A stretch of 64,000 bases of DNA, taken from Neorhizobium huautlense (lineage in GTDB: Bacteria; Pseudomonadota; Alphaproteobacteria; Rhizobiales; Rhizobiaceae). Shown here one piece after another: positions 1 to 64,000 of the stretch. Within the stretch, counting starts at the first letter, position 1; every line of letters begins with the position of its first letter. A model generated the notes under the pieces. It ran no database searches, was not told the DNA's origin, and worked only from the letters and a program-made list of their open reading frames with translations. The DNA lies in the NCBI RefSeq assembly GCF_002968575.1, contig NZ_PVBM01000008.1, positions 1 through 64,000 on the forward strand, given 5' to 3'. A program made the position numbers and the translations under genes.

Positions 1-15
1 TCGGTCCCAACCAGC

Positions 16-180
16 ATGCGCCAATCAATCAGTGATTTCTTCAGAACGAAAGTCGTCGTCGCCAGCAGCGCCGCCGCCCTCGTCAGTGAGCGGGGTTATA
101 AATCCATGCCCACAAACAAGTCAACAGCGATGATTCAGAAAAATCGAAAAATCGAACAATTCATTGATACAATTACGTAA
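16..180 (+). CDS. possible small ORF at the left edge, 54 aa
   Basis: The frame is open from the first base of the window to a TAA at 178-180, with ATG codons at 16 and 106. It encodes a basic peptide with a short hydrophobic patch (VVVASSAAALV) near residues 13-23. I do not recognise it and see no convincing ribosome-binding site, because the region upstream is cut off. It could be the 3' end of a longer gene entering from the left, a small protein, or chance. A perfect palindrome, AATTACGTAATT (171-182), covers its stop codon. Confidence 0.22.
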   Translation: MRQSISDFFRTKVVVASSAAALVSERGYKSMPTNKSTAMIQKNRKIEQFIDTIT

Positions 181-207
181 TTTACAAAAATCTCGGGCTT
201 TTCCGCG

Positions 208-222
208 TTAACCATTGTTAAC
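208..222 (+). promoter_or_regulatory. CtrA-like motif upstream of purC
   Basis: TTAACCATTGTTAAC contains the TTAACCAT half-site and a second TTAAC six bases after the first TTAA. The CtrA consensus of Alphaproteobacteria is TTAA-N7-TTAAC, so the spacing is one base short. It lies about 130 bases before purC. This is motif resemblance only. Confidence 0.25.
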
Positions 223-350
223 CAGTCGACCTGAGCCCTTCCACCCGGGTTTCCACATACCCCCGCCGCCCACAAGCACATTCTTGTGCTGCCGCAGCAA
301 ACCATGCGATAGCAGGGCCATTCCCCCAAACTCTGCAGAAAGCTATCCAG

Positions 351-1298
351 GTGCGCGTTCTTCCCGAAGCCTTCATTCCCGAACTGCCGAACTACTATCG
401 CGGCAAGGTGCGCGAAAACTACGATCTGAGCGACGGTCGCCGCATCATCATCGCGACCGACCGGCTGAGCGCCTTCGACCGCATCCTGACCAGCATACCC
501 GACAAGGGCCATGTGCTTACCCAGACCGCGCGCTACTGGTTCGAAGCGACCGGGGACATATGCCCCAATCACGTGCTGACCTATCCGGATCCGAATGTCG
601 TGATCAGCAGGCGGCTTGATATATTGCCGGTCGAGATCGTCGTGCGGGGATATCTCGCAGGCACGACGGGGACCTCCCTCCTGACCCTTTATAAGAAGGG
701 TGAGCGGAACGTATACGGGTTGAACCTTCCAGAGGGGCTGCGGGACAATGAAATCCTGCCGCAGCCGGTGATCACGCCAACCAGCAAGGCGTTCGACGGA
801 GGCCACGACGAGCCGCTGACGCCGGCGGATATAGTCGGGAACGGGCTTCTGACGGCGGAACAGTGGGAAACCGTGTCCGGCTACGCGCTTGCTCTTTTTG
901 CGCGCGGCCAGCAGCTGGCTCAAGCGCGTGGCCTGATCCTGGTCGATACCAAGTATGAGTTCGGCGCCGATCAGGACGGTAAGATCATACTGGCGGACGA
1001 AATCCATACGCCCGACAGCAGCCGCTACTGGATCACGGACACCTATGAGGATGCATTGCGCAACGGCACGAGGCCGCAGAGCTTCGACAAGGATTTCATC
1101 CGCGCCTGGGTGGTCGAACGCTGCGACCCGTATAAGGACGAAATCCCGTCCATTCCCCTGGAACTGGTCGAGGAAACGGCAAAGGTATACCGTGGTGCCT
1201 ACGAGAGGATCACAGGCAAGACCTTCGTCGCCGATACGTCCGGCGCAAGCGTGCTGGACCGCATCCGCGAGAATCTGAAGCCCTATTTCACCCTGTAG
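351..1298 (+). CDS. purC: phosphoribosylaminoimidazole-succinocarboxamide synthase (SAICAR synthase)
   Basis: Condenses CAIR with aspartate using ATP in de novo purine synthesis, in the cytosol. The 315-residue product begins GTG at 351 and shows SAICAR synthetase motifs: the nucleotide-binding [11 protein letters not shown] segment near residues 13-23, ATDRLSAFD near 36-44, the [12 protein letters not shown] segment near 95-105, and LVDTKYEFG with the acidic [15 protein letters not shown] segment in the C-terminal half. The length fits the longer (about 300 aa) PurC form; rhizobia often carry a second, shorter PurC near purS/purQ, not seen here. It stands alone between an upstream AT-rich leader and tetR, which follows 17 bases later and may be co-transcribed. 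The start is not certain because the ribosome-binding site before the GTG is weak. Confidence 0.93.
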
Positions 1299-1315
1299 AG
1301 AGAGAGCGTCCGGAT

Positions 1316-1942
1316 TTGGCAAGGCTTGAAGAGGTGAGAGTGCGCAAACCGAGGCGCAGGGCTGAGGAAACCCGAGAGGATATTCTTAACATGGCCGAGA
1401 CGCTCTTTCGGGAGCGCGGCATTGCCAAGTCTTCGATCGCCGACATCGCCCAGGCCCTGCACATGTCGCCCGCCAACATCTTCAAGCATTTCCAGTCCAA
1501 GGCGACCTTGGTCGACGCGATCTGCGATCGTCACATCACCCGGATGATCGGCAGGTTCAAGACGCTCGACCGGCCTGCGCCCGCCCCGGAAAGACTGGCT
1601 ACCGTCGTCTGCAACCTTATGGAAGCGCATCTTGAGGATATCAGGAAGAACCCGTTCTTCCTTGAGATCATAGTTTTGATGTCGGAAACGGACCTGCCGA
1701 GCGGCCGGCACTACAAGGAACTCATCGACGCGCTGTTTTGCGATCTGGTTCGTCAAGGGGTGGAGGATGGCGTGTATTATTGTGCCGATTATCAAACGAC
1801 CGGCCGGCATGTCGCGGCGGCATTCCTGAGCGTACTACACCCCGTTTTTCTGGCGGGTGAAGATGAGGCCGAACTTCAGGATCGTTGTGCAGGCCTCGTC
1901 AAACTTGTGAATGCTGCATTGCAAAATCCCCTTGCTAAGTGA
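1316..1942 (+). CDS. TetR-family transcriptional regulator, probable repressor of the adjacent RND pump
   Basis: The 208-residue product has an N-terminal TetR helix-turn-helix at about residues 15-60 (RREDIL-like start, then KSSIADIAQALHMSPANIFKHFQSKATLV) and a C-terminal ligand/dimer domain, including a TetR_C segment around DRHITRMIGRF and NPFFLEIIV. The start chosen is TTG at 1316, about ten bases after a GAGAGAGAG purine run; GTG at 1334 is an alternative. It lies just upstream of and parallel to the efflux genes, the usual place for an AcrR/AmeR-type local repressor of an RND pump. A long inverted repeat covers its stop codon and could be the operator. The target is inferred from position. 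Confidence 0.88.
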   Translation: MARLEEVRVRKPRRRAEETREDILNMAETLFRERGIAKSSIADIAQALHMSPANIFKHFQSKATLVDAICDRHITRMIGRFKTLDRPAPAPERLATVVCNLMEAHLEDIRKNPFFLEIIVLMSETDLPSGRHYKELIDALFCDLVRQGVEDGVYYCADYQTTGRHVAAAFLSVLHPVFLAGEDEAELQDRCAGLVKLVNAALQNPLAK

Positions 1943-1969
1943 CGATTCTTCAATTACGTCACTTGGCAA
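1932..1969. promoter_or_regulatory. 13-bp inverted repeat at the tetR end, before the RND operon
   Basis: Arms TTGCTAAGTGACG (1932-1944) and CGTCACTTGGCAA (1957-1969) are reverse complements except for one T/G position that still pairs as G-U in RNA. The loop is 12 bases. The left arm contains the tetR stop codon. No run of T follows, so it does not look like an ordinary intrinsic terminator. It lies 130 bases before the pump adaptor gene and is a good candidate operator for the TetR protein. Confidence 0.5.
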
Positions 1970-2100
1970 TTCGCAAGCCGCGGTATCACTCGGCCGTCGG
2001 CCTCTGTTCCGATTCGTAAAGACGAGTTACATTTTCGAGCCCTGCGCCCCCGGTCGTTTCTGCCGTGGGTCATCTCTGATGTTTGCCCTGGATGGACGCC

Positions 2101-3294
2101 ATGACCGGACGTAAATTGATCCTTCCTCTGTTTCTCGCCATCACCCTGGCGGCCTGCAGCGATTCGAGTGAGCAGACGGCGAACGGGGCGGCAGGCGGAG
2201 CGCCTCAGCGTCCGCCTCAACCGGTGAGCATCGTCGCTCTGAAGAAATCGCAGCAGCCTATCACAACCGTCCTGCCGGGGCGGGCTGTTGCCTATCAGAC
2301 GGCGGATATCCGCCCCCGCGTCACCGGGGCGATCAAGGAGATCGCGTTCAAGGAGGGCAACGAGGTCAAGGCCGGCGACGTCCTCTATCAGATCGAAGAC
2401 AACACCTATTCGGCAACCGTTGCGCAGGCGCGTGCGACGCTCTCCAAGGCCGAGGTCAGCATTCCGGCCGCGCAGGCAAATCTCACCCGCTACGAACGGC
2501 TGGTCAACAGCGGCGCCACCCAGATCGAATTCGAGAATGCACGGGTCACGCTGCTGCAGGCACAGGCGGATGTCGAACAGGCCAAGGCGGCACTTCAGGC
2601 CGCCGAGATCGACCTCGACCTCACCAAGATCCGCGCGCCCTTCGATGGCGTCACGTCGATCTCCAACGTCAGCGTCGGCAACATCGTCACCGCCAACCAG
2701 ACAACGGCGCTGACGACGCTGCGCCGTCTTAATCCCATCTATATCGATCTTATCGACTCGAGCACCAATCTTTTGGAATTGCGCGCCGCCATGGCGTCCG
2801 GCCGGCTGAGCGGCGATCCGCGCAAGGCGGACATACGCCTGAGGCTGGAGGACGGAACGGATTATGCTCGGACCGGCAAACTCGACATGTCTGACATGGC
2901 CGTGAGCGAAACGACGGGCACCTATCAGATCCGCGCCGTTTTCGAAAATCCCGACAATATCATCCTGCCTGGCATGTATGTCCGCGCAACCGTCACCATG
3001 GGCGAGGAAACCGGCTACCTGATCCCGCAACGCGCCGCCACCCGCAATGCCCGCGGCGAGCTGTCGGCCAAATTCGTCACCGCCGATAACAAGGTCGAGA
3101 CCCGCATGTTCCCCATCAGCGTCGTTTCCGGCAGCAATTGGCTGGTTACGGAAGGGATTGCCGATGGAGACCGGCTGATCGTGGACGGCTTTCAATGGAT
3201 TGCCGACGATGCGCCGGTTCAGCCGGTCGAGGCGCAGCTGGACGATCGCGGTCTCGTCATCGAGACCCCTAAAACCGAGGCTGCCAAGCCTTGA
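2101..3294 (+). CDS. RND efflux periplasmic adaptor lipoprotein (AcrA/MexA type)
   Basis: Membrane-fusion subunit linking the inner-membrane pump to the outer-membrane channel. From ATG 2101 the product has a lipoprotein signal with lipobox LAAC, making Cys19 the lipidated residue; TTG 2083 and ATG 2092 in frame would give a less natural signal peptide. The order seen is barrel-sandwich/lipoyl half (GRAVAYQTADIRPRVTGAI), an alpha-helical hairpin rich in Ala/Gln (about residues 90-165), the second lipoyl half (IRAPFDGVTSISNVSVGNIV), then beta-barrel and membrane-proximal domains (LPGMYVRATV, GFQWIADDAPVQPV). About 398 residues is normal for the family. It is the first gene of adaptor-pump-channel and is separated from the pump gene by 44 bases. 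Confidence 0.93.
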   Translation: MTGRKLILPLFLAITLAACSDSSEQTANGAAGGAPQRPPQPVSIVALKKSQQPITTVLPGRAVAYQTADIRPRVTGAIKEIAFKEGNEVKAGDVLYQIEDNTYSATVAQARATLSKAEVSIPAAQANLTRYERLVNSGATQIEFENARVTLLQAQADVEQAKAALQAAEIDLDLTKIRAPFDGVTSISNVSVGNIVTANQTTALTTLRRLNPIYIDLIDSSTNLLELRAAMASGRLSGDPRKADIRLRLEDGTDYARTGKLDMSDMAVSETTGTYQIRAVFENPDNIILPGMYVRATVTMGEETGYLIPQRAATRNARGELSAKFVTADNKVETRMFPISVVSGSNWLVTEGIADGDRLIVDGFQWIADDAPVQPVEAQLDDRGLVIETPKTEAAKP

Positions 3295-3338
3295 CGGAAC
3301 CAGCAGAGACAGCGCTTAACGCCGCAAGGATAATCTGA

Positions 3339-6300
3339 ATGGCAAAGTTCTTCATCCGGCGACCGGTTTTCGCCTGGGTCATCGCGATCGTCATCATGCT
3401 TGGGGGCGCGCTTGCAATTGCAACGCTGTCGATCTCGCAATATCCGGAGATCGCTCCGACCACTGTTCAAATCACGGCGAGCTATAACGGCGCGAGTGCC
3501 GAAACGGTCGAGAAGTCGGTGACGACGATTATTGAAGACGGCATGACCGGCCTCGACGACCTTACATATATGAGTTCGGCCTCGAGCACGGGCAGAGCGA
3601 CGATCACCCTCACCTTCGGCAACAGCGTCCTTCCCGACATCGCGCAGGTTCAGGTGCAGAACAAGCTGCAGCTTGTTCAATCGCAATTGCCCGATGTCGT
3701 GCAACAGGCCGGTATCGAGGTTGCGCGCTCTACATCCAGCATCCTCATGGTCGGCGCGCTCGTCTCCACGGATGGGAAACGTAATTCCGTCGACCTTGGC
3801 GACGTCTTCTCCACCCAGATCGAAGACTCCGTCAAGCGTCTGGAAGGCGTCGGCAGTATCAATATCTTCGGCTCCGGCTACGCCATGCGGATCTGGCTGG
3901 ATCCGTTCAAGCTGCAGAAATACCAGTTGACGGCGGCCGATGTCACGGCGGCGATCCAGGCGCAGAATACCCAGGTTTCGGTCGGCGCACTTGGCGGCCT
4001 GCCTGCCGAGAAAGGCCAGCAGCTTACCGTCACCATGACGGCTCAAAGCCAGTTGACTACCGTCGACGAGTTCGAACGGATCATCCTCAAGGTCGAACAG
4101 GACGGCGCCACAGTTCGGTTGAGCGATGTCGCCCGCGCCGAAATCGGCCAGGAAAGCTATGGTGGCGAATCGCGCCAGAACGGTCTTCCCTCCACCGGTT
4201 TTGCCGTCAATCTTGCCACGGGAGCCAATGCGCTGGACACCGCCGATCGCGTGAAAGCTGAGCTGGCCAAGCTGGCGCCAACCCTTCCAGAAGGTGTCGA
4301 GATCACCTATCCCTACGACACTACGCCTTTTGTTGAGCTTTCAATCGAAAAGGTCGTCCATACTCTGATCGAGGCGATCATCCTCGTTTTCGTGGTGCTT
4401 CTGATATTCCTTCAGAACCTCAGGGCGACGTTCATTCCTATGATTGCAGTACCAGTGGTTCTGCTCGGTACCTTTGGGATTCTGGCGGTTGCCGGCTATT
4501 CGATCAATACGCTGACCATGTTCGCGATGGTACTGGCGATCGGTCTTCTGGTGGATGACGCGATCGTCGTGGTGGAAAACGTCGAGCGCATCATGGACGA
4601 AGAGGGGTTGGGGCCGCTGGAGGCAACGGAAAAATCCATGGGGGAGATCACTGGCGCCATCATCGGCATTGCGCTCGTGCTCACCGCCGTTTTCATTCCG
4701 ATGGCCTTTTTCGGCGGATCAACGGGCATCATCTATCGCCAGTTCTCGGTTACCATCGTATCGGCCATGCTGCTTTCAGCGCTGGTGGCCATCGTGCTGA
4801 CGCCGGCACTATGCGCCACGATGCTGAAGCCGATCGACCATCACAAGAAGCGTCGCGGCATCGGCGCCTGGTTCAACCGCGGTTTCGAGCGCACGACCTC
4901 CGGCTACGTCGGCACGATCGGCTATCTGCTGAAGAGACCGCTCAGGGTGCTTGTGGTTTTTGTTCTGGTCATTGGGGGCTGCACCTGGCTTTTCACCCGG
5001 TTGCCGAGCTCGTTTCTTCCGCAGGAAGATCAGGGCGTATTGCTGACGATTATCCAGACTCCGAACGGCGCGACGACCACGCGCACGGACGAGGTCGTGA
5101 AGAAGGTGGAGGCCTATTTCCAGGAAAAGGAAAAGGACAATGTGGACGCCGTATTTGGTGTCCTCGGCTTCAGCTTCAGCGGCAGCGGACAGAACAATGC
5201 CATCGTCTTTACCAAGCTGAAGGATTTTGCAGAACGCGCGAAGCCGGAACAATCCGCCGCGGCGATCGTGCAGCGCGCCAGCGGTTACTTCTTCACCCTG
5301 CGCGACGCCCAGGTGTTTGCACTGCTGCCGCCGGCGATCCAGGGGCTTGGAACGTCGAGCGGATTCTCCATGTATCTCGTGGACAGCGGCAACAACGGCA
5401 ACGACGCCTTGACGCAAGCTTCGCAGCAACTCATCCAGACCGGCACCGGCAACCCCAATATCAGCTCGTTGCGCAGCAATAGCCAGCGTTCGGAAACCCA
5501 GATGAAGATCCTGCTCGACCAGGAAAAATTGGGAGCCATGGGCGTCGATCTCGCTTCGGTGAACTCGATGCTGGCGACGATCTTCGCCGGCCGCGACGTC
5601 AACGACTTCACCCTGAACAACGAGTTGAAGCCGGTCTATGTGCAGGGCGACTCGCCCTACCGCATGCAGCCGGACGACCTGAAGCACTGGTACGCACGCA
5701 ACAATGCAGGCGAGATGGTTCCCTTCTCGTCGTTCAGCACCGTCGAATGGGTCACCGGTTCGCCGCAGCTTGCCCGCTTCAACGGCACGAGCGCCATTTC
5801 GCTCGATGGTGCGGCTGGCCCGGGTGTCAGCACCGGCCAGGCGATGGACGAGATGGAACGGCTGACGGCGGAACTGCCGGGCGGCTACACGGTGGCCTGG
5901 CAGGGCATCTCCTATCAGGAAAGGCTTTCGGGTTCGCAAGCGCCGATGCTTTACGCGCTCTCCGTATTGATCGTTTTCCTCTGCCTTGCAGCCCTTTATG
6001 AGAGCTGGTCGGTGCCGTTCTCGGTCATTCTGGCGGTTCCGGTCGGCGTCCTCGGGGCTCTGACGGCCGCCTATGTCTTTGGCCAATCCAACGACGTCTA
6101 TTTCAAGGTCGGTCTCCTGACCACCATCGGCCTGGCGGCAAAGAACGCCATCCTGATCGTGGAATTTGCCAAGGAACGGCAAGGAGGCGGCATGAGCCTC
6201 CTGGATGCCACGCTCGAAGCGGCAAGGCTGCGCCTGAGGCCGATCGTCATGACCTCACTCGCTTTTATCCTTGGCGTCGTGCCGCTTGCAATCGCCACCG

Positions 6301-6437
6301 GAGCGGGTTCTGCAGCCCAGAATGCGATCGGTATCGGGGTGCTGGGTGGTATGCTTTCTGCAACACTTCTCGGAATTTTCTTCGTTCCGTCCTTCTTTGT
6401 TGCCGTTAGACGGTTATCAAACCGTGAAAAAAGGTAG
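3339..6437 (+). CDS. RND multidrug efflux pump, inner-membrane subunit (HAE1/AcrB type)
   Basis: Proton-driven trimeric pump that exports hydrophobic or amphipathic compounds. The 1032-residue length matches AcrB. It begins with MAKFFIRRPVFAWVIAI, the typical first transmembrane helix of HAE1 pumps. The proton-relay aspartates are in GLLVDDAIVVVENVER (Asp406-Asp407) and the matching lysine is in GLAAKNAILIVEFA (Lys935). The two halves each carry a large periplasmic loop, with the second starting near the LPSSFLPQEDQG segment. The repeated FIPMAFFGGSTG and PLAIATGAGSAAQ turns are present, so the pump looks intact. Substrate cannot be told from sequence. It sits between adaptor and outer-membrane genes; the channel gene follows after a 131-base gap with two hairpins. 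Confidence 0.96.
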   Translation: MAKFFIRRPVFAWVIAIVIMLGGALAIATLSISQYPEIAPTTVQITASYNGASAETVEKSVTTIIEDGMTGLDDLTYMSSASSTGRATITLTFGNSVLPDIAQVQVQNKLQLVQSQLPDVVQQAGIEVARSTSSILMVGALVSTDGKRNSVDLGDVFSTQIEDSVKRLEGVGSINIFGSGYAMRIWLDPFKLQKYQLTAADVTAAIQAQNTQVSVGALGGLPAEKGQQLTVTMTAQSQLTTVDEFERIILKVEQDGATVRLSDVARAEIGQESYGGESRQNGLPSTGFAVNLATGANALDTADRVKAELAKLAPTLPEGVEITYPYDTTPFVELSIEKVVHTLIEAIILVFVVLLIFLQNLRATFIPMIAVPVVLLGTFGILAVAGYSINTLTMFAMVLAIGLLVDDAIVVVENVERIMDEEGLGPLEATEKSMGEITGAIIGIALVLTAVFIPMAFFGGSTGIIYRQFSVTIVSAMLLSALVAIVLTPALCATMLKPIDHHKKRRGIGAWFNRGFERTTSGYVGTIGYLLKRPLRVLVVFVLVIGGCTWLFTRLPSSFLPQEDQGVLLTIIQTPNGATTTRTDEVVKKVEAYFQEKEKDNVDAVFGVLGFSFSGSGQNNAIVFTKLKDFAERAKPEQSAAAIVQRASGYFFTLRDAQVFALLPPAIQGLGTSSGFSMYLVDSGNNGNDALTQASQQLIQTGTGNPNISSLRSNSQRSETQMKILLDQEKLGAMGVDLASVNSMLATIFAGRDVNDFTLNNELKPVYVQGDSPYRMQPDDLKHWYARNNAGEMVPFSSFSTVEWVTGSPQLARFNGTSAISLDGAAGPGVSTGQAMDEMERLTAELPGGYTVAWQGISYQERLSGSQAPMLYALSVLIVFLCLAALYESWSVPFSVILAVPVGVLGALTAAYVFGQSNDVYFKVGLLTTIGLAAKNAILIVEFAKERQGGGMSLLDATLEAARLRLRPIVMTSLAFILGVVPLAIATGAGSAAQNAIGIGVLGGMLSATLLGIFFVPSFFVAVRRLSNREKR

Positions 6438-6476
6438 GATAGAGATTACGTTCGTTAACATATTCGACGTGTAATG

Positions 6477-6508
6477 CCGCCAGGAATGATGAGATTCGTT
6501 TCTGGCGG
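6477..6508 (+). other. 10-bp stem-loop between pump and channel genes
   Basis: CCGCCAGGAA (6477-6486) pairs with TTTCTGGCGG (6499-6508), with one G-U pair and a 12-base loop. No T tract follows. It lies 40 bases after the pump stop codon and may adjust mRNA stability or partial termination before the outer-membrane gene. Confidence 0.4.
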
Positions 6509-6520
6509 ATAAATCGGAAG

Positions 6521-6535
6521 CGGCTTAAAAAGCCG
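6521..6535 (+). other. short stem-loop CGGCTT-AAA-AAGCCG
   Basis: A perfect 6-bp hairpin with a 3-base loop, 33 bases before the outer-membrane gene start. It is followed by ACTTTC, too short a T run for a confident terminator. With the hairpin at 6477-6508 it makes a paired structure in this gap. Confidence 0.3.
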
Positions 6536-6568
6536 ACTTTCGCCGTTGTAGGGCACTGGGACAGAAAA

Positions 6569-8002
6569 ATGTTATCCATTCGTATTGTTGCTCCTCTCAC
6601 TCTGCTGTTGCTCTCGGGCTGCGTTGTCGGTCCCGACCACACCGCGCCGGAGATTGCCCTGCCGGGTAAGTTCGCCGAAGCCAAGGCAGCCAGTAACGGG
6701 GATGTCTCTCAAGTCGCTTGGTGGAAGGCCTTCAACGACAGCCGTCTGAACGGTTATGTCCAGCAGGGTCTCAACCAGAACCTCGACATTCTGCAGGCGC
6801 TTGAACGCATCAACGCCGCACAGGCGAATGTCACCATTGCCGGCGCAGGCAGCCTTCCCTCGTTGGATCTCTCAGCCTCCAGCACCACGACCGGCGTGCA
6901 CACCAAGGCCGGAACAACCTCGTTCGACAGAACCACGGTCAGCGGCGGCAGCGCCGATGCCTCCTGGTTCCTCGACCTGTTCGGCCTTTATCGCCGATCC
7001 AAGGAAAGTGCCCTCGCCAGCCTTGACGCGTCCTACGCTGCAGCCGACGTGGCCCGCCTCACCTATCTGTCGCAGGTCGCGGCAGCCTATATCGACGTTC
7101 GGTATTACCAGGAGCGGATCGCGATCGCCCGCCAGAACCTGGGCTCGCGGCGCGAAACGCTGGACCTTACGAAGCTTCAGCTGGAAGCGGGCGCCGCTTC
7201 CCGTCTGGATGTCGTTCAGTCGGAAGGCCTTGTGAACTCCACCCTGGCTGAAATTCCGGGCCTCGAGACCCAGTTCCGTACCGCAGCCCATCGCATTGCG
7301 ACGCTTCTCGGCCAGCCGGCTTCGTCGCTGGTGCCGGAGCTGCAGAGAGGCGCACGCCAGCCGGTTCCCCGGTTCAACACCAAGGCCGGCATTCCGGCTG
7401 ACCTGATCCGCAATCGTCCGGATATCCGTGCGGCGGAGCGTCAATTGGCATCCGCAGTGGCGGAAATCGGCGTTGCCGAAGCCCAGCTTTATCCGGCGAT
7501 CACGCTCGGCGGTTCCATTTCGCCGCGTTACAATGCCATTGCCGGCGCCTTGGACACCCGCTCGCTGACGTGGTCCTTCGGGCCGCAGCTCAGCCTGCCG
7601 ATCTTTGACGGCGGACGCCTCAAGGGCAACGTGAAGCTCGCGGAATCGACCGCCCGCGAAGCCTATCTCAACTGGAAGCAGAGCGTTCTCGACGCCGTCG
7701 AGGAAGTGGAAAATGCGCTTGCCGCCGTTGCCCGTGATCGCCGCACCGTGGATGCCCTGCAGGCGACGGTGAAGTCCTATCAGGAGGCGCTGCAGCTTGC
7801 GACCGCAAGCTACCGGGACGGCGCTTCGTCGCTGCTCGACGTTCTCGACGCACAGCGTCAGGTTTCCACCGCCCAGGCAAACCTTGCCCAGGCCGTGCAG
7901 CAAGTGGCGCAGGACTACGTCGCGCTCAACGTCGCGATCGGCGGCGGTTACGCCTTCGGCGCGGCCGACACCAAGGTGGCCTCTGTCGTCGTAACCAAAT
8001 AA
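6569..8002 (+). CDS. outer-membrane efflux lipoprotein (NodT/OprM family)
   Basis: Third part of the tripartite pump: a trimeric channel through the outer membrane. The 477-residue product starts with a lipoprotein signal and lipobox LLSGC, so Cys18 should be lipidated. WWKAFNDSRLNGYVQQGLNQNLDI near residues 50-75 is the typical NodT-family opening. Two OEP repeats follow, with long Ala/Gln/Glu-rich helices; IPADLIRNRPDIRAAERQLASA near residue 275 is the family hallmark opening the second half. The length is normal. It is 131 bases downstream of the pump gene in the same direction and ends at a strong terminator. Confidence 0.94.
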   Translation: MLSIRIVAPLTLLLLSGCVVGPDHTAPEIALPGKFAEAKAASNGDVSQVAWWKAFNDSRLNGYVQQGLNQNLDILQALERINAAQANVTIAGAGSLPSLDLSASSTTTGVHTKAGTTSFDRTTVSGGSADASWFLDLFGLYRRSKESALASLDASYAAADVARLTYLSQVAAAYIDVRYYQERIAIARQNLGSRRETLDLTKLQLEAGAASRLDVVQSEGLVNSTLAEIPGLETQFRTAAHRIATLLGQPASSLVPELQRGARQPVPRFNTKAGIPADLIRNRPDIRAAERQLASAVAEIGVAEAQLYPAITLGGSISPRYNAIAGALDTRSLTWSFGPQLSLPIFDGGRLKGNVKLAESTAREAYLNWKQSVLDAVEEVENALAAVARDRRTVDALQATVKSYQEALQLATASYRDGASSLLDVLDAQRQVSTAQANLAQAVQQVAQDYVALNVAIGGGYAFGAADTKVASVVVTK

Positions 8003-8025
8003 GCTCACTCGACAACCTGACAAAG

Positions 8026-8058
8026 AAAAACCTCCGAAGCCGGGCTTCTGAGGTTTTT
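8026..8058. terminator. bidirectional intrinsic terminator between the efflux operon and efp
   Basis: AAAAACCTCcGAAGC pairs with GCTTCtGAGGTTTTT across a short GC loop. A T run follows on the plus strand and the matching A run gives T's on the minus strand. It lies between two convergent genes (channel gene ending 8002, efp ending 8086), so it can end both transcripts. Confidence 0.85.
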
Positions 8059-8085
8059 TATTGTGACCCGGTAGGCCGGGGACGA

Positions 8086-8655
8086 TCAGTTCTTGGCACG
8101 CTCGACGTAGGAATTGTCTTCCGTGGCAATAACGACGCGTGTGCCGGCATCGATATGCGGCGGGACCATCGTCCGAACCCCGTTCGAGAGAATTGCCGGC
8201 TTGTAGGACGAGGAGGCCGTCTGGCCCTTCACGACCGGTTCCGTTTCGACGATCTCAAGCGTGACGTGACGCGGCAGCTGCAGAGCCAGTGCAACGCCCT
8301 CATGCATGGAAAGAATGCAGGTCATGCCTTCCTGGAGATAGGCTTTCTGGTCGCCCATCGTCTCGACGTCGACCACCACCTGGTCGTAAGTTTCCGGGTT
8401 CATGAAGTGGAAACCTTCGCCGTCTTCGTAGAGATACTGGAAATTCACGTCCTCGACGAAGGCGCGCTCCACCTGCTCGGTGGTCCGCCAGCGCTCCGAT
8501 ACCTTAACGCCATCGACGATACGGCGCATATTGACCTGGGTGACCGGCGTGCCTTTGCCGGGGTGGAAGTTCTCGGCGGTGAGAACGACATAGAGTTTGC
8601 CGTCGACTTCGAGGACGTTGCCCTTGCGGACCGAAGAAGCGATGATCTTGACCAT
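8086..8655 (-). CDS. efp: translation elongation factor P
   Basis: EF-P relieves ribosomes stalled at polyproline stretches. The 189-residue product has the usual three-domain length. Domain I carries the modification loop HPGKGTP with Lys34 at the tip, the residue that receives beta-lysine in the EpmA/EpmB pathway. The C-terminal OB domain ends with [19 protein letters not shown], close to the EF-P signature. The genes for the modifying enzymes start 166 bases away in the opposite direction, so the modified form is expected here. Confidence 0.98.
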
Positions 8656-8821
8656 GATAATCCTTATATAGCCTGGCGGCTTGTCACTGCCGAAAATGCG
8701 TCGTAGAGGACCGGGCGATAACCGGCCTGAAGGACGGATCGTCTGTTTTCCGCGCGGGAACTACCCTAAAACCACGCGAAGTGGAAGCCTCGCCGCGGAG
8801 AACCGGCAAAGAAAGCCATAA

Positions 8822-9892
8822 ATGAACGTGCTCCGACCCGCCACATCCCGGACGCCCTGGTGGACTCCGGAAAGCCACATCGACCGCCGGCCCTTCCTGA
8901 TAGGGCGCAATGCGGTGCAGACTGCCCTGCGCGGCTTTTTCGGCAAGCACGACTTCATCGAGGTGGATACGGCCGCCTTGCAGGTCTCTCCCGGCAATGA
9001 GACCCATTTGCATGCCTTCGCAACGGAGGCCATTGCAATTGATGGCAAGAGGGCACCCCTCTACCTGCACACCTCCCCCGAATTTGCGGCAAAGAAGCTG
9101 TTGGCGGCCGGCGAGGAACGCATCTTCACCTTTGCGCATGTCTACCGAAACCGGGAACGCGGGCCGCTGCATCATCCCGAATTCACCATGCTCGAGTGGT
9201 ATCGCGCCGGCGAAAGCTACGAACAGCTCATGGACGATTGCACGCATATGCTGGCGTTGGCAGCCGAAACGGCAAAGACCAAGCGTTTTGTTTTCCGTCA
9301 GATGGAAATTGATCCCTTTGCGGAGCCGGAACGCCTGACGCTCGCCGAAGCCTTCCACCGCTTTGCCAGCATCGATTTGCTTGCATCCGTTGCGACGAGC
9401 GGCGACACGAACCGCGATCTTCTTGCAACGGGTCTGAAACAAGCCGGCATACGGTTCTCGGAGGACGATACCTGGGCCGATCTTTTCAGCAAGGTGCTCG
9501 TGGAGAAGATCGAGCCCAATCTCGGGCAAGGCCGGGCAACCATCCTCTGCGAATATCCGGTTTCCGAGGCAGCGCTGGCACGGCCTTCCGCTCATGATCC
9601 TCGTGTGGCCGAGCGCTTTGAGCTTTATGCCTGCGGCGTCGAATTGGCGAACGCTTTCGGAGAATTGACGGATGCCGGCGAGCAGAGGCGCCGCTTCGAG
9701 CATGAGATGGCGGAAAAGGCGCGCATCTACGGCGAACGTTATCCGCTGGACGAGGATTTCCTCGCTGCGCTTTCTGTCATGCCGGCGGCAAGCGGCGCGG
9801 CGCTCGGCTTCGATCGGCTCGCCATGCTGGCGACGGGTGCGAGCCGCATCGAACAGGTGATGTGGGCGCCGGTTGCGGAGGTTTTTGAATGA
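8822..9892 (+). CDS. epmA: EF-P--(R)-beta-lysine ligase (GenX/PoxA/YjeA)
   Basis: A lysyl-tRNA-synthetase paralogue that lacks the anticodon-binding domain and attaches (R)-beta-lysine to Lys34 of EF-P. The 356-residue product has the class II core: motif 1 region around FFGKHDFIEVDTAALQVSPGNETHL, motif 2 in HVYRNRERGPLHHPEFTMLEWY near residues 109-130, and motif 3 in GAALGFDRLAMLATGAS near the end. Length and absence of an OB domain separate it from LysRS. It overlaps epmB by 4 bases (ATGA), so the two are translationally coupled. Confidence 0.96.
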   Translation: MNVLRPATSRTPWWTPESHIDRRPFLIGRNAVQTALRGFFGKHDFIEVDTAALQVSPGNETHLHAFATEAIAIDGKRAPLYLHTSPEFAAKKLLAAGEERIFTFAHVYRNRERGPLHHPEFTMLEWYRAGESYEQLMDDCTHMLALAAETAKTKRFVFRQMEIDPFAEPERLTLAEAFHRFASIDLLASVATSGDTNRDLLATGLKQAGIRFSEDDTWADLFSKVLVEKIEPNLGQGRATILCEYPVSEAALARPSAHDPRVAERFELYACGVELANAFGELTDAGEQRRRFEHEMAEKARIYGERYPLDEDFLAALSVMPAASGAALGFDRLAMLATGASRIEQVMWAPVAEVFE

Positions 9893-10935
9893 CCGCGGCA
9901 CGTTCGTTAAAAACCGCCGATGAGCTGGCATCCGCCGGACTGATCGAACCGGGCAAACTCCCAGCCATTCGCGCCGTCGCGGACCGTTATGCCATAGCCC
10001 TGACCCCGGCCGTGATTTCGCTGATCGACCCCGCCGACCCGCAAGATCCTGTCGCCCGGCAGTTCGTGCCAGATCCGGCCGAGTTGCTGGCGACGCCGGA
10101 AGAACGCGCCGACCCCATCGGCGATCAGGCGCACAGTCCGGTAAAGGGCATCGTCCATCGTTATCCGGACCGCGTGCTGTTGAAGGCCGTGCATATCTGC
10201 CCGGTCTATTGCCGCTTCTGTTTTCGCCGCGAAATGGTCGGTCCGCAGGGCGACGGGACATTGGCACCTGAAGAGTTGGCCGCGGCGCTCGCCTATATCC
10301 GGGAGCACAGCGAAATCTGGGAAGTGATCCTGACTGGCGGCGATCCGCTGGTCCTGTCGCCGCGGCGGCTTTCAGCAATCATGCGGGGACTTGAAAAGAT
10401 CCCGCATGTGAAGATCGTCCGCTTCCATACGCGGGTTCCGGTGGTCGAGCCGGACCGCGTGGACGAGGCGATGATCGCCGCCCTGAAGGAAAGCGGCAAG
10501 GTGATCTATGTGGCGCTTCACGCCAACCATCCCCGCGAACTGAGCGATACCGCCCGCGCCGCGTGCGCGCGGTTGATCGATGCAGGCATTCCCATGGTCA
10601 GCCAGACGGTGCTGCTCAAGGGCATCAACGATGATCCGGTCGTGCTCGGCGACCTGATGAAGGCTTTTGTCGAAACCCGGGTCAAACCCTATTATCTGCA
10701 TCATCCGGATCTTGCGCCCGGCACCAGCCATTTCCGGCTGGATATCGCCGATGGGCAGAAGATCGTTGCGGCGCTGCGCGGAAATGTTTCCGGGCTGTGC
10801 CAGCCGACCTATGTCCTGGATATTCCGGGCGGTCATGGCAAGGCGATGATCGGCAAAAGTGCGGTACGCACGGAAGGCGGCTGCTATTCGGTCAGCGATT
10901 TCCGCGGCGAGGAGCACAGATATCCTCCGAAGTGA
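9889..10935 (+). CDS. epmB: EF-P beta-lysylation protein, radical-SAM lysine 2,3-aminomutase
   Basis: Converts L-alpha-lysine to (R)-beta-lysine for EpmA. The 348-residue product has the radical-SAM cluster CxxxCxxC in CPVYCRFC (Cys104, Cys108, Cys111), the ILTGGDPLVLS glycine-rich SAM segment, and a C-terminal GGHGKAMIGKS segment holding the PLP-binding lysine region. It is shorter than clostridial lysine 2,3-aminomutase, as EpmB proteins are. The start ATG overlaps the epmA stop. The gene is followed by an 0.8-kb gene-free stretch. Confidence 0.95.
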   Translation: MTAARSLKTADELASAGLIEPGKLPAIRAVADRYAIALTPAVISLIDPADPQDPVARQFVPDPAELLATPEERADPIGDQAHSPVKGIVHRYPDRVLLKAVHICPVYCRFCFRREMVGPQGDGTLAPEELAAALAYIREHSEIWEVILTGGDPLVLSPRRLSAIMRGLEKIPHVKIVRFHTRVPVVEPDRVDEAMIAALKESGKVIYVALHANHPRELSDTARAACARLIDAGIPMVSQTVLLKGINDDPVVLGDLMKAFVETRVKPYYLHHPDLAPGTSHFRLDIADGQKIVAALRGNVSGLCQPTYVLDIPGGHGKAMIGKSAVRTEGGCYSVSDFRGEEHRYPPK

Positions 10936-10982
10936 CGCGCGTTCGCCTTCACGCGACAGCTCCTGCCCGTGTTTTGGAGAGC

Positions 10983-11038
10983 CCACACGAATGCGGAACC
11001 TCATTTGATTTTGTATGTGTGGCTCCGCATTCGCGTGG
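10983..11038. repeat. 15-bp inverted repeat downstream of epmB
   Basis: CCACACGAATGCGGA (10983-10997) and TCCGCATTCGCGTGG (11024-11038) are reverse complements with one mismatch, separated by 26 bases. The loop also contains GTGTGGC, which can pair alternatively with the left flank. It lies 48 bases past the epmB stop and could help end or protect that transcript. Confidence 0.55.
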
Positions 11039-11452
11039 CCTTCGGCGTTCTTTCGGGGTGTCCTGCCCCTACAGGTGATCATCTCGCCTCGCTGCGTGGC
11101 TTCATTTGCGGTCTCCTTTCGGGAAACCTTGCCACTTGCACGGCTATACCGAACCGGACATGGCTGCCCGGGGGAGGCTTGATAGGAAGCGATCGGGTTG
11201 ATGGCCCGCTCTCCTCCATGGCTTTCACCTCTTCCACCTTTCCCGCACGTTACGGGTCCAATGGAAGCGCCGGCTCCCGCCTGCCCGCGAACGTCTCGCG
11301 AAACACTCCGGCGACGGAAGCGGGAGGATTGTAGGCATGGATGCGGAGTGTGGGGATGATGACGCGGTCAAGTCATTGGAGATGCTGGCCGGAGGCAATG
11401 AATTGTCCCCGGGCAGAAAAGGAACGGCCTCGGAAGGCATACCCCCGCCATA

Positions 11453-11503
11453 CCTCCCTCTTTCCTGCCGGACATCTCCCCCTCAAGGGGGGAGATCGGC
11501 CAG
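11453..11503 (+). repeat. rhizobial intergenic palindromic repeat, copy 1
   Basis: The core ATCTCCCCCTCAAGGGGGGA (from 11474) continues to GAT at 11496, forming a near-perfect hairpin. It is preceded by CCTCCCTCTTTCCTGCCGGAC. This CTCCCC/GGGGAG unit is a familiar repeated palindrome in rhizobial intergenic regions. Copy 2 lies about 110 bases further on in inverted orientation. Confidence 0.7.
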
Positions 11504-11611
11504 AAGCGAGGTCTCACCCGACCAAGAACCTTGAGATTGCCGAGAGATTGCCGAACTCTGCTCCCTGCCGGCTTCCTGCCTATCAATTACAGAGGGACGC
11601 TGAGCGAGCCT

Positions 11612-11663
11612 CCTTCGATCTCCCCCCTCGAGGGGGAGATGTCCGGCGGGACAGAGAGGGTGA
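11612..11663 (-). repeat. rhizobial intergenic palindromic repeat, copy 2 (inverted)
   Basis: The core GATCTCCCCCCTCGAGGGGG (from 11617) is followed by AGATGTCCGGCGGGACAGAG. It matches the reverse complement of copy 1 through both the palindrome and the flanking GTCCGGC(A/G)GGA segment. The two copies therefore form a larger inverted repeat with arms of roughly 45 bases. Confidence 0.7.
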
Positions 11664-11728
11664 ACTGGCCTCGACCTAAGCTGCTCTCAACCTAAACTGG
11701 CCTCGATGTCGAAGGGCACGGGATCAGC

Positions 11729-13757
<2,029 letters not shown>

Positions 13758-13943
13758 GTGAATGCGAGCATCAAAAACCCGGCGGGCGCCCGTGTCAAGC
13801 CAAAGCTGGCCATGCGGATATCTCGGATTTTAGCGAATCCCGCAGCCCTAACTTCACGACGTTTCTTACCGGAATTTTATGCTTTCCGACGTAGACAGTG
13901 TTCCCGGCGATGAACGCAAATTCCAGTCATTGGAGATGTCGAG

Positions 13944-14195
13944 ATGAACGAGACTATTCGCGAACTGCTGGCACGGGTCGGCGGGCTTCCGGTCGCAGTG
14001 ACCGAACTTGAAGATGCGGCCGATCTTTATGCGGCCGGGCTTTCCTCCTTTGCCTCCGTGCAGCTGATGCTGGCCATCGAAGAGGCTTTCGACATCGAGT
14101 TTCCCGACAGCCTCCTGAATCGCAAGTCCTTTGCCAGCATCTCGGCGATCGAGCAGACGGTCGCCCAGATCGTGAAAGCCCGTGAGGCTGCGTGA
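13944..14195 (+). CDS. acyl/peptidyl carrier protein, probable partner of the amino acid:[carrier protein] ligase
   Basis: An 83-residue acidic carrier protein. The 4'-phosphopantetheine site is in AAGLSSFASVQLML; Ser35 takes the position of the serine in the usual DSL motif, with Ser instead of Asp before it. The helix 3 segment AIEEAFDIEFPDSLL is typical of carriers used by atypical seryl-tRNA-synthetase-like ligases. A GGAGATGTCGAG ribosome-binding site precedes ATG 13944. It is the first gene of a five-gene operon; its TGA overlaps the start of the next gene. Loading with a small amino acid (glycine or alanine in studied homologues) is inferred from the ligase two genes downstream. Confidence 0.88.
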   Translation: MNETIRELLARVGGLPVAVTELEDAADLYAAGLSSFASVQLMLAIEEAFDIEFPDSLLNRKSFASISAIEQTVAQIVKAREAA

Positions 14196-15376
14196 TGAGC
14201 CTCCCAGCCTTTGCCGCCGACATGACGCTCGGCGCACGCGCCCGCCGAGTGGCGGAGGTCGCGGCCGAAAATGCCGATAGCGTTGATCAGGAAGCCCGCT
14301 TTCCGCAGGAAGCGGTCGATGCCATGAGGGCCGAACGCCTGCTCGGCATTCAGGTCCCCATATCGCTTGGCGGCGAGGGGGCTTCGACACAGGAGATCGC
14401 GGAGGTCTGCTCCATACTGGGACAGGCATGCGCGGCAAGCGCCATGGTCTTCGCCATGCACCAGATCAAGGTGTCAAGCCTGGTCGAGCATGGCGGCGAC
14501 AGCGAGTGGCATAGGGATTTCATGCGCGAGCTTTGCGCCCGCCAGCTTCTTGTCGCCTCCGCGACAACGGAAGGCGGCATCGGTGGCAATCTGCGCAATT
14601 CCATCTGCGCCATCGAGATCGACGGAGACATCTGCCGCCTGACGAAGGACGCGACCGTCATTTCTTACGGCGCTCATGCGGACGTCATCATGGTGACCTC
14701 CCGCGCCCACGCCGACGCGGCTCCGGGTGACCAGGTCATGACCGTTTTCAGGAAGAACCAGTATACGCTGGAAAAGACGGTGGACTGGGATACGCTCGGC
14801 ATGCGGGGCACCTGCTCTGACGGCTTTATCTTCAAGGGCGAAGCCCCTGCGGCGCAGATCTTCCCGAAACCGTTCGCCGAGATAGCGGCGCAGAGCATGC
14901 TTGCCTCGTCGCACCTCCTCTGGAGCGCGGTATGGTATGGCATCGCAGCCGATGCGGTATTGCGTGCGCAGGCCTTCGTGCGCGCCGCCGCTCGCAAGGC
15001 GAATGGCACCACGCCGCCCGGCGCGTTGAGACTCGCGGAAACATCCAACCTGCTGCAGCTCCTGAAGTCGAACATTCTTTCGGGCCTGAAGGCCTACGAG
15101 GACGCCAAGGCTGAGCCGGACCAGCTTTCCTCGATGGCGTTTTCGATCGCCATGAACAACGTTAAGCTCGCCTCGTCGGAGACGATCCTGACCATCATCA
15201 ACCAGGCGATGATCATCTGCGGCATCATGGGTTACAAGAACGGCACGCCCTACAGCCTCGGCCGGCATCTGCGCGATGCCCATTCGGCCCAGCTGATGAT
15301 TTCCAACGACCGCATTCTGGGCAACACGTCGACCATGCTGCTCGTACAGAAACCGGACACCAGCCTTCTCGGCTGA
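14195..15376 (+). CDS. acyl-CoA-dehydrogenase-like flavoprotein acting in the carrier-protein operon
   Basis: A 393-residue protein with acyl-CoA dehydrogenase layout: N-terminal helices, a middle beta domain (LLVASATTEGGIGGNLRNS, then GICRLTKDATVISYGAHAD-like strands) and a C-terminal helical domain (YGIAADAVLRAQAFVRAAAR, GYKNGTPYSLGRHLRDAHSAQL). ATG 14195 overlaps the carrier stop as TGATG. The glutamate that serves as base in MCAD-type enzymes (in the RDAxxxQIYEGT segment) aligns with Ile369 here, and I found no clear IVD-type substitute. The real substrate may be an aminoacyl thioester on the neighbouring carrier protein, as for the prolyl-carrier dehydrogenases of pyrrole biosynthesis, but that is inference. 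Confidence 0.8.
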   Translation: MSLPAFAADMTLGARARRVAEVAAENADSVDQEARFPQEAVDAMRAERLLGIQVPISLGGEGASTQEIAEVCSILGQACAASAMVFAMHQIKVSSLVEHGGDSEWHRDFMRELCARQLLVASATTEGGIGGNLRNSICAIEIDGDICRLTKDATVISYGAHADVIMVTSRAHADAAPGDQVMTVFRKNQYTLEKTVDWDTLGMRGTCSDGFIFKGEAPAAQIFPKPFAEIAAQSMLASSHLLWSAVWYGIAADAVLRAQAFVRAAARKANGTTPPGALRLAETSNLLQLLKSNILSGLKAYEDAKAEPDQLSSMAFSIAMNNVKLASSETILTIINQAMIICGIMGYKNGTPYSLGRHLRDAHSAQLMISNDRILGNTSTMLLVQKPDTSLLG

Positions 15377-15426
15377 CGCCCACCCGTCAATGATTGCCCG
15401 TCAAATGAATTGAATGAGGTGAAGCC

Positions 15427-16338
15427 ATGGATATGCAAGTTTCCTTTCTCGACCGCCTGTTCGACGCAGGCCTTCTGATCGACACCGGCGTCGACGGGCT
15501 TTATGGCCGCAGCGGCCAGTTCGAAGATGTGATTACGGCCTTCGAGCGGCTGATCGACAGGATCGGTGGTGCCGACGGCGCGGAAGCCATGCGCTTTCCG
15601 CCCGGCATGAACCGCGCCTTCTTCGAGCAGAGCGGCTACATGAAGAGCTTCCCGCAGCTCGCCGGCACGGTGCATTCCTTCTGCGGCAACGAGCTCGACC
15701 ACATGAGCCTGTTGAAATGCATGGAAGTGGGCGAGGAAGACTGGACGAAGGGTCAGGAAGCGACCGATATCGTGCTGACGCCGGCCGCCTGCTATCCGCT
15801 CTACCCGACCGTTGCCCGCCGCGGCAATCTGCCGAAGTCCGGCGCTCTCTATGATCTGCAGAGCTACTGCTTCCGCCACGAGCCCTCCAAGGACCCGGCC
15901 CGCCAGCAGCTGTTCCGCATGCGTGAATATGTCTGCATGGGCACGGAACAACACGTCACCGATTTCCGCCAGCGCTGGATGGATCGCGGCGTCGAGATGA
16001 TGAAGTCGGTCGGCCTCGAGGTGACGATCGACATCGCCAACGACCCCTTCTTCGGCCGCGCCGGCAAGATGCTGGTCAACAACCAGCGCGACCAGAACCT
16101 CAAGTTCGAGCTCCTGATTCCGATCACCTCGGTTGCCAAGCCGACCGCCTGCATGAGCTTCAACTATCATCAGGATAGTTTCGGTCTGAAATGGGGCCTG
16201 AACCTGGAAGACGGCAGCGTCGCACACACGGCCTGCGTCGGTTTCGGGCTGGAGCGGATCGCACTCGCTCTCTTCCACACCCACGGTCTCGACGTGAAAG
16301 AGTGGCCGGAATCCGTCCGCGCCACCCTGTGGGGCTAA
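15427..16338 (+). CDS. amino acid--[acyl-carrier-protein] ligase (truncated class II seryl-tRNA-synthetase-like)
   Basis: Activates a small amino acid with ATP and transfers it to the phosphopantetheine arm of a carrier protein instead of tRNA. The 303-residue product is a class II synthetase core without the tRNA-binding arm. Motif 2 lies in [20 protein letters not shown] (about 148-167) and motif 3 in [13 protein letters not shown] (about 270-282). The zinc ligands of the Bradyrhizobium glycine enzyme (Cys131, Glu176, Cys279) match Cys122, Glu167 and Cys270 with one constant offset, so the active-site metal should be kept. Carrier and ligase genes flank a flavoprotein gene. The downstream DUF1839 gene starts 4 bases later. 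Glycine or alanine is expected as substrate from family knowledge. Confidence 0.92.
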
Positions 16339-16342
16339 GGCC

Positions 16343-17326
16343 ATGGCTGGAGTTCTAGCCGGTCTTGATCCGGCCAGCTACAGGCCGCATGCGCTGCATT
16401 CGGCGGAGCGCATCTGGCCGGAGACCAATTGTTATGTGGATCTCTGGATCGAGGTACTTTCGGCGCAGGGCCTGCCGCCGGAAGCCATGCTCGGCTTCAC
16501 ACTGACCCAGGACTTCGAGGGCGACCAGTTCACCTTCTTCAAGGTGCCGCTGGAGGATCTCGAAGCGCTTTACGGCATCCGCGTCACGGAACTGGCGATC
16601 TTCGACAGGCCGGAGCGGCATGTGCTCGAGCAAATCGGCCGCGGCCGGTTGACGCTGCTGGAGCTCGACAGCTACTTCCTGCCGGATACGCGCGGAGTGA
16701 CCTATCGCCAGGAGCATGGCAAGACGACGGTGGCGGTAAACCGGCTCGATCTGGAGAAGCGCGAGCTGGACTATTTTCACAACGGCGGCTTCTTCCATTT
16801 GTCCAGTGAAGATTTCGACGGCCTGTTCCAGACGAATGCGGCCCCGGAGGCGCTGCCCTTCCTGCCCTATACCGAATTCGCAAAGTTTCCGGCGGCCTAT
16901 CCGGCTGCCAGAGACATGCGCGAGACGGCGTGGAAACTCTTGCGGCACCATTTCGCCAGACGGCCGGAGCAAAACCCGATCAGGGCTTTCGCCGAGGTCT
17001 TCCCGACCCAGGTCGAGCGCCTGGCCGAACGCGATTTCGGCTTCTTCCACAAATATGCCTTCAACACGCTGAGGCAGGTGGGGGCCAATTTCGAACTTCT
17101 GGCTAGCCATCTCGACTGGCTGAATAGCAAGGGTTTTGCGCAGGCGGAAAAACATGCGCTGAGAATTGCTGAAGTCGCGAAGTCTACGCAATTCCAGCTT
17201 GCCCGCGCCGTCACCCGCAAGAAATTTGACCCGCTGGCAACGGCGCTCGATCCGGCCGTCGAAGCCTGGGATCTGCTGGCGGAAGAACTGGCCATGACAT
17301 TGGCCCAGACCCGCGAGGCCGCGTGA
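16343..17326 (+). CDS. DUF1839 family protein
   Basis: A 327-residue protein of unknown biochemical function, recognised as DUF1839 by its N-terminal HALHSAERIWPETNCYVDLWIEVL segment, the GFTLTQDFEGDQFTFFKVPLEDLE segment and its constant company with amino acid:[carrier protein] ligases. No signal peptide or membrane segment is seen, so it is cytosolic. It sits between the ligase (4 bases upstream) and a family-2 glycosidase (GTGA overlap). A role as the acyltransferase or acceptor-binding protein that takes the aminoacyl group off the carrier is a reasonable guess, but no catalytic motif proves it. Confidence 0.82.
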   Translation: MAGVLAGLDPASYRPHALHSAERIWPETNCYVDLWIEVLSAQGLPPEAMLGFTLTQDFEGDQFTFFKVPLEDLEALYGIRVTELAIFDRPERHVLEQIGRGRLTLLELDSYFLPDTRGVTYRQEHGKTTVAVNRLDLEKRELDYFHNGGFFHLSSEDFDGLFQTNAAPEALPFLPYTEFAKFPAAYPAARDMRETAWKLLRHHFARRPEQNPIRAFAEVFPTQVERLAERDFGFFHKYAFNTLRQVGANFELLASHLDWLNSKGFAQAEKHALRIAEVAKSTQFQLARAVTRKKFDPLATALDPAVEAWDLLAEELAMTLAQTREAA

Positions 17327-19752
17327 GCGCACTTTCGCTGATCGGCACTGAGACCAGTCTTCTTTCGGAGGGCTGGTCATTGCTTTTGAGCGAGCGCGAC
17401 GCCTATTCACTGCCAAGTCATCTGCCGCCTGCCCTCGACGATATTCCGGCGACCGTGCCGGGCACGGCGGCGGCCGCTCTGGAAGCCGCCGGTCGCTTCG
17501 ACCGCGATAAACCGGAGCCTCTGATCGAGAAAGATGCCTGGTATCGCCGCTCGCTTGCCGGCGAGGCACCCGGTACCGCAATCCTTCGCTTTGACGGCCT
17601 CGCCACGGTGGGGGAGGTTTATCTCGGTGATCGGCTGGTCCTCTCGTTTGACAGCATGTTCGAAAGTTACAACGTGCCGGTAGAGCTGACCGGCGGCGAG
17701 ACCCTGTCGATCTGTTTTCGCGCGCTGAAACCGCATCTGGACAAAACCGGACCGCGTGCCCGCTGGCGCCCAAGGCTCATGAACAATCAGGGCCTCCGGC
17801 TGGTTCGCACCACCTCGCTGGGCTTCATGCCCGGCTGGTGCCCCGAAATCCATGCCGTCGGTCCATGGCGACCGGTGTCGCTGGTGAGGCCGGGCGAAGA
17901 CTGCCTTACCGACCTTTCGATCGCCACGGACTTCGTCAGCCACGAGGGCGGCATCCTCAGGGTCGCCTTTTCCTATGAGGGCCCGGCACGCGATCTCCGT
18001 CTGATCTGCAACGGCCGAGAGGCCGAGTTTTCGCTCGCCGACGAAAGATATTCAGCCGAACTTCGTCTGCCTGACGCAAAACCCTGGTGGCCGCATACCC
18101 ATGGTGAGCCTGCGCTTTACGACGTCACCCTGCAGATCGACGGAAAGGCGACGTTGCTTGCCAGAACCGGCTTTCGAAACATGACAGTCGATCGCGGCAC
18201 CGATGGCAATGACTTCGCGGTCCTCATCAACGGCGAGAAGATTTTCTGCCGCGGAGCCGTCTGGACGACAGCCGACATCGTGAAACTGCCGGGCGAGCGC
18301 GCCGCCTATGAGCCATGGCTGAGGCTCGCGAGGGATGCGGGCATGAACATGATCCGTATTCCTGGCGTCGCGGCCTACGAGAGCGGTGACTTCTTCGCGC
18401 TTTGCGACGAGCTCGGGCTTTTGGTCTGGCAGGATTTCATGTTCGCCAATTTCGATTATCCCGCGACCGATCCGGATTTCGTGATTCACGTGAAAAAGGA
18501 AATCTCCCAGTTCCTGAACGCGACACAAGCGTCTCCATCGCTTGCTATCCTTTGCGGCGGCAGTGAAATCTATCAGCAGGGGGCCATGCTCGGTCTGCCG
18601 GAGCGCATCTGGAAAGGAGCGTTCTGCGAAGAGATTCTGGCAGAGCTCGCCGCTCAATACCGGCCGGACCTGCCCTATGTGGCTAATTCCCCTTCCAGCG
18701 GAGCTTTGCCCTTCCATCCCAATGCCGGTGTCGCGCATTACTACGGCGTCGGCGCCTATAAGCGCCCGCTCGAAGATGCGCGGCGGGCGAATGTGCGCTT
18801 TGCCGCCGAATGCCTGGCCTTTTCCAACCTTTCCGGAACCGAGACATTGGCCGGCGGCAAGGCCGGCATTCCTCGCGACGGAGGTGCCGACTGGGATTTC
18901 GAGGACGTGCGCGACCACTATCTCGGCGATCTCTACGCCGTCGACCCGCAGGAGCTTCGGCAGAATGACTTTGAGCGCTATCTCACGCTCTCCCGCGTCG
19001 TTACCGGGGAGGTGATGGAAGCTACTTTTGCCGAATGGCGACGGCCGGGCTCCACCTGCAACGGTGCCGTGGTATTTACCTTTCAGGACGTGATGCCAGG
19101 CCTCGGATGGGGCGTGATCGGCGTTGACGGTCTGCCGAAACCGGCCTGGTACGCGTTGAAAAGGTCGTTTCGGCCGCTTCAAGTCCTCTTCACCGACGAG
19201 GGCACGAATGGGCTCGATGTTCACCTCCTGAACGAGATGCCAGGCAGCTTACCCGTAAGTCTGGAGATTGCCTGCTTGCGGGACGGCAAGCTTCCCGTGG
19301 TTTCCGGCCGCCGCGAGCTGATGCTGCCTGCTCGCGGTAGCGAAAGCCTGGCCTGTACCGACCTCTTCGGCGCCTTCTTCGACACCGGCTATGCCTACCG
19401 CTTCGGACCACCCTCCCACGACGTGACCGTGGCCCGATTGAGGCATGGCGAGACAGGTGCAATTCTCGCAGAGGCCTTTCATTTTCCGCTCGGACGCCCC
19501 TCTGCACTTCATGATGCCGAGATAAGCGCGGCGCTGGTCGAGGATCCCTCAGGGTGCTGGCTGGAACTTGCAACCGACCTTTTCGCACAGTCGGTCAATC
19601 TGGATGTTCCAGGCTACCGCGCTGCCGACAACTGGTTCCATCTGGCGCCGGGCGATAAGAAACGCGTGCGGCTTGTCGCAGAGGTTACTGCGGTTGATCG
19701 GCCGCAGGGTGTCGTCCGCTCACTCGGCAGCCGCCGCCCCATATATTTCTGA
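17323..19752 (+). CDS. glycoside hydrolase family 2 protein (beta-mannosidase-like)
   Basis: An 809-residue cytosolic protein with no signal peptide. It shows the GH2 order: N-terminal jelly-roll sugar-binding domain (WYRRSLAGEAPGTAILRFDGL), immunoglobulin-like domain, TIM barrel (INGEKIFCRGAVWTTADIV, DAGMNMIRIPGVAAYESGDFF), and C-terminal beta domains. The acid/base glutamate appears as Glu415 in LAILCGGSEIYQ, where beta-mannosidases usually have NE, so the residue before it is Ser rather than Asn. The likely nucleophile is Glu496 in VRFAAECLAFSN. GTG 17323 overlaps the DUF1839 stop. Being last in the carrier-protein operon suggests it trims or remodels the sugar acceptor of that pathway. 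Its end overlaps the convergent hydrolase gene by 33 bases. Confidence 0.85.
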   Translation: MSALSLIGTETSLLSEGWSLLLSERDAYSLPSHLPPALDDIPATVPGTAAAALEAAGRFDRDKPEPLIEKDAWYRRSLAGEAPGTAILRFDGLATVGEVYLGDRLVLSFDSMFESYNVPVELTGGETLSICFRALKPHLDKTGPRARWRPRLMNNQGLRLVRTTSLGFMPGWCPEIHAVGPWRPVSLVRPGEDCLTDLSIATDFVSHEGGILRVAFSYEGPARDLRLICNGREAEFSLADERYSAELRLPDAKPWWPHTHGEPALYDVTLQIDGKATLLARTGFRNMTVDRGTDGNDFAVLINGEKIFCRGAVWTTADIVKLPGERAAYEPWLRLARDAGMNMIRIPGVAAYESGDFFALCDELGLLVWQDFMFANFDYPATDPDFVIHVKKEISQFLNATQASPSLAILCGGSEIYQQGAMLGLPERIWKGAFCEEILAELAAQYRPDLPYVANSPSSGALPFHPNAGVAHYYGVGAYKRPLEDARRANVRFAAECLAFSNLSGTETLAGGKAGIPRDGGADWDFEDVRDHYLGDLYAVDPQELRQNDFERYLTLSRVVTGEVMEATFAEWRRPGSTCNGAVVFTFQDVMPGLGWGVIGVDGLPKPAWYALKRSFRPLQVLFTDEGTNGLDVHLLNEMPGSLPVSLEIACLRDGKLPVVSGRRELMLPARGSESLACTDLFGAFFDTGYAYRFGPPSHDVTVARLRHGETGAILAEAFHFPLGRPSALHDAEISAALVEDPSGCWLELATDLFAQSVNLDVPGYRAADNWFHLAPGDKKRVRLVAEVTAVDRPQGVVRSLGSRRPIYF

Positions 19753-21594
19753 TTTTTCCGTGCCGGCCGACGGCGCAAGGCGAAAAGCCAATTGCTGCAC
19801 GGCTTGTAGATAGACGTCACGGGCGTGATCCGGCGTCAGATTGTGGTCCGCATCCGGAATGATAGTCGCCGATACATTGGGAAACCGGGCAAGGCCCGCA
19901 CCGTCGCGGCCAAAATAGAAATTGTAGTGGTCGAGGCCGAGATCATTTTCGCTATAGATCAGCGAGACCTGGACGCCGCGGCGTTTGAGCCGGTCGAAAG
20001 CGCGATAGATCTCCCGCCCCTCTGAGGTAAAATCCCGAAAAACGTGGGTCATCCGGTGGGAAAGCCGCTTGGTAAGAGCCTTGGCAATATTACGGATCGC
20101 CGCACGAAGATCGACGTCACCTTGAAGAACCCGCTTGAAGGTCTCGGCGCGCAGCACCCGTTTTCCGTAATCATCGAGGCTGCGGGTACCGTTGACGATG
20201 GCATCCTCGACCGAGCGCCCCGGGCGCCATCGAAAGACGGCCGGATTGACCAACACACCGCCCGCGATGCGGGCGTCGGTCAGGGCTGACTGAAATCCGA
20301 GATAGGCGCCGCTGCAACGTCCCGCGACAATCACAGGCGCCAATGCACGAGTTTCAAGAAAATCAATCGCCTCCGATACATCGCCGTTCTGCGTGGAATG
20401 ATAAAGGACCTGTTCCGGACGGCCGGGCACGGGGGGGCTGTCGCCGGCATTGGCGGGATCGAAGCGGAGGGAGGGGATACCGGATCGGGCAAGCATCCGC
20501 GCCATCGCCGCCGTCGTGCGTCCCCAGCCGGCATGGCGGTCATAGGCCGAAGTGAGGAACAGCACCGTCGCAGCGCCGCGCTCGTGCAGCGGCTCGCAGA
20601 CGATACCGGAGAGCCGGTTGTTCGACCCGAAACGGACCGGGGTTTCAGCGAAACCGTCACCGGCGAGCGGCGAAACGATGACCGGTTGAGGCCACGTCGC
20701 CAAGTGCTCCGGAATGGGGATAGCCGCGATCCAGTCCACAAGCCTGTCTGCCACCGTCAGCGGCAGTTTCGAAATTGCCGGGTTGGAAACAAGTTTGTCG
20801 TAACCGTCAAAAGCCTGTTCGGTAACGGTGACGCCAAGTGTCGCGAGGCGCGAGGCGAATTCCCGGTCCGCCGGCCGGTCGGCGCGGCCGATCACCAGAG
20901 CCTGCATCGCAGGTGCCCGCTCCAGCGCCATCAGATTGACTTTGCGGATGTTGTCGGCAATTTCAGCCGGCATTGTCAGCGACGCAATCGAGACGCCCGA
21001 CTTGTCACGCTGCGCTTCGGAAAGACCAAGGTTCTCGTCCACCACCTTTGACCAGACGGCAAGCTCCCGGAGATGGAGACGGCCGGATATGACCGGTGCA
21101 AGATAGGCGATCGCTTCCAGGCCCTCGATCTGCCCCGCGGCAGCGGTGGCGACAACTGCGCCGAGGCCTTGCGACACAACGACGATCCGCTCACAGCCGG
21201 AAAGCACCTTGAGCCGCCCGGCTGCGGCAATCAGGCTATCGGACCAGACGGAAAGGCCTTCTGTAAAATCCTTTCCATCCAGCGCGTCGCCTGTTCCAGG
21301 ATAATCGAAGCGAAGGCTCGCAATGCCGCGATCCGCGAGTTTTTCAGAAATGATGCGCCAGAACTTCCGGGTGCACATCTCCTCAAGACCCCAGGGACTG
21401 GCGAAGAGGACGGCGAGGCCGGAAACCGCTGTATCCGGTGACGGGGGCGCAAACAGGCCGACCGTGCTGCCGAAGGTGAAAGACTCGGCGGCCTGCCGCG
21501 GCTGCAACGGCGATGCCTGCACTTCCAGCCGGGCTGTCTTCTCTGCGTCCATCATGGTCGTCTTGGCAATCTCCAGATCATCCTTTCGACGCAT
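19720..21594 (-). CDS. tandem alpha/beta-hydrolase protein
   Basis: About 624 residues from ATG 21594 (ATG 21555 is a plausible alternative with GGAG upstream). It contains two alpha/beta-hydrolase units. Unit 1 has LFASPWGLEE, RFDYPGTGDALDG and the nucleophile elbow VVVSQGLGA with serine; the expected histidine position reads DGYDKLV and seems to lack His. Unit 2 has LFLTSAYDRHAGWGRT, RFDPANAGDSPP and the elbow AGRCSGAYLG, which puts cysteine in the nucleophile place, and keeps a C-terminal histidine in PDADHNLTPDHARD. It resembles hydrolases linked to exopolysaccharide systems. It follows the GH5 gene by 43 bases in the same direction and converges on the glycosidase gene. Confidence 0.8.
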   Translation of the reverse strand: MRRKDDLEIAKTTMMDAEKTARLEVQASPLQPRQAAESFTFGSTVGLFAPPSPDTAVSGLAVLFASPWGLEEMCTRKFWRIISEKLADRGIASLRFDYPGTGDALDGKDFTEGLSVWSDSLIAAAGRLKVLSGCERIVVVSQGLGAVVATAAAGQIEGLEAIAYLAPVISGRLHLRELAVWSKVVDENLGLSEAQRDKSGVSIASLTMPAEIADNIRKVNLMALERAPAMQALVIGRADRPADREFASRLATLGVTVTEQAFDGYDKLVSNPAISKLPLTVADRLVDWIAAIPIPEHLATWPQPVIVSPLAGDGFAETPVRFGSNNRLSGIVCEPLHERGAATVLFLTSAYDRHAGWGRTTAAMARMLARSGIPSLRFDPANAGDSPPVPGRPEQVLYHSTQNGDVSEAIDFLETRALAPVIVAGRCSGAYLGFQSALTDARIAGGVLVNPAVFRWRPGRSVEDAIVNGTRSLDDYGKRVLRAETFKRVLQGDVDLRAAIRNIAKALTKRLSHRMTHVFRDFTSEGREIYRAFDRLKRRGVQVSLIYSENDLGLDHYNFYFGRDGAGLARFPNVSATIIPDADHNLTPDHARDVYLQAVQQLAFRLAPSAGTEKSEIYGAAAAE

Positions 21595-21637
21595 AACCCA
21601 AGCTCGCTTATGTAGGCTTAAGCAATTATCTGAACTT

Positions 21638-22699
21638 TTAGCGATTGCAGCCGGTTTGTTCCGAAAAGAAGCTCGAGAGAACCTGCATCTGCGGCCGGTC
21701 ACCCTCCTTTGTCGGCTGAATGTTGAGCGCCTCGTCCTCCGGCCACCAATCGCCGCCAGCCCAATAGGACCAGCCGAGCCAGACATCGGCATTCTGCTCG
21801 ACTGTCCTCACCATATCGGCGAGCCCCGTCAGGCATTCCGGACTGGCGGGTGCGGCGAACTCGCCGAGAAAACCTCTCCGGCCATGATCCCTCAGCCAGC
21901 CGGCGACATCTTTCACCGCCTTGACGGCGTCCGCGACCCGCGAGCACTCGGACTTCTTTCCGGAAAAGTCCGCATCCAGATATTGATGGAGTTCATAGGC
22001 ATAGTGGTCCTGCGGATCCTCGACCCCGAGCATGACCGAGGCATTGGGCGTGCCGTAGTCGCCCATCGTCCAACTGTGGGCGCCCGTCCAGGCCGTACCC
22101 GGAACCAGCAGCAGGTTGCCGGCGCCTGTCTGGCGGATCGCGGCGATCGCACCGTTCACCGAAAACAGCCAATCTTCCGCCGAAATCCCGTAAGGCTCGT
22201 TCATCAACCCGAAGGCAACGCCTTCCACCCCGACAAAGGCGGCGGCCAGACGACGCCAGAAATCGGCAAAAGCGCTCTGCGGGACGGCTTCAGATCCGAT
22301 TAAATTCCCTCGGAAGCGGGCATAATTATGCGGATCCAAAATGACGGCCATGCCGCTTGCCCGAATGAGCATCACGGTATCGTACAGCCGCTTGAACTCG
22401 GCCGCATCGAAAGGTTCGTGGAGCTCCGGCTGGAGCCTTTCCCACAGAAACGGCAACCGGACGGTGTTGAATCCTTTGCCAGCAAAATAATCGATCGTTT
22501 CCTTGGAAGGATAGACGTATCCGGCGCCGTACTCGGCGCCGAGCTCCCCGAATTCCGCCCCGGCGAGATTCACCCCTCGCAAGCACAGCGGTTCAGCCTT
22601 GGCCGACCCGGCGGCAATCGTGAAGCAGACGAGAACACCAAGCACGTGCAAGCCGGAGGGCCGGTTTTGTCGAAGCGGCTGTTCCACGCCTTCCTCCAT
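21638..22699 (-). CDS. secreted glycoside hydrolase family 5 (cellulase-like) enzyme
   Basis: A 353-residue protein with an N-terminal signal peptide ending near GSAKA (about residue 35) and therefore periplasmic or secreted. The GH5 signatures are RGVNLAGAEF near the start, GFNTVRLPFLWERLQP, LDPHNYAR, the acid/base Glu168 in LMNEPYG, His/Tyr in YELHQYLD, and the nucleophile Glu280 in GFLGEFAAP. All key residues look intact, so it should hydrolyse a beta-1,4-glucan or related polymer. It leads a two-gene leftward operon with the tandem hydrolase and is divergent from purU across 305 bases. Confidence 0.9.
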   Translation of the reverse strand: MEEGVEQPLRQNRPSGLHVLGVLVCFTIAAGSAKAEPLCLRGVNLAGAEFGELGAEYGAGYVYPSKETIDYFAGKGFNTVRLPFLWERLQPELHEPFDAAEFKRLYDTVMLIRASGMAVILDPHNYARFRGNLIGSEAVPQSAFADFWRRLAAAFVGVEGVAFGLMNEPYGISAEDWLFSVNGAIAAIRQTGAGNLLLVPGTAWTGAHSWTMGDYGTPNASVMLGVEDPQDHYAYELHQYLDADFSGKKSECSRVADAVKAVKDVAGWLRDHGRRGFLGEFAAPASPECLTGLADMVRTVEQNADVWLGWSYWAGGDWWPEDEALNIQPTKEGDRPQMQVLSSFFSEQTGCNR

Positions 22700-23004
22700 C
22701 TTAGTTCGGGCAACATGGCATCAGAACCTTTAGCAAATGCCAATGGTTGCCTGGAAACAGCAAGACGGCGGCGATACGCGCCCGGACGACGCAAAGGGAA
22801 CGGAATTTTAGGCAGCCGGCCTTAAGTTCAAGGCAACCGAAAAATATCCGCCGCTTGGCTCAAAACGGCTTCTATGTACACATGACCATATCAGCCCTGC
22901 CATGATTTCAACCAAATTTCCTTTCGAACTTGGGGCGAAATATTGTCTAGGGAATGTTTTGTGTATACACGAATAGCCTGCAGCGACGGAGGAGGGAGAT
23001 CTAG
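22700..23004. promoter_or_regulatory. divergent promoter region between the GH5 gene and purU
   Basis: A 305-base gap with no supported gene. The right end carries a strong GGAGGAGGG ribosome-binding site for purU and, 34 bases before its ATG, the perfect palindrome GTGTATACAC. The remainder shows nothing I can name. Confidence 0.5.
22961..22970. promoter_or_regulatory. perfect palindrome GTGTATACAC before purU
   Basis: A 10-bp dyad with a GTATAC centre, resembling half-site pairs bound by GntR/FadR-type regulators. It lies 34 bases before the purU ATG, a position suited to repression. No regulator gene is adjacent, so the protein is unknown. Confidence 0.35.
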
Positions 23005-23889
23005 ATGAAGACTTATGTTCTGAGGGTATCGTGCGAGTCGACGCGCGGCATCGTGGCGGCGATATCCGGGTTCCTGGCCGAGATGGGCTGCAACATCATC
23101 GACAGTTCGCAATTCGACGACCTCGACACCGGCAAATTCTTCATGCGCGTCAGCTTTCTGTCCGAAGAAGGCGCCGAGCGCCCGGCACTCGTCGAGGGCT
23201 TCAAACCGATCGCCGACAGGTTCGAGATGGACTGGGAGATATTCGATGCGGAGGACCGCATCAAGGTTCTCCTGATGGTCTCGCGCTTCGGTCATTGCCT
23301 GAACGACCTGCTCTACCGCTGGCGGATCGGCGCCTTGCCGATCGACATCGTGGGCGTTGTCTCCAACCATTTCGATTACCAGAAACTGGTGGTCAACAAC
23401 GACATCCCCTTCCACCACATCAAGGTGACGAAGGATAACAAGCCCAAGGCGGAAGCCCAGCTGATGGATGTCGTCGAGTCGACCGGCACCGAACTGATCG
23501 TGCTGGCCCGCTACATGCAGGTTCTGTCCGACCAGCTCTGCGCCAAGATGTCTGGGAGGATCATCAATATCCACCATTCCTTCCTGCCGAGCTTCAAGGG
23601 CGCCAACCCTTACAAACAGGCCTATCAGCGTGGAGTGAAGCTGATCGGCGCGACCGCTCACTATGTCACAGCCGATCTCGACGAAGGACCGATCATCGAA
23701 CAGGACACGGTGCGCATTACCCACGCGCAAAGCCCGGACGATTATGTTTCGCTCGGCCGTGACGTGGAAAGCCAGGTTCTCGCCCGCGCCATCCACGCCC
23801 ATATCCACCACCGCACCTTTATCAACGGCAACCGCACCGTCGTCTTCCCGCCGAGCCCGGGCTCCTATGCTTCCGAGAGAATGGGCTGA
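23005..23889 (+). CDS. purU: formyltetrahydrofolate deformylase
   Basis: Hydrolyses 10-formyl-THF to THF and formate, balancing one-carbon pools. The 294-residue product has an N-terminal ACT domain (VLRVSCESTRGIVAAISGFLAEMGCNIIDSSQ, about 1-85) and a C-terminal formyl-transferase fold with INIHHSFLPSFKGANPY and GATAHYVTADLDEGPIIEQD, which hold the catalytic Asn/His/Asp region. Start ATG 23005 has a very strong Shine-Dalgarno sequence. Rhizobia often have several purU copies, some serving methylated-amine or choline breakdown. No such genes are adjacent here; the next gene is a degenerate three-domain protein 85 bases on. Confidence 0.95.
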   Translation: MKTYVLRVSCESTRGIVAAISGFLAEMGCNIIDSSQFDDLDTGKFFMRVSFLSEEGAERPALVEGFKPIADRFEMDWEIFDAEDRIKVLLMVSRFGHCLNDLLYRWRIGALPIDIVGVVSNHFDYQKLVVNNDIPFHHIKVTKDNKPKAEAQLMDVVESTGTELIVLARYMQVLSDQLCAKMSGRIINIHHSFLPSFKGANPYKQAYQRGVKLIGATAHYVTADLDEGPIIEQDTVRITHAQSPDDYVSLGRDVESQVLARAIHAHIHHRTFINGNRTVVFPPSPGSYASERMG

Positions 23890-23974
23890 GGCAGCGCGCT
23901 AACTAGCCGAGAGCCTATGGACGCGCGGTTCCGCCGCTCTATCCTCTTCGGGAGCGCCCCTTCCGGAGAGGCTT

Positions 23975-26620
23975 ATGTCCGACGGCATGCCCGAACTCAC
24001 CGACGCGTCGTCAACCGATCTTGCGATCGAGACGGTAGAGGGAGTTTTGCGGGAACACTACGGGCTGTCCGGGCAGGTATTTCCGATCGAGGGGCGGCAG
24101 AACCCCTATTTCCTGATCGACAACGGCCATATGCGCTATCTCCTGAAGACGGCGCCTGCCGATGCCCCCCTTCCGGAGATCGAGGCCGAACACGCGCTGA
24201 TGCGGCATATTCTGCGCGGCACCGACGGCCCGCTGGTTCCCGAGCCGGTGCTTACCAAAGACGGCGCAGACACGGTTGTGCTACCGCTTGAAGGAGAAGA
24301 CAGGCGCCTGCGTCTCCTGACCTTTCTGGAGGGTGCTCCGCTGCCTGCGGACGACACGTTGTCGGATAAAGCGATCGCCGCCTTCGGATCGATCTCGGCG
24401 GCACTCACCAGAAGCCTCGAAGGCTTTGACAATCCGCTGTTGGAACGTGAGCCGGAGAGCGATCTGCGAAAGGCAGGCCCGCAGACGGTAACGCTCCTGG
24501 CTGAAGTAACCGATCAGGAAACACGCGACGTTATTGCCAAGGCCATGGTGACGGCGCTGAGGCGCATCCAGCCGCTGGGCCCAAGCCTGCGGATCGCGGC
24601 CGTCCACCAGAACCTGGATGCCGGAACCGTCGTGGGCAACACGACGGAGGCCGGCTGGCTGCCGACCGGCGTAACGGATTTTACCGGAATCGCCAAGAGC
24701 TGGCTTGTTGCGGGATTGGCAAATACCTGCGCATTCCTGTTGGCAAATCGGGACGGTGATGCCCTGGCACTCTTACCGGCCATTCGCGCCTATCACGACC
24801 TCTATCCGCTCACTCTCACGGAGATCGAAGCACTCTGGCCGCTGGTCGTCGCCCGCACGGGAATTCTGACGGCCGAAGCCGAGAGCAAACTGGCACAGCG
24901 GCCCGCTGATCCGCAGGCAAAGGAGGAAACGGAAAAACGGCAAGCCGTGCTGCGCGCTGCAACAGCAATCTCTCCGGCGCTGGTGTTTGCAGCATTTCTC
25001 GAGGCGACCGGCATGACAAATCCGCTGCCGGAAATGATCCCCATGCTGCCGGACATCGATCCGGAAACGATCCGGACCGTCGATCTCAGCGTCACCAGTC
25101 CTCTGCTTTACGGCGGCAACTGGATCGACCCGGAAAACGATTGGAAAATGCTCGCCCGCATCGCCAGGGAAACCGGGCGCTGCAGCACGCGCTACGGCGA
25201 ATATCGTCTTTCGAAGAGCCTTGCGGACCCGCGGCAGGAACCGGAAAACTTCGCGCTCCACGTGGACGTTTGCGTGCCAGCAGGAACGCCGGCGCTGGCG
25301 CCCTTTGCCGGAACGTTGAAAAGCGTCGGATCGCGGATCGTTCTTTCGGGAGCAAGCCTTGCACTGCATCTGGAAGGTTTGGACTGCGCGCTTCCGGACG
25401 GCAACGAGCTCAGTATGGGCGACCCGATCGGTGCCGTTGCCGGCGCCGAAAATTCCGTTGGCGGGCTGCGTCTACGTTTTTGCCGGGACCCCGAACTCCT
25501 GCCGCCGCTCTTCTGTACGGCGGAGAAGGTGGGCACCTGGTCCAGGCTATGCCCCTCGCCGGCAGCACTCCTGAGAGTCGTCACCGATGCACCGGTACCC
25601 GTCCACCTGAGCAAACCGGTCCGCGGCTGGAAAGAGCATCTTTTCGACGCTGCGGGCCGCTGCCTGCTCGATCTGCGGGAAGACGCATCGCTGATCGGCC
25701 ACAGCCACCCGCGCGTCGCAGCGGCGAGTTATCGCCAGCATCTGCTGCTGAATGGGCCCTCTTCCGAGCCATCCGAAGCGGCAGAGCTTTTGGCCCAGCG
25801 CCTGAAGGCGCTCGCGCCAACGGGGCTTGATGACTTATATGTCCTGTGCGGGCGGCGTGATGCATTTCATTACGCCTTGGCGCTCACGCGCAACCATACC
25901 GGCCGACACGAGATCGTCAGTCTCACTGGAGTTTCGGGATTAACCCACGATCCCGCGATAAACAGTGCCGGCGGCGTGCAAGGCATGATAGATTCTTTGG
26001 ATGCGGGGGACAAAGCCGGTCTGCTGCTTGCTGGCTACACGCAGCCTTTCGACGGCCTTCCGGAGATCTTGGAGGCGCTTCGACGCAATGGCGGCTTGCT
26101 TGTCATCGACGAAACGCGCTCCGGCTGGGGCAGATCCGGCCGCCATCTCTGGGGATACGAGGCACTGGGACTGTCGCCCGACATACTGGTGGCAGGACTT
26201 CCCGGAGAAGATATTGCCGTATGCTTCGCTCGCGAAAATCTCGCGCCCGCCCCAGACGACAGCATGGAAAAGCCGAGCCCTGTTGCCTGTTCGGTCGCCG
26301 CAGCCATGCTGGAAATCTGGTCGGAAGAGGACTTGCGGGACAATGCCCGGCTTGTCGGGGACCACCTGAAATCAGCCCTTGAGCAGCTGGCGCGCCGTCA
26401 TCATGCAATCCAGGATGTAACCGGCAGTGGCCTATGCCTTGCCCTGAACTTCAAGAATGAGGAACTCGCCGAGAAGATAACGGCGCTACTGCGAAGGGAG
26501 CGCGTCTTGGCGAATACCGAAGCGCCGGCTTCGCTCCTGATCGTCCCGCCGCTTTGCTTTGCCCGCGACAGCGCCGACCGACTGCTCGAGCGGCTCGAGA
26601 CCGCTCTCGCGCAAAATTGA
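23975..26620 (+). CDS. three-domain protein: kinase-like + M23-like + class III aminotransferase-like, catalytic residues apparently lost
   Basis: An 881-residue protein. Residues about 20-290 resemble an aminoglycoside-phosphotransferase/homoserine-kinase-type kinase; about 380-510 a peptidase M23-like beta domain (DVCVPAGTPALAPFAGTLKS); about 540-880 a class III aminotransferase (HLFDAAGRCLLDL, GHSHPRV, LLVIDETRSGWGRSG). This order matches long rhizobial proteins annotated as class III aminotransferases. Here the HGDxxxxN loop reads HQNLDAGT (Asp to Asn213, Asn to Thr218). The M23 metal-ligand His before Asp431 is Ala. The PLP lysine in the usual PDIVTMGKP reads PDILVAGLP, so Lys is Leu742, and the SGSEANE segment reads CGRRDAF. 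It may be a scaffold or sensor rather than an enzyme. Reading frame and codon use look normal, so it is not an obvious pseudogene. Confidence 0.75.
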   Translation: MSDGMPELTDASSTDLAIETVEGVLREHYGLSGQVFPIEGRQNPYFLIDNGHMRYLLKTAPADAPLPEIEAEHALMRHILRGTDGPLVPEPVLTKDGADTVVLPLEGEDRRLRLLTFLEGAPLPADDTLSDKAIAAFGSISAALTRSLEGFDNPLLEREPESDLRKAGPQTVTLLAEVTDQETRDVIAKAMVTALRRIQPLGPSLRIAAVHQNLDAGTVVGNTTEAGWLPTGVTDFTGIAKSWLVAGLANTCAFLLANRDGDALALLPAIRAYHDLYPLTLTEIEALWPLVVARTGILTAEAESKLAQRPADPQAKEETEKRQAVLRAATAISPALVFAAFLEATGMTNPLPEMIPMLPDIDPETIRTVDLSVTSPLLYGGNWIDPENDWKMLARIARETGRCSTRYGEYRLSKSLADPRQEPENFALHVDVCVPAGTPALAPFAGTLKSVGSRIVLSGASLALHLEGLDCALPDGNELSMGDPIGAVAGAENSVGGLRLRFCRDPELLPPLFCTAEKVGTWSRLCPSPAALLRVVTDAPVPVHLSKPVRGWKEHLFDAAGRCLLDLREDASLIGHSHPRVAAASYRQHLLLNGPSSEPSEAAELLAQRLKALAPTGLDDLYVLCGRRDAFHYALALTRNHTGRHEIVSLTGVSGLTHDPAINSAGGVQGMIDSLDAGDKAGLLLAGYTQPFDGLPEILEALRRNGGLLVIDETRSGWGRSGRHLWGYEALGLSPDILVAGLPGEDIAVCFARENLAPAPDDSMEKPSPVACSVAAAMLEIWSEEDLRDNARLVGDHLKSALEQLARRHHAIQDVTGSGLCLALNFKNEELAEKITALLRRERVLANTEAPASLLIVPPLCFARDSADRLLERLETALAQN

Positions 26621-26875
26621 CAGCTTACCGAAATGGAAATTTCCGCTGCTCCGCCTTGCGCAGGCCGGGACGCCACCTATTTAATTGCAGACGGACGCAG
26701 GTCGCGAATATGCGAATGAAATTTCACAATTCCGCCTTCTTCCTGTCATCGATCGGAAAAAAATTCTAGTTATACCGATTTTCGTTGATCGCGCTGTCAG
26801 GTTTTGCTACAGACGGTTTTCGTTCGATCGGTGAGTCCGATCGGTTTTGCACGCAACATCGTGAGGGAGAGTGAC
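26621..26875. promoter_or_regulatory. AT-richer leader region with repeated GATCGG motifs
   Basis: A 255-base gap of clearly lower GC than its surroundings. It holds an A8-rich tract after CGATCGG, two copies of TTTTCGTT(C)GATCG, and an operator-like dyad at 26825-26843. It looks like the promoter region of the small genes that follow. Confidence 0.4.
26825..26843. promoter_or_regulatory. inverted repeat CGATCGG-TGAGT-CCGATCG
   Basis: Perfect 7-bp arms separated by 5 bases, 19 bases in all, about 33 bases before the ATG of a 30-codon ORF. The size and spacing fit a dimeric repressor site. The bound protein is unknown. Confidence 0.4.
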
Positions 26876-26968
26876 ATGTATAAATTCGTCCGCGTCGCCG
26901 CCTTCGGTGAGGATGCGTCCAACATGATTGGCACGGATCGCCGCTCCCTTCCGTGCTGTCGAATGTAA
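26876..26968 (+). CDS. possible 30-aa small ORF or leader peptide
   Basis: ATG 26876 follows GAGGGAGAGTGAC, one of the best Shine-Dalgarno matches in the window, and the frame ends at TAA 26966-26968. The peptide begins MYKFVRVAAFGEDAS and ends in a Cys-Cys-Arg-Met tail. I do not recognise it. Position after an operator-like dyad and before the 65-residue gene suggests either a real small protein or a translated leader. Confidence 0.35.
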   Translation: MYKFVRVAAFGEDASNMIGTDRRSLPCCRM

Positions 26969-27044
26969 CGCTTTCAGTTCCATCATTCCTGAAAATTTTC
27001 ATTCGCCAGAGCTGCCTATCAAGCAGTCAATGCGGGAGTCTGCC

Positions 27045-27242
27045 ATGCAGAAGCAAGTTATCGAATTCGGCGGCGAGCCCGTCGGTATTGTCATTCCGGA
27101 CGCAGATCGGCTGAAGTTCATCGCCGTGAAATTCCACGTCATCGATCTCGACGAACAGCGCTTTGGCTCTGCCGACGAGGTGCGCCTTGCCATTCGCGAC
27201 CTTGTTCGTTCGCGCAACGCGGCGCCGACGGCGCATGTCTGA
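27045..27242 (+). CDS. small hypothetical protein, 65 aa
   Basis: From ATG 27045, preceded by CGGGAGT at a good distance, the gene encodes a 65-residue acidic-to-neutral protein (MQKQVIEFGGEPVGIVIPDA start). An extended strand-rich first half (GIVIPDADRLKFIAVKFHVIDLDEQRFGS) is followed by a helix (ADEVRLAIRDLVRSRN). In-frame ATG 27030 is a less likely start. It ends 20 bases before a strong terminator, which supports it being a real transcribed gene. I cannot assign a function. Confidence 0.65.
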   Translation: MQKQVIEFGGEPVGIVIPDADRLKFIAVKFHVIDLDEQRFGSADEVRLAIRDLVRSRNAAPTAHV

Positions 27243-27262
27243 AATTTGATTTAAGCACCTTC

Positions 27263-27287
27263 AAAAGCCGCCTCCGGGCGGCTTTTT
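27263..27287. terminator. bidirectional intrinsic terminator
   Basis: AAAAGCCGCC pairs with GGCGGCTTTTT around a TCCG loop. It serves the 65-residue gene on the plus strand and, with its A run read as T's, the Lrp-type gene ending at 27296 on the minus strand. Confidence 0.9.
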
Positions 27288-27295
27288 CATGCGTA

Positions 27296-27532
27296 CTAGA
27301 AGGCAGTGAAAGTGATTGTCGTCAAGGAACGTTCGATGCCGGGTATCGACGCGATTTTCTCGTTGACGAACCGCCCGATTTCGTCGCTGTCCTTGATGTA
27401 GATCTTCAGCAGAAGGTCCCAGTCGCCGCTCGTCGAATAGAGCTCGGAGACGAGTTCCGTCTTGTAGATGGCGTCGGCGACTTCATAGGTCTGGCCGGGC
27501 TTGCAGCGAAGCTGCACGAAGATGGGCTTCAT
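27296..27532 (-). CDS. stand-alone Lrp/AsnC ligand-binding (RAM) domain protein
   Basis: The 78-residue product (MKPIFVQLRCKPGQTYEVAD start) is only the alpha-beta sandwich effector domain of Lrp/AsnC regulators: first strand FVQLRCKPG, then SGDWDLLLKIYI and the closing PGIERSLTTITFTAF. There is no helix-turn-helix. Such single-domain proteins oligomerise and bind amino acids, and can modulate full-length Lrp proteins. It starts 53 bases after the end of the LysR gene on the same strand, next to lysine/pipecolate catabolic genes, so an amino-acid-sensing role there is a sensible guess. Confidence 0.85.
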   Translation of the reverse strand: MKPIFVQLRCKPGQTYEVADAIYKTELVSELYSTSGDWDLLLKIYIKDSDEIGRFVNEKIASIPGIERSLTTITFTAF

Positions 27533-27585
27533 GGACGTCTTCCCGTCGGTTGATCGTCTTTGCGATCGTGATGGCACATATCCGA

Positions 27586-28509
27586 CTATTGGCCGATGCG
27601 GTTGCCGTTCGCAAGCCGGTCCGCCTGGATCTCCTGCAGTATCCAGTCGCGGAACGCGGCGAGCGGAGGATAGGTGGCGCGGTCGGGCGGATAGGCAAGA
27701 TAATATTGCCCGGTTTCCATAGCCCGGCCTTTGGCGGCCGGCACCAGCAGCCCTTGCTCCAGTTCCCGGTCGATCAGGAAGCGTGGCAGGAGCGCCGCGC
27801 CGAGGCCGGCCGACGCAGCCTCGACCATCGGCATGAATTGATCGAACAGCATTCCGTGCAAGGTTTCGAACGGGATTTCGTTCTGGGAAAACCACAGCTC
27901 CCAGGCGTCCGGGCGCGTATTGAGATGCAGCAGCGGCACCTTCAACACATCCCCGGGCGCCTGGATTTCATGTCGGGCCTTGAATTCCGGACTGCAGACC
28001 GGCAGCACCGCTTCGTCCATCAGAAAGGTGAGCGCAGCGCCCGGCCAGCGTGCCCCGCCGAAGTGGACCGCGGCATCCAGCGTATCGAAACGGAAATCGA
28101 AGGGTTCGAGCCGGGTGATGAGATTCACGACCAGGCCCGGATGGGCCTCGAGAAAATGCGCAATCCGCGGAGTGAGCCAACGGGTACCAAAGAACGGCAG
28201 GATGGCAAGGTTGAGCGTACCGCCGGATGGATTGGCTTTGAGATTCAGGGAGGCATTCGAAATCCGCCGCAGCGCTTCGCGAACCTCTCGGGCATACCCG
28301 TCACCGGCAAGCGTCAACCGGATTGTCTGGCGCTCGCGAAGAAAAAGTGCCACGCCGAGTTGCTTTTCCAACGCCGAGATCTGGCGGCTGACGGCGCTCT
28401 GGGTGAGGCCGAGTTCGTTGGCTGCCGCCGTGACGCTGCCGGTGCGGGCCGCCGCTTCGAACGCTGCGAGCAAAGAAAACGAGGGAAGGAAGCGCCGGGG
28501 CGGCAGCAT
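27586..28509 (-). CDS. LysR-family transcriptional regulator (GcvA-like)
   Basis: A 307-residue protein with the N-terminal winged helix-turn-helix at about 6-65 (LPSFSLLAAFEAAARTGSVTAAANELGLTQSAVSRQISALEKQLG) and a substrate-binding domain after it (LNLAILPFFGTRWLTPRIAHFLEAHPGL). It is divergent from the amaA/amaB-like genes across 99 bases, the classic arrangement for a LysR activator of those genes and repressor of itself. The start ATG directly abuts a GTCATTC/GAATGAC dyad that encloses its own ribosome-binding site. Confidence 0.92.
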   Translation of the reverse strand: MLPPRRFLPSFSLLAAFEAAARTGSVTAAANELGLTQSAVSRQISALEKQLGVALFLRERQTIRLTLAGDGYAREVREALRRISNASLNLKANPSGGTLNLAILPFFGTRWLTPRIAHFLEAHPGLVVNLITRLEPFDFRFDTLDAAVHFGGARWPGAALTFLMDEAVLPVCSPEFKARHEIQAPGDVLKVPLLHLNTRPDAWELWFSQNEIPFETLHGMLFDQFMPMVEAASAGLGAALLPRFLIDRELEQGLLVPAAKGRAMETGQYYLAYPPDRATYPPLAAFRDWILQEIQADRLANGNRIGQ

Positions 28510-28530
28510 GTCATTCCTCCAGCGAATGAC
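28510..28530 (-). promoter_or_regulatory. dyad/hairpin enclosing the LysR ribosome-binding site
   Basis: On the minus strand the leader reads GTCATTC-GCTGGAG-GAATGAC and then the LysR ATG. The 7-bp arms are perfect and the loop plus the first base of the second arm holds the GGAGG Shine-Dalgarno sequence. It may be an autoregulatory operator, or an RNA hairpin that limits translation. Confidence 0.45.
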
Positions 28531-28608
28531 CTGTTGAGAACATGTCGATATTCATGGATAAAGAGCCTCTGTAAAGAGTCTGAAGCGCCACTTCCGGACA
28601 TTTCCATC

Positions 28609-29892
28609 ATGTTGAACGATCCCCGCTCTCACGGCCTCTGGGAAAAGACCGCTCCCGCTCCTCCCCTGACGCCGCGGCTGGAAGAATTCGTTAGCGCGGA
28701 CGTGGCGATTGTCGGGGGAGGTTATACCGGTCTGTCGGCCGCACTGCATCTCGCCCAGAAGGGCGTCGATGTGAGGCTGTTGGAGGCTGCAGGGATCGGC
28801 TTCGGCGGCGCGGGTCGCAATGTCGGCCTGATCAATGCCGGCATGTGGGTCATGCCTGACGATTTTACGAAGGAACTCGGCCCGCTCTACGGCGAACGGG
28901 CCCTCGATCTTCTTGGACACGGCCCCTATCTCGTCCGCGACTTGATCGAGACCCACGGCATTGCATGCGAGCTGGAGAAGAACGGTACGCTGCATTGCGC
29001 GGTTGGCGCCGATGGCATGAAGGAACTCGAGGAGCGCGCCCGCCAATGGCAGAAACGCGGCGCCCCGGTCACTTTGCTGGACGCCATGGAAACCGAACGG
29101 CGCACGGGCAGCAAGGCCTATTCAGGTTCGCTGCTCGATATGCGCGCCGGTACGCTGCAGCCGCTTGCCTATGCCCGCGGATTGGCCCATGCCGCCGTCA
29201 GGGCAGGCGCGAAACTTCATACAGGCAGCGCAGCGATCGAAACCGGCGAAGTGAATGGCAAGAAGTTCATCAGGACTGCTCACGGACAAGTTACGGCTGA
29301 CTGGATTATCGTCGCCACGGATGCCTACAGTACCGGCCCTTGGGAACAGGTTCGCCGCGAACAGGTCCATCTGCCCTATTTCAACCTCGCCACCAAACCC
29401 CTCGGCGACAACCTCCGCCACTCGATCGTCCCCGGTCGCGAAGGCTGCTGGGACACCAAGGAAATACTCTCTTCCTTCCGCATGGATCAAGCGGGGCGCC
29501 TGATCTTTGGTTCGGTCGGGGCTTTGCGCGGCACCGGTACCGCCATCCACAAGGCCTGGGCGCGACGTTCGTTGAAACGTATCTTCCCACAACTCGGCGA
29601 GGTGGAATTCGAAGCCGAATGGTACGGCCTTATCGGCATGACCGACAATGCGCTGCCGCGCTTCCACAAGTTCGGCCGCAACACCGTCGGCTTTTCCGGC
29701 TATAACGGCCGCGGCATTTCCCCCGGAACGACATTCGGAAAAGTGCTCGCCGCGCATGTGCTAGGCGAGATTTCAGAAACCGAACTGCCGCTGCCGCTGA
29801 CCGATACGACTGAGCCAGGCTTCCGCTCTCTCAAGGAAGCCTATTATGAAGCAGGCGCACAGATTGCCCACTTCGCCGGCGAACGGTTCTGA
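28609..29892 (+). CDS. amaA: FAD-dependent amine/imino-acid oxidoreductase, probable L-pipecolate oxidase
   Basis: From ATG 28609 the product is 427 residues with an N-terminal Rossmann FAD motif (ADVAIVGGGYTGLSAALHLAQKGVDVRLLEA) and the DAO-family core, including FGGAGRNVGLINAG and a C-terminal FSGYNGRGISPGTTFGK flavin-covering segment. The GRNVGLINAG start and the company of an ALDH7-type dehydrogenase fit AmaA, which oxidises L-pipecolate to piperideine-6-carboxylate in lysine breakdown. Gamma-glutamylputrescine oxidase is the main alternative. The frame is open far upstream across the LysR gene, but that stretch is antisense and has no oxidoreductase character. Confidence 0.78.
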   Translation: MLNDPRSHGLWEKTAPAPPLTPRLEEFVSADVAIVGGGYTGLSAALHLAQKGVDVRLLEAAGIGFGGAGRNVGLINAGMWVMPDDFTKELGPLYGERALDLLGHGPYLVRDLIETHGIACELEKNGTLHCAVGADGMKELEERARQWQKRGAPVTLLDAMETERRTGSKAYSGSLLDMRAGTLQPLAYARGLAHAAVRAGAKLHTGSAAIETGEVNGKKFIRTAHGQVTADWIIVATDAYSTGPWEQVRREQVHLPYFNLATKPLGDNLRHSIVPGREGCWDTKEILSSFRMDQAGRLIFGSVGALRGTGTAIHKAWARRSLKRIFPQLGEVEFEAEWYGLIGMTDNALPRFHKFGRNTVGFSGYNGRGISPGTTFGKVLAAHVLGEISETELPLPLTDTTEPGFRSLKEAYYEAGAQIAHFAGERF

Positions 29893-29947
29893 TTGTCAAA
29901 CCATCGCCGATTTGTAGATTGACCGACATTGAATTCCGGAGACCGAT

Positions 29948-31489
29948 ATGACCCTTGCCACTCTTGATCTCGCCGCCGAGGTGAAAAGCATTCTGAGCGA
30001 TCTTGGCGTAAAAGCCGAAAGCTATACCGGCGGCACGCTTGTCGTGCGCTCGCCGATCACTGGCGCCGAGATCGGCAAGCTGCCGGAGATATCGGCTGAG
30101 GAGGCCGGAAAGGCGATCGAAGCCGCCCATGCCGCCTTCCTGGAATGGCGGGCCGTGCCTGCTCCAAAGCGAGGCGAGCTGATCCGGCTGCTCGGCGAGG
30201 AGCTGCGTGCGGCCAAATCGGCGCTCGGCCGACTGGTGTCGGTGGAAGTCGGCAAGATCACCTCGGAAGGCCTTGGCGAAGTGCAGGAAATGATCGACAT
30301 CTGCGACTTCGCGGTCGGGCTCTCCCGCCAGCTCTACGGTCTCACGATTGCCACCGAACGCGCCGATCACCGCATGATGGAAACCTGGCATCCACTCGGG
30401 GCTATCGGCATCATCTCAGCGTTCAATTTCCCGGTCGCCGTCTGGTCCTGGAATGCGGCCCTCGCCATCGTCTGCGGCAATTCGACCGTCTGGAAACCTT
30501 CGGAAAAGACTCCGCTGACTGCGCTTGCAACCCAGGCGATCTTCGAAAAGGCGCTGGCCCGCTATGTTGCAGAAGGCAATACGGCACCGAAGAACCTCTC
30601 CACGCTGCTGATCGGCGGGCGCGAGATCGGCGAGATCCTGGTCGATCACGAGCAGGTGCCGCTGGTTTCGGCGACCGGATCGACGGCCATGGGCCGCGCC
30701 GTCGGGCCGCGCCTGGCGCAGCGCTTCGCCCGTTCCATTCTGGAACTCGGCGGCAACAACGCGGCCATCGTGACGCCGACCGCGGATCTCGACCTGACGC
30801 TGCGGGGCGTTGCTTTCGCTGCCATGGGAACGGCCGGACAACGCTGCACCACGCTTCGCCGCCTGTTCGTCCATGACAGCGTCTACGACACGCTGGTACC
30901 ACGGCTGGTCAAAGCCTATCAGTCGGTCACCATCGGAAATCCGCTGGAAAACGGCAACCTCGTCGGCCCCCTGATCGACCGGGCTGCTTTCGACAAGATG
31001 CAGAAGGCGCTCGAGGCCGCTAAGGCCGCTGGCGGGAAAGTGGTCGGAGGCGAACGCGTCCATGCCGAAAGCTCGGCCGATGCCTACTATGTGCGCCCGG
31101 CAATCGTGGAAATGCCTGCTCAGGCAGGTCCGGTGAAGGAAGAGACTTTTGCTCCGATCCTTTACGTGATGAAGTATTCGAGCCTCGATGAGGCGCTCTC
31201 GCTGCACAATGACGTGCCGCAGGGCCTTTCCTCCTCGATCTTCACCAACGACATGCGCGAGGCCGAAACTTTCGTATCCGTGCACGGCTCCGATTGCGGC
31301 ATCGCCAATGTCAATATCGGTCCCTCGGGTGCCGAGATCGGCGGGGCATTCGGCGGAGAGAAGGAAACCGGCGGCGGTCGCGAATCCGGTTCGGATGCCT
31401 GGAAGGCCTATATGCGCCGCGCCACCAATACGCTGAACTACGGCCGCACATTGCCATTGGCGCAGGGCGTCAAGTTCGACGTCATCTGA
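29948..31489 (+). CDS. amaB: ALDH7-family dehydrogenase, probable L-piperidine-6-carboxylate / aminoadipate-semialdehyde dehydrogenase
   Basis: A 513-residue NAD-dependent aldehyde dehydrogenase. The catalytic cysteine is Cys300 in GTAGQRCTTLRRL and the general base is Glu266 in LELGGNN; the LGGNNA form is typical of the ALDH7/antiquitin group that oxidises alpha-aminoadipate semialdehyde. The coenzyme segment NFPVAVWSWNAALAIVCGNSTVWKPSEKTPL is intact. It lies 55 bases after the oxidase gene and 4 bases before the aminopeptidase gene. Together with the oxidase it would turn pipecolate into alpha-aminoadipate. Confidence 0.9.
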   Translation: MTLATLDLAAEVKSILSDLGVKAESYTGGTLVVRSPITGAEIGKLPEISAEEAGKAIEAAHAAFLEWRAVPAPKRGELIRLLGEELRAAKSALGRLVSVEVGKITSEGLGEVQEMIDICDFAVGLSRQLYGLTIATERADHRMMETWHPLGAIGIISAFNFPVAVWSWNAALAIVCGNSTVWKPSEKTPLTALATQAIFEKALARYVAEGNTAPKNLSTLLIGGREIGEILVDHEQVPLVSATGSTAMGRAVGPRLAQRFARSILELGGNNAAIVTPTADLDLTLRGVAFAAMGTAGQRCTTLRRLFVHDSVYDTLVPRLVKAYQSVTIGNPLENGNLVGPLIDRAAFDKMQKALEAAKAAGGKVVGGERVHAESSADAYYVRPAIVEMPAQAGPVKEETFAPILYVMKYSSLDEALSLHNDVPQGLSSSIFTNDMREAETFVSVHGSDCGIANVNIGPSGAEIGGAFGGEKETGGGRESGSDAWKAYMRRATNTLNYGRTLPLAQGVKFDVI

Positions 31490-31493
31490 TCGG

Positions 31494-32492
31494 ATGTCTC
31501 AGCCGCTGAACCTGCTCACCGACATCGAGGGCGTGGCTGTGGGCCACGCTACGGATCATGTGCTGGGTTCGGGCGTGACGGTAATCGTTTTCGACGAACC
31601 GGCAGTCGCTTCCGGCTCGGTGCTCGGCGGCGCGCCGGGCGGGCGGGATACTGCGCTGCTCGATCCATCCATGACGGTGCAGGCGATCGATGCCTTTGTG
31701 CTCTCCGGCGGTTCGGCCTTCGGGCTCGATGCCGCAGGGGGCGTCCAGGCGGGCCTCCGCAAGATCGGTCGTGGTTTTGAGGTCGGCCCAGCCCGGGTGC
31801 CGATCGTGCCGCAGGCGATTCTGATGGACCTCCTGAACGGCGGCAACAAGGACTGGGGCCTGCACTCGCCTTATCGCGGCATGGGTTACGAGGCTTTCGA
31901 GGCTGCGGCAAAGGGTGCCTTCGCCCTTGGCACCGTCGGCGCAGGAACGGGCGCCACCACCGCTACCTTCAAGGGCGGAATCGGATCAGCGAGTGCCAGA
32001 ACTTCAGCCGGCCATACCGTTGCGGCACTGATGGCGGTCAACGCGATGGGTTCCGCGACGGTAGGCGGTGGTCCGCATTTCTGGGCCGCTCCATTCGAGG
32101 AGAATGGCGAATACGGCGGGCTGGGCTTGCCGCAGAACTTCGACAATCGGCTGCGCATGAAGGGTCGTAACAGGATTGCGACGACAATCGGTGTTGTGGT
32201 GACCGACGCGGCGCTGAGCAAGGCGGAGGCTCACCGCCTCTCGATCATGGCGCATGACGGGCTTGCCCGGGCCGTCCTGCCGGCTCATCTGCCGGGTGAT
32301 GGCGATACGATCTTTTCTGCAGCGACCGGCGCCAAGTCGCTGAATGACCCAGGAGATTTTCTGGAGATCTGCCATCTGGCGACGCTGGTAACGGCGCGCG
32401 CAGTGGCGCGCGGAGTCTACGAAGCAACCGCGTTACCGGTGCCGGATGCGCAGCCCGCCTGGCGCGACAGCTTCGGCTCCCTGGTTAGATAG
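31494..32492 (+). CDS. P1/S58-family aminopeptidase (DmpA-like)
   Basis: A 332-residue self-processing aminopeptidase of the DmpA fold. The N-terminal segment LTDIEGVAVGHATD and VLGGAPGGRDTALLDP are typical. Autocleavage to form alpha and beta chains is expected between Gly186 and Ser187 in AMGSATVGGGP, leaving Ser187 as the nucleophile. No signal peptide is seen. It follows amaB by 4 bases, so it is probably in the same operon and may release N-terminal D- or L-amino acids or act on amide forms of the pathway substrate. It converges on cobC with an 8-base overlap. Confidence 0.88.
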   Translation: MSQPLNLLTDIEGVAVGHATDHVLGSGVTVIVFDEPAVASGSVLGGAPGGRDTALLDPSMTVQAIDAFVLSGGSAFGLDAAGGVQAGLRKIGRGFEVGPARVPIVPQAILMDLLNGGNKDWGLHSPYRGMGYEAFEAAAKGAFALGTVGAGTGATTATFKGGIGSASARTSAGHTVAALMAVNAMGSATVGGGPHFWAAPFEENGEYGGLGLPQNFDNRLRMKGRNRIATTIGVVVTDAALSKAEAHRLSIMAHDGLARAVLPAHLPGDGDTIFSAATGAKSLNDPGDFLEICHLATLVTARAVARGVYEATALPVPDAQPAWRDSFGSLVR

Positions 32493-33507
32493 TTCGCAGC
32501 GCTTGCTCCACGCGTGGCCAATCTTCCGCAGCGGGCAGGCCGATTCTGAGGTCCTCCGGGCGCTCCGCAAACCGTCGGGTGATGATCGCGCGCTCGCCGA
32601 GACGATGAAAAATCGCCTGCGCCCGCGTGCCGCGGATGAAACGGAAAAGCGACGTGCCGCCCGCGACGGAAATGCCCGCTTCTGCGAGCACGGCATCGAG
32701 CCGCGCCGCATCCGCCTTCAATCTTTCCCGCATCGCCTTCTGCCAGTCGGCATCGGCAAGCGCTTCCCCGGCAATGTGCAGCGCCGGACCGGAGACCGCC
32801 CAGGGGCCGAGGCGGTTCTCGACTTTCACGACGGTCTCGGGATGCGAGATGGCAAAGCCTAACCGAAGCCCCGCCATGCCATAGAATTTGCCGAAGGAAC
32901 GCAGGACGACCAAGCCTCCTGCATCGACTGCGCCCGCGACGCTCTCCGCTTCAGAGACATCCATAAAGGCCTCGTCGACGACAAGAAGGCCGCGCTTGGC
33001 ACGCATCACGGCCGCAAGAGTCAAAAGATCGCCGCGCTGGACAATCCGGCCGGTGGGATTGTTCGGATTGACGATGATCGCCAGACGGCCATCCGCCAGC
33101 CGTTCCATATCCTCCGTCTCGGTCACCTCAAGGCCTGCAAGCCGCGCGGCGCGAGCATGTTCCGCATAGGTAGGAGAGAGGACCACCGCCTTGCCTCCGC
33201 CCCAGCCCGCAGCAAGGCCGGCTATGACAGGCAGAAGGATCTGGGTTCCCGGCCCAGCGGCAACATGCATCGCAGAAGGTGCTCCGTATGCCCGCGCTGC
33301 CAGTATCTTCAGCCGTTCAGCCAAATACGGCTCCGGCAGTCGCGCCAAGGCATTGCCCGGAATGGGAGAATGCGGATAGGAATGCGGATTGATACCGGTG
33401 GAAAGATCGATCCACGGTTCGGGCGCATCGGGAAACGACGCTCGCGCCTGAGCAAGATCGCCGCCGTGCTGTATCGGATCGCCAACCTCAGGCCTTATCA
33501 CCGGCAT
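32485..33507 (-). CDS. cobC: threonine-phosphate decarboxylase (cobalamin side-chain synthesis)
   Basis: PLP enzyme of the class I/II aminotransferase fold that makes (R)-1-amino-2-propanol phosphate for the nucleotide loop. The 340-residue product opens with HGGDLAQARASFPDAPEPWIDLSTGINP. PNNPTGR and the PLP lysine in SFGKFYGMAGLRLGF are clear. The start chosen is ATG at 33507, whose first two bases fall inside the ATG of divergent cobD; upstream ATG 33537 would lengthen the overlap. AAGGA lies just upstream. In the Pseudomonas denitrificans nomenclature this is cobC; in Salmonella it is cobD. Confidence 0.92.
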   Translation of the reverse strand: MPVIRPEVGDPIQHGGDLAQARASFPDAPEPWIDLSTGINPHSYPHSPIPGNALARLPEPYLAERLKILAARAYGAPSAMHVAAGPGTQILLPVIAGLAAGWGGGKAVVLSPTYAEHARAARLAGLEVTETEDMERLADGRLAIIVNPNNPTGRIVQRGDLLTLAAVMRAKRGLLVVDEAFMDVSEAESVAGAVDAGGLVVLRSFGKFYGMAGLRLGFAISHPETVVKVENRLGPWAVSGPALHIAGEALADADWQKAMRERLKADAARLDAVLAEAGISVAGGTSLFRFIRGTRAQAIFHRLGERAIITRRFAERPEDLRIGLPAAEDWPRVEQALRTI

Positions 33508-34471
33508 GTTCCTTCTCGCATTTTTTGCCCTGATCATCGAGCGGATCTTCGGTTACCCGGACTGGCTGTTTCGTCGCATCGGCCATCCGGTCACCTGGAT
33601 CGGCTGGCTGATATCGCGCCTCGATACGAACTGGAACCGGGAAGAGGATGATTTCGCCAGTCGCAGGCGTAGGGGTATTCTTGCCCTGATGGCGCTGCTC
33701 GCGGCGACGACCGCCGCCGCATTCGCGCTTGAAAACTTTCTTCTCTTTCTGCCCTTCGGGCCGATCCTGCTTGCGCTTGTTGCCGCAAGCCTGCCCGCCC
33801 AGAAAAGTCTCGAACAGCATGTCGCGGCCGTCGCCACTGCGCTCAGGTCCGGCGGACTGGAAGCAGGGCGAAAGACCGTTTCCATGATCGTGGGGCGAGA
33901 TCCGGAAAAACTCGACGAAGCCGCCGTCTGCCGCGCGGCAATCGAGAGCCTGGCGGAGAATTTTTCCGACGGCGTCGTGGCGCCGGCATTCTGGATGGGC
34001 ATCGGCGGTTTGGCCGGCGGCGCGGCCTACAAGGCCGCCAATACCGCCGACAGCATGATCGGCCACCGCTCTCCACGGCACGAGGCATTCGGTTGGGCCG
34101 CGGCGCGCTTCGACGACGTGATCAACCTGCCCGCTTCGCGCCTGAGTGCGCTGCTTTTCGTCGTTGCCGCATTCTTCATCCCCAATGCTTCGCCGAAAGA
34201 CGCGATGAAGGCTATCTTCCGGGACGCCCGCCATCACCGGTCCCCGAATGCCGGCTGGCCTGAGGCGGCGATGGCCGGAGCGCTTGGGATAGCGCTCGCA
34301 GGGCCGCGGAGTTATGGCGGCCAGATGATCGAGGCGCGTTTCATGGGCACCGGCGGACGTACGGAACTTACCCATGAGGACATCGTTCGCGCGCTGAAAC
34401 TGGCCCGGGTCGCGGACGGTTTGCTGATCAGCCTTTTCGGCGTCCTGGCGTGGATCATCTGGCAAGTCTGA
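33506..34471 (+). CDS. cobD: adenosylcobinamide-phosphate synthase (CbiB/CobD), membrane protein
   Basis: Joins aminopropanol (phosphate) to adenosylcobyrate. The 321-residue product has about four hydrophobic segments, including the first 15 residues, [25 protein letters not shown] and the last helix. It contains the CbiB motifs [51 protein letters not shown] and [14 protein letters not shown]. The start codon shares CATG with divergent cobC, so the partner enzymes start back to back. It overlaps convergent cobQ by 17 bases at the 3' end. The ribosome-binding site is weak. Confidence 0.94.
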
Positions 34472-35912
34472 GCAATCCGTCAAGATCGAGATGCTTTTCC
34501 ATATGGGCAGCAAGGCGGTCGAGCACTTCGTCCACACCTGCTTCGTAGTTCAGTCCGGACGCCCCGCCACCCAGCCGCTCAAGCCAGGCAGAGCGCTGCC
34601 GGTCATCGGCAAACAGGCCATGCAGATAGGTGCCGCAGATTCGTCCGTCGCGAGACAGCGCCCCGTCGGCCTTGCCGCCGACAACCGAAAACGGCTGCGC
34701 ACAATCCGGCCCGGTCGTCCGGCCCACGTGCATTTCATAGCCGACTAATGATATTCCGTCGAAACTGCTGCCGGAAACTGCTTCCAGCCGCTTGTCGCCG
34801 GTCAGCACTGTTTCGATATCGAGCAAACCAAGTCCATCAACCGCCCCCGGCGGACCTTCTATACCCTCGGGATCAGAAATCCGACTGCCCAACATCTGAT
34901 AACCACCGCAGAGGCCCAGCACACGTCCGCCGCGTCTCACATGCGCGGCGATATCGATATCGAAACCAGCCGCCTTTAGCGCCTCCAGATCGGATATCGT
35001 TGCCTTGGAGCCGACCAGCAGCACGAGATCGCAATCCACCGGAATGACCTCGCCGGGCCGGACGCGGACGATTTCCACATCCGGTTCGGCGTCCAGCGGA
35101 TCGAGATCGTCGAAGTTCGATATGTGAGGCAGGATCGGCACGGCGATGCGGATCTTCGCCCCCGCCTTCCGGGTATAGGAGCCGGCGAGACCGAGCGCGT
35201 CCTCCGCCGGCAGGCGGACTGCATCGGCAAAGTGCGGGAGAAGGCCAATCGACCTCCAGTTTGTCAGTTCCGCAATCATCCGCATGCCGTCGGCAAACAG
35301 CGTTGGATCGCCGCGAAAGCGGTTGACGATAAAGCCGTGGATCATCGCCGCGTCTTCAGGTTCGAGCACAAGCTTCGTACCGGCCAAGCTGGCGATCACG
35401 CCGCCGCGGTCGATATCGCCGATCAGCACCACCGGCACGTCGGCTGCCCGGGCAAAGCCCATATTGGCAATATCGTTCTGGCGCAGATTGATTTCCGAGG
35501 CGCTGCCGGCGCCCTCGACCAGCACGAGATCCGCCTGATTTCGGAGACGCTCGAAACTTTCCAGCACGCGCGGCATCAGCTTCGGCTTCAGATCCTGGTA
35601 TTCGGCCGCCTTGGCATTGCCCTCGACCCTGCCTTGCACCACCACTTGCGCGCCAACTTCGCTCTGCGGCTTCAGCAAGACAGGATTCATGTGGACGCTG
35701 AGCGGCGCCTTGGCGGCACGGGCCTGCAATGCCTGCGCCCGGCCGATTTCACCACCGTCGGCTGTTACCGCCGCATTGTTCGACATGTTCTGCGGTTTGA
35801 ACGGCAGAACCTTCAGACCTCGGAGCGTGAAGGCGCGGGCAAGGCCCGCCACGACCAACGACTTGCCGACGTCCGAACCCGTTCCCTGAAACATCAGTGA
35901 TCGAGCAACCAT
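34455..35912 (-). CDS. cobQ: cobyric acid synthase
   Basis: Amidates the b, d, e and g side chains of adenosylcobyrinic acid a,c-diamide using glutamine and ATP. The 485-residue length is usual. The N-terminal dethiobiotin-synthetase-like ATPase starts with [20 protein letters not shown], followed by [20 protein letters not shown]. The C-terminal amidotransferase has its cysteine in [12 protein letters not shown] and histidine in CGTYLHGLF. It is the last gene of the leftward riboswitch-led operon, 4 bases after cobO. Confidence 0.96.
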
Positions 35913-35916
35913 GCGC

Positions 35917-36531
35917 CTAGAACTCGATGCCGGCCTGAGCCTTTACGCCCGCCTTGAAATGATGCTTCACCAGCGTCATCTCGGTCACCATGTCGGCTGC
36001 CTCGATCAATGCTGGTTTGGCATTTCGGCCGGTGACGACCACATGCAGGTCCGGCGGTCGCGACTGCAGCGCCGCAATGACCTTGTCGAGATCGAGGTAA
36101 TCGTAGCGCAGCGCGATATTGAGTTCGTCCAGGATAATCAGGCCCATCGTCTCGTCAGCCATGAGCTCGAGCGCCTTTTCCCAAGCCTTTTCGGCGGCGG
36201 CGATATCGCGTTTCAGGTCCTGGGTCTCCCAAGTAAAGCCTTCGCCCATCGTGTGCCAGACAACGCGATCACCGAAGACCGCCAGCGCCGGCTGCTCGCC
36301 CGTCGACCAAGCGCCCTTGATGAACTGCACCACGCCAACTCGGCGGTTGTTGCCAAGCATGCGCAGCGCCAGCCCGAAAGCGGCGGTGGACTTGCCTTTA
36401 CCCGGGCCGGTGTGAACGATGAGAAGGCCCTTTTCCAGGGTCTTCTCCGCGACTTCCTTGTCCTGAACCGCCTTGCGGTTCGCCATCTTGGCGCGATGGC
36501 GCTCGGCTATGCTTTCGTCGACCTGTTTCAC
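35917..36531 (-). CDS. cobO: corrinoid adenosyltransferase
   Basis: Transfers the adenosyl group of ATP to cobalt(I) corrinoid. The likely start is GTG at 36531, overlapping the cbtA stop (GTGA), which gives 204 residues; ATG 36486 would give 189. The P-loop is in [19 protein letters not shown] and the ending [16 protein letters not shown] is the typical CobO C-terminus. [17 protein letters not shown] is also a family signature. It sits between the cobalt transporter genes and cobQ, consistent with joint vitamin B12 control. Confidence 0.95.
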
Positions 36532-37283
36532 CGTGAAGCGAGCTTTGCCGCAGATGCGGCAGAAGCCTCCTCGCCTGCGCCAAAACGCTCGCGAAGCATG
36601 CCGCAAGCTGCCCCAAGCAGGGCCCAGAACACCAGATTCGTGGCAAAAACCGCGTTGACGAAGCGAGCGTGCAATTCGACCGGCACGACCGTCTCGTGAG
36701 ACGGCGGCAGCGGCGCGCCGATCAGGTGGGGAGCAATCAGCAGGGCGATCGCCAGGGCAGCAAAAATCGCCGAGCGCGTGTAAGCCAGAAGACCAAGCGC
36801 AGCCGCAGTGCAGACGGCGGTGGATATCCACCAGATTTGTCGAGGCCCAAGTTCCGCAGCGGGCATGCCCGGCAATTCCGGCGGCAGGCCGAGACCGGGC
36901 GCGAGACTGACGGCGAGGAAGCCGGCAATGCCGAACATCAGGCCGCCGCGCCAACCCCTGAAGCCGCCCAGAGCCTCTGAAGCCGCGACCAGAACGAGCC
37001 CGAAACCAATTGCCGACAATGCATTGGCAGCGGCAGTATAAATGAAGCGTTCGAGGCCATCGGCTGGAGCCCAGACCTCTTCGTCAGGGTGGTGGTCGGC
37101 AGGACTAGTTGCTCCCGCTGCCGGAACATCGTGGCTATGGCCTGCCCCACCGCCGGCATTTTCGAATACCTCGGCCTGAAGGATCAGCGGCACGGTGGAA
37201 AGGCTCTGCATGATCGTGAGCAGCAATCCGGAAAATAGCCCGGCGATCACCGCCGTGAAGACGATGTTACGAAACAATGACAT
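36528..37283 (-). CDS. cbtA: CbtA-family cobalt transporter, membrane subunit
   Basis: A 251-residue inner-membrane protein with about five hydrophobic segments, beginning MSLFRNIVFTAVIAGLFSGLL. A His-rich loop (GAGHSHDVPAAG, ADHHPDEEVWAP) after the first helix is a likely metal-binding patch. These features match CbtA, predicted from its linkage to cobalamin riboswitches to bring cobalt into the cell. It starts 13 bases after cbtB and overlaps cobO. Confidence 0.9.
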   Translation of the reverse strand: MSLFRNIVFTAVIAGLFSGLLLTIMQSLSTVPLILQAEVFENAGGGAGHSHDVPAAGATSPADHHPDEEVWAPADGLERFIYTAAANALSAIGFGLVLVAASEALGGFRGWRGGLMFGIAGFLAVSLAPGLGLPPELPGMPAAELGPRQIWWISTAVCTAAALGLLAYTRSAIFAALAIALLIAPHLIGAPLPPSHETVVPVELHARFVNAVFATNLVFWALLGAACGMLRERFGAGEEASAASAAKLASR

Positions 37284-37296
37284 GGAAAGATTTCCC

Positions 37297-37473
37297 TCAG
37301 TGACAGGGGAAAGCGAAGGAATGGCGCGAATCGTGGGCGGCATTGTGAACGACTTCCATGTGGGAGAAGCCGACGAAGCCGACGATGAACAAGCCAAGCA
37401 GGGCCGTCATGCTAAGCGGAATAATCTTCGAAGCAGAAACGCTCGTTGCCATCGAAGCGGAATTCGTAACCAT
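37297..37473 (-). CDS. cbtB: CbtB-family cobalt transporter accessory protein
   Basis: A 58-residue protein that is easy to miss because of its size. It has one transmembrane helix (MTALLGLFIVGFVGFSHMEV) and a C-terminal His motif, VHNAAHDSRHSFAFPCH, the hallmark of CbtB. AGGA lies 7 bases before ATG 37473. It is the first gene after the leftward cobalamin riboswitch and is followed at once by cbtA, the standard pair. Confidence 0.93.
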   Translation of the reverse strand: MVTNSASMATSVSASKIIPLSMTALLGLFIVGFVGFSHMEVVHNAAHDSRHSFAFPCH

Positions 37474-37511
37474 CGTATCGTCCTTTCGCCCTCCACCCGA
37501 GGGCCGTTCCA

Positions 37512-37690
37512 GTTCGTCTTCAGCCTCGGCAGGTCTCCTGGCTCGCGGATCGAACGCCTGACGCCCGCCTTCCCGGATTTTCCAGTGGCTTCATGGACGA
37601 AGACTTTCCGCTTACAGTTGCGGGGGCAGCCGCGGGTTTGACGAAAATCCGTCACACCGCATTCCCTCAAACCCTTTCGGGCACCATAGG
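37512..37690 (-). promoter_or_regulatory. cobalamin riboswitch, leftward, leading cbtB-cbtA-cobO-cobQ
   Basis: Read on the minus strand it shows GCGGCTGCCCCCGCAACTGT, then AGCCACTGG...AATCCGGGAAGGC, and GAGCCAGGAGACCTGCC, the B12-box and core of the adenosylcobalamin aptamer. A GCCCTC-GGGTG-GAGGGC hairpin (37488-37504) separates it from the cbtB Shine-Dalgarno sequence and is probably part of the expression platform. No U run follows, so control of translation is more likely than termination. Ends are approximate. Confidence 0.95.
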
Positions 37691-37697
37691 CTTGGCC

Positions 37698-37770
37698 ACT
37701 ATAGACGAATTCGCAAGCGTCGCAATCGCCTTTGCGACGCATTGACATGGCCTCGCGACCGGGCGTAGTT
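37698..37770. promoter_or_regulatory. divergent promoters with a 9-bp palindrome between two riboswitches
   Basis: On the minus strand TTGCGA (37725-37720) and TATAGT (37703-37698) are 16 bases apart and lie just before the leftward riboswitch. On the plus strand TTGACA (37742-37747) is 17 bases before GTAGTT (37765-37770), a weaker -10. Between them is a perfect dyad, GCGTCGCAA-TCGCCT-TTGCGACGC (37717-37740), which overlaps the minus -35. Promoters are inferred from sequence match. Confidence 0.5.
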
Positions 37771-37775
37771 GAAAG

Positions 37776-37951
37776 GAACGGTCCTTTTCTGGCAACGGGA
37801 GGGGCTAAGAGAGAATGCGGTGCGAGCTTTATGCTCAATGCCGCGGCTGCCCCCGCAACTGTAGGCGGCGAGCCATTGCCACCGAGCCACTGGATAATCC
37901 GGGAAGGCAGGCAAATGGCGGCGACCCGCGAGCCAGGAGACCTGCCGTTGG
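37776..37951 (+). promoter_or_regulatory. cobalamin riboswitch, rightward, leading DUF1636-cobW-cobN and onward
   Basis: Conserved pieces in order are GAATGCGGTGCGAG, GCGGCTGCCCCCGCAACTGT, GAGCCACTGGATAATCCGGG, and GAGCCAGGAGACCTGCC. After it, CGGGGTGC (37971-37978) can pair with GCACCCCG (38030-38037), followed by ATTGTTTG, a possible expression platform. It is a second, separately evolved-looking copy rather than a recent duplicate, since the variable arms differ from the leftward element. Confidence 0.95.
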
Positions 37952-38067
37952 ATTTGTAAGCTTCGCCGGGCGGGGTGCTCCGGAGGAAGCCGTGTCATTC
38001 ATGGCAGACGAGCTTTGCTTTTCTGCTCCGCACCCCGATTGTTTGAACCCGGCGGTAACGCGGCTGA

Positions 38068-38472
38068 ATGATGAGCGACGAGCGAAAAGACCTTCCCGAC
38101 GACATCGGCGTGACAATCTTCGTCTGCACGAACTGCCGTGACGAAGCAGATCCGGATATCCGGCCGGGCCTGAAAATGATCGCTGCGCTGAAGGAAGCTA
38201 GCGCCGGCAAGCCGCTGGCAGTCAAGCCGGTGACCTGCCTTGCCAATTGCGAAAAAAGCCCGAGTGCCGCCTTCAACCATCGGTCCGGCTGGTCCTATGT
38301 CTTCGGTCACCTGACGTTGGAGAACGTCGACGATATCGTCGCCGGCGCAATGATGCTGGCAGAAGACGAGCGTGGCTTCCTTCCCCTTCGTGGCCGTCCC
38401 GCCTGCCTGCGCGGCAAGGGCATGACGGCCCGCATCCCACCCTTTCATCATCACGAGGACATGCCTTCATGA
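38068..38472 (+). CDS. DUF1636 family metal-binding protein of the cobalamin operon
   Basis: A 134-residue protein. VTIFVCTNCRDEAD near residue 15 and VTCLANCEKSPSAAF near residue 60 give a thioredoxin-like ferredoxin-type cysteine pattern, and the ending LRGRPACLRGKGMTARIPPFHHHED is typical of DUF1636. The role is not established; constant linkage to cobW suggests metal or iron-sulfur service to cobalt insertion. ATG 38068 and 38071 are both possible. Its stop overlaps cobW by 4 bases. Confidence 0.88.
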   Translation: MMSDERKDLPDDIGVTIFVCTNCRDEADPDIRPGLKMIAALKEASAGKPLAVKPVTCLANCEKSPSAAFNHRSGWSYVFGHLTLENVDDIVAGAMMLAEDERGFLPLRGRPACLRGKGMTARIPPFHHHEDMPS

Positions 38473-39506
38473 GCGTCAATTTCGACCGCATTCCCTGCAC
38501 CGTCGTTACCGGATTCCTCGGCGCCGGCAAGACCACGCTGATCCGCAACCTGATCGAAAAGCTGGATGGCAAGCGGTTGGCGATCATCGTCAACGAATTC
38601 GGCGATGTCGGCATCGACGGAGAGGTGCTGAAGGGCTGCGGTATTGAGACCTGCCCTGAAGACAACATCATCGAGCTTGCCAACGGCTGCATCTGCTGCA
38701 CGGTGGCAGACGACTTCGTGCCGGCGATCGACCAGATTCTTTCCCGCGAGCCGCGCGTCGATCATATCCTCATCGAAACCTCCGGCCTCGCTCTGCCGAA
38801 GCCCCTCGTCCAGGCCTTCCAGTGGCCGGACGTCAAAGCTCGGGTGACCGTGGATGGCGTGATTGCAGTGGTGGACGGCCTCGCACTCGCCGAAGGCCGG
38901 GTGGCCGACGATCACGAAGCGCTCGAGGCTCAGCGCCAGGCGGATGGCTCGATCGACCACGACGATCCGGTCGAGGAGGTCTTCGAAGACCAGGTGGCCT
39001 GCGCCGACATGATCGTGCTGACCAAGACGGACCTTTTGGACTCGGTCGGGCTTGCCGCCGCAAGGGACCGCGTCTCCGCGCATCTGCCGCGGGCCGTAAA
39101 GATCGTAAACGCGGCTAATGGCGCGATCGACCCGGTCGTGCTGATCGGCCTCGGCCTTGCCGTGGAGGACGACATCGAAAACCGCAAGACCCATCACGAC
39201 GACGAGCTTGATCACGACCACGATGATTTCGACAGTTTCGTGGTCGATCTGCCGGCCATTTCCGATGCCGACGGACTTGCGGCGCGCATCTCCGCGACGG
39301 CGGAAGCGGAAAACGTTCTGCGCATAAAAGGCTTCGTGGAAGTCGCGGATAAGCCGATGCGCCTACAGGTCCAGGCGGTAGGATCGCGCGTGAACCACTA
39401 TTTCGATCGCGCTTGGGCACCCGGCGAAACGCGACAGAGCCGCCTCGTGGTGATCGGTGAAAAGGGAATCGACCGCGAAGCGATCGAAAGAATGCTGGCC
39501 GCATAG
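38469..39506 (+). CDS. cobW: cobalamin biosynthesis GTPase/metallochaperone
   Basis: COG0523 G3E GTPase thought to deliver Co(II) to the CobNST chelatase. The 345-residue product has a P-loop at residues 15-23 (GFLGAGKTT), the metal site CxCC in NGCICCTV (Cys74, Cys76, Cys77), Walker B region LIETSGLALPKPL, base-recognition VLTKTD, and a His/Asp-rich stretch THHDDELDHDHDD before the C-terminal domain, a likely extra metal-binding loop. It overlaps DUF1636 by ATGA and precedes cobN by 15 bases. Confidence 0.95.
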   Translation: MSVNFDRIPCTVVTGFLGAGKTTLIRNLIEKLDGKRLAIIVNEFGDVGIDGEVLKGCGIETCPEDNIIELANGCICCTVADDFVPAIDQILSREPRVDHILIETSGLALPKPLVQAFQWPDVKARVTVDGVIAVVDGLALAEGRVADDHEALEAQRQADGSIDHDDPVEEVFEDQVACADMIVLTKTDLLDSVGLAAARDRVSAHLPRAVKIVNAANGAIDPVVLIGLGLAVEDDIENRKTHHDDELDHDHDDFDSFVVDLPAISDADGLAARISATAEAENVLRIKGFVEVADKPMRLQVQAVGSRVNHYFDRAWAPGETRQSRLVVIGEKGIDREAIERMLAA

Positions 39507-39521
39507 AGGCTGAAGAAAAGG

Positions 39522-42500
39522 ATGCATATCCTCGCCACCACATCGTCGTCGCTCGACGACCTGATCGAACCGGTCGACCTTAACCAGTCGCCGGCCGATG
39601 TGGTGGTGCTGTCCTTTTCCGGGAGCGACCTGAATGGCATCGCTGCCGCCTGGCGCGAAGGTCGGCCAAGCTTGCGGCTGGCCAATCTTTCCGATCTTCG
39701 GCACCCGATGTCCGTCGATCTATGGATAGAGAGGACGGCAACGCATGCCCGCCTCATTCTCGTGCGCATCCTCGGCGGCTATGACCGTTGGGCCTATGGG
39801 GTGGAAGAGCTTTCCCGGCTTGCGCGACGCAATAAGATCGCGCTGGCGTTGCTGCCGGGCGAATGCAGCATCCGCGACGACCGGTTGGCCGCGGCCTCGA
39901 CGGTTTCAGAAGAGACGCTTGCCGGCATCCTCGCCTGTTTTCGCGAGGGCGGACCGGAGAACATGCGGCTTCTGGCGCGACGGCTGGCTGCGCTTGCAAC
40001 CGGCGATACCGAGGCGCTGACGCAAGCGGCACCCGTGCCGAAGGCTGGGTTTTACAAACCGGGGCAAGGTATCGTCGAGGCGAGCGAATTGCTCGCTGAT
40101 GTCGCGACAGGCTCGCCGCGCCTGCCGATCCTTTTCTACCGCTCCATGCTGCTTGCCGATGATGCGGCACCGATCGACGCGCTGTTCGCGGCGTTGGCTG
40201 CGCGTGGTTTTGCGCCGATGCCGATCTTCGTCAGCAGCTTGAAGGACGCAGATGCGGTGGCTTTCGTGGAACGGGCAATAGCGGAACAACAGCCGGCCGC
40301 GATCATCGCAACCACAGCCTTCGCCAGCAGCGCCGACGAGCAGGGCGAGACGCTGTTTGACCGTGCCGGCGTTCCAGTCTTCCAGGTGGTGATCGCCACG
40401 ACCCGGCGCGAGGGCTGGGCAGAAGGCCGGCGCGGCCTGAACCCGGCGGACCTCGCGATGCATGTCGTCTTGCCTGAACTGGACGGCCGCATCCTCGCCG
40501 GGGCAATCTCCTTCAAGGCCGGCGACAATTCCGCAAATCTTGTGAACCAGCCGGAACCGGATCGGGTCGAACAGGTGGCCGATCGCATTTCCGCCTTTCT
40601 GCGCCTGAAAATGACGGCCCGGACGGGACGCAAGATCGTCATCCTGCTGCCGGACTACCCGAGCGCGCCGGGGCGAACGGGGTATGCCGTCGGCCTAGAC
40701 GTGCCGCAAAGCGTGCTGTCGATGCTGCACCGGCTCTCCCTAGCCGGCTACTATGTCTCTGGCATTCCGGAGACGGCGCGGGACCTGCTGAACCGGCTGG
40801 TCGGGAAATCCGGCGCCTATCCGCTTACCGCCTACCGCTCGCCAACCGCCTCCGAAGCCGCCTGGGGTTTGCCTGAAACGGATGAGGATGTGGAAGACGG
40901 GGCCTACCGCTTCCGCGCCGCGCATTTCGGCAACATTACCGTGGCACTCGCGCCGGACCGCGGGCGCAATAAAGATCGCCGCGCGGATTATCACGACCCC
41001 GAGCTTCCGCCCCGCCATGCGCTGATTGCCTTCGGCCATTGGATGCGGGACGAGATCGGCGCCCACGCCGTCGTCCATGTCGGCGCGCATGGCACCCTGG
41101 AATGGCTGCCGGGCAAAACCGTGGCGCTGTCGAAAGATTGTTTTCCCGAACTTGTAACCGGCAGCCTGCCGATCATCTATCCTTTCATCGTTTCCAATCC
41201 CGGCGAGGCGGCAGTGGCCAAACGGCGGATTTCCGCGGTCACCGTCGGTCATCTGCCCCCGGTGCTGACCGGCGCCGGGCTTTCCGACGAGCAGAAGAAG
41301 CTCGAACTGCTCGTCGACGAATATGCGCAGGCGGACGGTTTGGACCGGCGGCGTCGCGACCGGCTGGCAAAGCTGATCGTCGAGACCGCCCGCGAGACGG
41401 GATTAGCTTCGGAGGCTGGCGTTTCCCGCGACGACGATCCCGACACGGCCCTTACCCGGATCGATGCTTTTCTTTGCGATCTCAAGGATTTTGCGATCAA
41501 GGATGGACAGCACGTGTTCGGGCAGGTCGCACGTGGCGATGACGATCTGTTGCGGATACGGAGCGCCGCGGCCGAACGCCAGGCCTTGCTCGATGCGCTG
41601 GACGGAACACACATCCGCCCCGGCCCATCCGGCGCCCCGGCGCGCGGCCGCCTTGATGTGATGCCGACCGGGCGCAACCTTTTCGCCAGCGATCCCCGCA
41701 CGCTACCCACACCGACCGCCTTCGAGCTTGGCAAACGCGCCGCCGAAGAAATCCTGAGACGCTATCTTCAGGATCATGGCGATTGGCCGAAAAGCCTCGT
41801 CTTCGATCTCTGGGGCAGCGCATCGCTCAGAAGCGGCGGCGAGGAAGTGGCACAGGTGCTCGCCCTGATGGGCGCAAAGCCGGTGCAGGACACAGCGACC
41901 GGCCGCGTAACCGGCATCGAAGTTTTGCCGCCGGCGATACTCGGTCGCCCGCGCATCGACGTGACGCTCAGGATTTCCGGGCTCTTTCGTGACATGTTCC
42001 CGGCGCTGATCGCTTTGCTCGACGCCGCCATGCGGGCAATCGCCGCACGTGAAGAAGCGCCCGGCGACAATCCGCTCGCCGAAGAGGCCCGGAAACTTGG
42101 CCGGGTGCCGCCGCGCATATTCGGTTCGGCGCCCGGCACTTATGGTTCCGGCATCGAGGAAAAGCTTGCCGACGGCGCCTGGACTGAACGCGAGGAGCTC
42201 GGACGCATCTATCTCGATGCCACCAGCCACGCTTTCGGCGGCGCAGAGGGTGATGCATTTCAGATGCCTGGAAAGTTTGCCGAACAAGTGGGATCGGCGG
42301 ACCTCCTGGTTCACACCGGCGACGATCCTGGCCGCGACCTGCTTGACGGTTCCGCCGATGTCGCCTTCATCGGCGGCTTCTCCGCGGCGGTCGCCGCGCT
42401 CGGCGGCAAGGCGGACATTATAGCCCTCGACACGACGGACCCGCAGAAGCCGAAAGCCCGTTCGATTTCCGAAGCCGTGACCCGCGTGGTCCGTGCCCGC

Positions 42501-42812
42501 GCCGTCAACCCGCGGTTCATCGCCGGCCAGATGCGGCACGGCCCCCGGGGCGCGGCCGAATTGGTGGAGACTGTGGACCGGCTGATTGGTTTTGCGGAAA
42601 CGACCCATGCCATCCCGCAGTCGCTGATAGAAGCAACTTATGACGCCTATATCGGGGATGAAAAGGTTCGTGATTTCCTGATCAGCCAAAACCCGGAGGG
42701 CTTGCGCCACATGGGCGAGCGGTTTCGCTCTGCGCTTCGCCGGGGCCTTTGGCATCCGCGCCGCAACGCCGTGGACGCGGAGCTCGAAATGCTCGCAAGG
42801 GAGGTGGCATGA
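39522..42812 (+). CDS. cobN: aerobic cobaltochelatase subunit CobN
   Basis: Large porphyrin-binding subunit that inserts cobalt into hydrogenobyrinic acid a,c-diamide with CobS and CobT, which are not in the window. The 1096-residue product has the ChlH/CobN signature VVHVGAHGTLEWLPGK near residue 519, then PIIYPFIVSNPGEAAVAKRR, RIFGSAPGTYGSGIEEKL and DLLVHTGDDPGRDLLDGS. It is some 170 residues shorter than the about 1270-residue Pseudomonas denitrificans protein, yet both ends look natural, so this seems a compact form rather than a truncation. Its stop overlaps the cobG start. Confidence 0.96.
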   Translation: MHILATTSSSLDDLIEPVDLNQSPADVVVLSFSGSDLNGIAAAWREGRPSLRLANLSDLRHPMSVDLWIERTATHARLILVRILGGYDRWAYGVEELSRLARRNKIALALLPGECSIRDDRLAAASTVSEETLAGILACFREGGPENMRLLARRLAALATGDTEALTQAAPVPKAGFYKPGQGIVEASELLADVATGSPRLPILFYRSMLLADDAAPIDALFAALAARGFAPMPIFVSSLKDADAVAFVERAIAEQQPAAIIATTAFASSADEQGETLFDRAGVPVFQVVIATTRREGWAEGRRGLNPADLAMHVVLPELDGRILAGAISFKAGDNSANLVNQPEPDRVEQVADRISAFLRLKMTARTGRKIVILLPDYPSAPGRTGYAVGLDVPQSVLSMLHRLSLAGYYVSGIPETARDLLNRLVGKSGAYPLTAYRSPTASEAAWGLPETDEDVEDGAYRFRAAHFGNITVALAPDRGRNKDRRADYHDPELPPRHALIAFGHWMRDEIGAHAVVHVGAHGTLEWLPGKTVALSKDCFPELVTGSLPIIYPFIVSNPGEAAVAKRRISAVTVGHLPPVLTGAGLSDEQKKLELLVDEYAQADGLDRRRRDRLAKLIVETARETGLASEAGVSRDDDPDTALTRIDAFLCDLKDFAIKDGQHVFGQVARGDDDLLRIRSAAAERQALLDALDGTHIRPGPSGAPARGRLDVMPTGRNLFASDPRTLPTPTAFELGKRAAEEILRRYLQDHGDWPKSLVFDLWGSASLRSGGEEVAQVLALMGAKPVQDTATGRVTGIEVLPPAILGRPRIDVTLRISGLFRDMFPALIALLDAAMRAIAAREEAPGDNPLAEEARKLGRVPPRIFGSAPGTYGSGIEEKLADGAWTEREELGRIYLDATSHAFGGAEGDAFQMPGKFAEQVGSADLLVHTGDDPGRDLLDGSADVAFIGGFSAAVAALGGKADIIALDTTDPQKPKARSISEAVTRVVRARAVNPRFIAGQMRHGPRGAAELVETVDRLIGFAETTHAIPQSLIEATYDAYIGDEKVRDFLISQNPEGLRHMGERFRSALRRGLWHPRRNAVDAELEMLAREVA

Positions 42813-44122
42813 CAGCTCCCTCGCTCCACCCCACGACTTTGCACATGCGGCGCGGTGCCTGCCCTGCGCTTTCCGCGCCGATGATGACCGGCGACGGTTT
42901 GCTGGCCCGTGTAGCGCTGACCGATGCGATATCGCCTCTGCAACTGGTCGATCTCTGCCGGCTTGCCCGCATTCATGGCAACGGCATTCTGGATATTTCC
43001 GCCCGCGGTAACTTGCAAATCCGGGGGCTGAGTGAGACATCCGCACCTTTGCTCGACGCAGACGTGCGGGCCTTGAACCTGCCGCTGCGCGAGGGACTGG
43101 CGGTGGAAACGCCACCCCTTGCCGGCTTGGATGATAGCGAGATCACCGATCCGCGCCCGATTGCGGACGCTATTCGGCGAGGCGCACGCGATATCGCGGG
43201 CCTCGCCCCCAAAATGTCGGTCGTTGTGGATGGGCACGGCCGGCTACGGCTTTCCCATCTTCTGGCCGATATTCGCCTGGTGGCGGTGAAGATGGGCGAT
43301 GATATCGGCTGGAAGCTCCTCCTCGGCGGTTCGGAAGCATCCGCTGGCGTCTTGGCCACGCTCGACGAAGCCGAGGCTGTTTCAGCGACGCTCGATCTGC
43401 TTGGAAAACTTACTTCCATGGGGAACGCAGCCCGAGGACGAGATTTGGCGGCGAACCTCCTGCGGGACAACGGCGAGCTCCCGACCACCTCTCCATTCGA
43501 CCTGTTTGTGCTGGCCGACAGCCTCCATGCTGTGGGGATCGGACCTGCCTTTGCCCAATCGAAAGCCGAGGATGTAATTGCGCTTTGTGTAGAAGCCGAG
43601 CGGCTCGGGGTCCGATTCCTGAAGCCGGCTCTGGATCATTCCCTGCTGTTTTTCGGCCCGCGCCCGGCATGCGAAGCCCTCGCAGTATTCGCTGCCGAAA
43701 ACGGCTTCATCACGTCGGCCGCCGATCCGCGCGCTCACATAGCCGCCTGCCCCGGCAGTCCCGCCTGCCGGTCGGCTAGTATCGCCACTCGCGATGTGGC
43801 TGAAGAAACGGCACGTGGCTGCTCCGACCTGCTGGATGGATCATTCAAGCTGCACATCTCGGGTTGCCCGAAAGGCTGCGCCCACCCGGAACCGGCGGCA
43901 CTTGCCCTTTGCGGCACCTTTGCAGGCCTTTCATTGATCGCCCAGGGCAAAGCAACCGATTTACCCTTTGCCGGCATTGCAATTGCCGATACCAAAGCCA
44001 CGCTTCGCCGCCTTGCCGATCTCGTCAGATCGGAAAAGCGTGCCGGGGAAAATTCCGCCGCTTGCCTAGCCCGGCTCGGGGCCGATCGGCTCGCCGCAGC
44101 TGCCATATCAGGACGACCATGA
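42809..44122 (+). CDS. cobG: precorrin-3B synthase
   Basis: Oxygen-dependent monooxygenase that converts precorrin-3A to precorrin-3B, a marker of the aerobic pathway. The 437-residue product is built like a sulfite/nitrite reductase: RRGACPALSAPMMTGDGLLAR at the start, LDISARGNLQIRGLS in the first ferredoxin-like half, and the iron-sulfur/siroheme-type cysteines in ACPGSPACRSA and HISGCPKGCAHP. ATG 42809 overlaps the cobN stop (ATGA). The longer open frame upstream lies inside cobN. Confidence 0.95.
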   Translation: MTAPSLHPTTLHMRRGACPALSAPMMTGDGLLARVALTDAISPLQLVDLCRLARIHGNGILDISARGNLQIRGLSETSAPLLDADVRALNLPLREGLAVETPPLAGLDDSEITDPRPIADAIRRGARDIAGLAPKMSVVVDGHGRLRLSHLLADIRLVAVKMGDDIGWKLLLGGSEASAGVLATLDEAEAVSATLDLLGKLTSMGNAARGRDLAANLLRDNGELPTTSPFDLFVLADSLHAVGIGPAFAQSKAEDVIALCVEAERLGVRFLKPALDHSLLFFGPRPACEALAVFAAENGFITSAADPRAHIAACPGSPACRSASIATRDVAEETARGCSDLLDGSFKLHISGCPKGCAHPEPAALALCGTFAGLSLIAQGKATDLPFAGIAIADTKATLRRLADLVRSEKRAGENSAACLARLGADRLAAAAISGRP

Positions 44123-44748
44123 ACAGTTACGATTACATCCGCGAAGGCGACGCCATCTATGAAAAGTCCTTTGCGATCATCCGCGAAGAGGCCGACCTTT
44201 CGTCGTTTTCCCCCGATCAGGCAGAGATTGCGGTGCGCATGATCCACGCCTGCGGGCTTGTGGAGGCGACCGGTCATTTCCGCTTTTCAAAGGACTTCGT
44301 CACCCGGGCGCGTGGGGCGCTGCACGCGGGCAAGCCGATTTACTGTGATGCGGAAATGGTGGCGCACGGCATCACCCGAGCCCGTCTGCCCGCGCATAAT
44401 GAGGTGATCTGCACGCTCCGCGACAGCCGGACGATCGAGCTGGCTAAAACGATCGGCAATACCCGTTCTGCCGCGGCCCTCGATTTATGGGACGAGATGG
44501 ATGGCGCATTGGTGGCGATCGGCAACGCGCCGACCGCGCTTTTCCGCCTGCTCGAAATGCTGGATGCCGGGGCGCCGCGTCCCGCTGCGATTATCGGCAT
44601 GCCCGTCGGTTTCGTGGGCGCTGCAGAATCCAAGGAAGCGTTGATGGAATCGACGCTCGGCATTCCTTTTGCTGTGGTGCGGGGCCGCATGGGCGGCTCG
44701 GCAATGACGGCGGCCTGCGTCAACGCTCTCGCGAGGGCAGGACTTTGA
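44119..44748 (+). CDS. cobH: precorrin-8X methylmutase
   Basis: Moves the C11 methyl group to C12, forming hydrogenobyrinic acid. The 209-residue product has the CobH/CbiC fold: IYEKSFAIIREEADLS at the start, RMIHACGLVEA, then a central PIYCDAEMVAHGITR segment with the catalytic histidine region, and IIGMPVGFVGAAESKEAL. The start overlaps cobG by 4 bases and its stop overlaps the cobI TTG start. Confidence 0.96.
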   Translation: MNSYDYIREGDAIYEKSFAIIREEADLSSFSPDQAEIAVRMIHACGLVEATGHFRFSKDFVTRARGALHAGKPIYCDAEMVAHGITRARLPAHNEVICTLRDSRTIELAKTIGNTRSAAALDLWDEMDGALVAIGNAPTALFRLLEMLDAGAPRPAAIIGMPVGFVGAAESKEALMESTLGIPFAVVRGRMGGSAMTAACVNALARAGL

Positions 44749-45497
44749 ACGCGGCGATCCTCAAGGGCAGACTGACCGGCGTCGGCACCGGGCCAGGCGA
44801 TCCGGAACTCCTGACGCTGAAAGCGGTCCGCGCCATCAACGAAGCAGATGTAATTGCCTTCTTTTGCAAAAAGGGCAGCACAGGCAACGGTCGTGCCATC
44901 GTTGAGGCCCATATCCGCTCCGGTACATTGGAGCTGCCGCTGGTTTACCCGGTCACAGTCGAAACGAACAAGGACGAGGCGGACTACCGCGGCCCCATCG
45001 CAGATTTCTTCGATCGCTCGGCGGAAGAGATCGCCGCGCATCTCGACGCTGGCAAGAACGTTGCCGTGCTGAGCGAAGGGGATCCGCTATTTTACGGTTC
45101 CTACATGCACCTGCATGTACGGCTCAGCGGCCGATATCAGGCGGAGGTGATCGCCGGCGTCACGGCCATGTCCGGCTGCTGGTCGATGACTGGCCTGCCG
45201 CTTGTCCAGGGCGATGATATTTTGAGTGTGCTGCCCGGCACCTTGCCGGAAGACAAACTGGTTGAGAGACTGAAGGACACGGACGGCGCGGTGATCATGA
45301 AGGTCGGGCGCAACCTTCCGAAGATCCGCCGGGCACTGGCATCGGTCGGCAAGCTGTCAGGCGCGCTTTACGTCGAGCGCGGCACCATGTCGAACGGCGC
45401 GGCTCAGAAACTTGAAGATCGCGACCAGAGCCCTGCCCCCTATTTTTCCATCGTCCTCGTACCCGGCTGGAAGACGCGACCGGGAGCGGACCGATGA
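44745..45497 (+). CDS. cobI: precorrin-2 C20-methyltransferase
   Basis: SAM-dependent methylation of precorrin-2 at C20. The likely start is TTG at 44745, overlapping the cobH stop as TTGA, giving 250 residues. Motifs of the tetrapyrrole methylase fold are GVGTGPGDPELLTLKAV, VAVLSEGDPLFYGSYMHL and VIAGVTAMSGCWSMTGLPL. No ATG near the N-terminus fits the conserved start, which supports the rare codon. It overlaps cobJ by 4 bases. Confidence 0.95.
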   Translation: MNAAILKGRLTGVGTGPGDPELLTLKAVRAINEADVIAFFCKKGSTGNGRAIVEAHIRSGTLELPLVYPVTVETNKDEADYRGPIADFFDRSAEEIAAHLDAGKNVAVLSEGDPLFYGSYMHLHVRLSGRYQAEVIAGVTAMSGCWSMTGLPLVQGDDILSVLPGTLPEDKLVERLKDTDGAVIMKVGRNLPKIRRALASVGKLSGALYVERGTMSNGAAQKLEDRDQSPAPYFSIVLVPGWKTRPGADR

Positions 45498-46258
45498 GCG
45501 GAAGATTAATCGTCGTGGGCCTCGGCCCGGGAAATCCAGATCAGGTGACCCCGGAGGCGCTTGCGGCCGTTGCCGATGCAGAGGATTTTTTCGGATATTT
45601 TCCCTATATCGATCGCCTCGACCTTCGGGCCGACCAACGACGGCACGCGTCCGACAACCGGGCAGAACTTGCCCGTGCACGCGCCGCCCTCGAAATGGCG
45701 GCGAAAGGCGGGAAGGTCTGCGTCGTTTCCGGCGGCGACCCGGGTGTTTTTGCCATGGCGGCCGCAGTCTGCGAGGCGATCGACGAAGGACCGGCCGAAT
45801 GGCGCGACATCGAATTTTCGGTGGTGCCCGGCATAACCGCCATGCTGGCGGTCGCCGCCAAGGCCGGGGCACCGCTCGGTCACGATTTCTGCGCCATCTC
45901 GCTTTCCAATAACCTGAAGCCCTGGGATGTGATCGAGAAACGCCTGATCGCAGCAGCGGAAGCGGGCTTCGTCATGGCCTTCTATAACCCCGTCAGCAAG
46001 GCACGGCCGCACCAACTCGGAGACGCATTTGTGCTTCTTCGCCGCCATTTGCCCGGCGAAGTGCCGGTTATTTTCGGACGCGCCGCCGGTCGCCCGGACG
46101 AAGCAATCCGGATCGTGCCACTGTCACAGGCCGAAAGCGGAATGGCCGACATGGCCACCTGCGTGATCGTCGGGACCGCAGAAACGAAGTTGATTGAACG
46201 GGACGGGCTGCGCCCGCTCGTCTACTCGCCCCGTTTTTTCAAAGGTGCCGGGGCATGA
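45494..46258 (+). CDS. cobJ: precorrin-3B C17-methyltransferase
   Basis: Methylates C17 and drives ring contraction. The 254-residue product has the methylase motifs IVVGLGPGNPDQVTPEALAA, VCVVSGGDPGVFAMAAAVCE and SVVPGITAMLAVAAKAGAPLGHDFCAISLSNNLKPW, the last typical of CobJ/CbiH, then FYNPVSKARPHQL. It ends the rightward run from DUF1636. Its 3' end overlaps convergent cobK by 37 bases. Confidence 0.96.
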   Translation: MSGRLIVVGLGPGNPDQVTPEALAAVADAEDFFGYFPYIDRLDLRADQRRHASDNRAELARARAALEMAAKGGKVCVVSGGDPGVFAMAAAVCEAIDEGPAEWRDIEFSVVPGITAMLAVAAKAGAPLGHDFCAISLSNNLKPWDVIEKRLIAAAEAGFVMAFYNPVSKARPHQLGDAFVLLRRHLPGEVPVIFGRAAGRPDEAIRIVPLSQAESGMADMATCVIVGTAETKLIERDGLRPLVYSPRFFKGAGA

Positions 46259-46989
46259 TCGAGCCAGGCAAGCATATCCTCGATCGTCTCGACGGACGGC
46301 ACGTCCGGCAGGACCGGGCGGCGGACCATGATCACCTCGATACCGAGTTTTCCGGCGGCTGCGATCTTGCCGTAGCTCGACGGTCCGCCGCTGTTCTTTG
46401 CGACAATCACCTCGATCCCGTGCTCTGCAAGCAGCAGCGCCTCGTCGGCCTCCGCAAAAGGACCGCGCGACGTGAGGTAAATCGCATCGGGCACATCGAG
46501 CGGCGGCTCCACCGGATCGACGCTGCGGATCAGATAGTGGTGCTGCGGCGCGGTTTCGAATGGCAACAATTCCTGCCGGCCGAGAGTAAGGAACACCTTG
46601 CGGGGCGTCTCACCCAGCGCCCCGACGGCGCCTGCGATGCTGTCGACCTCGATCCAGCGGTCACCGGCATCTCGCGTCCAGGCAGGCCGCCGCAGCGCGA
46701 TGAGCGGTATATTCGTAAGCCGGGCGGCCTCGGCCGCATTTCGCGAAATTTGCGCGGCGTAGGGATGGGTGGCGTCGATGAGGATGGTGACGCCGTTTTC
46801 CCGGATGTAGGCGGCCAGGCCCTCGGCCCCGCCGAAACCGCCCACTCGAACGGGAACGGGCTGCTCGGCCGGTGCGCGCGTGCGGCCGGCAAGCGACAAC
46901 GTCGTGATGAAGCGCGTATCGCCGGCAAGCCTCTCGGCCAGTTTTCTGGCCTCCGCCGTGCCGCCGAGAATGAGGATGAAGTGTAACAA
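46222..46989 (-). CDS. cobK: precorrin-6A reductase
   Basis: NADPH-dependent reduction of precorrin-6A to 6B. The start chosen is TTG at 46989, four bases after a perfect AGGAGG, giving 255 residues beginning with LHFILILGGTAEARKLAERL. Other motifs are ILIDATHPYAAQISRNAAEAA, VFLTLGRQELLPF and VAKNSGGPSSYGKIAAAGKLGI. It is inverted relative to its neighbours. Only one base separates its start codon from the ATG of divergent cobL, so its Shine-Dalgarno sequence lies within the first codons of cobL. Confidence 0.93.
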   Translation of the reverse strand: MLHFILILGGTAEARKLAERLAGDTRFITTLSLAGRTRAPAEQPVPVRVGGFGGAEGLAAYIRENGVTILIDATHPYAAQISRNAAEAARLTNIPLIALRRPAWTRDAGDRWIEVDSIAGAVGALGETPRKVFLTLGRQELLPFETAPQHHYLIRSVDPVEPPLDVPDAIYLTSRGPFAEADEALLLAEHGIEVIVAKNSGGPSSYGKIAAAGKLGIEVIMVRRPVLPDVPSVETIEDMLAWLDHAPAPLKKRGE

Positions 46990-46990
46990 G

Positions 46991-48235
46991 ATGCCTCCTG
47001 AATCAGCAGAAAGAGCTTTAAACCAAAGCCGCTGGCTGTCCATCGTCGGCATCGGCGAAGAAGGCTTGAAAGGTCTCGGCGAAGACGCCCGCGCCGCGGT
47101 TTCTTCCGCGTCCGTCGTTTTCGGCGGAAGGCGGCATCTGGAATTGGCAGCCGCCGCGATATCAGGCGAGGCACGCCCGTGGCCTACCCCTTTTGATGCC
47201 GCCATGCTCGACGTTGTGACGCTTCGGGGCCAAAAAGTCTGTGTTCTTGCCTCTGGCGATCCCTTCCTCTTCGGCGTCGGCGCCACCCTGTCGCGTCATG
47301 TTCCGGTAGAGGAGTTTGTGACTTACCCGGCGCCTTCGGCGTTTTCTCTCGCAGCCTCTCGACTTGGCTGGCCGCTGCAGGAGATCGAAACAGTATCCCT
47401 GCACGGACGCCCGCTCGATCTTATCCGGCCGCTTCTGCACCCCGGTCGTCGAATCATTGCGCTGACATCGGACGAGAAGGGACCGGCAGAGCTGGCCGCA
47501 CTGCTGACGAAGGCCGGTTTCGGTCGCTCCCGGATGACTGTCCTTGAAGCGCTCGGTGGGGAGACGGAGCGTGTTCGATCGGCCCGCGCAAATGAATTTG
47601 CATGGCAGGATATCAACGTTCTCAATGTCACAGCAGTGGAGGTAGCGGCGGAAGCGGGCGCTCGCATCCTGCCGCGCGCCTTTGGCCTGGACGATGCTCT
47701 GTTTGAGCATGACGGCCAGATCACCAAGCGCGAGATCAGGGCTCTGACGCTCTCAGCCCTGGCGCCACGACGCGGCGAACTTCTCTGGGACATCGGCGCC
47801 GGCTCAGGCTCGATCGGCATTGAATGGTTGCTGGCCGATCCTTCGATGAGGGCAATCGCGATCGAGGCGGATGAAGAGCGAGCGGCACGGATCGGAAGAA
47901 ACGCATCCGCCTTTGGCGTACCCGGCTTGCACGTTGTTGAAGGGAAAGCGCCGGATGCCCTGAACGGCCTGCCTGCGCCCGATGCAGTCTTTGTCGGCGG
48001 TGGCGGCAGTGAATCCGGCGTGCTCGACGCAGCTATCGGGTCCCTGAAGCCGGGAGGGCGGCTCGTCGCCAATGCCGTAACGCTTGAAATGGAAGCCGTT
48101 CTTCTCGGCATCCATGCGCGCCTCGGCGGCAATCTTATACGGATGGAAGTTTCGCGGGTGGCGCAGATCGGGGCAATGCACGGGTGGAAACCGGCGATGC
48201 CGGTGACGCAATGGATATGGATAAAGCAGGGGTAA
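46991..48235 (+). CDS. cobL: precorrin-6B C5,15-methyltransferase/C12-decarboxylase (CbiE-CbiT fusion)
   Basis: Bifunctional enzyme: the N-terminal CbiE-type domain (LSIVGIGEEGLKGLGEDARAA, VLASGDPFLFGVGATL, about 15-200) and the C-terminal CbiT-type Rossmann methyltransferase/decarboxylase (LLWDIGAGSGSIGIEWLL, AIEADEERAARIGRNA, about 215-414). The 414-residue length fits the fused form of aerobic bacteria. ATG 46991 is back to back with cobK. A promoter for it would have to lie inside cobK. Confidence 0.95.
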   Translation: MPPESAERALNQSRWLSIVGIGEEGLKGLGEDARAAVSSASVVFGGRRHLELAAAAISGEARPWPTPFDAAMLDVVTLRGQKVCVLASGDPFLFGVGATLSRHVPVEEFVTYPAPSAFSLAASRLGWPLQEIETVSLHGRPLDLIRPLLHPGRRIIALTSDEKGPAELAALLTKAGFGRSRMTVLEALGGETERVRSARANEFAWQDINVLNVTAVEVAAEAGARILPRAFGLDDALFEHDGQITKREIRALTLSALAPRRGELLWDIGAGSGSIGIEWLLADPSMRAIAIEADEERAARIGRNASAFGVPGLHVVEGKAPDALNGLPAPDAVFVGGGGSESGVLDAAIGSLKPGGRLVANAVTLEMEAVLLGIHARLGGNLIRMEVSRVAQIGAMHGWKPAMPVTQWIWIKQG

Positions 48236-48240
48236 GAGCG

Positions 48241-48627
48241 ATGATCGTAGCGGGATTGGGTTGCCGTAAAGGCAGCACCGCCGAGGACATTCTGTCGGCA
48301 TTGGACGCTGCGTGCGCAGCGGCGAGGATTTCACGTGAATCCATCGCCGCATTGGCAACCGGCGAGATCAAGCGCGAGGAGCCCGGCATCCTCGAGCTTG
48401 CGGAGACATTGCGCTTGCCGTTGCATATCGTGAACGACGACGCACTGCTGCAGGCCGAACCACGCACCGGAACGGTATCCCGCCATAGCTTAGCAAAGAC
48501 GCTTGCCTCCAGCCTCTCCGAAGCGGCCGCCCTGGCCGTCGCCGGCGATCGATCGGAGATCCTCGTCCCGCGGCTGATCGCCAATGGCGCTACCTGTGCG
48601 CTGGCGGCAACGAAGGAAAAGGCATGA
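48241..48627 (+). CDS. cobE: cobalamin biosynthesis protein CobE (CbiG C-terminal-like)
   Basis: A 128-residue protein beginning [21 protein letters not shown], the common start of CobE and the CbiG C-terminal domain. Later features are [20 protein letters not shown] and [19 protein letters not shown]. Its exact role is unsettled; it may bind intermediates or help acetaldehyde release. It starts 5 bases after cobL and overlaps cobM by 4 bases. Confidence 0.9.
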
Positions 48628-49421
48628 CGGTACATTTCATCGGCGCCGGACCAGGTGCCGCGGACCTCATCACCGTACGCGGCCGCGATATCCTGGCGCG
48701 ATCACCCGTGTGTCTGTATGCCGGTTCCATAATGCCGAAGGAACTGCTGGACTATTGCCCGAAGGAGGCGCGGGTAGTCGATACGGGTTCGCTTTCGCTG
48801 GATGAGATAGAAGCGGAATATGTCGCCGCCCATAAGGCGGGCAAGGACGTGGCACGGCTGCATTCCGGTGATCTTTCCGTCTGGAGCGCAGTTGCCGAAC
48901 AGATCCGCCGTCTGGAAAAACACGGCATAGACTACACGCTAACCCCGGGTGTGCCATCCTTCGCGGCAGCAGCAGCAGCGCTCAAGCGCGAGTTGACGAT
49001 CCCGGAGGTCGCGCAGAGCCTTGTGCTGACCCGGGTCTCTGGCCGTGCCTCGAAAATGCCCGCAGGCGAGACATTGGCAGCGTTTGGCGCCACCGGTGCA
49101 ACGCTGGCTATCCATCTCGCCGTCCATGCCCTCGACAGGGTCGTCGCGGAGCTGACGCCTCTCTACGGACCCGACTGCCCGGTGGCGATCGTAGTGCGGG
49201 CCTCCTGGCCGGAAGAGCGGATCATCCGCGGGACGCTTGCCGACATCGAAGCCAAGCTCGCCGCCGAACCTGCAGAACGCACGGCCTTGATCTTTATCGG
49301 CAAGGCATTGGGAGCGACCGAATTCGCCGAAAGCCGACTTTACAAGGCAGACTATGTTCGTCGCTTTCGGCCTGGCTGGCTCGAGTCGGGCAATGATCAG
49401 ACGGGCAAGGGTTCCGAATGA
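48624..49421 (+). CDS. cobM: precorrin-4 C11-methyltransferase
   Basis: SAM-dependent methylation at C11. The 265-residue product contains [60 protein letters not shown] and [26 protein letters not shown], all typical of CobM/CbiF. It closes the cobL-cobE-cobM run and overlaps convergent cbiD by 25 bases. Confidence 0.97.
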
Positions 49422-50506
49422 TCGGACGGTGTAAACTGGGTCTGGCCGACCAGCTGGCCCTCCCGATCGAAGACCAGGATTTCCAGCGCGATTTCGGGAT
49501 TGCGGAGGACGTTAGCCGCGGTATTCCAGGCAAGCGCAGCAATGCGGTTCCCCAAAGGAAGACCGCTTTCGGTGGCAAGCGAAAAAGCATGTGCCACGGT
49601 ATTGGCCGACGCAAGCTCAGCGACGATCCTGGCATCGGCCCCGGCATCGGCAGCGACTTTCGCCAGGGCTTCGAGATCGGCGAGGCCGCGTTTCGAATGC
49701 ACGTCGAGCATGCCTTGGGCGAGCTTTGTCATCTTGGCGACGCCGCCGGCAATGGTGACCTTCGGCACCGGGTGGTCACGCAGATATTTGAGCATTCCGC
49801 CGACGAAATCGCCCATGTCAATCAAAGCAATCTCCGGCAGGCCGTGATGGGCCTGAACGGCCTTTTCGGACGTATTGCCGGTCGCGCCGGCCACATGATC
49901 GAGACCGGCCGCTCGCGCCACGTCGATCCCGCGCCAGATGGAATGGATCCAGGACGAACAGGAAAAGGGAATGACGATCCCGGTTGTACCGAGGATCGAG
50001 ATGCCGCCCATGATGCCGAGCCGGCCGTTCAGCGTCTTCTCCGCAATCTTCTCGCCATCGGCACAGGAGATCTCGACCTCGAAATCCACTTCGCCACCCG
50101 CCACCTCGGAAATCGCCTGCGTGATCATCTTGCGCGGCACGGGATTGATGGACGGCTCGCCCGGCGGCAGCGGCAGGCCGGGACGCGTCACCGTTCCCAC
50201 ACCTCGGCCGGCCTTGAAAATGATACCGCTGCCGGGAGCGCCATGGCGGACGGTGCTTATGATCAGGGCACCGTGGGTGACGTCCGGATCGTCGCCCGCG
50301 TCTTTGATGATGCCGGCTTTGGCGAGCCCCTCTCCCCGCTCTTCCATTGCCAGGGCGAAGCTCGGGCGCTGCCCCCCAGGCAGCGTCACCTCCACCATGT
50401 CGGGAAATCTGCCGGAAAGAAGGGCAAGGCAGGCAGCCTTGCTCGCCGCCGCCGCACAGGTTCCCGTGGTCCAGCCACGGCGCAGGTTCTTGCCATCCTC
50501 TTCCAT
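49397..50506 (-). CDS. cbiD: cobalt-precorrin-5B C1-methyltransferase (CbiD type)
   Basis: CbiD is the C1-methyltransferase of the anaerobic route. The 369-residue product begins [24 protein letters not shown] and carries [41 protein letters not shown], and [33 protein letters not shown], clear CbiD signatures. It sits among aerobic-type genes, and no cobF, the aerobic C1-methyltransferase, is in the window, so it may replace CobF. It is divergent from cobA across 52 bases. Confidence 0.95.
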
Positions 50507-50558
50507 GCCGTTTCTATATATCGACCGGCGTCATGCGTCACCGGCCAAAGGTCCGCCT

Positions 50559-51341
50559 ATGAATGAAAGTATCGAGAAGATTGTCGCAGCTCCGGACTTC
50601 GAACCAGGCCATGTCTGGCTGGCTGGCGCGGGCCCGGGCCACCCCCGCTATTTGACGCTGGAAGTGGCGGACGCGCTCTCCAAGGCAGATTGCATCGTCT
50701 ACGATGCGCTCGTTTCGCAAGATGTGCTTGCGCTTGGCAGGCAGGCGGAATTGCTTTTCGCCGGCAAACGCGGCGGCAAACCTTCCGCAACACAGGAGAA
50801 CATAACCTCCTCCCTGATCGAACTGGCGCAGGCAGGCAAGCGCGTTCTGAGGCTGAAGGGCGGAGACCCGTTTATTTTCGGCCGCGGCGGTGAGGAAGCC
50901 GAAGCGCTCGTCAAGGCAGGCATTCCCTTCCGAGTGCTTCCCGGCATGACATCCGCACTGGCGGCCCTCGCATCGGCGCGGATCCCCGCCACCATGCGGG
51001 GGATCAGCCGATCTATCACCCTTGCGACGGGGCACGCGGCAGGCACGGAAGATGATCTGGATTGGGTCGCGCTCGCCCGATTGGGCGAACCGATTGTCAT
51101 CTATATGGGATTGAAGATGATCGGTGATATCACGCGTCTGCTGATGGAGGGTGGTCTTTCGCCCGATACGCCGGCGGCGGTGGTGATGTCGGCCACCACG
51201 ACCGAAGAGAAAACGCTGGTCGCGACGCTCGGCACCGTGGAAGAAGAGGTTCTGCGACAGAATTTTTCGGCCCCCGCGCTGATTGTCATCGGCGGCATCG
51301 TGTCCATGCGGGAAATCCTGACGCCGGGGAACACGCGATGA
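50559..51341 (+). CDS. cobA: uroporphyrinogen-III C-methyltransferase
   Basis: Methylates uroporphyrinogen III at C2 and C7 to give precorrin-2, the entry to cobalamin and siroheme. From ATG 50559 the product is 260 residues, a stand-alone SUMT without a CysG N-terminal domain. Motifs are VWLAGAGPGHPRYLTLEVADAL, ADCIVYDALVS, VLRLKGGDPFIFGRGGEEAEAL and LPGMTSALAALASARIPATMRG. It overlaps cobB by 4 bases. Confidence 0.96.
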   Translation: MNESIEKIVAAPDFEPGHVWLAGAGPGHPRYLTLEVADALSKADCIVYDALVSQDVLALGRQAELLFAGKRGGKPSATQENITSSLIELAQAGKRVLRLKGGDPFIFGRGGEEAEALVKAGIPFRVLPGMTSALAALASARIPATMRGISRSITLATGHAAGTEDDLDWVALARLGEPIVIYMGLKMIGDITRLLMEGGLSPDTPAAVVMSATTTEEKTLVATLGTVEEEVLRQNFSAPALIVIGGIVSMREILTPGNTR

Positions 51342-52651
51342 CGGCCCGTGCACTTATCATCGGTGCGCCGCGCTCCGGTTCCGGCAAAACAAGCATCACG
51401 ATCGGCCTGTTGCGGGCTTTTGCCCGGCGGGGCGTAAAGGTGCGCGGCATCAAGACGGGACCCGACTACATCGATCCCGGTTTTCATGAGGCCGCGACCC
51501 ATCTGCCCGGCCTTAACCTCGACAGCTGGGCGATGGCGCCGGACCTCTTGCGGCATCTGGCGCGAAAACAAGCCGAGGACGCGGAACTCATTCTGATCGA
51601 AAGCGCGATGGGCCTGTTCGACGGCATCGTTGGTGAGCCGAACCGCTCGGGTGCGGCTTCCGATCTGGCCCGGCTCTTCGGACTGCCGACCCTGCTGGTC
51701 CTCGATGTGTCTGGCCAATCGCAGACCGCTGCCGTCATCGCCTATGGCTTCGCCCACTACGATCCCGCAGTCCGGATCGCGGCCTGCATCCTGAACCGCG
51801 CCGGCAGCGAGCGCCACAAGAAACTGAGCGGCGAGGCGATCGAGGCGATCGGGCTGCCGGTCGTTGGAACCATCCTGCGCGACCCGACGCTGATCCTGCC
51901 CGAGCGGCATCTTGGGCTGGTTCAGGCGAACGAACATCCGGAAATGGATGCGCATATCGAACGCCTGGCCGATGCCATGGAAGCGTCTCTCGATCTCGAC
52001 GCCATCTTCGCTGCGGCCAAGCCTTTCGACATACCGCCTGGAGCGCCGGAAAAGGCTCTACCTCCCCCCGGCCATCGGATAGCACTGGCCCACGACGCGG
52101 CCTTCACCTTCCTTTATCCGCACCTCATACGCGGTTGGCGCGAAGCCGGTGCGGAACTCGTTCCCTTCTCCCCGCTTGCCGACGAGGTGCCTTCCTCCGA
52201 CTGCGATATATGCTGGTTGCCGGGAGGCTATCCGGAACTGCATGCCGGAAAACTGGCCGCCGCCGGCCATTTCAAGGCCGGGCTCACACGGTTTGCCGAG
52301 ACGAAGCCCGTTCACGGCGAGTGCGGCGGCTATATGGTGCTCGGCGAAACGCTGGAGGATGCCGACGGCGTGACCCATGCCATGACCGGACTTCTATCGC
52401 ATCGCACCAGCTTTGCGAGACGCAAGATGAACCTCGGCTACCGGCAAGCAAAACTCTGTGCCGACAGTCCTATCGGTCGGGCCGGCGAAACCGCCCGCGG
52501 CCATGAGTTCCATTACGCCAGCGTTGTCTCTCCGGGGACGGACGAGCCGCTAGCCACGATTGCCGATGGAACCGGCAAGGAAATCGGCCCGTCGGGCGGT
52601 CGCCGCGGCCTTGTCAGCGGCACGTTCTTTCACGCCATCGCGCGCAGCTGA
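51338..52651 (+). CDS. cobB: hydrogenobyrinic/cobyrinic acid a,c-diamide synthase
   Basis: ATP- and glutamine-dependent amidation of the a and c side chains. The 437-residue product has the P-loop region IIGAPRSGSGKTSITIGLLR, then KTGPDYIDPGFHEAAT, and the C-terminal amidotransferase with its cysteine in VHGECGGYMVLGETL and a late histidine in GHEFHYASV. GPDYIDPGFH distinguishes CobB/CbiA from CobQ. It is the last gene of the cobalamin block. Confidence 0.96.
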   Translation: MTARALIIGAPRSGSGKTSITIGLLRAFARRGVKVRGIKTGPDYIDPGFHEAATHLPGLNLDSWAMAPDLLRHLARKQAEDAELILIESAMGLFDGIVGEPNRSGAASDLARLFGLPTLLVLDVSGQSQTAAVIAYGFAHYDPAVRIAACILNRAGSERHKKLSGEAIEAIGLPVVGTILRDPTLILPERHLGLVQANEHPEMDAHIERLADAMEASLDLDAIFAAAKPFDIPPGAPEKALPPPGHRIALAHDAAFTFLYPHLIRGWREAGAELVPFSPLADEVPSSDCDICWLPGGYPELHAGKLAAAGHFKAGLTRFAETKPVHGECGGYMVLGETLEDADGVTHAMTGLLSHRTSFARRKMNLGYRQAKLCADSPIGRAGETARGHEFHYASVVSPGTDEPLATIADGTGKEIGPSGGRRGLVSGTFFHAIARS

Positions 52652-52986
52652 CCCTCCCGACTTGGGCACGTGCAAACGAAGACGCGGCATTTCTGGACCT
52701 GCGGCGCAAACCGTCGCATCGGTGGCACTTTATGTCGCATGGAATGCAGCGCATCATGACGATCCGAACCTTAATCGCTGAAAGACTTCGCCAGCGGCAC
52801 CAGACGGCATCCGACGCGATTGAAACGGCAGACATCGACCGGTACCGCGCTTAATCATTAGGATGGAAAGACCGGCGGCAACCGGAGCATTTCCCAGAAT
52901 CGATGACGGGCAGATCCGAGCGGAAGAGGAAACCGCAGGATGAGCCTGAAGAAGGCATTTTCAACTCAACGATAAGGAACAGGGGA
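52652..52986. promoter_or_regulatory. 335-base gap before the peptide transporter operon
   Basis: It holds a possible 40-codon ORF (52732-52854) and a strong AGGAACAGGGGA ribosome-binding site for the binding-protein gene at its right end. A promoter for the transporter operon must lie here; no clear consensus was found. Confidence 0.4.
52732..52854 (+). CDS. possible 40-aa small ORF
   Basis: ATG 52732 follows GGTGGCACTTT and the frame ends at TAA 52852-52854. The peptide is charged and probably helical (LIAERLRQRHQTASDAIETA in its middle). ATG 52756 is an internal alternative giving 32 residues. I do not recognise it; helical charge pattern and a fair ribosome-binding site are the only support. 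Confidence 0.28.
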   Translation: MSHGMQRIMTIRTLIAERLRQRHQTASDAIETADIDRYRA

Positions 52987-54576
52987 ATGAACGACTTTAC
53001 GAAATACCTCGCCGGTCGCGTAACGGCGGGCGGCATGAACCGCCGTGAGTTCATGGGCCGGGCCATGGCAGCCGGGCTGACGCTCACGGCGGCAAGCCAG
53101 CTCTTTGCCGCAAGTGCCGAAGCTCAGACGCCGAAGAAGGGCGGGCATCTCAAACTCGGTCTGGAAGGTGCTGCCGCAACCGATTCGAAGGATCCCGCCA
53201 AGGCGCTTTCGCAATTCATGTTTGTTGTCGGCCGCTGCTGGGGCGACATGCTGGTGGAGTCCGAACCCCTGACCGGCAAACCTGTTGCTGCGTTGGCCGA
53301 AAGCTGGGAGCCTTCCCCCGATGCCGTTACCTGGACCTTCAAGATCCGCTCCGGTGTGAAATTCCACAACGGCAAGACCCTGACAGTCGACGACGTCATT
53401 GCCACCCTCAAGCGGCATACGGACGAGAAGGCGGAATCCGGCGCGCTAGGCGTGATGAAATCGATCAAGGATATCAAGGCCGACGGCGGCAATCTCGTCC
53501 TCACGCTGACGGAAGGCAATGCCGACCTCCCGCTGCTGCTGACCGATTACCATCTGATCATCCAGCCGAACGGCGGCACCGACGATCCGAACGCCATGAT
53601 CGGCACCGGGCCTTACAAGGTAGCGAGTTTTGAGCCGGGGGTTCGGGCCACCTTCGAAAAGAACACGGACGACTGGCGCTCCGATCGCGGCTTTGTCGAT
53701 TCCGTCGAGATCATTGCGATGAACGACGCGACGGCCCGTATCGCCGCGCTCTCCTCCGGACAGGTTCATTACATCAACCGCGTCGATCCGAAGACCGTCG
53801 CGCTCCTGAAGCGCGCTCCTACGGTGGAGGTTCTTTCCACCTCCGGCCGCGGCCATTACGTCTTCATCATGCATTGCGACAAGGCGCCTTTCGACAACAA
53901 CGACCTGCGGCTGGCGCTGAAATATGCCATGGACCGCGAAGGCATGGTGAAAACCGTCCTCGGCGGCTACGGCAAGGTCGGCAATGATTTCCCGATCAAC
54001 AGCACCTATGCGCTTTTCCCGGAGGGGATCGAGCAACGCGCCTATGACCCCGACAAGGCGGCGTTTCACTACAAGAAGTCCGGGCACAGCGGCTCTGTTC
54101 TGCTGCGTACGTCGGAGGTCGCCTTCCCGGGAGCCGTCGATGCCGCCGTGCTTTATCAGCAGAGCGCAAAGAAGGCGGGCATCAATGTCGAAGTGAAGCG
54201 CGAACCCGGCGACGGTTACTGGACGAATGTCTGGAACGTCCAGCCCTTCTCCACCTCCTATTGGGGCGGACGTCCGACCCAGGACCAGATGTATTCCACG
54301 GCCTATCTTTCCACCGCCGACTGGAATGACACGAAATTCAAGCGTCCGGAATTCGACAAGCTCCTTCTCGAGGCCCGCTCCGAGTTGGACGAAACGAAGC
54401 GCAAGGACATGTACCGCACCATGGCAATGACGGTACGTGACGAGGGCGGCCTCATCCTGCCGATGTTCAACGACTTCGTGAACGCCGCCAGCAAGAAGGT
54501 GAAGGGCTACGTTCACGACATCGGCAACGACATGTCGAACGGCTATGTCGCGACCCGCGTCTGGCTGGACGCCTAG
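52987..54576 (+). CDS. peptide/oligopeptide ABC transporter substrate-binding protein (SBP_bac_5), Tat-type signal
   Basis: A 529-residue periplasmic binding protein. From ATG 52987 the N-terminus has a twin-arginine motif, NRREFMGRAMAAGLTL, and a cleavage site near AASAEAQT, so it should be exported folded. Family 5 features follow: GKPVAALAESWEPSPDAVTWTFKIRSGVKFHNGKTLTVDDVIATLKR, DNNDLRLALKYAMDREGMVK and GGRPTQDQMYS. It heads a transporter operon whose last gene is a peptidase-like hydrolase, pointing to peptides or amide conjugates as cargo. Confidence 0.93.
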   Translation: MNDFTKYLAGRVTAGGMNRREFMGRAMAAGLTLTAASQLFAASAEAQTPKKGGHLKLGLEGAAATDSKDPAKALSQFMFVVGRCWGDMLVESEPLTGKPVAALAESWEPSPDAVTWTFKIRSGVKFHNGKTLTVDDVIATLKRHTDEKAESGALGVMKSIKDIKADGGNLVLTLTEGNADLPLLLTDYHLIIQPNGGTDDPNAMIGTGPYKVASFEPGVRATFEKNTDDWRSDRGFVDSVEIIAMNDATARIAALSSGQVHYINRVDPKTVALLKRAPTVEVLSTSGRGHYVFIMHCDKAPFDNNDLRLALKYAMDREGMVKTVLGGYGKVGNDFPINSTYALFPEGIEQRAYDPDKAAFHYKKSGHSGSVLLRTSEVAFPGAVDAAVLYQQSAKKAGINVEVKREPGDGYWTNVWNVQPFSTSYWGGRPTQDQMYSTAYLSTADWNDTKFKRPEFDKLLLEARSELDETKRKDMYRTMAMTVRDEGGLILPMFNDFVNAASKKVKGYVHDIGNDMSNGYVATRVWLDA

Positions 54577-54656
54577 TTCTTCAAGACGGAATGCCGATTG
54601 ACGGATCGCGGGCGCCCCGCGATCCTCCTTCCGTTTCAGAACGAGGCCTTCTGCCG

Positions 54657-55664
54657 ATGTCCAATCCTACCGAAACAGAGAGCCTGCCCAGACAGCGTTT
54701 TCAAGAACGGTTTCCCCTTCTTGCTCTTGTCATCGAGCGCATACTGCTCTCTCTCCTGCTTCTCGTCGCCGTTTCGATGCTGATCTTCGGCGGCGTCGAA
54801 GCTTTGCCTGGCGATTTCGCCACGACCTATCTTGGGCAGTCGGCTACGCCGCAGGCGGTTGCAAACATCCGCGCCGAACTCGGTCTCGACCGCCCCGTCG
54901 TCACCCGCTATTTCGAATGGCTGGCCGGAGCGGTTCAAGGTGATTTCGGTACCTCTTGGGCGAGCAAAAATTCCGTCTCCGAACAAGTCGGCAATCGCCT
55001 CGGCAATTCATTATTCCTTGCGGGCTTTGCAGCGGTAATCTCCGTGCCGCTCGCCGTCGGGCTCGGCATGTTGTCCGTGCACTTCCGCAACCGTATGCCG
55101 GATAAGATCATCAACGTCATATCCCTTGCGGCAATCTCGCTGCCGGAATTCTTCATCGGTTACCTGCTGATCCTCTATTTCGCCGTCAATTTCGGCATCG
55201 CGACCTTTCCTGCCACCGTCTACGAGGGCATGGGCTTCATCGAACGGCTCAAGGCGATCGCCCTACCGACTGCAACGCTGGTGCTGGTCGTTCTTGCCCA
55301 CATGATGCGGATGACCCGCGCCGCAATTCTGTCAGTCATGTCCTCCGCCTATATGGAGACTGCGGAACTCAAAGGTCTTTCCGCTTTTCGGGCGATCGTC
55401 AAACATGCCGCCCCCAATGCTCTCGCACCGATTATCAACGTCGTGGCGCTCAACCTCGCCTACCTCGTCGTCGGCGTCGTCGTAGTGGAAGTGGTCTTCG
55501 TCTATCCAGGGATGGGTCAGTATATGGTCGACGCGGTGACGGTGCGCGACATGCCGGTCGTCCAGGCTTGCGGGTTGATTTTCGCCGCCGTCTACATCTT
55601 CCTGAACATGCTGGCCGATATTCTTGCAATCATCGCCAATCCCCGTCTGAGGCATCCGCGATGA
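54657..55664 (+). CDS. peptide ABC transporter permease (DppB-like)
   Basis: A 335-residue inner-membrane permease starting at ATG 54657. After a hydrophilic 25-residue tail come six hydrophobic segments. The PGD segment LPGDFATTYLGQSATPQAVANIRAELGLDRPVVTRYFEWL and the EAA-loop region METAELKGLSAFRAIVKHAAPNALAPIINV are typical of DppB/OppB. Its stop overlaps the next permease start by 4 bases. Confidence 0.93.
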   Translation: MSNPTETESLPRQRFQERFPLLALVIERILLSLLLLVAVSMLIFGGVEALPGDFATTYLGQSATPQAVANIRAELGLDRPVVTRYFEWLAGAVQGDFGTSWASKNSVSEQVGNRLGNSLFLAGFAAVISVPLAVGLGMLSVHFRNRMPDKIINVISLAAISLPEFFIGYLLILYFAVNFGIATFPATVYEGMGFIERLKAIALPTATLVLVVLAHMMRMTRAAILSVMSSAYMETAELKGLSAFRAIVKHAAPNALAPIINVVALNLAYLVVGVVVVEVVFVYPGMGQYMVDAVTVRDMPVVQACGLIFAAVYIFLNMLADILAIIANPRLRHPR

Positions 55665-56488
55665 GATTGAGAGAAATCCCTATCACCGCCTGGGTCGGTA
55701 TCCTCGGCATTGCCCTTGCCTGCTTCTGCGCCGCCTTTGCACCGTTGATCGCTCCCTATGGGGAGACCGAGGTGGTCGGTGGCGTCTGGCAGGAGGCGGA
55801 CGCCCAATTCTTCTTCGGCCTCGACAACCTCGGACGCGACATTCTTTCGCGACTGATCTACGGCGCCCGCACCACTCTCTCGGTCGCGCTGGCCGCGACG
55901 GTCATTTCTTTCTCGCTCGGAATTCTGCTGAGCTTTATCGCCGCCGTCTCGGGCGGTCTGATCGACACAGTCTTTTCCCGCTTCAACGACCTGATGATGT
56001 CGATCCCGACATTGATCTTCGCGTTGGTCGTGCTCGCCGTCCTGCCGCAGCATCTGATCGTGTTGATCCTCGTGATGGCGGTGCTCGATTCGACCCGCGT
56101 CTATCGACTCGGCCGTGCCGTGGCGCTCGACGTAGCAGTGATGGAGTTCGTGGAAGCAGCAAGACTGCGTGGCGAGGGCACCACCTGGATCATTTTCCGG
56201 GAAATCCTGCCCAATACGCTTTCTCCGCTGCTCGCTGAATTCGGTCTGCGCTTCGCCTTCTCCATTCTCTTCCTCTCCACGCTCTCCTTCCTCGGGCTCG
56301 GCATCCAGCCTCCCGCGGCGGACTGGGGCGGCATGGTAAAGGACAATAAGGACGGCATCATCTTCGGCATTTCGGCGGCTCTGGTGCCCGGGACGGCAAT
56401 CGCCGCGCTCGCCATCTGCGTCAATCTCGTGGTCGACTGGCTGCTCAAACGAACTTCCAGCCTCAAGGGAGGCCGCGGCGATGCCTGA
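55661..56488 (+). CDS. peptide ABC transporter permease (DppC-like)
   Basis: A 275-residue permease from ATG 55661. FFFGLDNLGRDILSRLIYGARTTLSVAL is the classic DppC/OppC opening, and the EAA loop lies in MEFVEAARLRGEGTTWIIFREILPNTLSPLLAE. FLSTLSFLGLGIQPPAADWGGMV is also characteristic. It overlaps the ATPase gene by 8 bases. Confidence 0.94.
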   Translation: MRLREIPITAWVGILGIALACFCAAFAPLIAPYGETEVVGGVWQEADAQFFFGLDNLGRDILSRLIYGARTTLSVALAATVISFSLGILLSFIAAVSGGLIDTVFSRFNDLMMSIPTLIFALVVLAVLPQHLIVLILVMAVLDSTRVYRLGRAVALDVAVMEFVEAARLRGEGTTWIIFREILPNTLSPLLAEFGLRFAFSILFLSTLSFLGLGIQPPAADWGGMVKDNKDGIIFGISAALVPGTAIAALAICVNLVVDWLLKRTSSLKGGRGDA

Positions 56489-58112
56489 ACTTCTGTCCGT
56501 CCGCAATCTCAAGATCGAGGCGACCAGCTATCCGCCCGGCGAGCCGCCCAAGCGCATCACCATCGTCGACGGGGTGTCCTTCGACCTCCAGAAAGGCAAG
56601 GTACTCGGCCTGATCGGCGAATCCGGGGCCGGCAAATCGACCATCGGCCTTTCCGCCCTCGCCTATGGCCGCGGCGGCGCCGAGATCACCGGCGGCGAAG
56701 TTTCGCTGAACGGAACGAACATCCTGGCATTAGGCAAGGCCGGCATTCGCAAGGTACGCGGCGCTCAGGTCTGTTATGTGGCCCAATCGGCCGCGGCAGC
56801 CTTCAACCCGGCACATCGCCTTGGCGATCAGGTGATCGAGGCGTCGGTCAAGCACGGACTGATGAGCAAGGACGAGGCCCGCAAGCGAGCCCTCTATCTC
56901 TTCCGCGTCCTCGGCCTGCCGCACCCGGAGACCTTTGGAGACCGTTTTCCGCATCAGGTTTCAGGCGGGCAGCTTCAGCGCGCCATGACGGCTATGGCGC
57001 TCTGCCCGAACCCGGAATTGATCGTGTTCGACGAGCCGACGACCGCGCTCGACGTGACAACCCAGATCGACGTCCTGGCTGCGATCAAGCACGCAATCGA
57101 AGAGACCGACACCGCAGCACTTTACATCACTCATGATCTCGCCGTCGTGGCCCAGATTTCCGACGACATCATGGTACTTCGATATGGGAAGACGGTCGAA
57201 TACGGTTCGGTGCAGCAGATCATCGAAGCACCGACACAGGATTATACCCGTGCGCTGGTGAACGTTCGCCAGACGGCGCGGCAAGAGGCGCCTGACCAGA
57301 GCCAGGCGCTGCTGAGGGTTGATAACGTTAGCGCCCAATATTCGAACGGCTTCAAGGTGCTGCACGGGGTGTCGCTTCATCTCTGCAAGGGCCAGACGCT
57401 GGCGATCGTCGGCGAATCCGGCTCCGGAAAGTCGACGCTGGCGCGCGTCATCACCGGGCTTCTACCACCAAGCGACGGAAGGATCACTTTCGAAGACAAG
57501 CCGCTGACGCCCGCACTCAAAAGCCGGTCACGCGATGAACTTCGCCGCATCCAGCTCATCTATCAGATGGCCGACACGGCGATGAACCCGCGCCAGACAG
57601 TGCGCGATATCATCGGTCGGCCGCTGACCTTTTATTATGGTCTGCGCGGTGCGGCAAAGACGGCGCGCGTCAAGGAACTACTGGAGCAGATCGAGATGAG
57701 CAATGGCTTCATTGACCGCTACCCGGCGGAATTGTCCGGCGGGCAGAAGCAGCGTGTGGCGATCGCTCGGGCGCTCGCCGCAAAGCCGGAACTCATTCTC
57801 TGTGACGAGCCGACTTCCGCGCTCGATCCGTTGGTTGCAGAGGGTATCCTGAAACTGCTGATGAAGCTGCAGACGGAATCTCAGCTTTCCTATATCTTCA
57901 TCACCCACGACATTGCGATCGTGAGGGCCATCGCCGATTCAGTTGCCGTCATGCATCGCGGCCGGCTGGTGCGCTTCGGGCCCAAATCTCGAGCGCTTTC
58001 GCCGCCATTCGACGATTATACCGACCTGCTGCTGAAATCCGTCCCGGAGATGGAGATCGGTTGGCTTGAGCGGGTTCTGAGCACAAGACGCATGGCGAGC
58101 GCCGGAAACTGA
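56481..58112 (+). CDS. fused double ATPase of the peptide ABC transporter (DppD-DppF type)
   Basis: A 543-residue protein made of two ABC ATPase domains in one chain. Domain 1 has Walker A GLIGESGAGKST near residue 42, signature VSGGQLQRAM and Walker B LIVFDEPTTALD. Domain 2 has Walker A AIVGESGSGKST near residue 308, signature LSGGQKQRVA and Walker B LILCDEPTSALD. Both look fully active. Many peptide transporters use two separate genes; the fusion is common in rhizobia. Confidence 0.94.
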   Translation: MPELLSVRNLKIEATSYPPGEPPKRITIVDGVSFDLQKGKVLGLIGESGAGKSTIGLSALAYGRGGAEITGGEVSLNGTNILALGKAGIRKVRGAQVCYVAQSAAAAFNPAHRLGDQVIEASVKHGLMSKDEARKRALYLFRVLGLPHPETFGDRFPHQVSGGQLQRAMTAMALCPNPELIVFDEPTTALDVTTQIDVLAAIKHAIEETDTAALYITHDLAVVAQISDDIMVLRYGKTVEYGSVQQIIEAPTQDYTRALVNVRQTARQEAPDQSQALLRVDNVSAQYSNGFKVLHGVSLHLCKGQTLAIVGESGSGKSTLARVITGLLPPSDGRITFEDKPLTPALKSRSRDELRRIQLIYQMADTAMNPRQTVRDIIGRPLTFYYGLRGAAKTARVKELLEQIEMSNGFIDRYPAELSGGQKQRVAIARALAAKPELILCDEPTSALDPLVAEGILKLLMKLQTESQLSYIFITHDIAIVRAIADSVAVMHRGRLVRFGPKSRALSPPFDDYTDLLLKSVPEMEIGWLERVLSTRRMASAGN

Positions 58113-58138
58113 CTGTCTTTTTTGAAAGTGCATGCGAC

Positions 58139-60136
58139 ATGACCGAGCGCTCTTTCACCGTCATCGAAAACCATTGGATCACGCTGGGGGACGGGACGCG
58201 GCTTGCTGCCCGCATCTGGATCCCCGACGGCGCCGAAGCAGACCCGGTGCCTGCGGTCTTTGAATTCCTGCCCTATCGCAAGCACGACGGAACGAGTGCC
58301 CGAGACGAATCCACCTATCCGGCCTTCGCTGCGGCGGGCATTGCCGGAGTGCGCGTCGACATCCGCGGCTCAGGCGAGTCGGACGGTGTCATCGACGGCG
58401 AATATACCGAGCTTGAGTTGGCGAATGCCTGCGAACTGATCGCCTGGATCGCCGAACAGCCCTGGTCGAACGGCAATGTCGGGATGATGGGTATTTCCTG
58501 GGGTGGCTTCAACAGCCTGCAGGTGGCAGCGCTCCGCCCGCCGGCCTTGAAGGCAGTAATCTCGATCGCATCCACGACAGATCGATACAATGACGACATC
58601 CACTACAAGAATGGCTGCCATCTATCGGCGCAGCTCTCTTGGGCCGCAACCATGCTTGCCTATCAATCGCGTCCGCCGGACCCGGAACTCGTCGGCGAGC
58701 GCTGGCGCGAGATGTGGATGGAGCGACTGGAGAACGAGCCATTCTTCATGGAGGAATGGCTGACGCACCAGCGTCGAGACGATTTCTGGCGGCACGGCTC
58801 GATCTCCGAGGACTATTCAGCAATCCAGATCCCGGCGCTGGTGATCGCTGGCTGGGCAGACGGTTACCGCAACACGCCGCTCCTTGCCGTTGAGGGTCTC
58901 GGCAAGAAGGCCAAGGCATTGATCGGGCCTTGGGTGCACAAATATCCACATTTTGCCTGGCCGAAACCGCGCGCCGATTTCCTTGGCGAAGCGATCGCCT
59001 TCTGGAACCATTGGCTCCGCGGCGAGGAAAATGGCGTCGAGACCATTCCCCAGGTGCGCGCCTATCTTCTCGACGGGCCGAAGCCTGCGCTGCGCCGCGA
59101 TTCGGATCCAGGGATCTGGATTTCCAAGGAGGTCTGGTCGAAGCCGGATATGCGTTGCTTTTATGTCGATCAATTCGGTACGCTGTTGGAGGGCATGCCG
59201 ATCCCAAGCGCGGCGCATGAAATATATCTCAAGTCGCCTCTCGATACGGGTACGGCCTCCGGTGAATGGTTCACCCTCAAGCCCGATGCGGAGCTTGCAG
59301 GGGACCAGCGCGTCGACGATGCCGGCTCTCTCGTCTTGGAGACGATGCCGCTTTCCGAACCGCAGGCCTATCTGGGCCAACCGGTTCTGACCGTTGCGCT
59401 TCGTGCCGATGCGGAGCTTGCCAACCTCTGCGCTCGCGTGGTCGACATACATCCGGACGGCTCGGCGACACGGGTCTCCTTCGGTGTCATCAACCTCGCC
59501 CATCGTGATGGCAATGCCGAACCGAAACCGCTGACGCCGGGCGAGCCGGTATCGATCCGTCTGGCGCTTGACGCTTGCGGTTACCGCTTTGGAAAAGGGC
59601 ACCGCATCCGGCTGTCGCTCTCGACGGCCTACTGGCCTACGATCCTCCCGCCTCCGGTAAACTCCGGACTGACCATCGACATCGCCTCACTCGGCCTCGC
59701 GCTGCCTATGCTTGGTGAACACGAGTCGTTCGAAATGAAGCAGCCCGGCAATCCCGATCCCCTGCCGAAATATATCGCCCATACGCCACCCGTTACGAGG
59801 CGCAGCATAACCCGCGACCTCTCCGCCAACCGCACCGACTACCTCGTTCATGAGGATACCGGGCTTACCGAACGTCCCGGCACCGGGCTTTCGACGCGCC
59901 AGCTTCGCGAGGAACTGTGGTCGATCTCACCGGATGACCCGCTTTCCATGAAAGGCACCGCTATCTGGACATGCGACATGCAGCGGCCAGGCTGGTCGGT
60001 GCGGACAATTTCGATTTCGCGGATTTCCTGCACCGACAGGGACTGGCTGATCGGCGCATCCGTGACCGCCTATGAGGCCGAAAAACAGGTGTTCGAAAAG
60101 ATATTCGAGAAGTCGATCCCGCGCGATCTCATGTAG
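58139..60136 (+). CDS. CocE/NonD-family serine hydrolase (peptidase S15 type)
   Basis: A 665-residue alpha/beta hydrolase. It begins with WITLGDGTRLAARIWIPDGAEADPVPAVFEFLPYRKHDGT, the usual X-Pro dipeptidyl-peptidase/CocE start. The nucleophile is Ser120 in MMGISWGGFNSLQ, ADGYRNTP holds the acid region and GPWVHKYPHF holds the histidine. A C-terminal jelly-roll domain (SIRLALDACGYRFGKGHRIRLSLSTAYWPT) completes the family layout. No signal peptide is seen, so it would act on imported substrate. It follows the ATPase gene by 26 bases and overlaps the convergent esterase by 8 bases. Confidence 0.92.
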   Translation: MTERSFTVIENHWITLGDGTRLAARIWIPDGAEADPVPAVFEFLPYRKHDGTSARDESTYPAFAAAGIAGVRVDIRGSGESDGVIDGEYTELELANACELIAWIAEQPWSNGNVGMMGISWGGFNSLQVAALRPPALKAVISIASTTDRYNDDIHYKNGCHLSAQLSWAATMLAYQSRPPDPELVGERWREMWMERLENEPFFMEEWLTHQRRDDFWRHGSISEDYSAIQIPALVIAGWADGYRNTPLLAVEGLGKKAKALIGPWVHKYPHFAWPKPRADFLGEAIAFWNHWLRGEENGVETIPQVRAYLLDGPKPALRRDSDPGIWISKEVWSKPDMRCFYVDQFGTLLEGMPIPSAAHEIYLKSPLDTGTASGEWFTLKPDAELAGDQRVDDAGSLVLETMPLSEPQAYLGQPVLTVALRADAELANLCARVVDIHPDGSATRVSFGVINLAHRDGNAEPKPLTPGEPVSIRLALDACGYRFGKGHRIRLSLSTAYWPTILPPPVNSGLTIDIASLGLALPMLGEHESFEMKQPGNPDPLPKYIAHTPPVTRRSITRDLSANRTDYLVHEDTGLTERPGTGLSTRQLREELWSISPDDPLSMKGTAIWTCDMQRPGWSVRTISISRISCTDRDWLIGASVTAYEAEKQVFEKIFEKSIPRDLM

Positions 60137-61049
60137 CCAATCGCTTAATCGCTTCGCATACCGCATGGAAACCTTCGCGAGCGCCCTGGCTCATATGCCG
60201 GGCCCGCAGCCAGGCATGCACCATCTGCGGCTCTTCGCGTAAGCTGACCTCCACACCCACCCGCTTCAGTCGTTGTGCGTAAAGATATCCGTCGTCGCGA
60301 AGCGGATCGAAATGCGCGACGGTGATGTAAGCGGGCGGCAGACCAGCCAGATCATGTGCCAGCAGCGGATGAGCCACCGGCTCGTCCGACGGAGCTTTCA
60401 GGATCGCCCGGTAGTAGGCGACGTCCGCAGTCGTCAGCCCGGGCGCCTGCGCCATCTCCAGGTAAGAGCCGGAAACCAGGTCTCCGCCGAGGCTGGGGTA
60501 GATCAGCACCTGGCCGACAACGCCGGGAAGCCCTTCGTCGCGCGCCCGCAAAGCCAGGCCCGCCGCGAGGTTACCGCCGGCGCTGTCGCCGATCAGGACA
60601 ATCCTGTTTCCCTGTCCAAGAAGCTGTTTCAACACGCCGAAGCAGTCGTCCGTCTGGGCCGGCCAGAGATGTTCCGGTGCCAACCGGTAGTCCACTGCAA
60701 CAAGTTCGGCGCCGGCATGTTCGGCTATCTCGGCGCAGATTGCATGATGGCTATCGAGCGAACCGACCACAAAGCCGCCACCGTGCAGATAGAGCAATAC
60801 GGTCTCGGTGCCTATCTTGGCCGGGCGATAGTGGCGGACTGGCACGAACAGCATCTCGTCCCGAAAGGTGAGGCCCTGCGGCAGGGGCTGGTCGAAACGG
60901 GCGCAAAGTGCGTCGTACCAGTCGCGCTGCTGCTGGATCGGAGCATTGACCGCATCCGCTGGATAGAAATCGTCGCAAATCCTCAGGAATTCCAGAATAC
61001 CCGACTCTTCCGGGCGGGGTCCCGGCTTGGAAGCAGTGTTCATCATCAT
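60129..61049 (-). CDS. HSL-family alpha/beta hydrolase (esterase/lipase)
   Basis: About 306 residues from ATG 61049, the first of three consecutive ATGs, with AAGG 7-8 bases upstream. The oxyanion-hole motif HGGGFVVGS and nucleophile motif GDSAGGN identify the hormone-sensitive-lipase family; the Asp and His fall in HFDPLRDDG and MVHAWL. No signal peptide is seen. Substrate is unknown. It converges with the CocE-type gene and may be functionally linked to it. Confidence 0.9.
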   Translation of the reverse strand: MMMNTASKPGPRPEESGILEFLRICDDFYPADAVNAPIQQQRDWYDALCARFDQPLPQGLTFRDEMLFVPVRHYRPAKIGTETVLLYLHGGGFVVGSLDSHHAICAEIAEHAGAELVAVDYRLAPEHLWPAQTDDCFGVLKQLLGQGNRIVLIGDSAGGNLAAGLALRARDEGLPGVVGQVLIYPSLGGDLVSGSYLEMAQAPGLTTADVAYYRAILKAPSDEPVAHPLLAHDLAGLPPAYITVAHFDPLRDDGYLYAQRLKRVGVEVSLREEPQMVHAWLRARHMSQGAREGFHAVCEAIKRLAT

Positions 61050-61223
61050 CAACAAACCTTCCGGTGCAGGATGGTGGAAGGTTAATGCGGCCGTTGGCGC
61101 TGAACAAGTTCGGAATGCGCCCGAAATCCGCCAACCCCGGCGCGAATCCATCTTGCATGACCGGCACCAGCTTCTAGTCTGACCTTCATCGTCGCCGTTG
61201 TCTCTAACTGCAAGGTGCTTCTC

Positions 61224-62417
61224 GTGACGGATTTTTCGAAAACCCGCTCGTTCTTCTATCTGCCGGAGGGGACGACCTACCTGGACGGCAACTCCCTCGG
61301 CCCGCTGCCGCTGTCGGCCAGGGAGCGCGTCGACAGGCTGATGAGGGAGGAATGGGGCCAGCTTCTCATCAAGGGCTGGAACCAGGCAGGTTGGATGACG
61401 ATGCCGCGCCGCATCGGCGACCGAGTCGGTAAGCTGATCGGTGCCGCGCCAGGCACGGTCGTCATGGGCGACACATTGTCAATCAAGGTCTATCAGGCGC
61501 TTGCCTCGGCCCTCGAACTGGTGCCGGAACGCAAGGTGATCCTCTCCGACAGCGGGAACTTTCCCTCCGATCTTTACATGGCCCACGGGCTTTTAGGTTC
61601 ACTTGGCAAAGGACACACGCTGAAGATCGTCGAACCCGAAGAGGTGGAAACTGCGATCGACGAGACAGTCGCCGTATTGATGCTGACCGAGGTGGATTAT
61701 CGCACCGGGCGGCTGCACGATATGAAGGCGCTGACGAGGAAGGCCCATTCTCTCGGCGTCGTGACCCTCTGGGATCTCGCCCATTCCGCCGGCGCTCTGC
61801 CGGTGGATCTGGCTGAAGCCGAAGCCGATTTCGCTGTAGGCTGTACTTACAAATACCTGAACGGAGGTCCGGGTGCTCCGGCTTTCATTTATGTGACGCC
61901 GCGTTATGCGGACAAGGTAAGGCCAGCGCTTTCCGGTTGGCTCGGGCATGAACAGCCCTTCGCTTTCGATCTCAGCTACCGGCCCGGCGGCGGCATCGAT
62001 CGGATGCGCGTCGGCACGCCGCCGATCCTCGGTCTTGCCGCTCTCGATGCGGCGCTCGATGCCTGGGAGGATGTCGATATGCAGGATGTGCGCAGGCAAT
62101 CGATCCGATTGTGCGACCTGTTTGTGACGGAGGTTGAGCGGCGGTGCCCCATGCTGGAACTCGGCTCGCCGCGCGACGGCCGGAAGCGCGGCAGCCAGAT
62201 CTCCTTCCTTCATCCGGAAGGCTACGCCATCATGCAGGCCTTGATTTCCCGCGGCGTGATCGGCGATTTTCGAGCTCCGAATGCAATCCGCTTCGGCTTC
62301 ACGCCCCTTTACATCGGGGAGGCGGACGTTTTGAGGGCGACCGATGTTCTGGAGGACATCATGACCAACCGTCTTTGGGATAGCGCGGAATACAAGCAGC
62401 GGGCCTTGGTAACCTGA
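61224..62417 (+). CDS. kynU: kynureninase
   Basis: PLP enzyme that cleaves kynurenine or 3-hydroxykynurenine to (hydroxy)anthranilate and alanine. The start is GTG 61224 or 61215; AAGG at 61212-61215 fits 61224 better, giving 397 residues. Signatures are YLDGNSLGPLP, KGWNQAGWM, VILSDSGNFPSDLYMAHGL, LWDLAHSAGALPVDL and the PLP lysine, about Lys210, in GCTYKYLNGGPGAPAF. No other tryptophan-kynurenine gene is in the window. The downstream binding protein may import a related aromatic compound. Confidence 0.94.
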   Translation: MTDFSKTRSFFYLPEGTTYLDGNSLGPLPLSARERVDRLMREEWGQLLIKGWNQAGWMTMPRRIGDRVGKLIGAAPGTVVMGDTLSIKVYQALASALELVPERKVILSDSGNFPSDLYMAHGLLGSLGKGHTLKIVEPEEVETAIDETVAVLMLTEVDYRTGRLHDMKALTRKAHSLGVVTLWDLAHSAGALPVDLAEAEADFAVGCTYKYLNGGPGAPAFIYVTPRYADKVRPALSGWLGHEQPFAFDLSYRPGGGIDRMRVGTPPILGLAALDAALDAWEDVDMQDVRRQSIRLCDLFVTEVERRCPMLELGSPRDGRKRGSQISFLHPEGYAIMQALISRGVIGDFRAPNAIRFGFTPLYIGEADVLRATDVLEDIMTNRLWDSAEYKQRALVT

Positions 62418-62459
62418 TCGCTCGGTTTCCGGTGAAAGCCAATCAAACCAGGAGTCCTG

Positions 62460-62495
62460 ACATGGAGATTGTTTACAAAGAAACAATCTCCATGT
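62460..62495 (+). repeat. perfect 15-bp inverted repeat (hairpin) between kynU and the binding-protein gene
   Basis: ACATGGAGATTGTTT (62460-62474) and AAACAATCTCCATGT (62481-62495) are exact reverse complements around ACAAAG. A second pairing, GTTTACA (62471-62477) with TGTAAAC (62493-62499), is possible and excludes part of the first. There is no T run after it. It lies 42 bases after kynU and 52 bases before the next ATG. Confidence 0.85.
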
Positions 62496-62547
62496 AAACA
62501 AACAGGCGGGCGGGAGGAGATCGCCCACTTTGTCCTGGGAGGATTTT

Positions 62548-63705
62548 ATGAAACACCGGTTTTTTGCGGGGATAGCGGCGATTGCCGTCATGTCCCTTCC
62601 CGTATTCGTCACCCCCGCGCTGGCAGACATCACCATCGGCGTCACGATCCCCACCACCGGCCCGGGCGCAGCGCTCGGCATTCCGTTGAAAAACTCGGTG
62701 GAACTCTGGCCCAAGGAGATCGCCGGCGAAAAGCTCAAGGTGATCTTGCTTGACGATGCCGGCGACCCTTCGATCGCTACGACCAATGCCCGTCGGTTTG
62801 CTAACGACGACAAGGTCGACGTCATCATGGGTTCGGCCCTGACGCCGGCTGCGATCGGTGCGGCCGGCGTTGCCGCCGAAGTGGGCGTGCCGCATTTCGC
62901 CATTTCTCCGGTGCCGCCGCCGGTCGCCAAGGGGAAATGGACCTTCGTTCTGCCGCAGTATTCGAGCGTGCTCGCCAAGCGCATGTTCACACGCATGAAA
63001 CAGGACGGCGTCAAGCGCGTATCCTTCATCGGCTTTGCGGATTCCTACGGCCAGCAATGGGTCGAAGAACTCAAGAACACCGGCAAGGAATACGGTCTGG
63101 AAGTCGTGGCCGACGAACGTTATGCCCGTGCCGATACTTCGGTTTCCGGTCAGGTTCTGAAAGCGATTGCCGCCAAGCCCGACGCCGTCTTCATCGGCGC
63201 TTCCGGCACCGGCGCGGCACTGCCGCAGATCGGCGTGCGCGAGCGCGGATTCACGGGTCCGGTCTACGTTGTCTCGGGCGCCGTAACCTTCGAGTTCCTG
63301 CGCATTGCCGGCAAGGCGGTAGAGAACACGATCTTCTCTTCCGGCCCCGTCATGGTGGCGGAGGACCAGCCCGACGATTCGCCGACCAAGGCGGAAGGCC
63401 TGGCCTACCTCAAGGCCTATGAAGGCAAGTTCGGCCCCAATAGCCGCACACAGTTCGGCTCGCATGTCTGGGATGCCATGGTCATCCTCAAGAAGGCCGT
63501 GCCAGTCGCGCTGCAGAAGGCCAAGCCGGGCACCTCGGAATTTCGTGCAGCACTGCGCGATGCCATAGAATCGAGCGGTCCCTATAATGCGACCCATGGC
63601 GTGTTCCAGTTTACGCCGGAGGATCATTATGGCCTCGACCAGCGCGGCGCCGTGCTGCTGACCGCAAAGGACGGCAAGTTCCAGCTGCTTCCGGAAAAGA
63701 AGTAA
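62548..63705 (+). CDS. branched-chain-amino-acid-type ABC transporter substrate-binding protein
   Basis: A 385-residue periplasmic protein from ATG 62548, with GGGAGGA as ribosome-binding site. The signal peptide MKHRFFAGIAAIAVMSLPVF continues to a cleavage site after VTPALA. The mature part starts DITIGVTIPTTGPGAALGIPLKNSVELWP, the standard Leu/Ile/Val-binding (Peripla_BP_6) opening, followed by AGDPSIATTNARRFANDDKVDVIMGSALTPA. Ligand may be an aromatic or branched compound; position after kynU hints at a kynurenine/anthranilate-related ligand, without proof. Permease and ATPase genes would be expected beyond the window. Confidence 0.92.
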   Translation: MKHRFFAGIAAIAVMSLPVFVTPALADITIGVTIPTTGPGAALGIPLKNSVELWPKEIAGEKLKVILLDDAGDPSIATTNARRFANDDKVDVIMGSALTPAAIGAAGVAAEVGVPHFAISPVPPPVAKGKWTFVLPQYSSVLAKRMFTRMKQDGVKRVSFIGFADSYGQQWVEELKNTGKEYGLEVVADERYARADTSVSGQVLKAIAAKPDAVFIGASGTGAALPQIGVRERGFTGPVYVVSGAVTFEFLRIAGKAVENTIFSSGPVMVAEDQPDDSPTKAEGLAYLKAYEGKFGPNSRTQFGSHVWDAMVILKKAVPVALQKAKPGTSEFRAALRDAIESSGPYNATHGVFQFTPEDHYGLDQRGAVLLTAKDGKFQLLPEKK

Positions 63706-63759
63706 GCCGTTTCACCGAACGGCCCAGTGTCGGTTTTCCCTCTCCAACGAGGGAAAGCC
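63706..63759. terminator. two hairpins directly after the binding-protein gene
   Basis: GCCGTT-TCACCG-AACGGC (63706-63723) begins right after the stop codon. It is followed by TTTCCCTC-TCCAAC-GAGGGAAA (63735-63756), extendable by GG/CC across a U-G pair. Neither has a T run after it. They may protect the 3' end of the binding-protein message, a common cause of higher expression of such genes. Confidence 0.4.
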
Positions 63760-64000
63760 ACAGCTTCTCTCCGTCATTCGGCCTTGATGCGGTATCCGGC
63801 TTACGAAAGCCTTGTGTGCCAGAGACCCTGGTAAGAAGCCGTTCCCGGCGGACCCGCCGTGGCAGGATACTGGATCAGTCGGTCGTGACGGATGGGACGC
63901 TGTCGGAAACGGCCTGCATTTTGCTGAACATGCTATCCGCCGCAGGCGGATCCTATCGAAACACCATTCCATCGCACAAGCGTGGGGGATGCATTTGGAC
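63760..64000. other. right-edge sequence without a supported gene
   Basis: No convincing coding frame is seen. An ATG at 63989 follows GGGGG at the very edge and could be the start of the next gene, but only four codons are inside the window. Confidence 0.3.

Follow-up and report, generated by a model that had tools for sequence, protein, structure and literature searches.

Systems that move a carrier-protein-bound amino acid to an envelope polymer or a glycolipid are known from DltABCD and AlmEFG, and in relatives of the ligase described in this study, a small amino acid is adenylated and loaded onto a carrier as a thioester. A counterpart of the genes investigated here is found in Agrobacterium, where Atu2573 presumably encodes the ligase and Atu2574, reportedly treated as an uncharacterised gene by Iyer et al., the DUF1839 protein, as is also suggested by the gene order. 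The idea that such genes mediate amino-acid transfer is already known, as it was predicted for Agrobacterium in 2010 (Iyer et al., 2010; PMC2922099; here and below, statements refer to the cited portions of the papers). In Bradyrhizobium, bll0958, which resides beside the gene of the ligase Bll0957, is annotated as acyl-CoA dehydrogenase, and both proteins are increased in a phaR mutant (PMC10888616). The enzyme CcbD of lincosamide synthesis employs a Cys-His-Glu triad in a ping-pong reaction that joins carrier-bound proline to a sugar amine, its acceptor being a thiooctose (PMC12945683), whereas CtaG was proposed as a peptidyl transferase acting between carriers (PMC6772006). Our analysis suggests that five genes of the present locus probably serve to charge a carrier with a small amino acid, which is subsequently handed to a sugar-containing molecule, and it contributes as new elements the fold match of DUF1839, the link between its residue Cys30 and the ligase, and a survey of the neighbourhood.

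In the window, the whole stretch of 64,000 nucleotides that was analysed, five collinear open reading frames on the plus strand were confirmed, which are listed with their relevant residues and a convergent gene:

13944..14195, plus strand: carrier protein (83 residues)
14046-14048, plus strand: codon of Ser35, the phosphopantetheine site of the carrier
14192..15376 (GTG, 394 residues) or 14195..15376 (ATG, 393 residues), plus strand: acyl-CoA-dehydrogenase-fold flavoprotein
15427..16338, plus strand: amino acid:[carrier protein] ligase (303 residues)
16343..17326, plus strand: DUF1839 protein, predicted papain-fold aminoacyl transferase
16430-16432, 16715-16717, 16724-16726 and 16778-16780, plus strand: codons of Cys30, H125, T128 and H146 of DUF1839
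17323..19752, plus strand: GH2 glycosidase (809 residues), no evident signal peptide
18562-18567 and 18808-18810, plus strand: S414-E415 (acid/base) and E496 (nucleophile) of GH2, aligned with 2vjx
19720..21594, minus strand: tandem alpha/beta-hydrolase protein, possibly with a longer start at 21792

The junctions along the operon measure -1 (or -4), +50, +4 and -4 bases, which bears out an initial sequence-only reading that had described the genes as mostly joined within 1-4 bases, except for the single 50-base gap. The start of the flavoprotein is more likely the ATG at 14195, located within TGATG, than the GTG at 14192. Among the 80 best loci, 79 share order and strand, the remaining one being interrupted by a contig end, and the same order is also found in Burkholderiaceae; the arrangement is thus not due to chance, and the proposed survey of gene order has revealed its conservation outside this strain.

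A charging of the carrier is suggested by the relationship of both proteins involved to Atu2571 and Bll0957, whose structures are solved. The carrier scores 36.4 bits for PP-binding and 119 bits for NF005480 (cut-off 72), its Ser35 is found in 84/84 sequences, and its closest solved relatives are chain C of 4h2w and 2jq4 (Atu2571) with E ~7e-32, while its match to the DltC profile falls below cut-off. The ligase belongs to NF005479 (514.8 bits, cut-off 357) and matches 4h2w (E 1.3e-97) and 3mey (E 1.8e-92). It is confined to the catalytic core and lacks a tRNA-binding domain: its residues 8-300 align with the crystallised ligase, and positions 307-503 of the type-2 SerRS profile align only to its residues 111-299. 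The three zinc-ligand positions C122, E167 and C270, already recognised from the sequence, are invariant in 92/92 sequences and align with Cys, Glu and Cys in the ligase of 4h2w (chain positions 151/196/299, or 131/176/279 upon subtraction of a 20-residue tag), which we take to be the zinc ligands of this protein and of Bll0957. The close kinship to a crystallised ligase-carrier pair thus supports the earlier suggestion that the ligase would charge the carrier, whereby a small amino acid would be adenylated and attached as thioester to the phosphopantetheine group.

The flavoprotein contains the Pfam domains Acyl-CoA_dh_N and Acyl-CoA_dh_1, and its AlphaFold2 model (pLDDT 91.1) matches acyl-CoA dehydrogenases at Z ~40, with monooxygenases close behind. 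At the position of the classical catalytic Glu of short- and medium-chain enzymes, placed by alignment and by its presumed location in acyl-CoA dehydrogenases, 100 of 101 aligned flavoproteins contain Ile and one Val, and the absence of this residue makes plain dehydrogenation less likely. Since the protein adjoins the ligase in 10/10 same-order loci examined that lack DUF1839, an action on the carrier thioester fits this pairing, and the proposed modification of the thioester is therefore retained whereas its simple dehydrogenation loses ground. The flavoprotein may thus modify the carrier-bound aminoacyl group, perhaps as an oxygenase- or oxidase-like enzyme rather than a classical dehydrogenase. 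Speaking against our preferred explanation, an intact flavoprotein is present in only 1/4 Burkholderiaceae ligase loci without DUF1839.

The DUF1839 protein (PF08893, E 1.9e-131, 438 bits) combines a papain-like domain with a helical C-terminal half. Over its full length, its AlphaFold2 model (pLDDT 90.1) matches only chains of CcbD (Z 19.8 over 287 residues, rmsd 3.5), AziU2/U3 (Z 18.7 over 286 residues, rmsd 4.1, for a chain listed without specifying which of the two proteins it is) and CtaG (Z 18.3 over 274 residues, rmsd 3.8). In the top 14 rows, 270-290 residues align at Z values between 16.3 and 19.8, and the next row drops to Z 8.8 over 125 residues; Foldseek equally returned proteins of these three types only (E 5e-7 to 1.4e-4). 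In contrast, no link to CcbD or CtaG was detected by sequence profiles, which counts against our preferred interpretation. An identity as BtrH_N (PF14399) was rejected, as the profile gave no row for DUF1839 at E 0.1, and it was found in 0/101 genomes of the order at E 0.001. In the model, Cys30 starts a helix encompassing residues 30-41, and it is present in 92/94 sequences, with H125, T128 and H146 all being conserved. Published modelling has assigned the catalytic residues as Cys-(Thr/Ser)-His (PMC10318531), an order distinct from the Cys-His-Glu of CcbD, which counts against our interpretation; since H125 is invariant alongside this assignment, any geometry of the triad is tentative.

DUF1839, with its papain fold and a Cys that is probably nucleophilic, could alternatively serve as a thioesterase or an editing hydrolase, unloading a mischarged or oxidised carrier while the flavoprotein makes the real product, as might be expected from the ten loci where flavoprotein and ligase occur without DUF1839. 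We regard this as very improbable, since papain-type hydrolases match only the N-terminal part (Z <7) whereas the full-length match is to enzymes sharing the helical C-terminal half, and since an editing enzyme would leave the GH2 partner unexplained. The transferase interpretation is further reflected in the distribution of the genes. Among 398 Pseudomonadota, 16/16 genomes with DUF1839 encode a ligase above cut-off (28/398 overall), and in 200 Burkholderiaceae genomes the ligase is found in 78/85 DUF1839-positive ones compared to 83/200 overall (Fisher p 1.5e-40). In this family, Cys30 is present in 84/122 DUF1839 copies and in at least one copy of 78/78 ligase genomes as opposed to 2/7 without ligase (p 6.4e-7, a statistic that ignores the shared ancestry of the genomes). 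Three genomes (G490, G514, G565) contain carrier, flavoprotein and a Cys-less DUF1839 but no ligase over cut-off, which argues for some Cys-independent role and thus against our explanation; in two others (G643, G655), operon genes were not found near the remaining DUF1839 copy, which may therefore be a mere paralogue. Taken together, fold match and retention of Cys30 support the assignment of DUF1839 as the enzyme that removes the aminoacyl group from the carrier, as the sequence-only reading had anticipated. The protein would accept this group on Cys30 and pass it by a ping-pong mechanism to a sugar-containing acceptor, more probably to an amine than to a hydroxyl.

The nature of this acceptor is approached by the GH2 protein, which scores over cut-off for PF22666 (Glyco_hydro_2_N2) and PF17753 (Ig_mannosidase), narrowly misses PF00703 (22.9 vs 23) and matches the beta-mannosidase 2vjx with E 1.7e-43. 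Its catalytic E415 and E496 are both found in 90/90 sequences, which places it in GH2. The Asn-Glu acid/base motif of the GH2 beta-mannosidases (GH2_13) is replaced by Ser-Glu in the window protein; Ser-Glu is found in 89/90 and Asn-Glu in 1/90 sequences. The Asn-Glu motif has been described along with a Ser preceding the acid/base that is tied to C2-substituted sugars (PMC12243196). In a simple hydropathy test, 0/90 GH2 sequences showed a strongly hydrophobic N-terminus, so that the claimed cytosolic location appears reasonable. The enzyme would thus act in the cytosol on a sugar unusual at C2 to trim or recycle a glycoside.

The gene of the tandem alpha/beta hydrolase converges on GH2, with which it shares 33 bases. 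The hydrolase matches Abhydrolase_6 and, below cut-off, TIGR03100 and TIGR03101. With relatives in 59/92 loci compared to 0/40 control stretches, it is a candidate sixth partner of the operon. This fold is frequently used on esters, and where DUF1839 is missing (L320-L322), the hydrolase adjoins the ligase (L321, L322) or is the next gene on the same strand (L320). These features would agree with DUF1839 forming an ester on a hydroxyl of a lipid- or nucleotide-linked sugar, as found on other envelope polymers, and so would, if bec is related, the composition of the bec polysaccharide preparation of glucose, galactose, rhamnose and mannose (PMC5507470). However, the product of CcbD is an amide (PMC12945683) and the Ser of GH2 points to a C2-substituted sugar, which renders an ester improbable.

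Exopolysaccharide genes neighbour the operon in 7/12 and 32/80 loci compared to 0/40 control stretches, and in 10/16 further Burkholderiaceae stretches (6/12 with the operon or its remnant, 4/4 with a second DUF1839 copy). Genes for Wza, Wzc, WcaJ, ManC, Wzx and glycosyltransferases are repeatedly linked in Burkholderiaceae and several Rhizobiales, and a flippase-hydrolase fusion was observed. In the window itself, a panel search and Pfam on ten flanking genes revealed no such genes around the operon, and 24/92 loci, some truncated, contain neither these genes nor the hydrolase. The product might thus instead be a soluble aminoacylated small molecule, such as a secondary metabolite or signal, with GH2 stripping a masking or carrier sugar. 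This would suit the lack of a hydrophobic N-terminus in the flavoprotein, ligase, DUF1839 and GH2 protein of this operon (simple hydropathy test) and the origin of the structural relatives CcbD and CtaG, and likewise AziU2/U3, in antibiotic pathways. We consider it unlikely in light of the recurrent polysaccharide linkage, the flippase-hydrolase fusion and the lack of a constant exporter or regulator among the neighbour clusters listed for 80 loci, where an ABC ATPase cluster is found in 35/80, yet on both strands. The sugar acceptor proposed initially is thus favoured by the acceptor of CcbD, the neighbours elsewhere and the GH2 gene, and is weakened by the lack of such neighbours in the window.

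Collectively, we assign a probability of about 0.52 to an aminoacyl-transfer pathway where the carrier, once loaded by the ligase, presents the aminoacyl thioester to the flavoprotein for modification and DUF1839 then transfers the group to a sugar acceptor, with GH2 trimming or recycling the glycoside. In many hosts, this acceptor would be related to a surface polysaccharide or glycolipid, or serve as its precursor. The initial interpretation as a whole is thus partly supported. A more elaborate version, in which a second, aminoacyl-tRNA-synthetase-derived route for attaching amino acids to sugars involves a Glu-less flavoprotein that oxygenates the thioester, a papain-fold DUF1839 with rearranged triad that joins the product to an amino sugar within a polysaccharide precursor, and, in many Burkholderiaceae, a Cys-less DUF1839 partnering the active copy, is tentative and somewhat doubtful; the latter pairing would be analogous to the AziU2-AziU3 complex. 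As CcbD-like transferase with Cys30 as nucleophile, DUF1839 would provide a long-unexplained gene set with a concrete, testable transfer enzyme, and if the acceptor were an exopolysaccharide precursor, it would illustrate the recruitment of aminoacyl-tRNA-synthetase relatives for surface decoration in rhizobia and Burkholderia.

DltABCD and AlmEFG, with which a comparison rests on the sub-cut-off DltC match, use other ligases and membrane acyltransferases. In Burkholderia, the bec cluster encodes BecG, which contains an acyl-CoA-dehydrogenase domain and whose gene was among mutants picked for reduced biofilm, besides a cyclic-nucleotide-binding protein, a glycosyl hydrolase, a lipid carrier sugar transferase and ManC (PMC5507470). 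These gene types also occur beside Burkholderiaceae copies of the operon, with becG as candidate flavoprotein counterpart only. The bep cluster encodes the TIGR03100 hydrolase Bcam1334 (PMC3584217), from the family to which one part of the window hydrolase comes closest; neither description, in the portions cited, names a ligase or DUF1839. The published repeat of the B. cenocepacia biofilm polysaccharide lacks an amino sugar (PMC7084887), which counts against our reading, an objection that is tempered by the paper on the cluster of this species, in which a term search found no mention of an acyl carrier (PMC3584217). CtaG of closthioamide and AziU2/AziU3 of azinomycin synthesis share the overall fold of DUF1839 in distinct pathways, and the acceptor proposed for CtaG, in the part of the source cited, is not a sugar. 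In lincosamide synthetase (CcbD/LmbD with the carrier CcbZ/LmbN), a papain-type enzyme hands a carrier-bound amino acid to an amino sugar, and CcbD resembles DUF1839 over its whole length without detectable sequence similarity. However, charging proceeds by the adenylation protein LmbC instead of an aminoacyl-tRNA-synthetase-like ligase, the proposed order of the triad differs, and the cited portions of that literature name neither a flavoprotein of this kind nor a GH2. Bll0957 of Bradyrhizobium (3mey, with a relative in 4h2w) shares fold and zinc positions with the window ligase, and ten same-order loci of its type combine a ligase with a flavoprotein while lacking both DUF1839 and GH2; a carrier was seen in at least six of them. 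In contrast, the Agrobacterium loci with Atu2571 and Atu2574 show the same five-gene order, and the window carrier matches Atu2571 (2jq4); with its identical architecture, the operon of the window represents their orthologue from a Neorhizobium-like genome.

The proposal that the DUF1839 protein transfers an aminoacyl group is reflected in its predicted structure. The family has already been assigned to the papain superfamily, with Cys-(Thr/Ser)-His as its triad, and its gene context prompted the guess of a role in cell-wall glycans (PMC10318531). An AF2 model calculated from 16 sequences (mean pLDDT 90.1, pTM 0.90) retrieved 19 chains in Foldseek at E ≤ 0.001, all of them entries of CcbD, AziU2/U3 or CtaG, proteins from antibiotic pathways. 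Structural re-alignment gave Z 19.8 for CcbD (7yn2; rmsd 3.5, 287 aligned), 18.7 for an AziU2/U3 chain of 7wuw (rmsd 4.1, 286 aligned) and 18.3 for CtaG (9qvs; rmsd 3.8, 274 aligned). A designed protein follows at Z 8.8 over 125, a drop which illustrates that the match lies far above background and spans both halves of the protein. Sequence identity to these relatives is 11–15%; searches by sequence alone revealed no credible solved relative (best E 0.53 with a single sequence, 0.17 with a profile) so that only the fold search answered, and profile searches provided no link between DUF1839 and the CcbD, AziU2/U3 and CtaG proteins. BtrH_N was considered as a bridge for profile-profile comparison and discarded, with 0 members in 101 genomes of the order. 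CcbD is described (PMC12945683) as forming an amide between carrier-bound proline and a thiooctose amine by a Cys-His-Glu ping-pong mechanism, with sugar binding partly via the neighbouring subunit. A limited literature search found no link between CcbD and DUF1839 in print. We assign a probability of roughly 0.75 to DUF1839 being an acyl transferase that acts through Cys 30. We lean towards a sugar-containing acceptor and, given such an acceptor, would favour an amide over an ester.

The source of the transferred group is suggested by the ligase, which reaches 514.8 bits with the NF005479 profile, above the cut-off of 357, and aligns with Bll0957 (3mey, E 1.8e-92) and the ligase of 4h2w (E 1.3e-97). 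The three zinc-ligand positions that the sequence-only reading had described as retained are indeed intact in the alignment. For the carrier, Atu2571 (2jq4) and the carrier protein of the 4h2w crystal structure are both retrieved at E about 7e-32, and the phosphopantetheine site, Ser 35, is invariant in 84/84 carriers. From these features we expect a small amino acid to be loaded, and regard it as highly probable that the ligase charges this carrier. Relatives of the ligase prefer glycine or alanine. The role of the charged carrier is called unknown in PMC9437257.

The five open reading frames are arranged head to tail, with one base shared between the carrier stop and the flavoprotein ATG (TGATG); an alternative GTG start three bases upstream of this ATG would yield a flavoprotein of 394 residues. 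Of the later junctions, the first two are gaps of 50 and 4 bases and the last is an overlap of 4 bases. The operon and its nearest neighbours are:

11729-13540: ThiC gene, back to back with the operon
13944-19752, plus strand: carrier, flavoprotein, ligase, DUF1839 and GH2 genes
19720-21594 (start possibly at 21792), minus strand: tandem alpha/beta-hydrolase protein, overlapping the GH2 end by 33 bases
next after the tandem hydrolase gene: GH5 protein with a hydrophobic N-terminus

Pfam searches of further flanking genes found efflux, EF-P, a class II synthetase paralogue, a radical-SAM protein, ThiC, a formyltransferase and others. A TPP riboswitch (13637-13766, minus strand; 67.3 bits, gathering threshold 54.3) precedes the ThiC gene. 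Upstream of thiC, 8086-10935 encodes EF-P, the synthetase paralogue and the radical-SAM protein, the latter two presumably EpmA-like and EpmB-like. Members of the paralogue's cluster occur in 53 loci, the window among them, so that the operon often has another synthetase relative nearby. Farther away are an 881-residue protein combining APH phosphotransferase and class-III aminotransferase domains (23975-26620) and two divergent cobalamin riboswitches about 60 bases apart (37511-37703, minus strand; 37762-37963, plus strand), next to what we take to resemble cobalamin genes. Non-ribosomal peptide synthesis was considered and dismissed, as condensation and thioesterase domains are absent from the 17 window proteins searched with Pfam (five operon, two downstream and ten flanking genes).

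The DUF1839 alignment, searched against genome contigs, identified at least 561 confirmed relatives; among the matches listed, the closest named loci belong to a Rhizobiales isolate (94% identity) and Neorhizobium vignae (85%). The gene order, whose survey across Rhizobiales the sequence-only reading had proposed, proved to be conserved, with all five genes in the same order on one strand in 79 of the best 80 of these at least 561 relatives, mostly from Rhizobiaceae and relatives; the sole exception (L022) starts inside the flavoprotein gene at a contig end. The order recurs in 11 of 12 further stretches (L099-L110), including four of the family Burkholderiaceae (L104, L106, L107, L108), the twelfth, L105, being a lone second DUF1839 copy. 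Median gaps between successive genes are -1, 5, 4 and 16 bases (84, 91, 91 and 89 pairs). Among 398 Pseudomonadota genomes, DUF1839 is found in 16, all 16 within the 28 with a ligase above cut-off, and 44 contain a ligase at E 0.001. In 200 genomes of a family that we read as Burkholderiaceae, DUF1839 is present in 85, the ligase above cut-off in 83 and both in 78 (Fisher p 1.5e-40, calculated without ancestry correction). No operon partners were found beside remoter ligase homologues below cut-off in 6/6 loci (L150-L155).

A second line of evidence concerns the proposed nucleophile. In the 94 DUF1839 sequences first collected, Cys 30 is present in 92, His 125 and His 146 in 94 each and Thr 128 in 92, both Cys 30-less members being Burkholderiaceae operon copies. 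Since the search for the 80 loci used two short peptide patterns, and one of these requires Cys or Arg at position 30, conservation of the cysteine in that set is partly selected. A census of Burkholderiaceae by family profile is free of this selection; it comprises 122 copies from the 85 positive genomes, leaving out a 47-residue fragment in G635, a genome whose two counted copies represent one duplicated contig end. Each of the 78 ligase genomes holds at least one Cys 30 copy (45 all-Cys, 33 mixed) and, of the seven DUF1839 genomes without a ligase above cut-off, five contain exclusively Cys-less copies (G490, G514, G565, G643, G655; Fisher p 6.4e-7 for the 85 genomes, without ancestry correction). 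His 125, Thr 128 and His 146 are all present in 83/84 Cys copies, and Thr 128 is lost in 18/38 Cys-less copies (17 Ala or Ser, one Val). The cleanest case is G565 (locus L261), where carrier, flavoprotein and a Cys-to-Ala DUF1839 reside beside polysaccharide genes and ligase and GH2 are gone. That ligase loss always entails Cys loss is refuted by G621 and G635, which have kept Cys 30 with no ligase above cut-off. Both look like decaying operons: G621 retains the carrier and lacks flavoprotein, ligase and GH2, and in G635 all four are absent beside DUF1839. The large inverted duplication around DUF1839 at the contig end of the latter (L263) is probably an assembly artefact. Read plainly, Cys 30 is needed when something charges the carrier. 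Against this reading, genomes have retained copies that lack the cysteine, which shows that DUF1839 can persist without it; by analogy to the AziU2-U3 complex, our guess is that such copies might serve as partner subunits. Where a Burkholderiaceae operon copy has lost Cys 30 (L106, L108, L225-L233, L235-L240), the genome holds another DUF1839 copy with Cys 30, in most cases no more than about 5 kb away and oppositely oriented.

By profile and fold, the flavoprotein belongs to the acyl-CoA dehydrogenase superfamily. The column where, we assume, the catalytic glutamate of short/medium-chain members is located holds Ile in 100/101 and Val in 1/101, and no acidic residue is found at 231-252 of the window protein (numbered from the ATG at 14195), presumably the helix that provides the base in some relatives instead. 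A decision between dehydrogenase and monooxygenase by fold was attempted and abandoned, with both kinds at Z 39–42 in the 50 rows shown. Enzymes of this fold are known to act on amino acids tethered to carriers, and ColB1 and a prolyl-ACP dehydrogenase appear among the match titles. The flavoprotein adjoins the ligase in 10/10 same-order loci lacking DUF1839, which represent 10 of the 12 DUF1839-less ligase genomes among the 398 Pseudomonadota (G159 and G365 were left out), so that its substrate is probably the charged carrier, an action to which we incline. The notion that ligase and flavoprotein always occur together is false. In the four loci examined out of a larger number of DUF1839-less Burkholderiaceae ligase loci (L320-L323), the flavoprotein is intact in L322, next to carrier and ligase, and a remnant in L323, with the other two holding neither form; G575, the genome of L320, contains DUF1839 elsewhere. 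Three DUF1839-less ligase loci (L144 at 4588-7176, L146, L147) encode an AMP-binding enzyme together with an additional carrier-like protein, which may represent a further use of the charged carrier; L144, the one of the three searched with Pfam, also holds an Abhydrolase_3 protein.

The surroundings of the operon repeatedly include polysaccharide genes. Pfam searches of chosen representatives found Wzz/Wzc, Wza, a WcaJ-type sugar transferase, ManC, Wzy, Wzx and glycosyltransferases as recurrent neighbours. A panel of 15 proteins drawn from operon loci, one of them without Pfam match (L027), was positive, own locus excluded, in 7/12 test loci (including the lone copy L105) and 32/80 loci of the first set compared with 0/40 control stretches (p 5.9e-6 and 3.2e-7), the control positions being hand-picked from the same or close genomes as the 12 test loci and potentially holding other polysaccharide genes that the panel would miss. 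It was also positive in 10/16 further Burkholderiaceae stretches of about 17 kb each, 6/12 with an operon or remnant and 4/4 in which DUF1839 is present as a second copy lacking the cysteine; a WcaJ gene is found in each of these four. The window itself contains no panel match at E 0.001. The alpha/beta hydrolase is a neighbour in 59/92 loci compared with 0/40 controls; in three loci that lack DUF1839, it lies directly beside the ligase gene (L321, L322) or is the next gene on the same strand (L320). In L321, a polysaccharide-like locus, two ligase genes are separated by about 5 kb and point in opposite directions, one of them overlapping the hydrolase gene. In L087 (14872-18183), a single 1103-residue protein combines a Wzx-type flippase with the tandem hydrolase, and eight other loci cluster with this fusion. 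The B. cenocepacia bep cluster holds a hydrolase of the related TIGR03100 family (PMC3584217), and a biofilm polysaccharide cluster of the B. pseudomallei group contains becG, an acyl-CoA-dehydrogenase-domain gene listed among reduced-biofilm mutants (PMC5507470), which might correspond to the window flavoprotein gene.

In the GH2 protein, both catalytic glutamates are invariant (90/90), and the acid/base is preceded by Ser in 89 and Asn in one of the 90 sequences, none of which has a strongly hydrophobic N-terminus. In other subfamilies, such a Ser has been tied to C2-aminated or otherwise substituted substrates (PMC12243196). The sequence features would fit, without proving, an intracellular enzyme that acts on an amino sugar glycoside; that GH2 acts on the product or a precursor is a tentative suggestion.

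Collectively, the hypothesis of the sequence-only reading and our best explanation refine the prediction of Iyer et al. (2010; PMC2922099) on the Agrobacterium operon, of which the window operon is rated an orthologue. The present analysis adds the CcbD/AziU/CtaG fold match of DUF1839, the link between Cys 30 and the ligase, the glutamate-less flavoprotein, the Ser-Glu motif of GH2, the counts of linkage to polysaccharide genes and the alpha/beta hydrolase, which could be an additional partner or an alternative one. Carrier-dependent transfer by a papain fold is known; what distinguishes the operon is that such transfer would be combined with a synthetase-like enzyme as charger.
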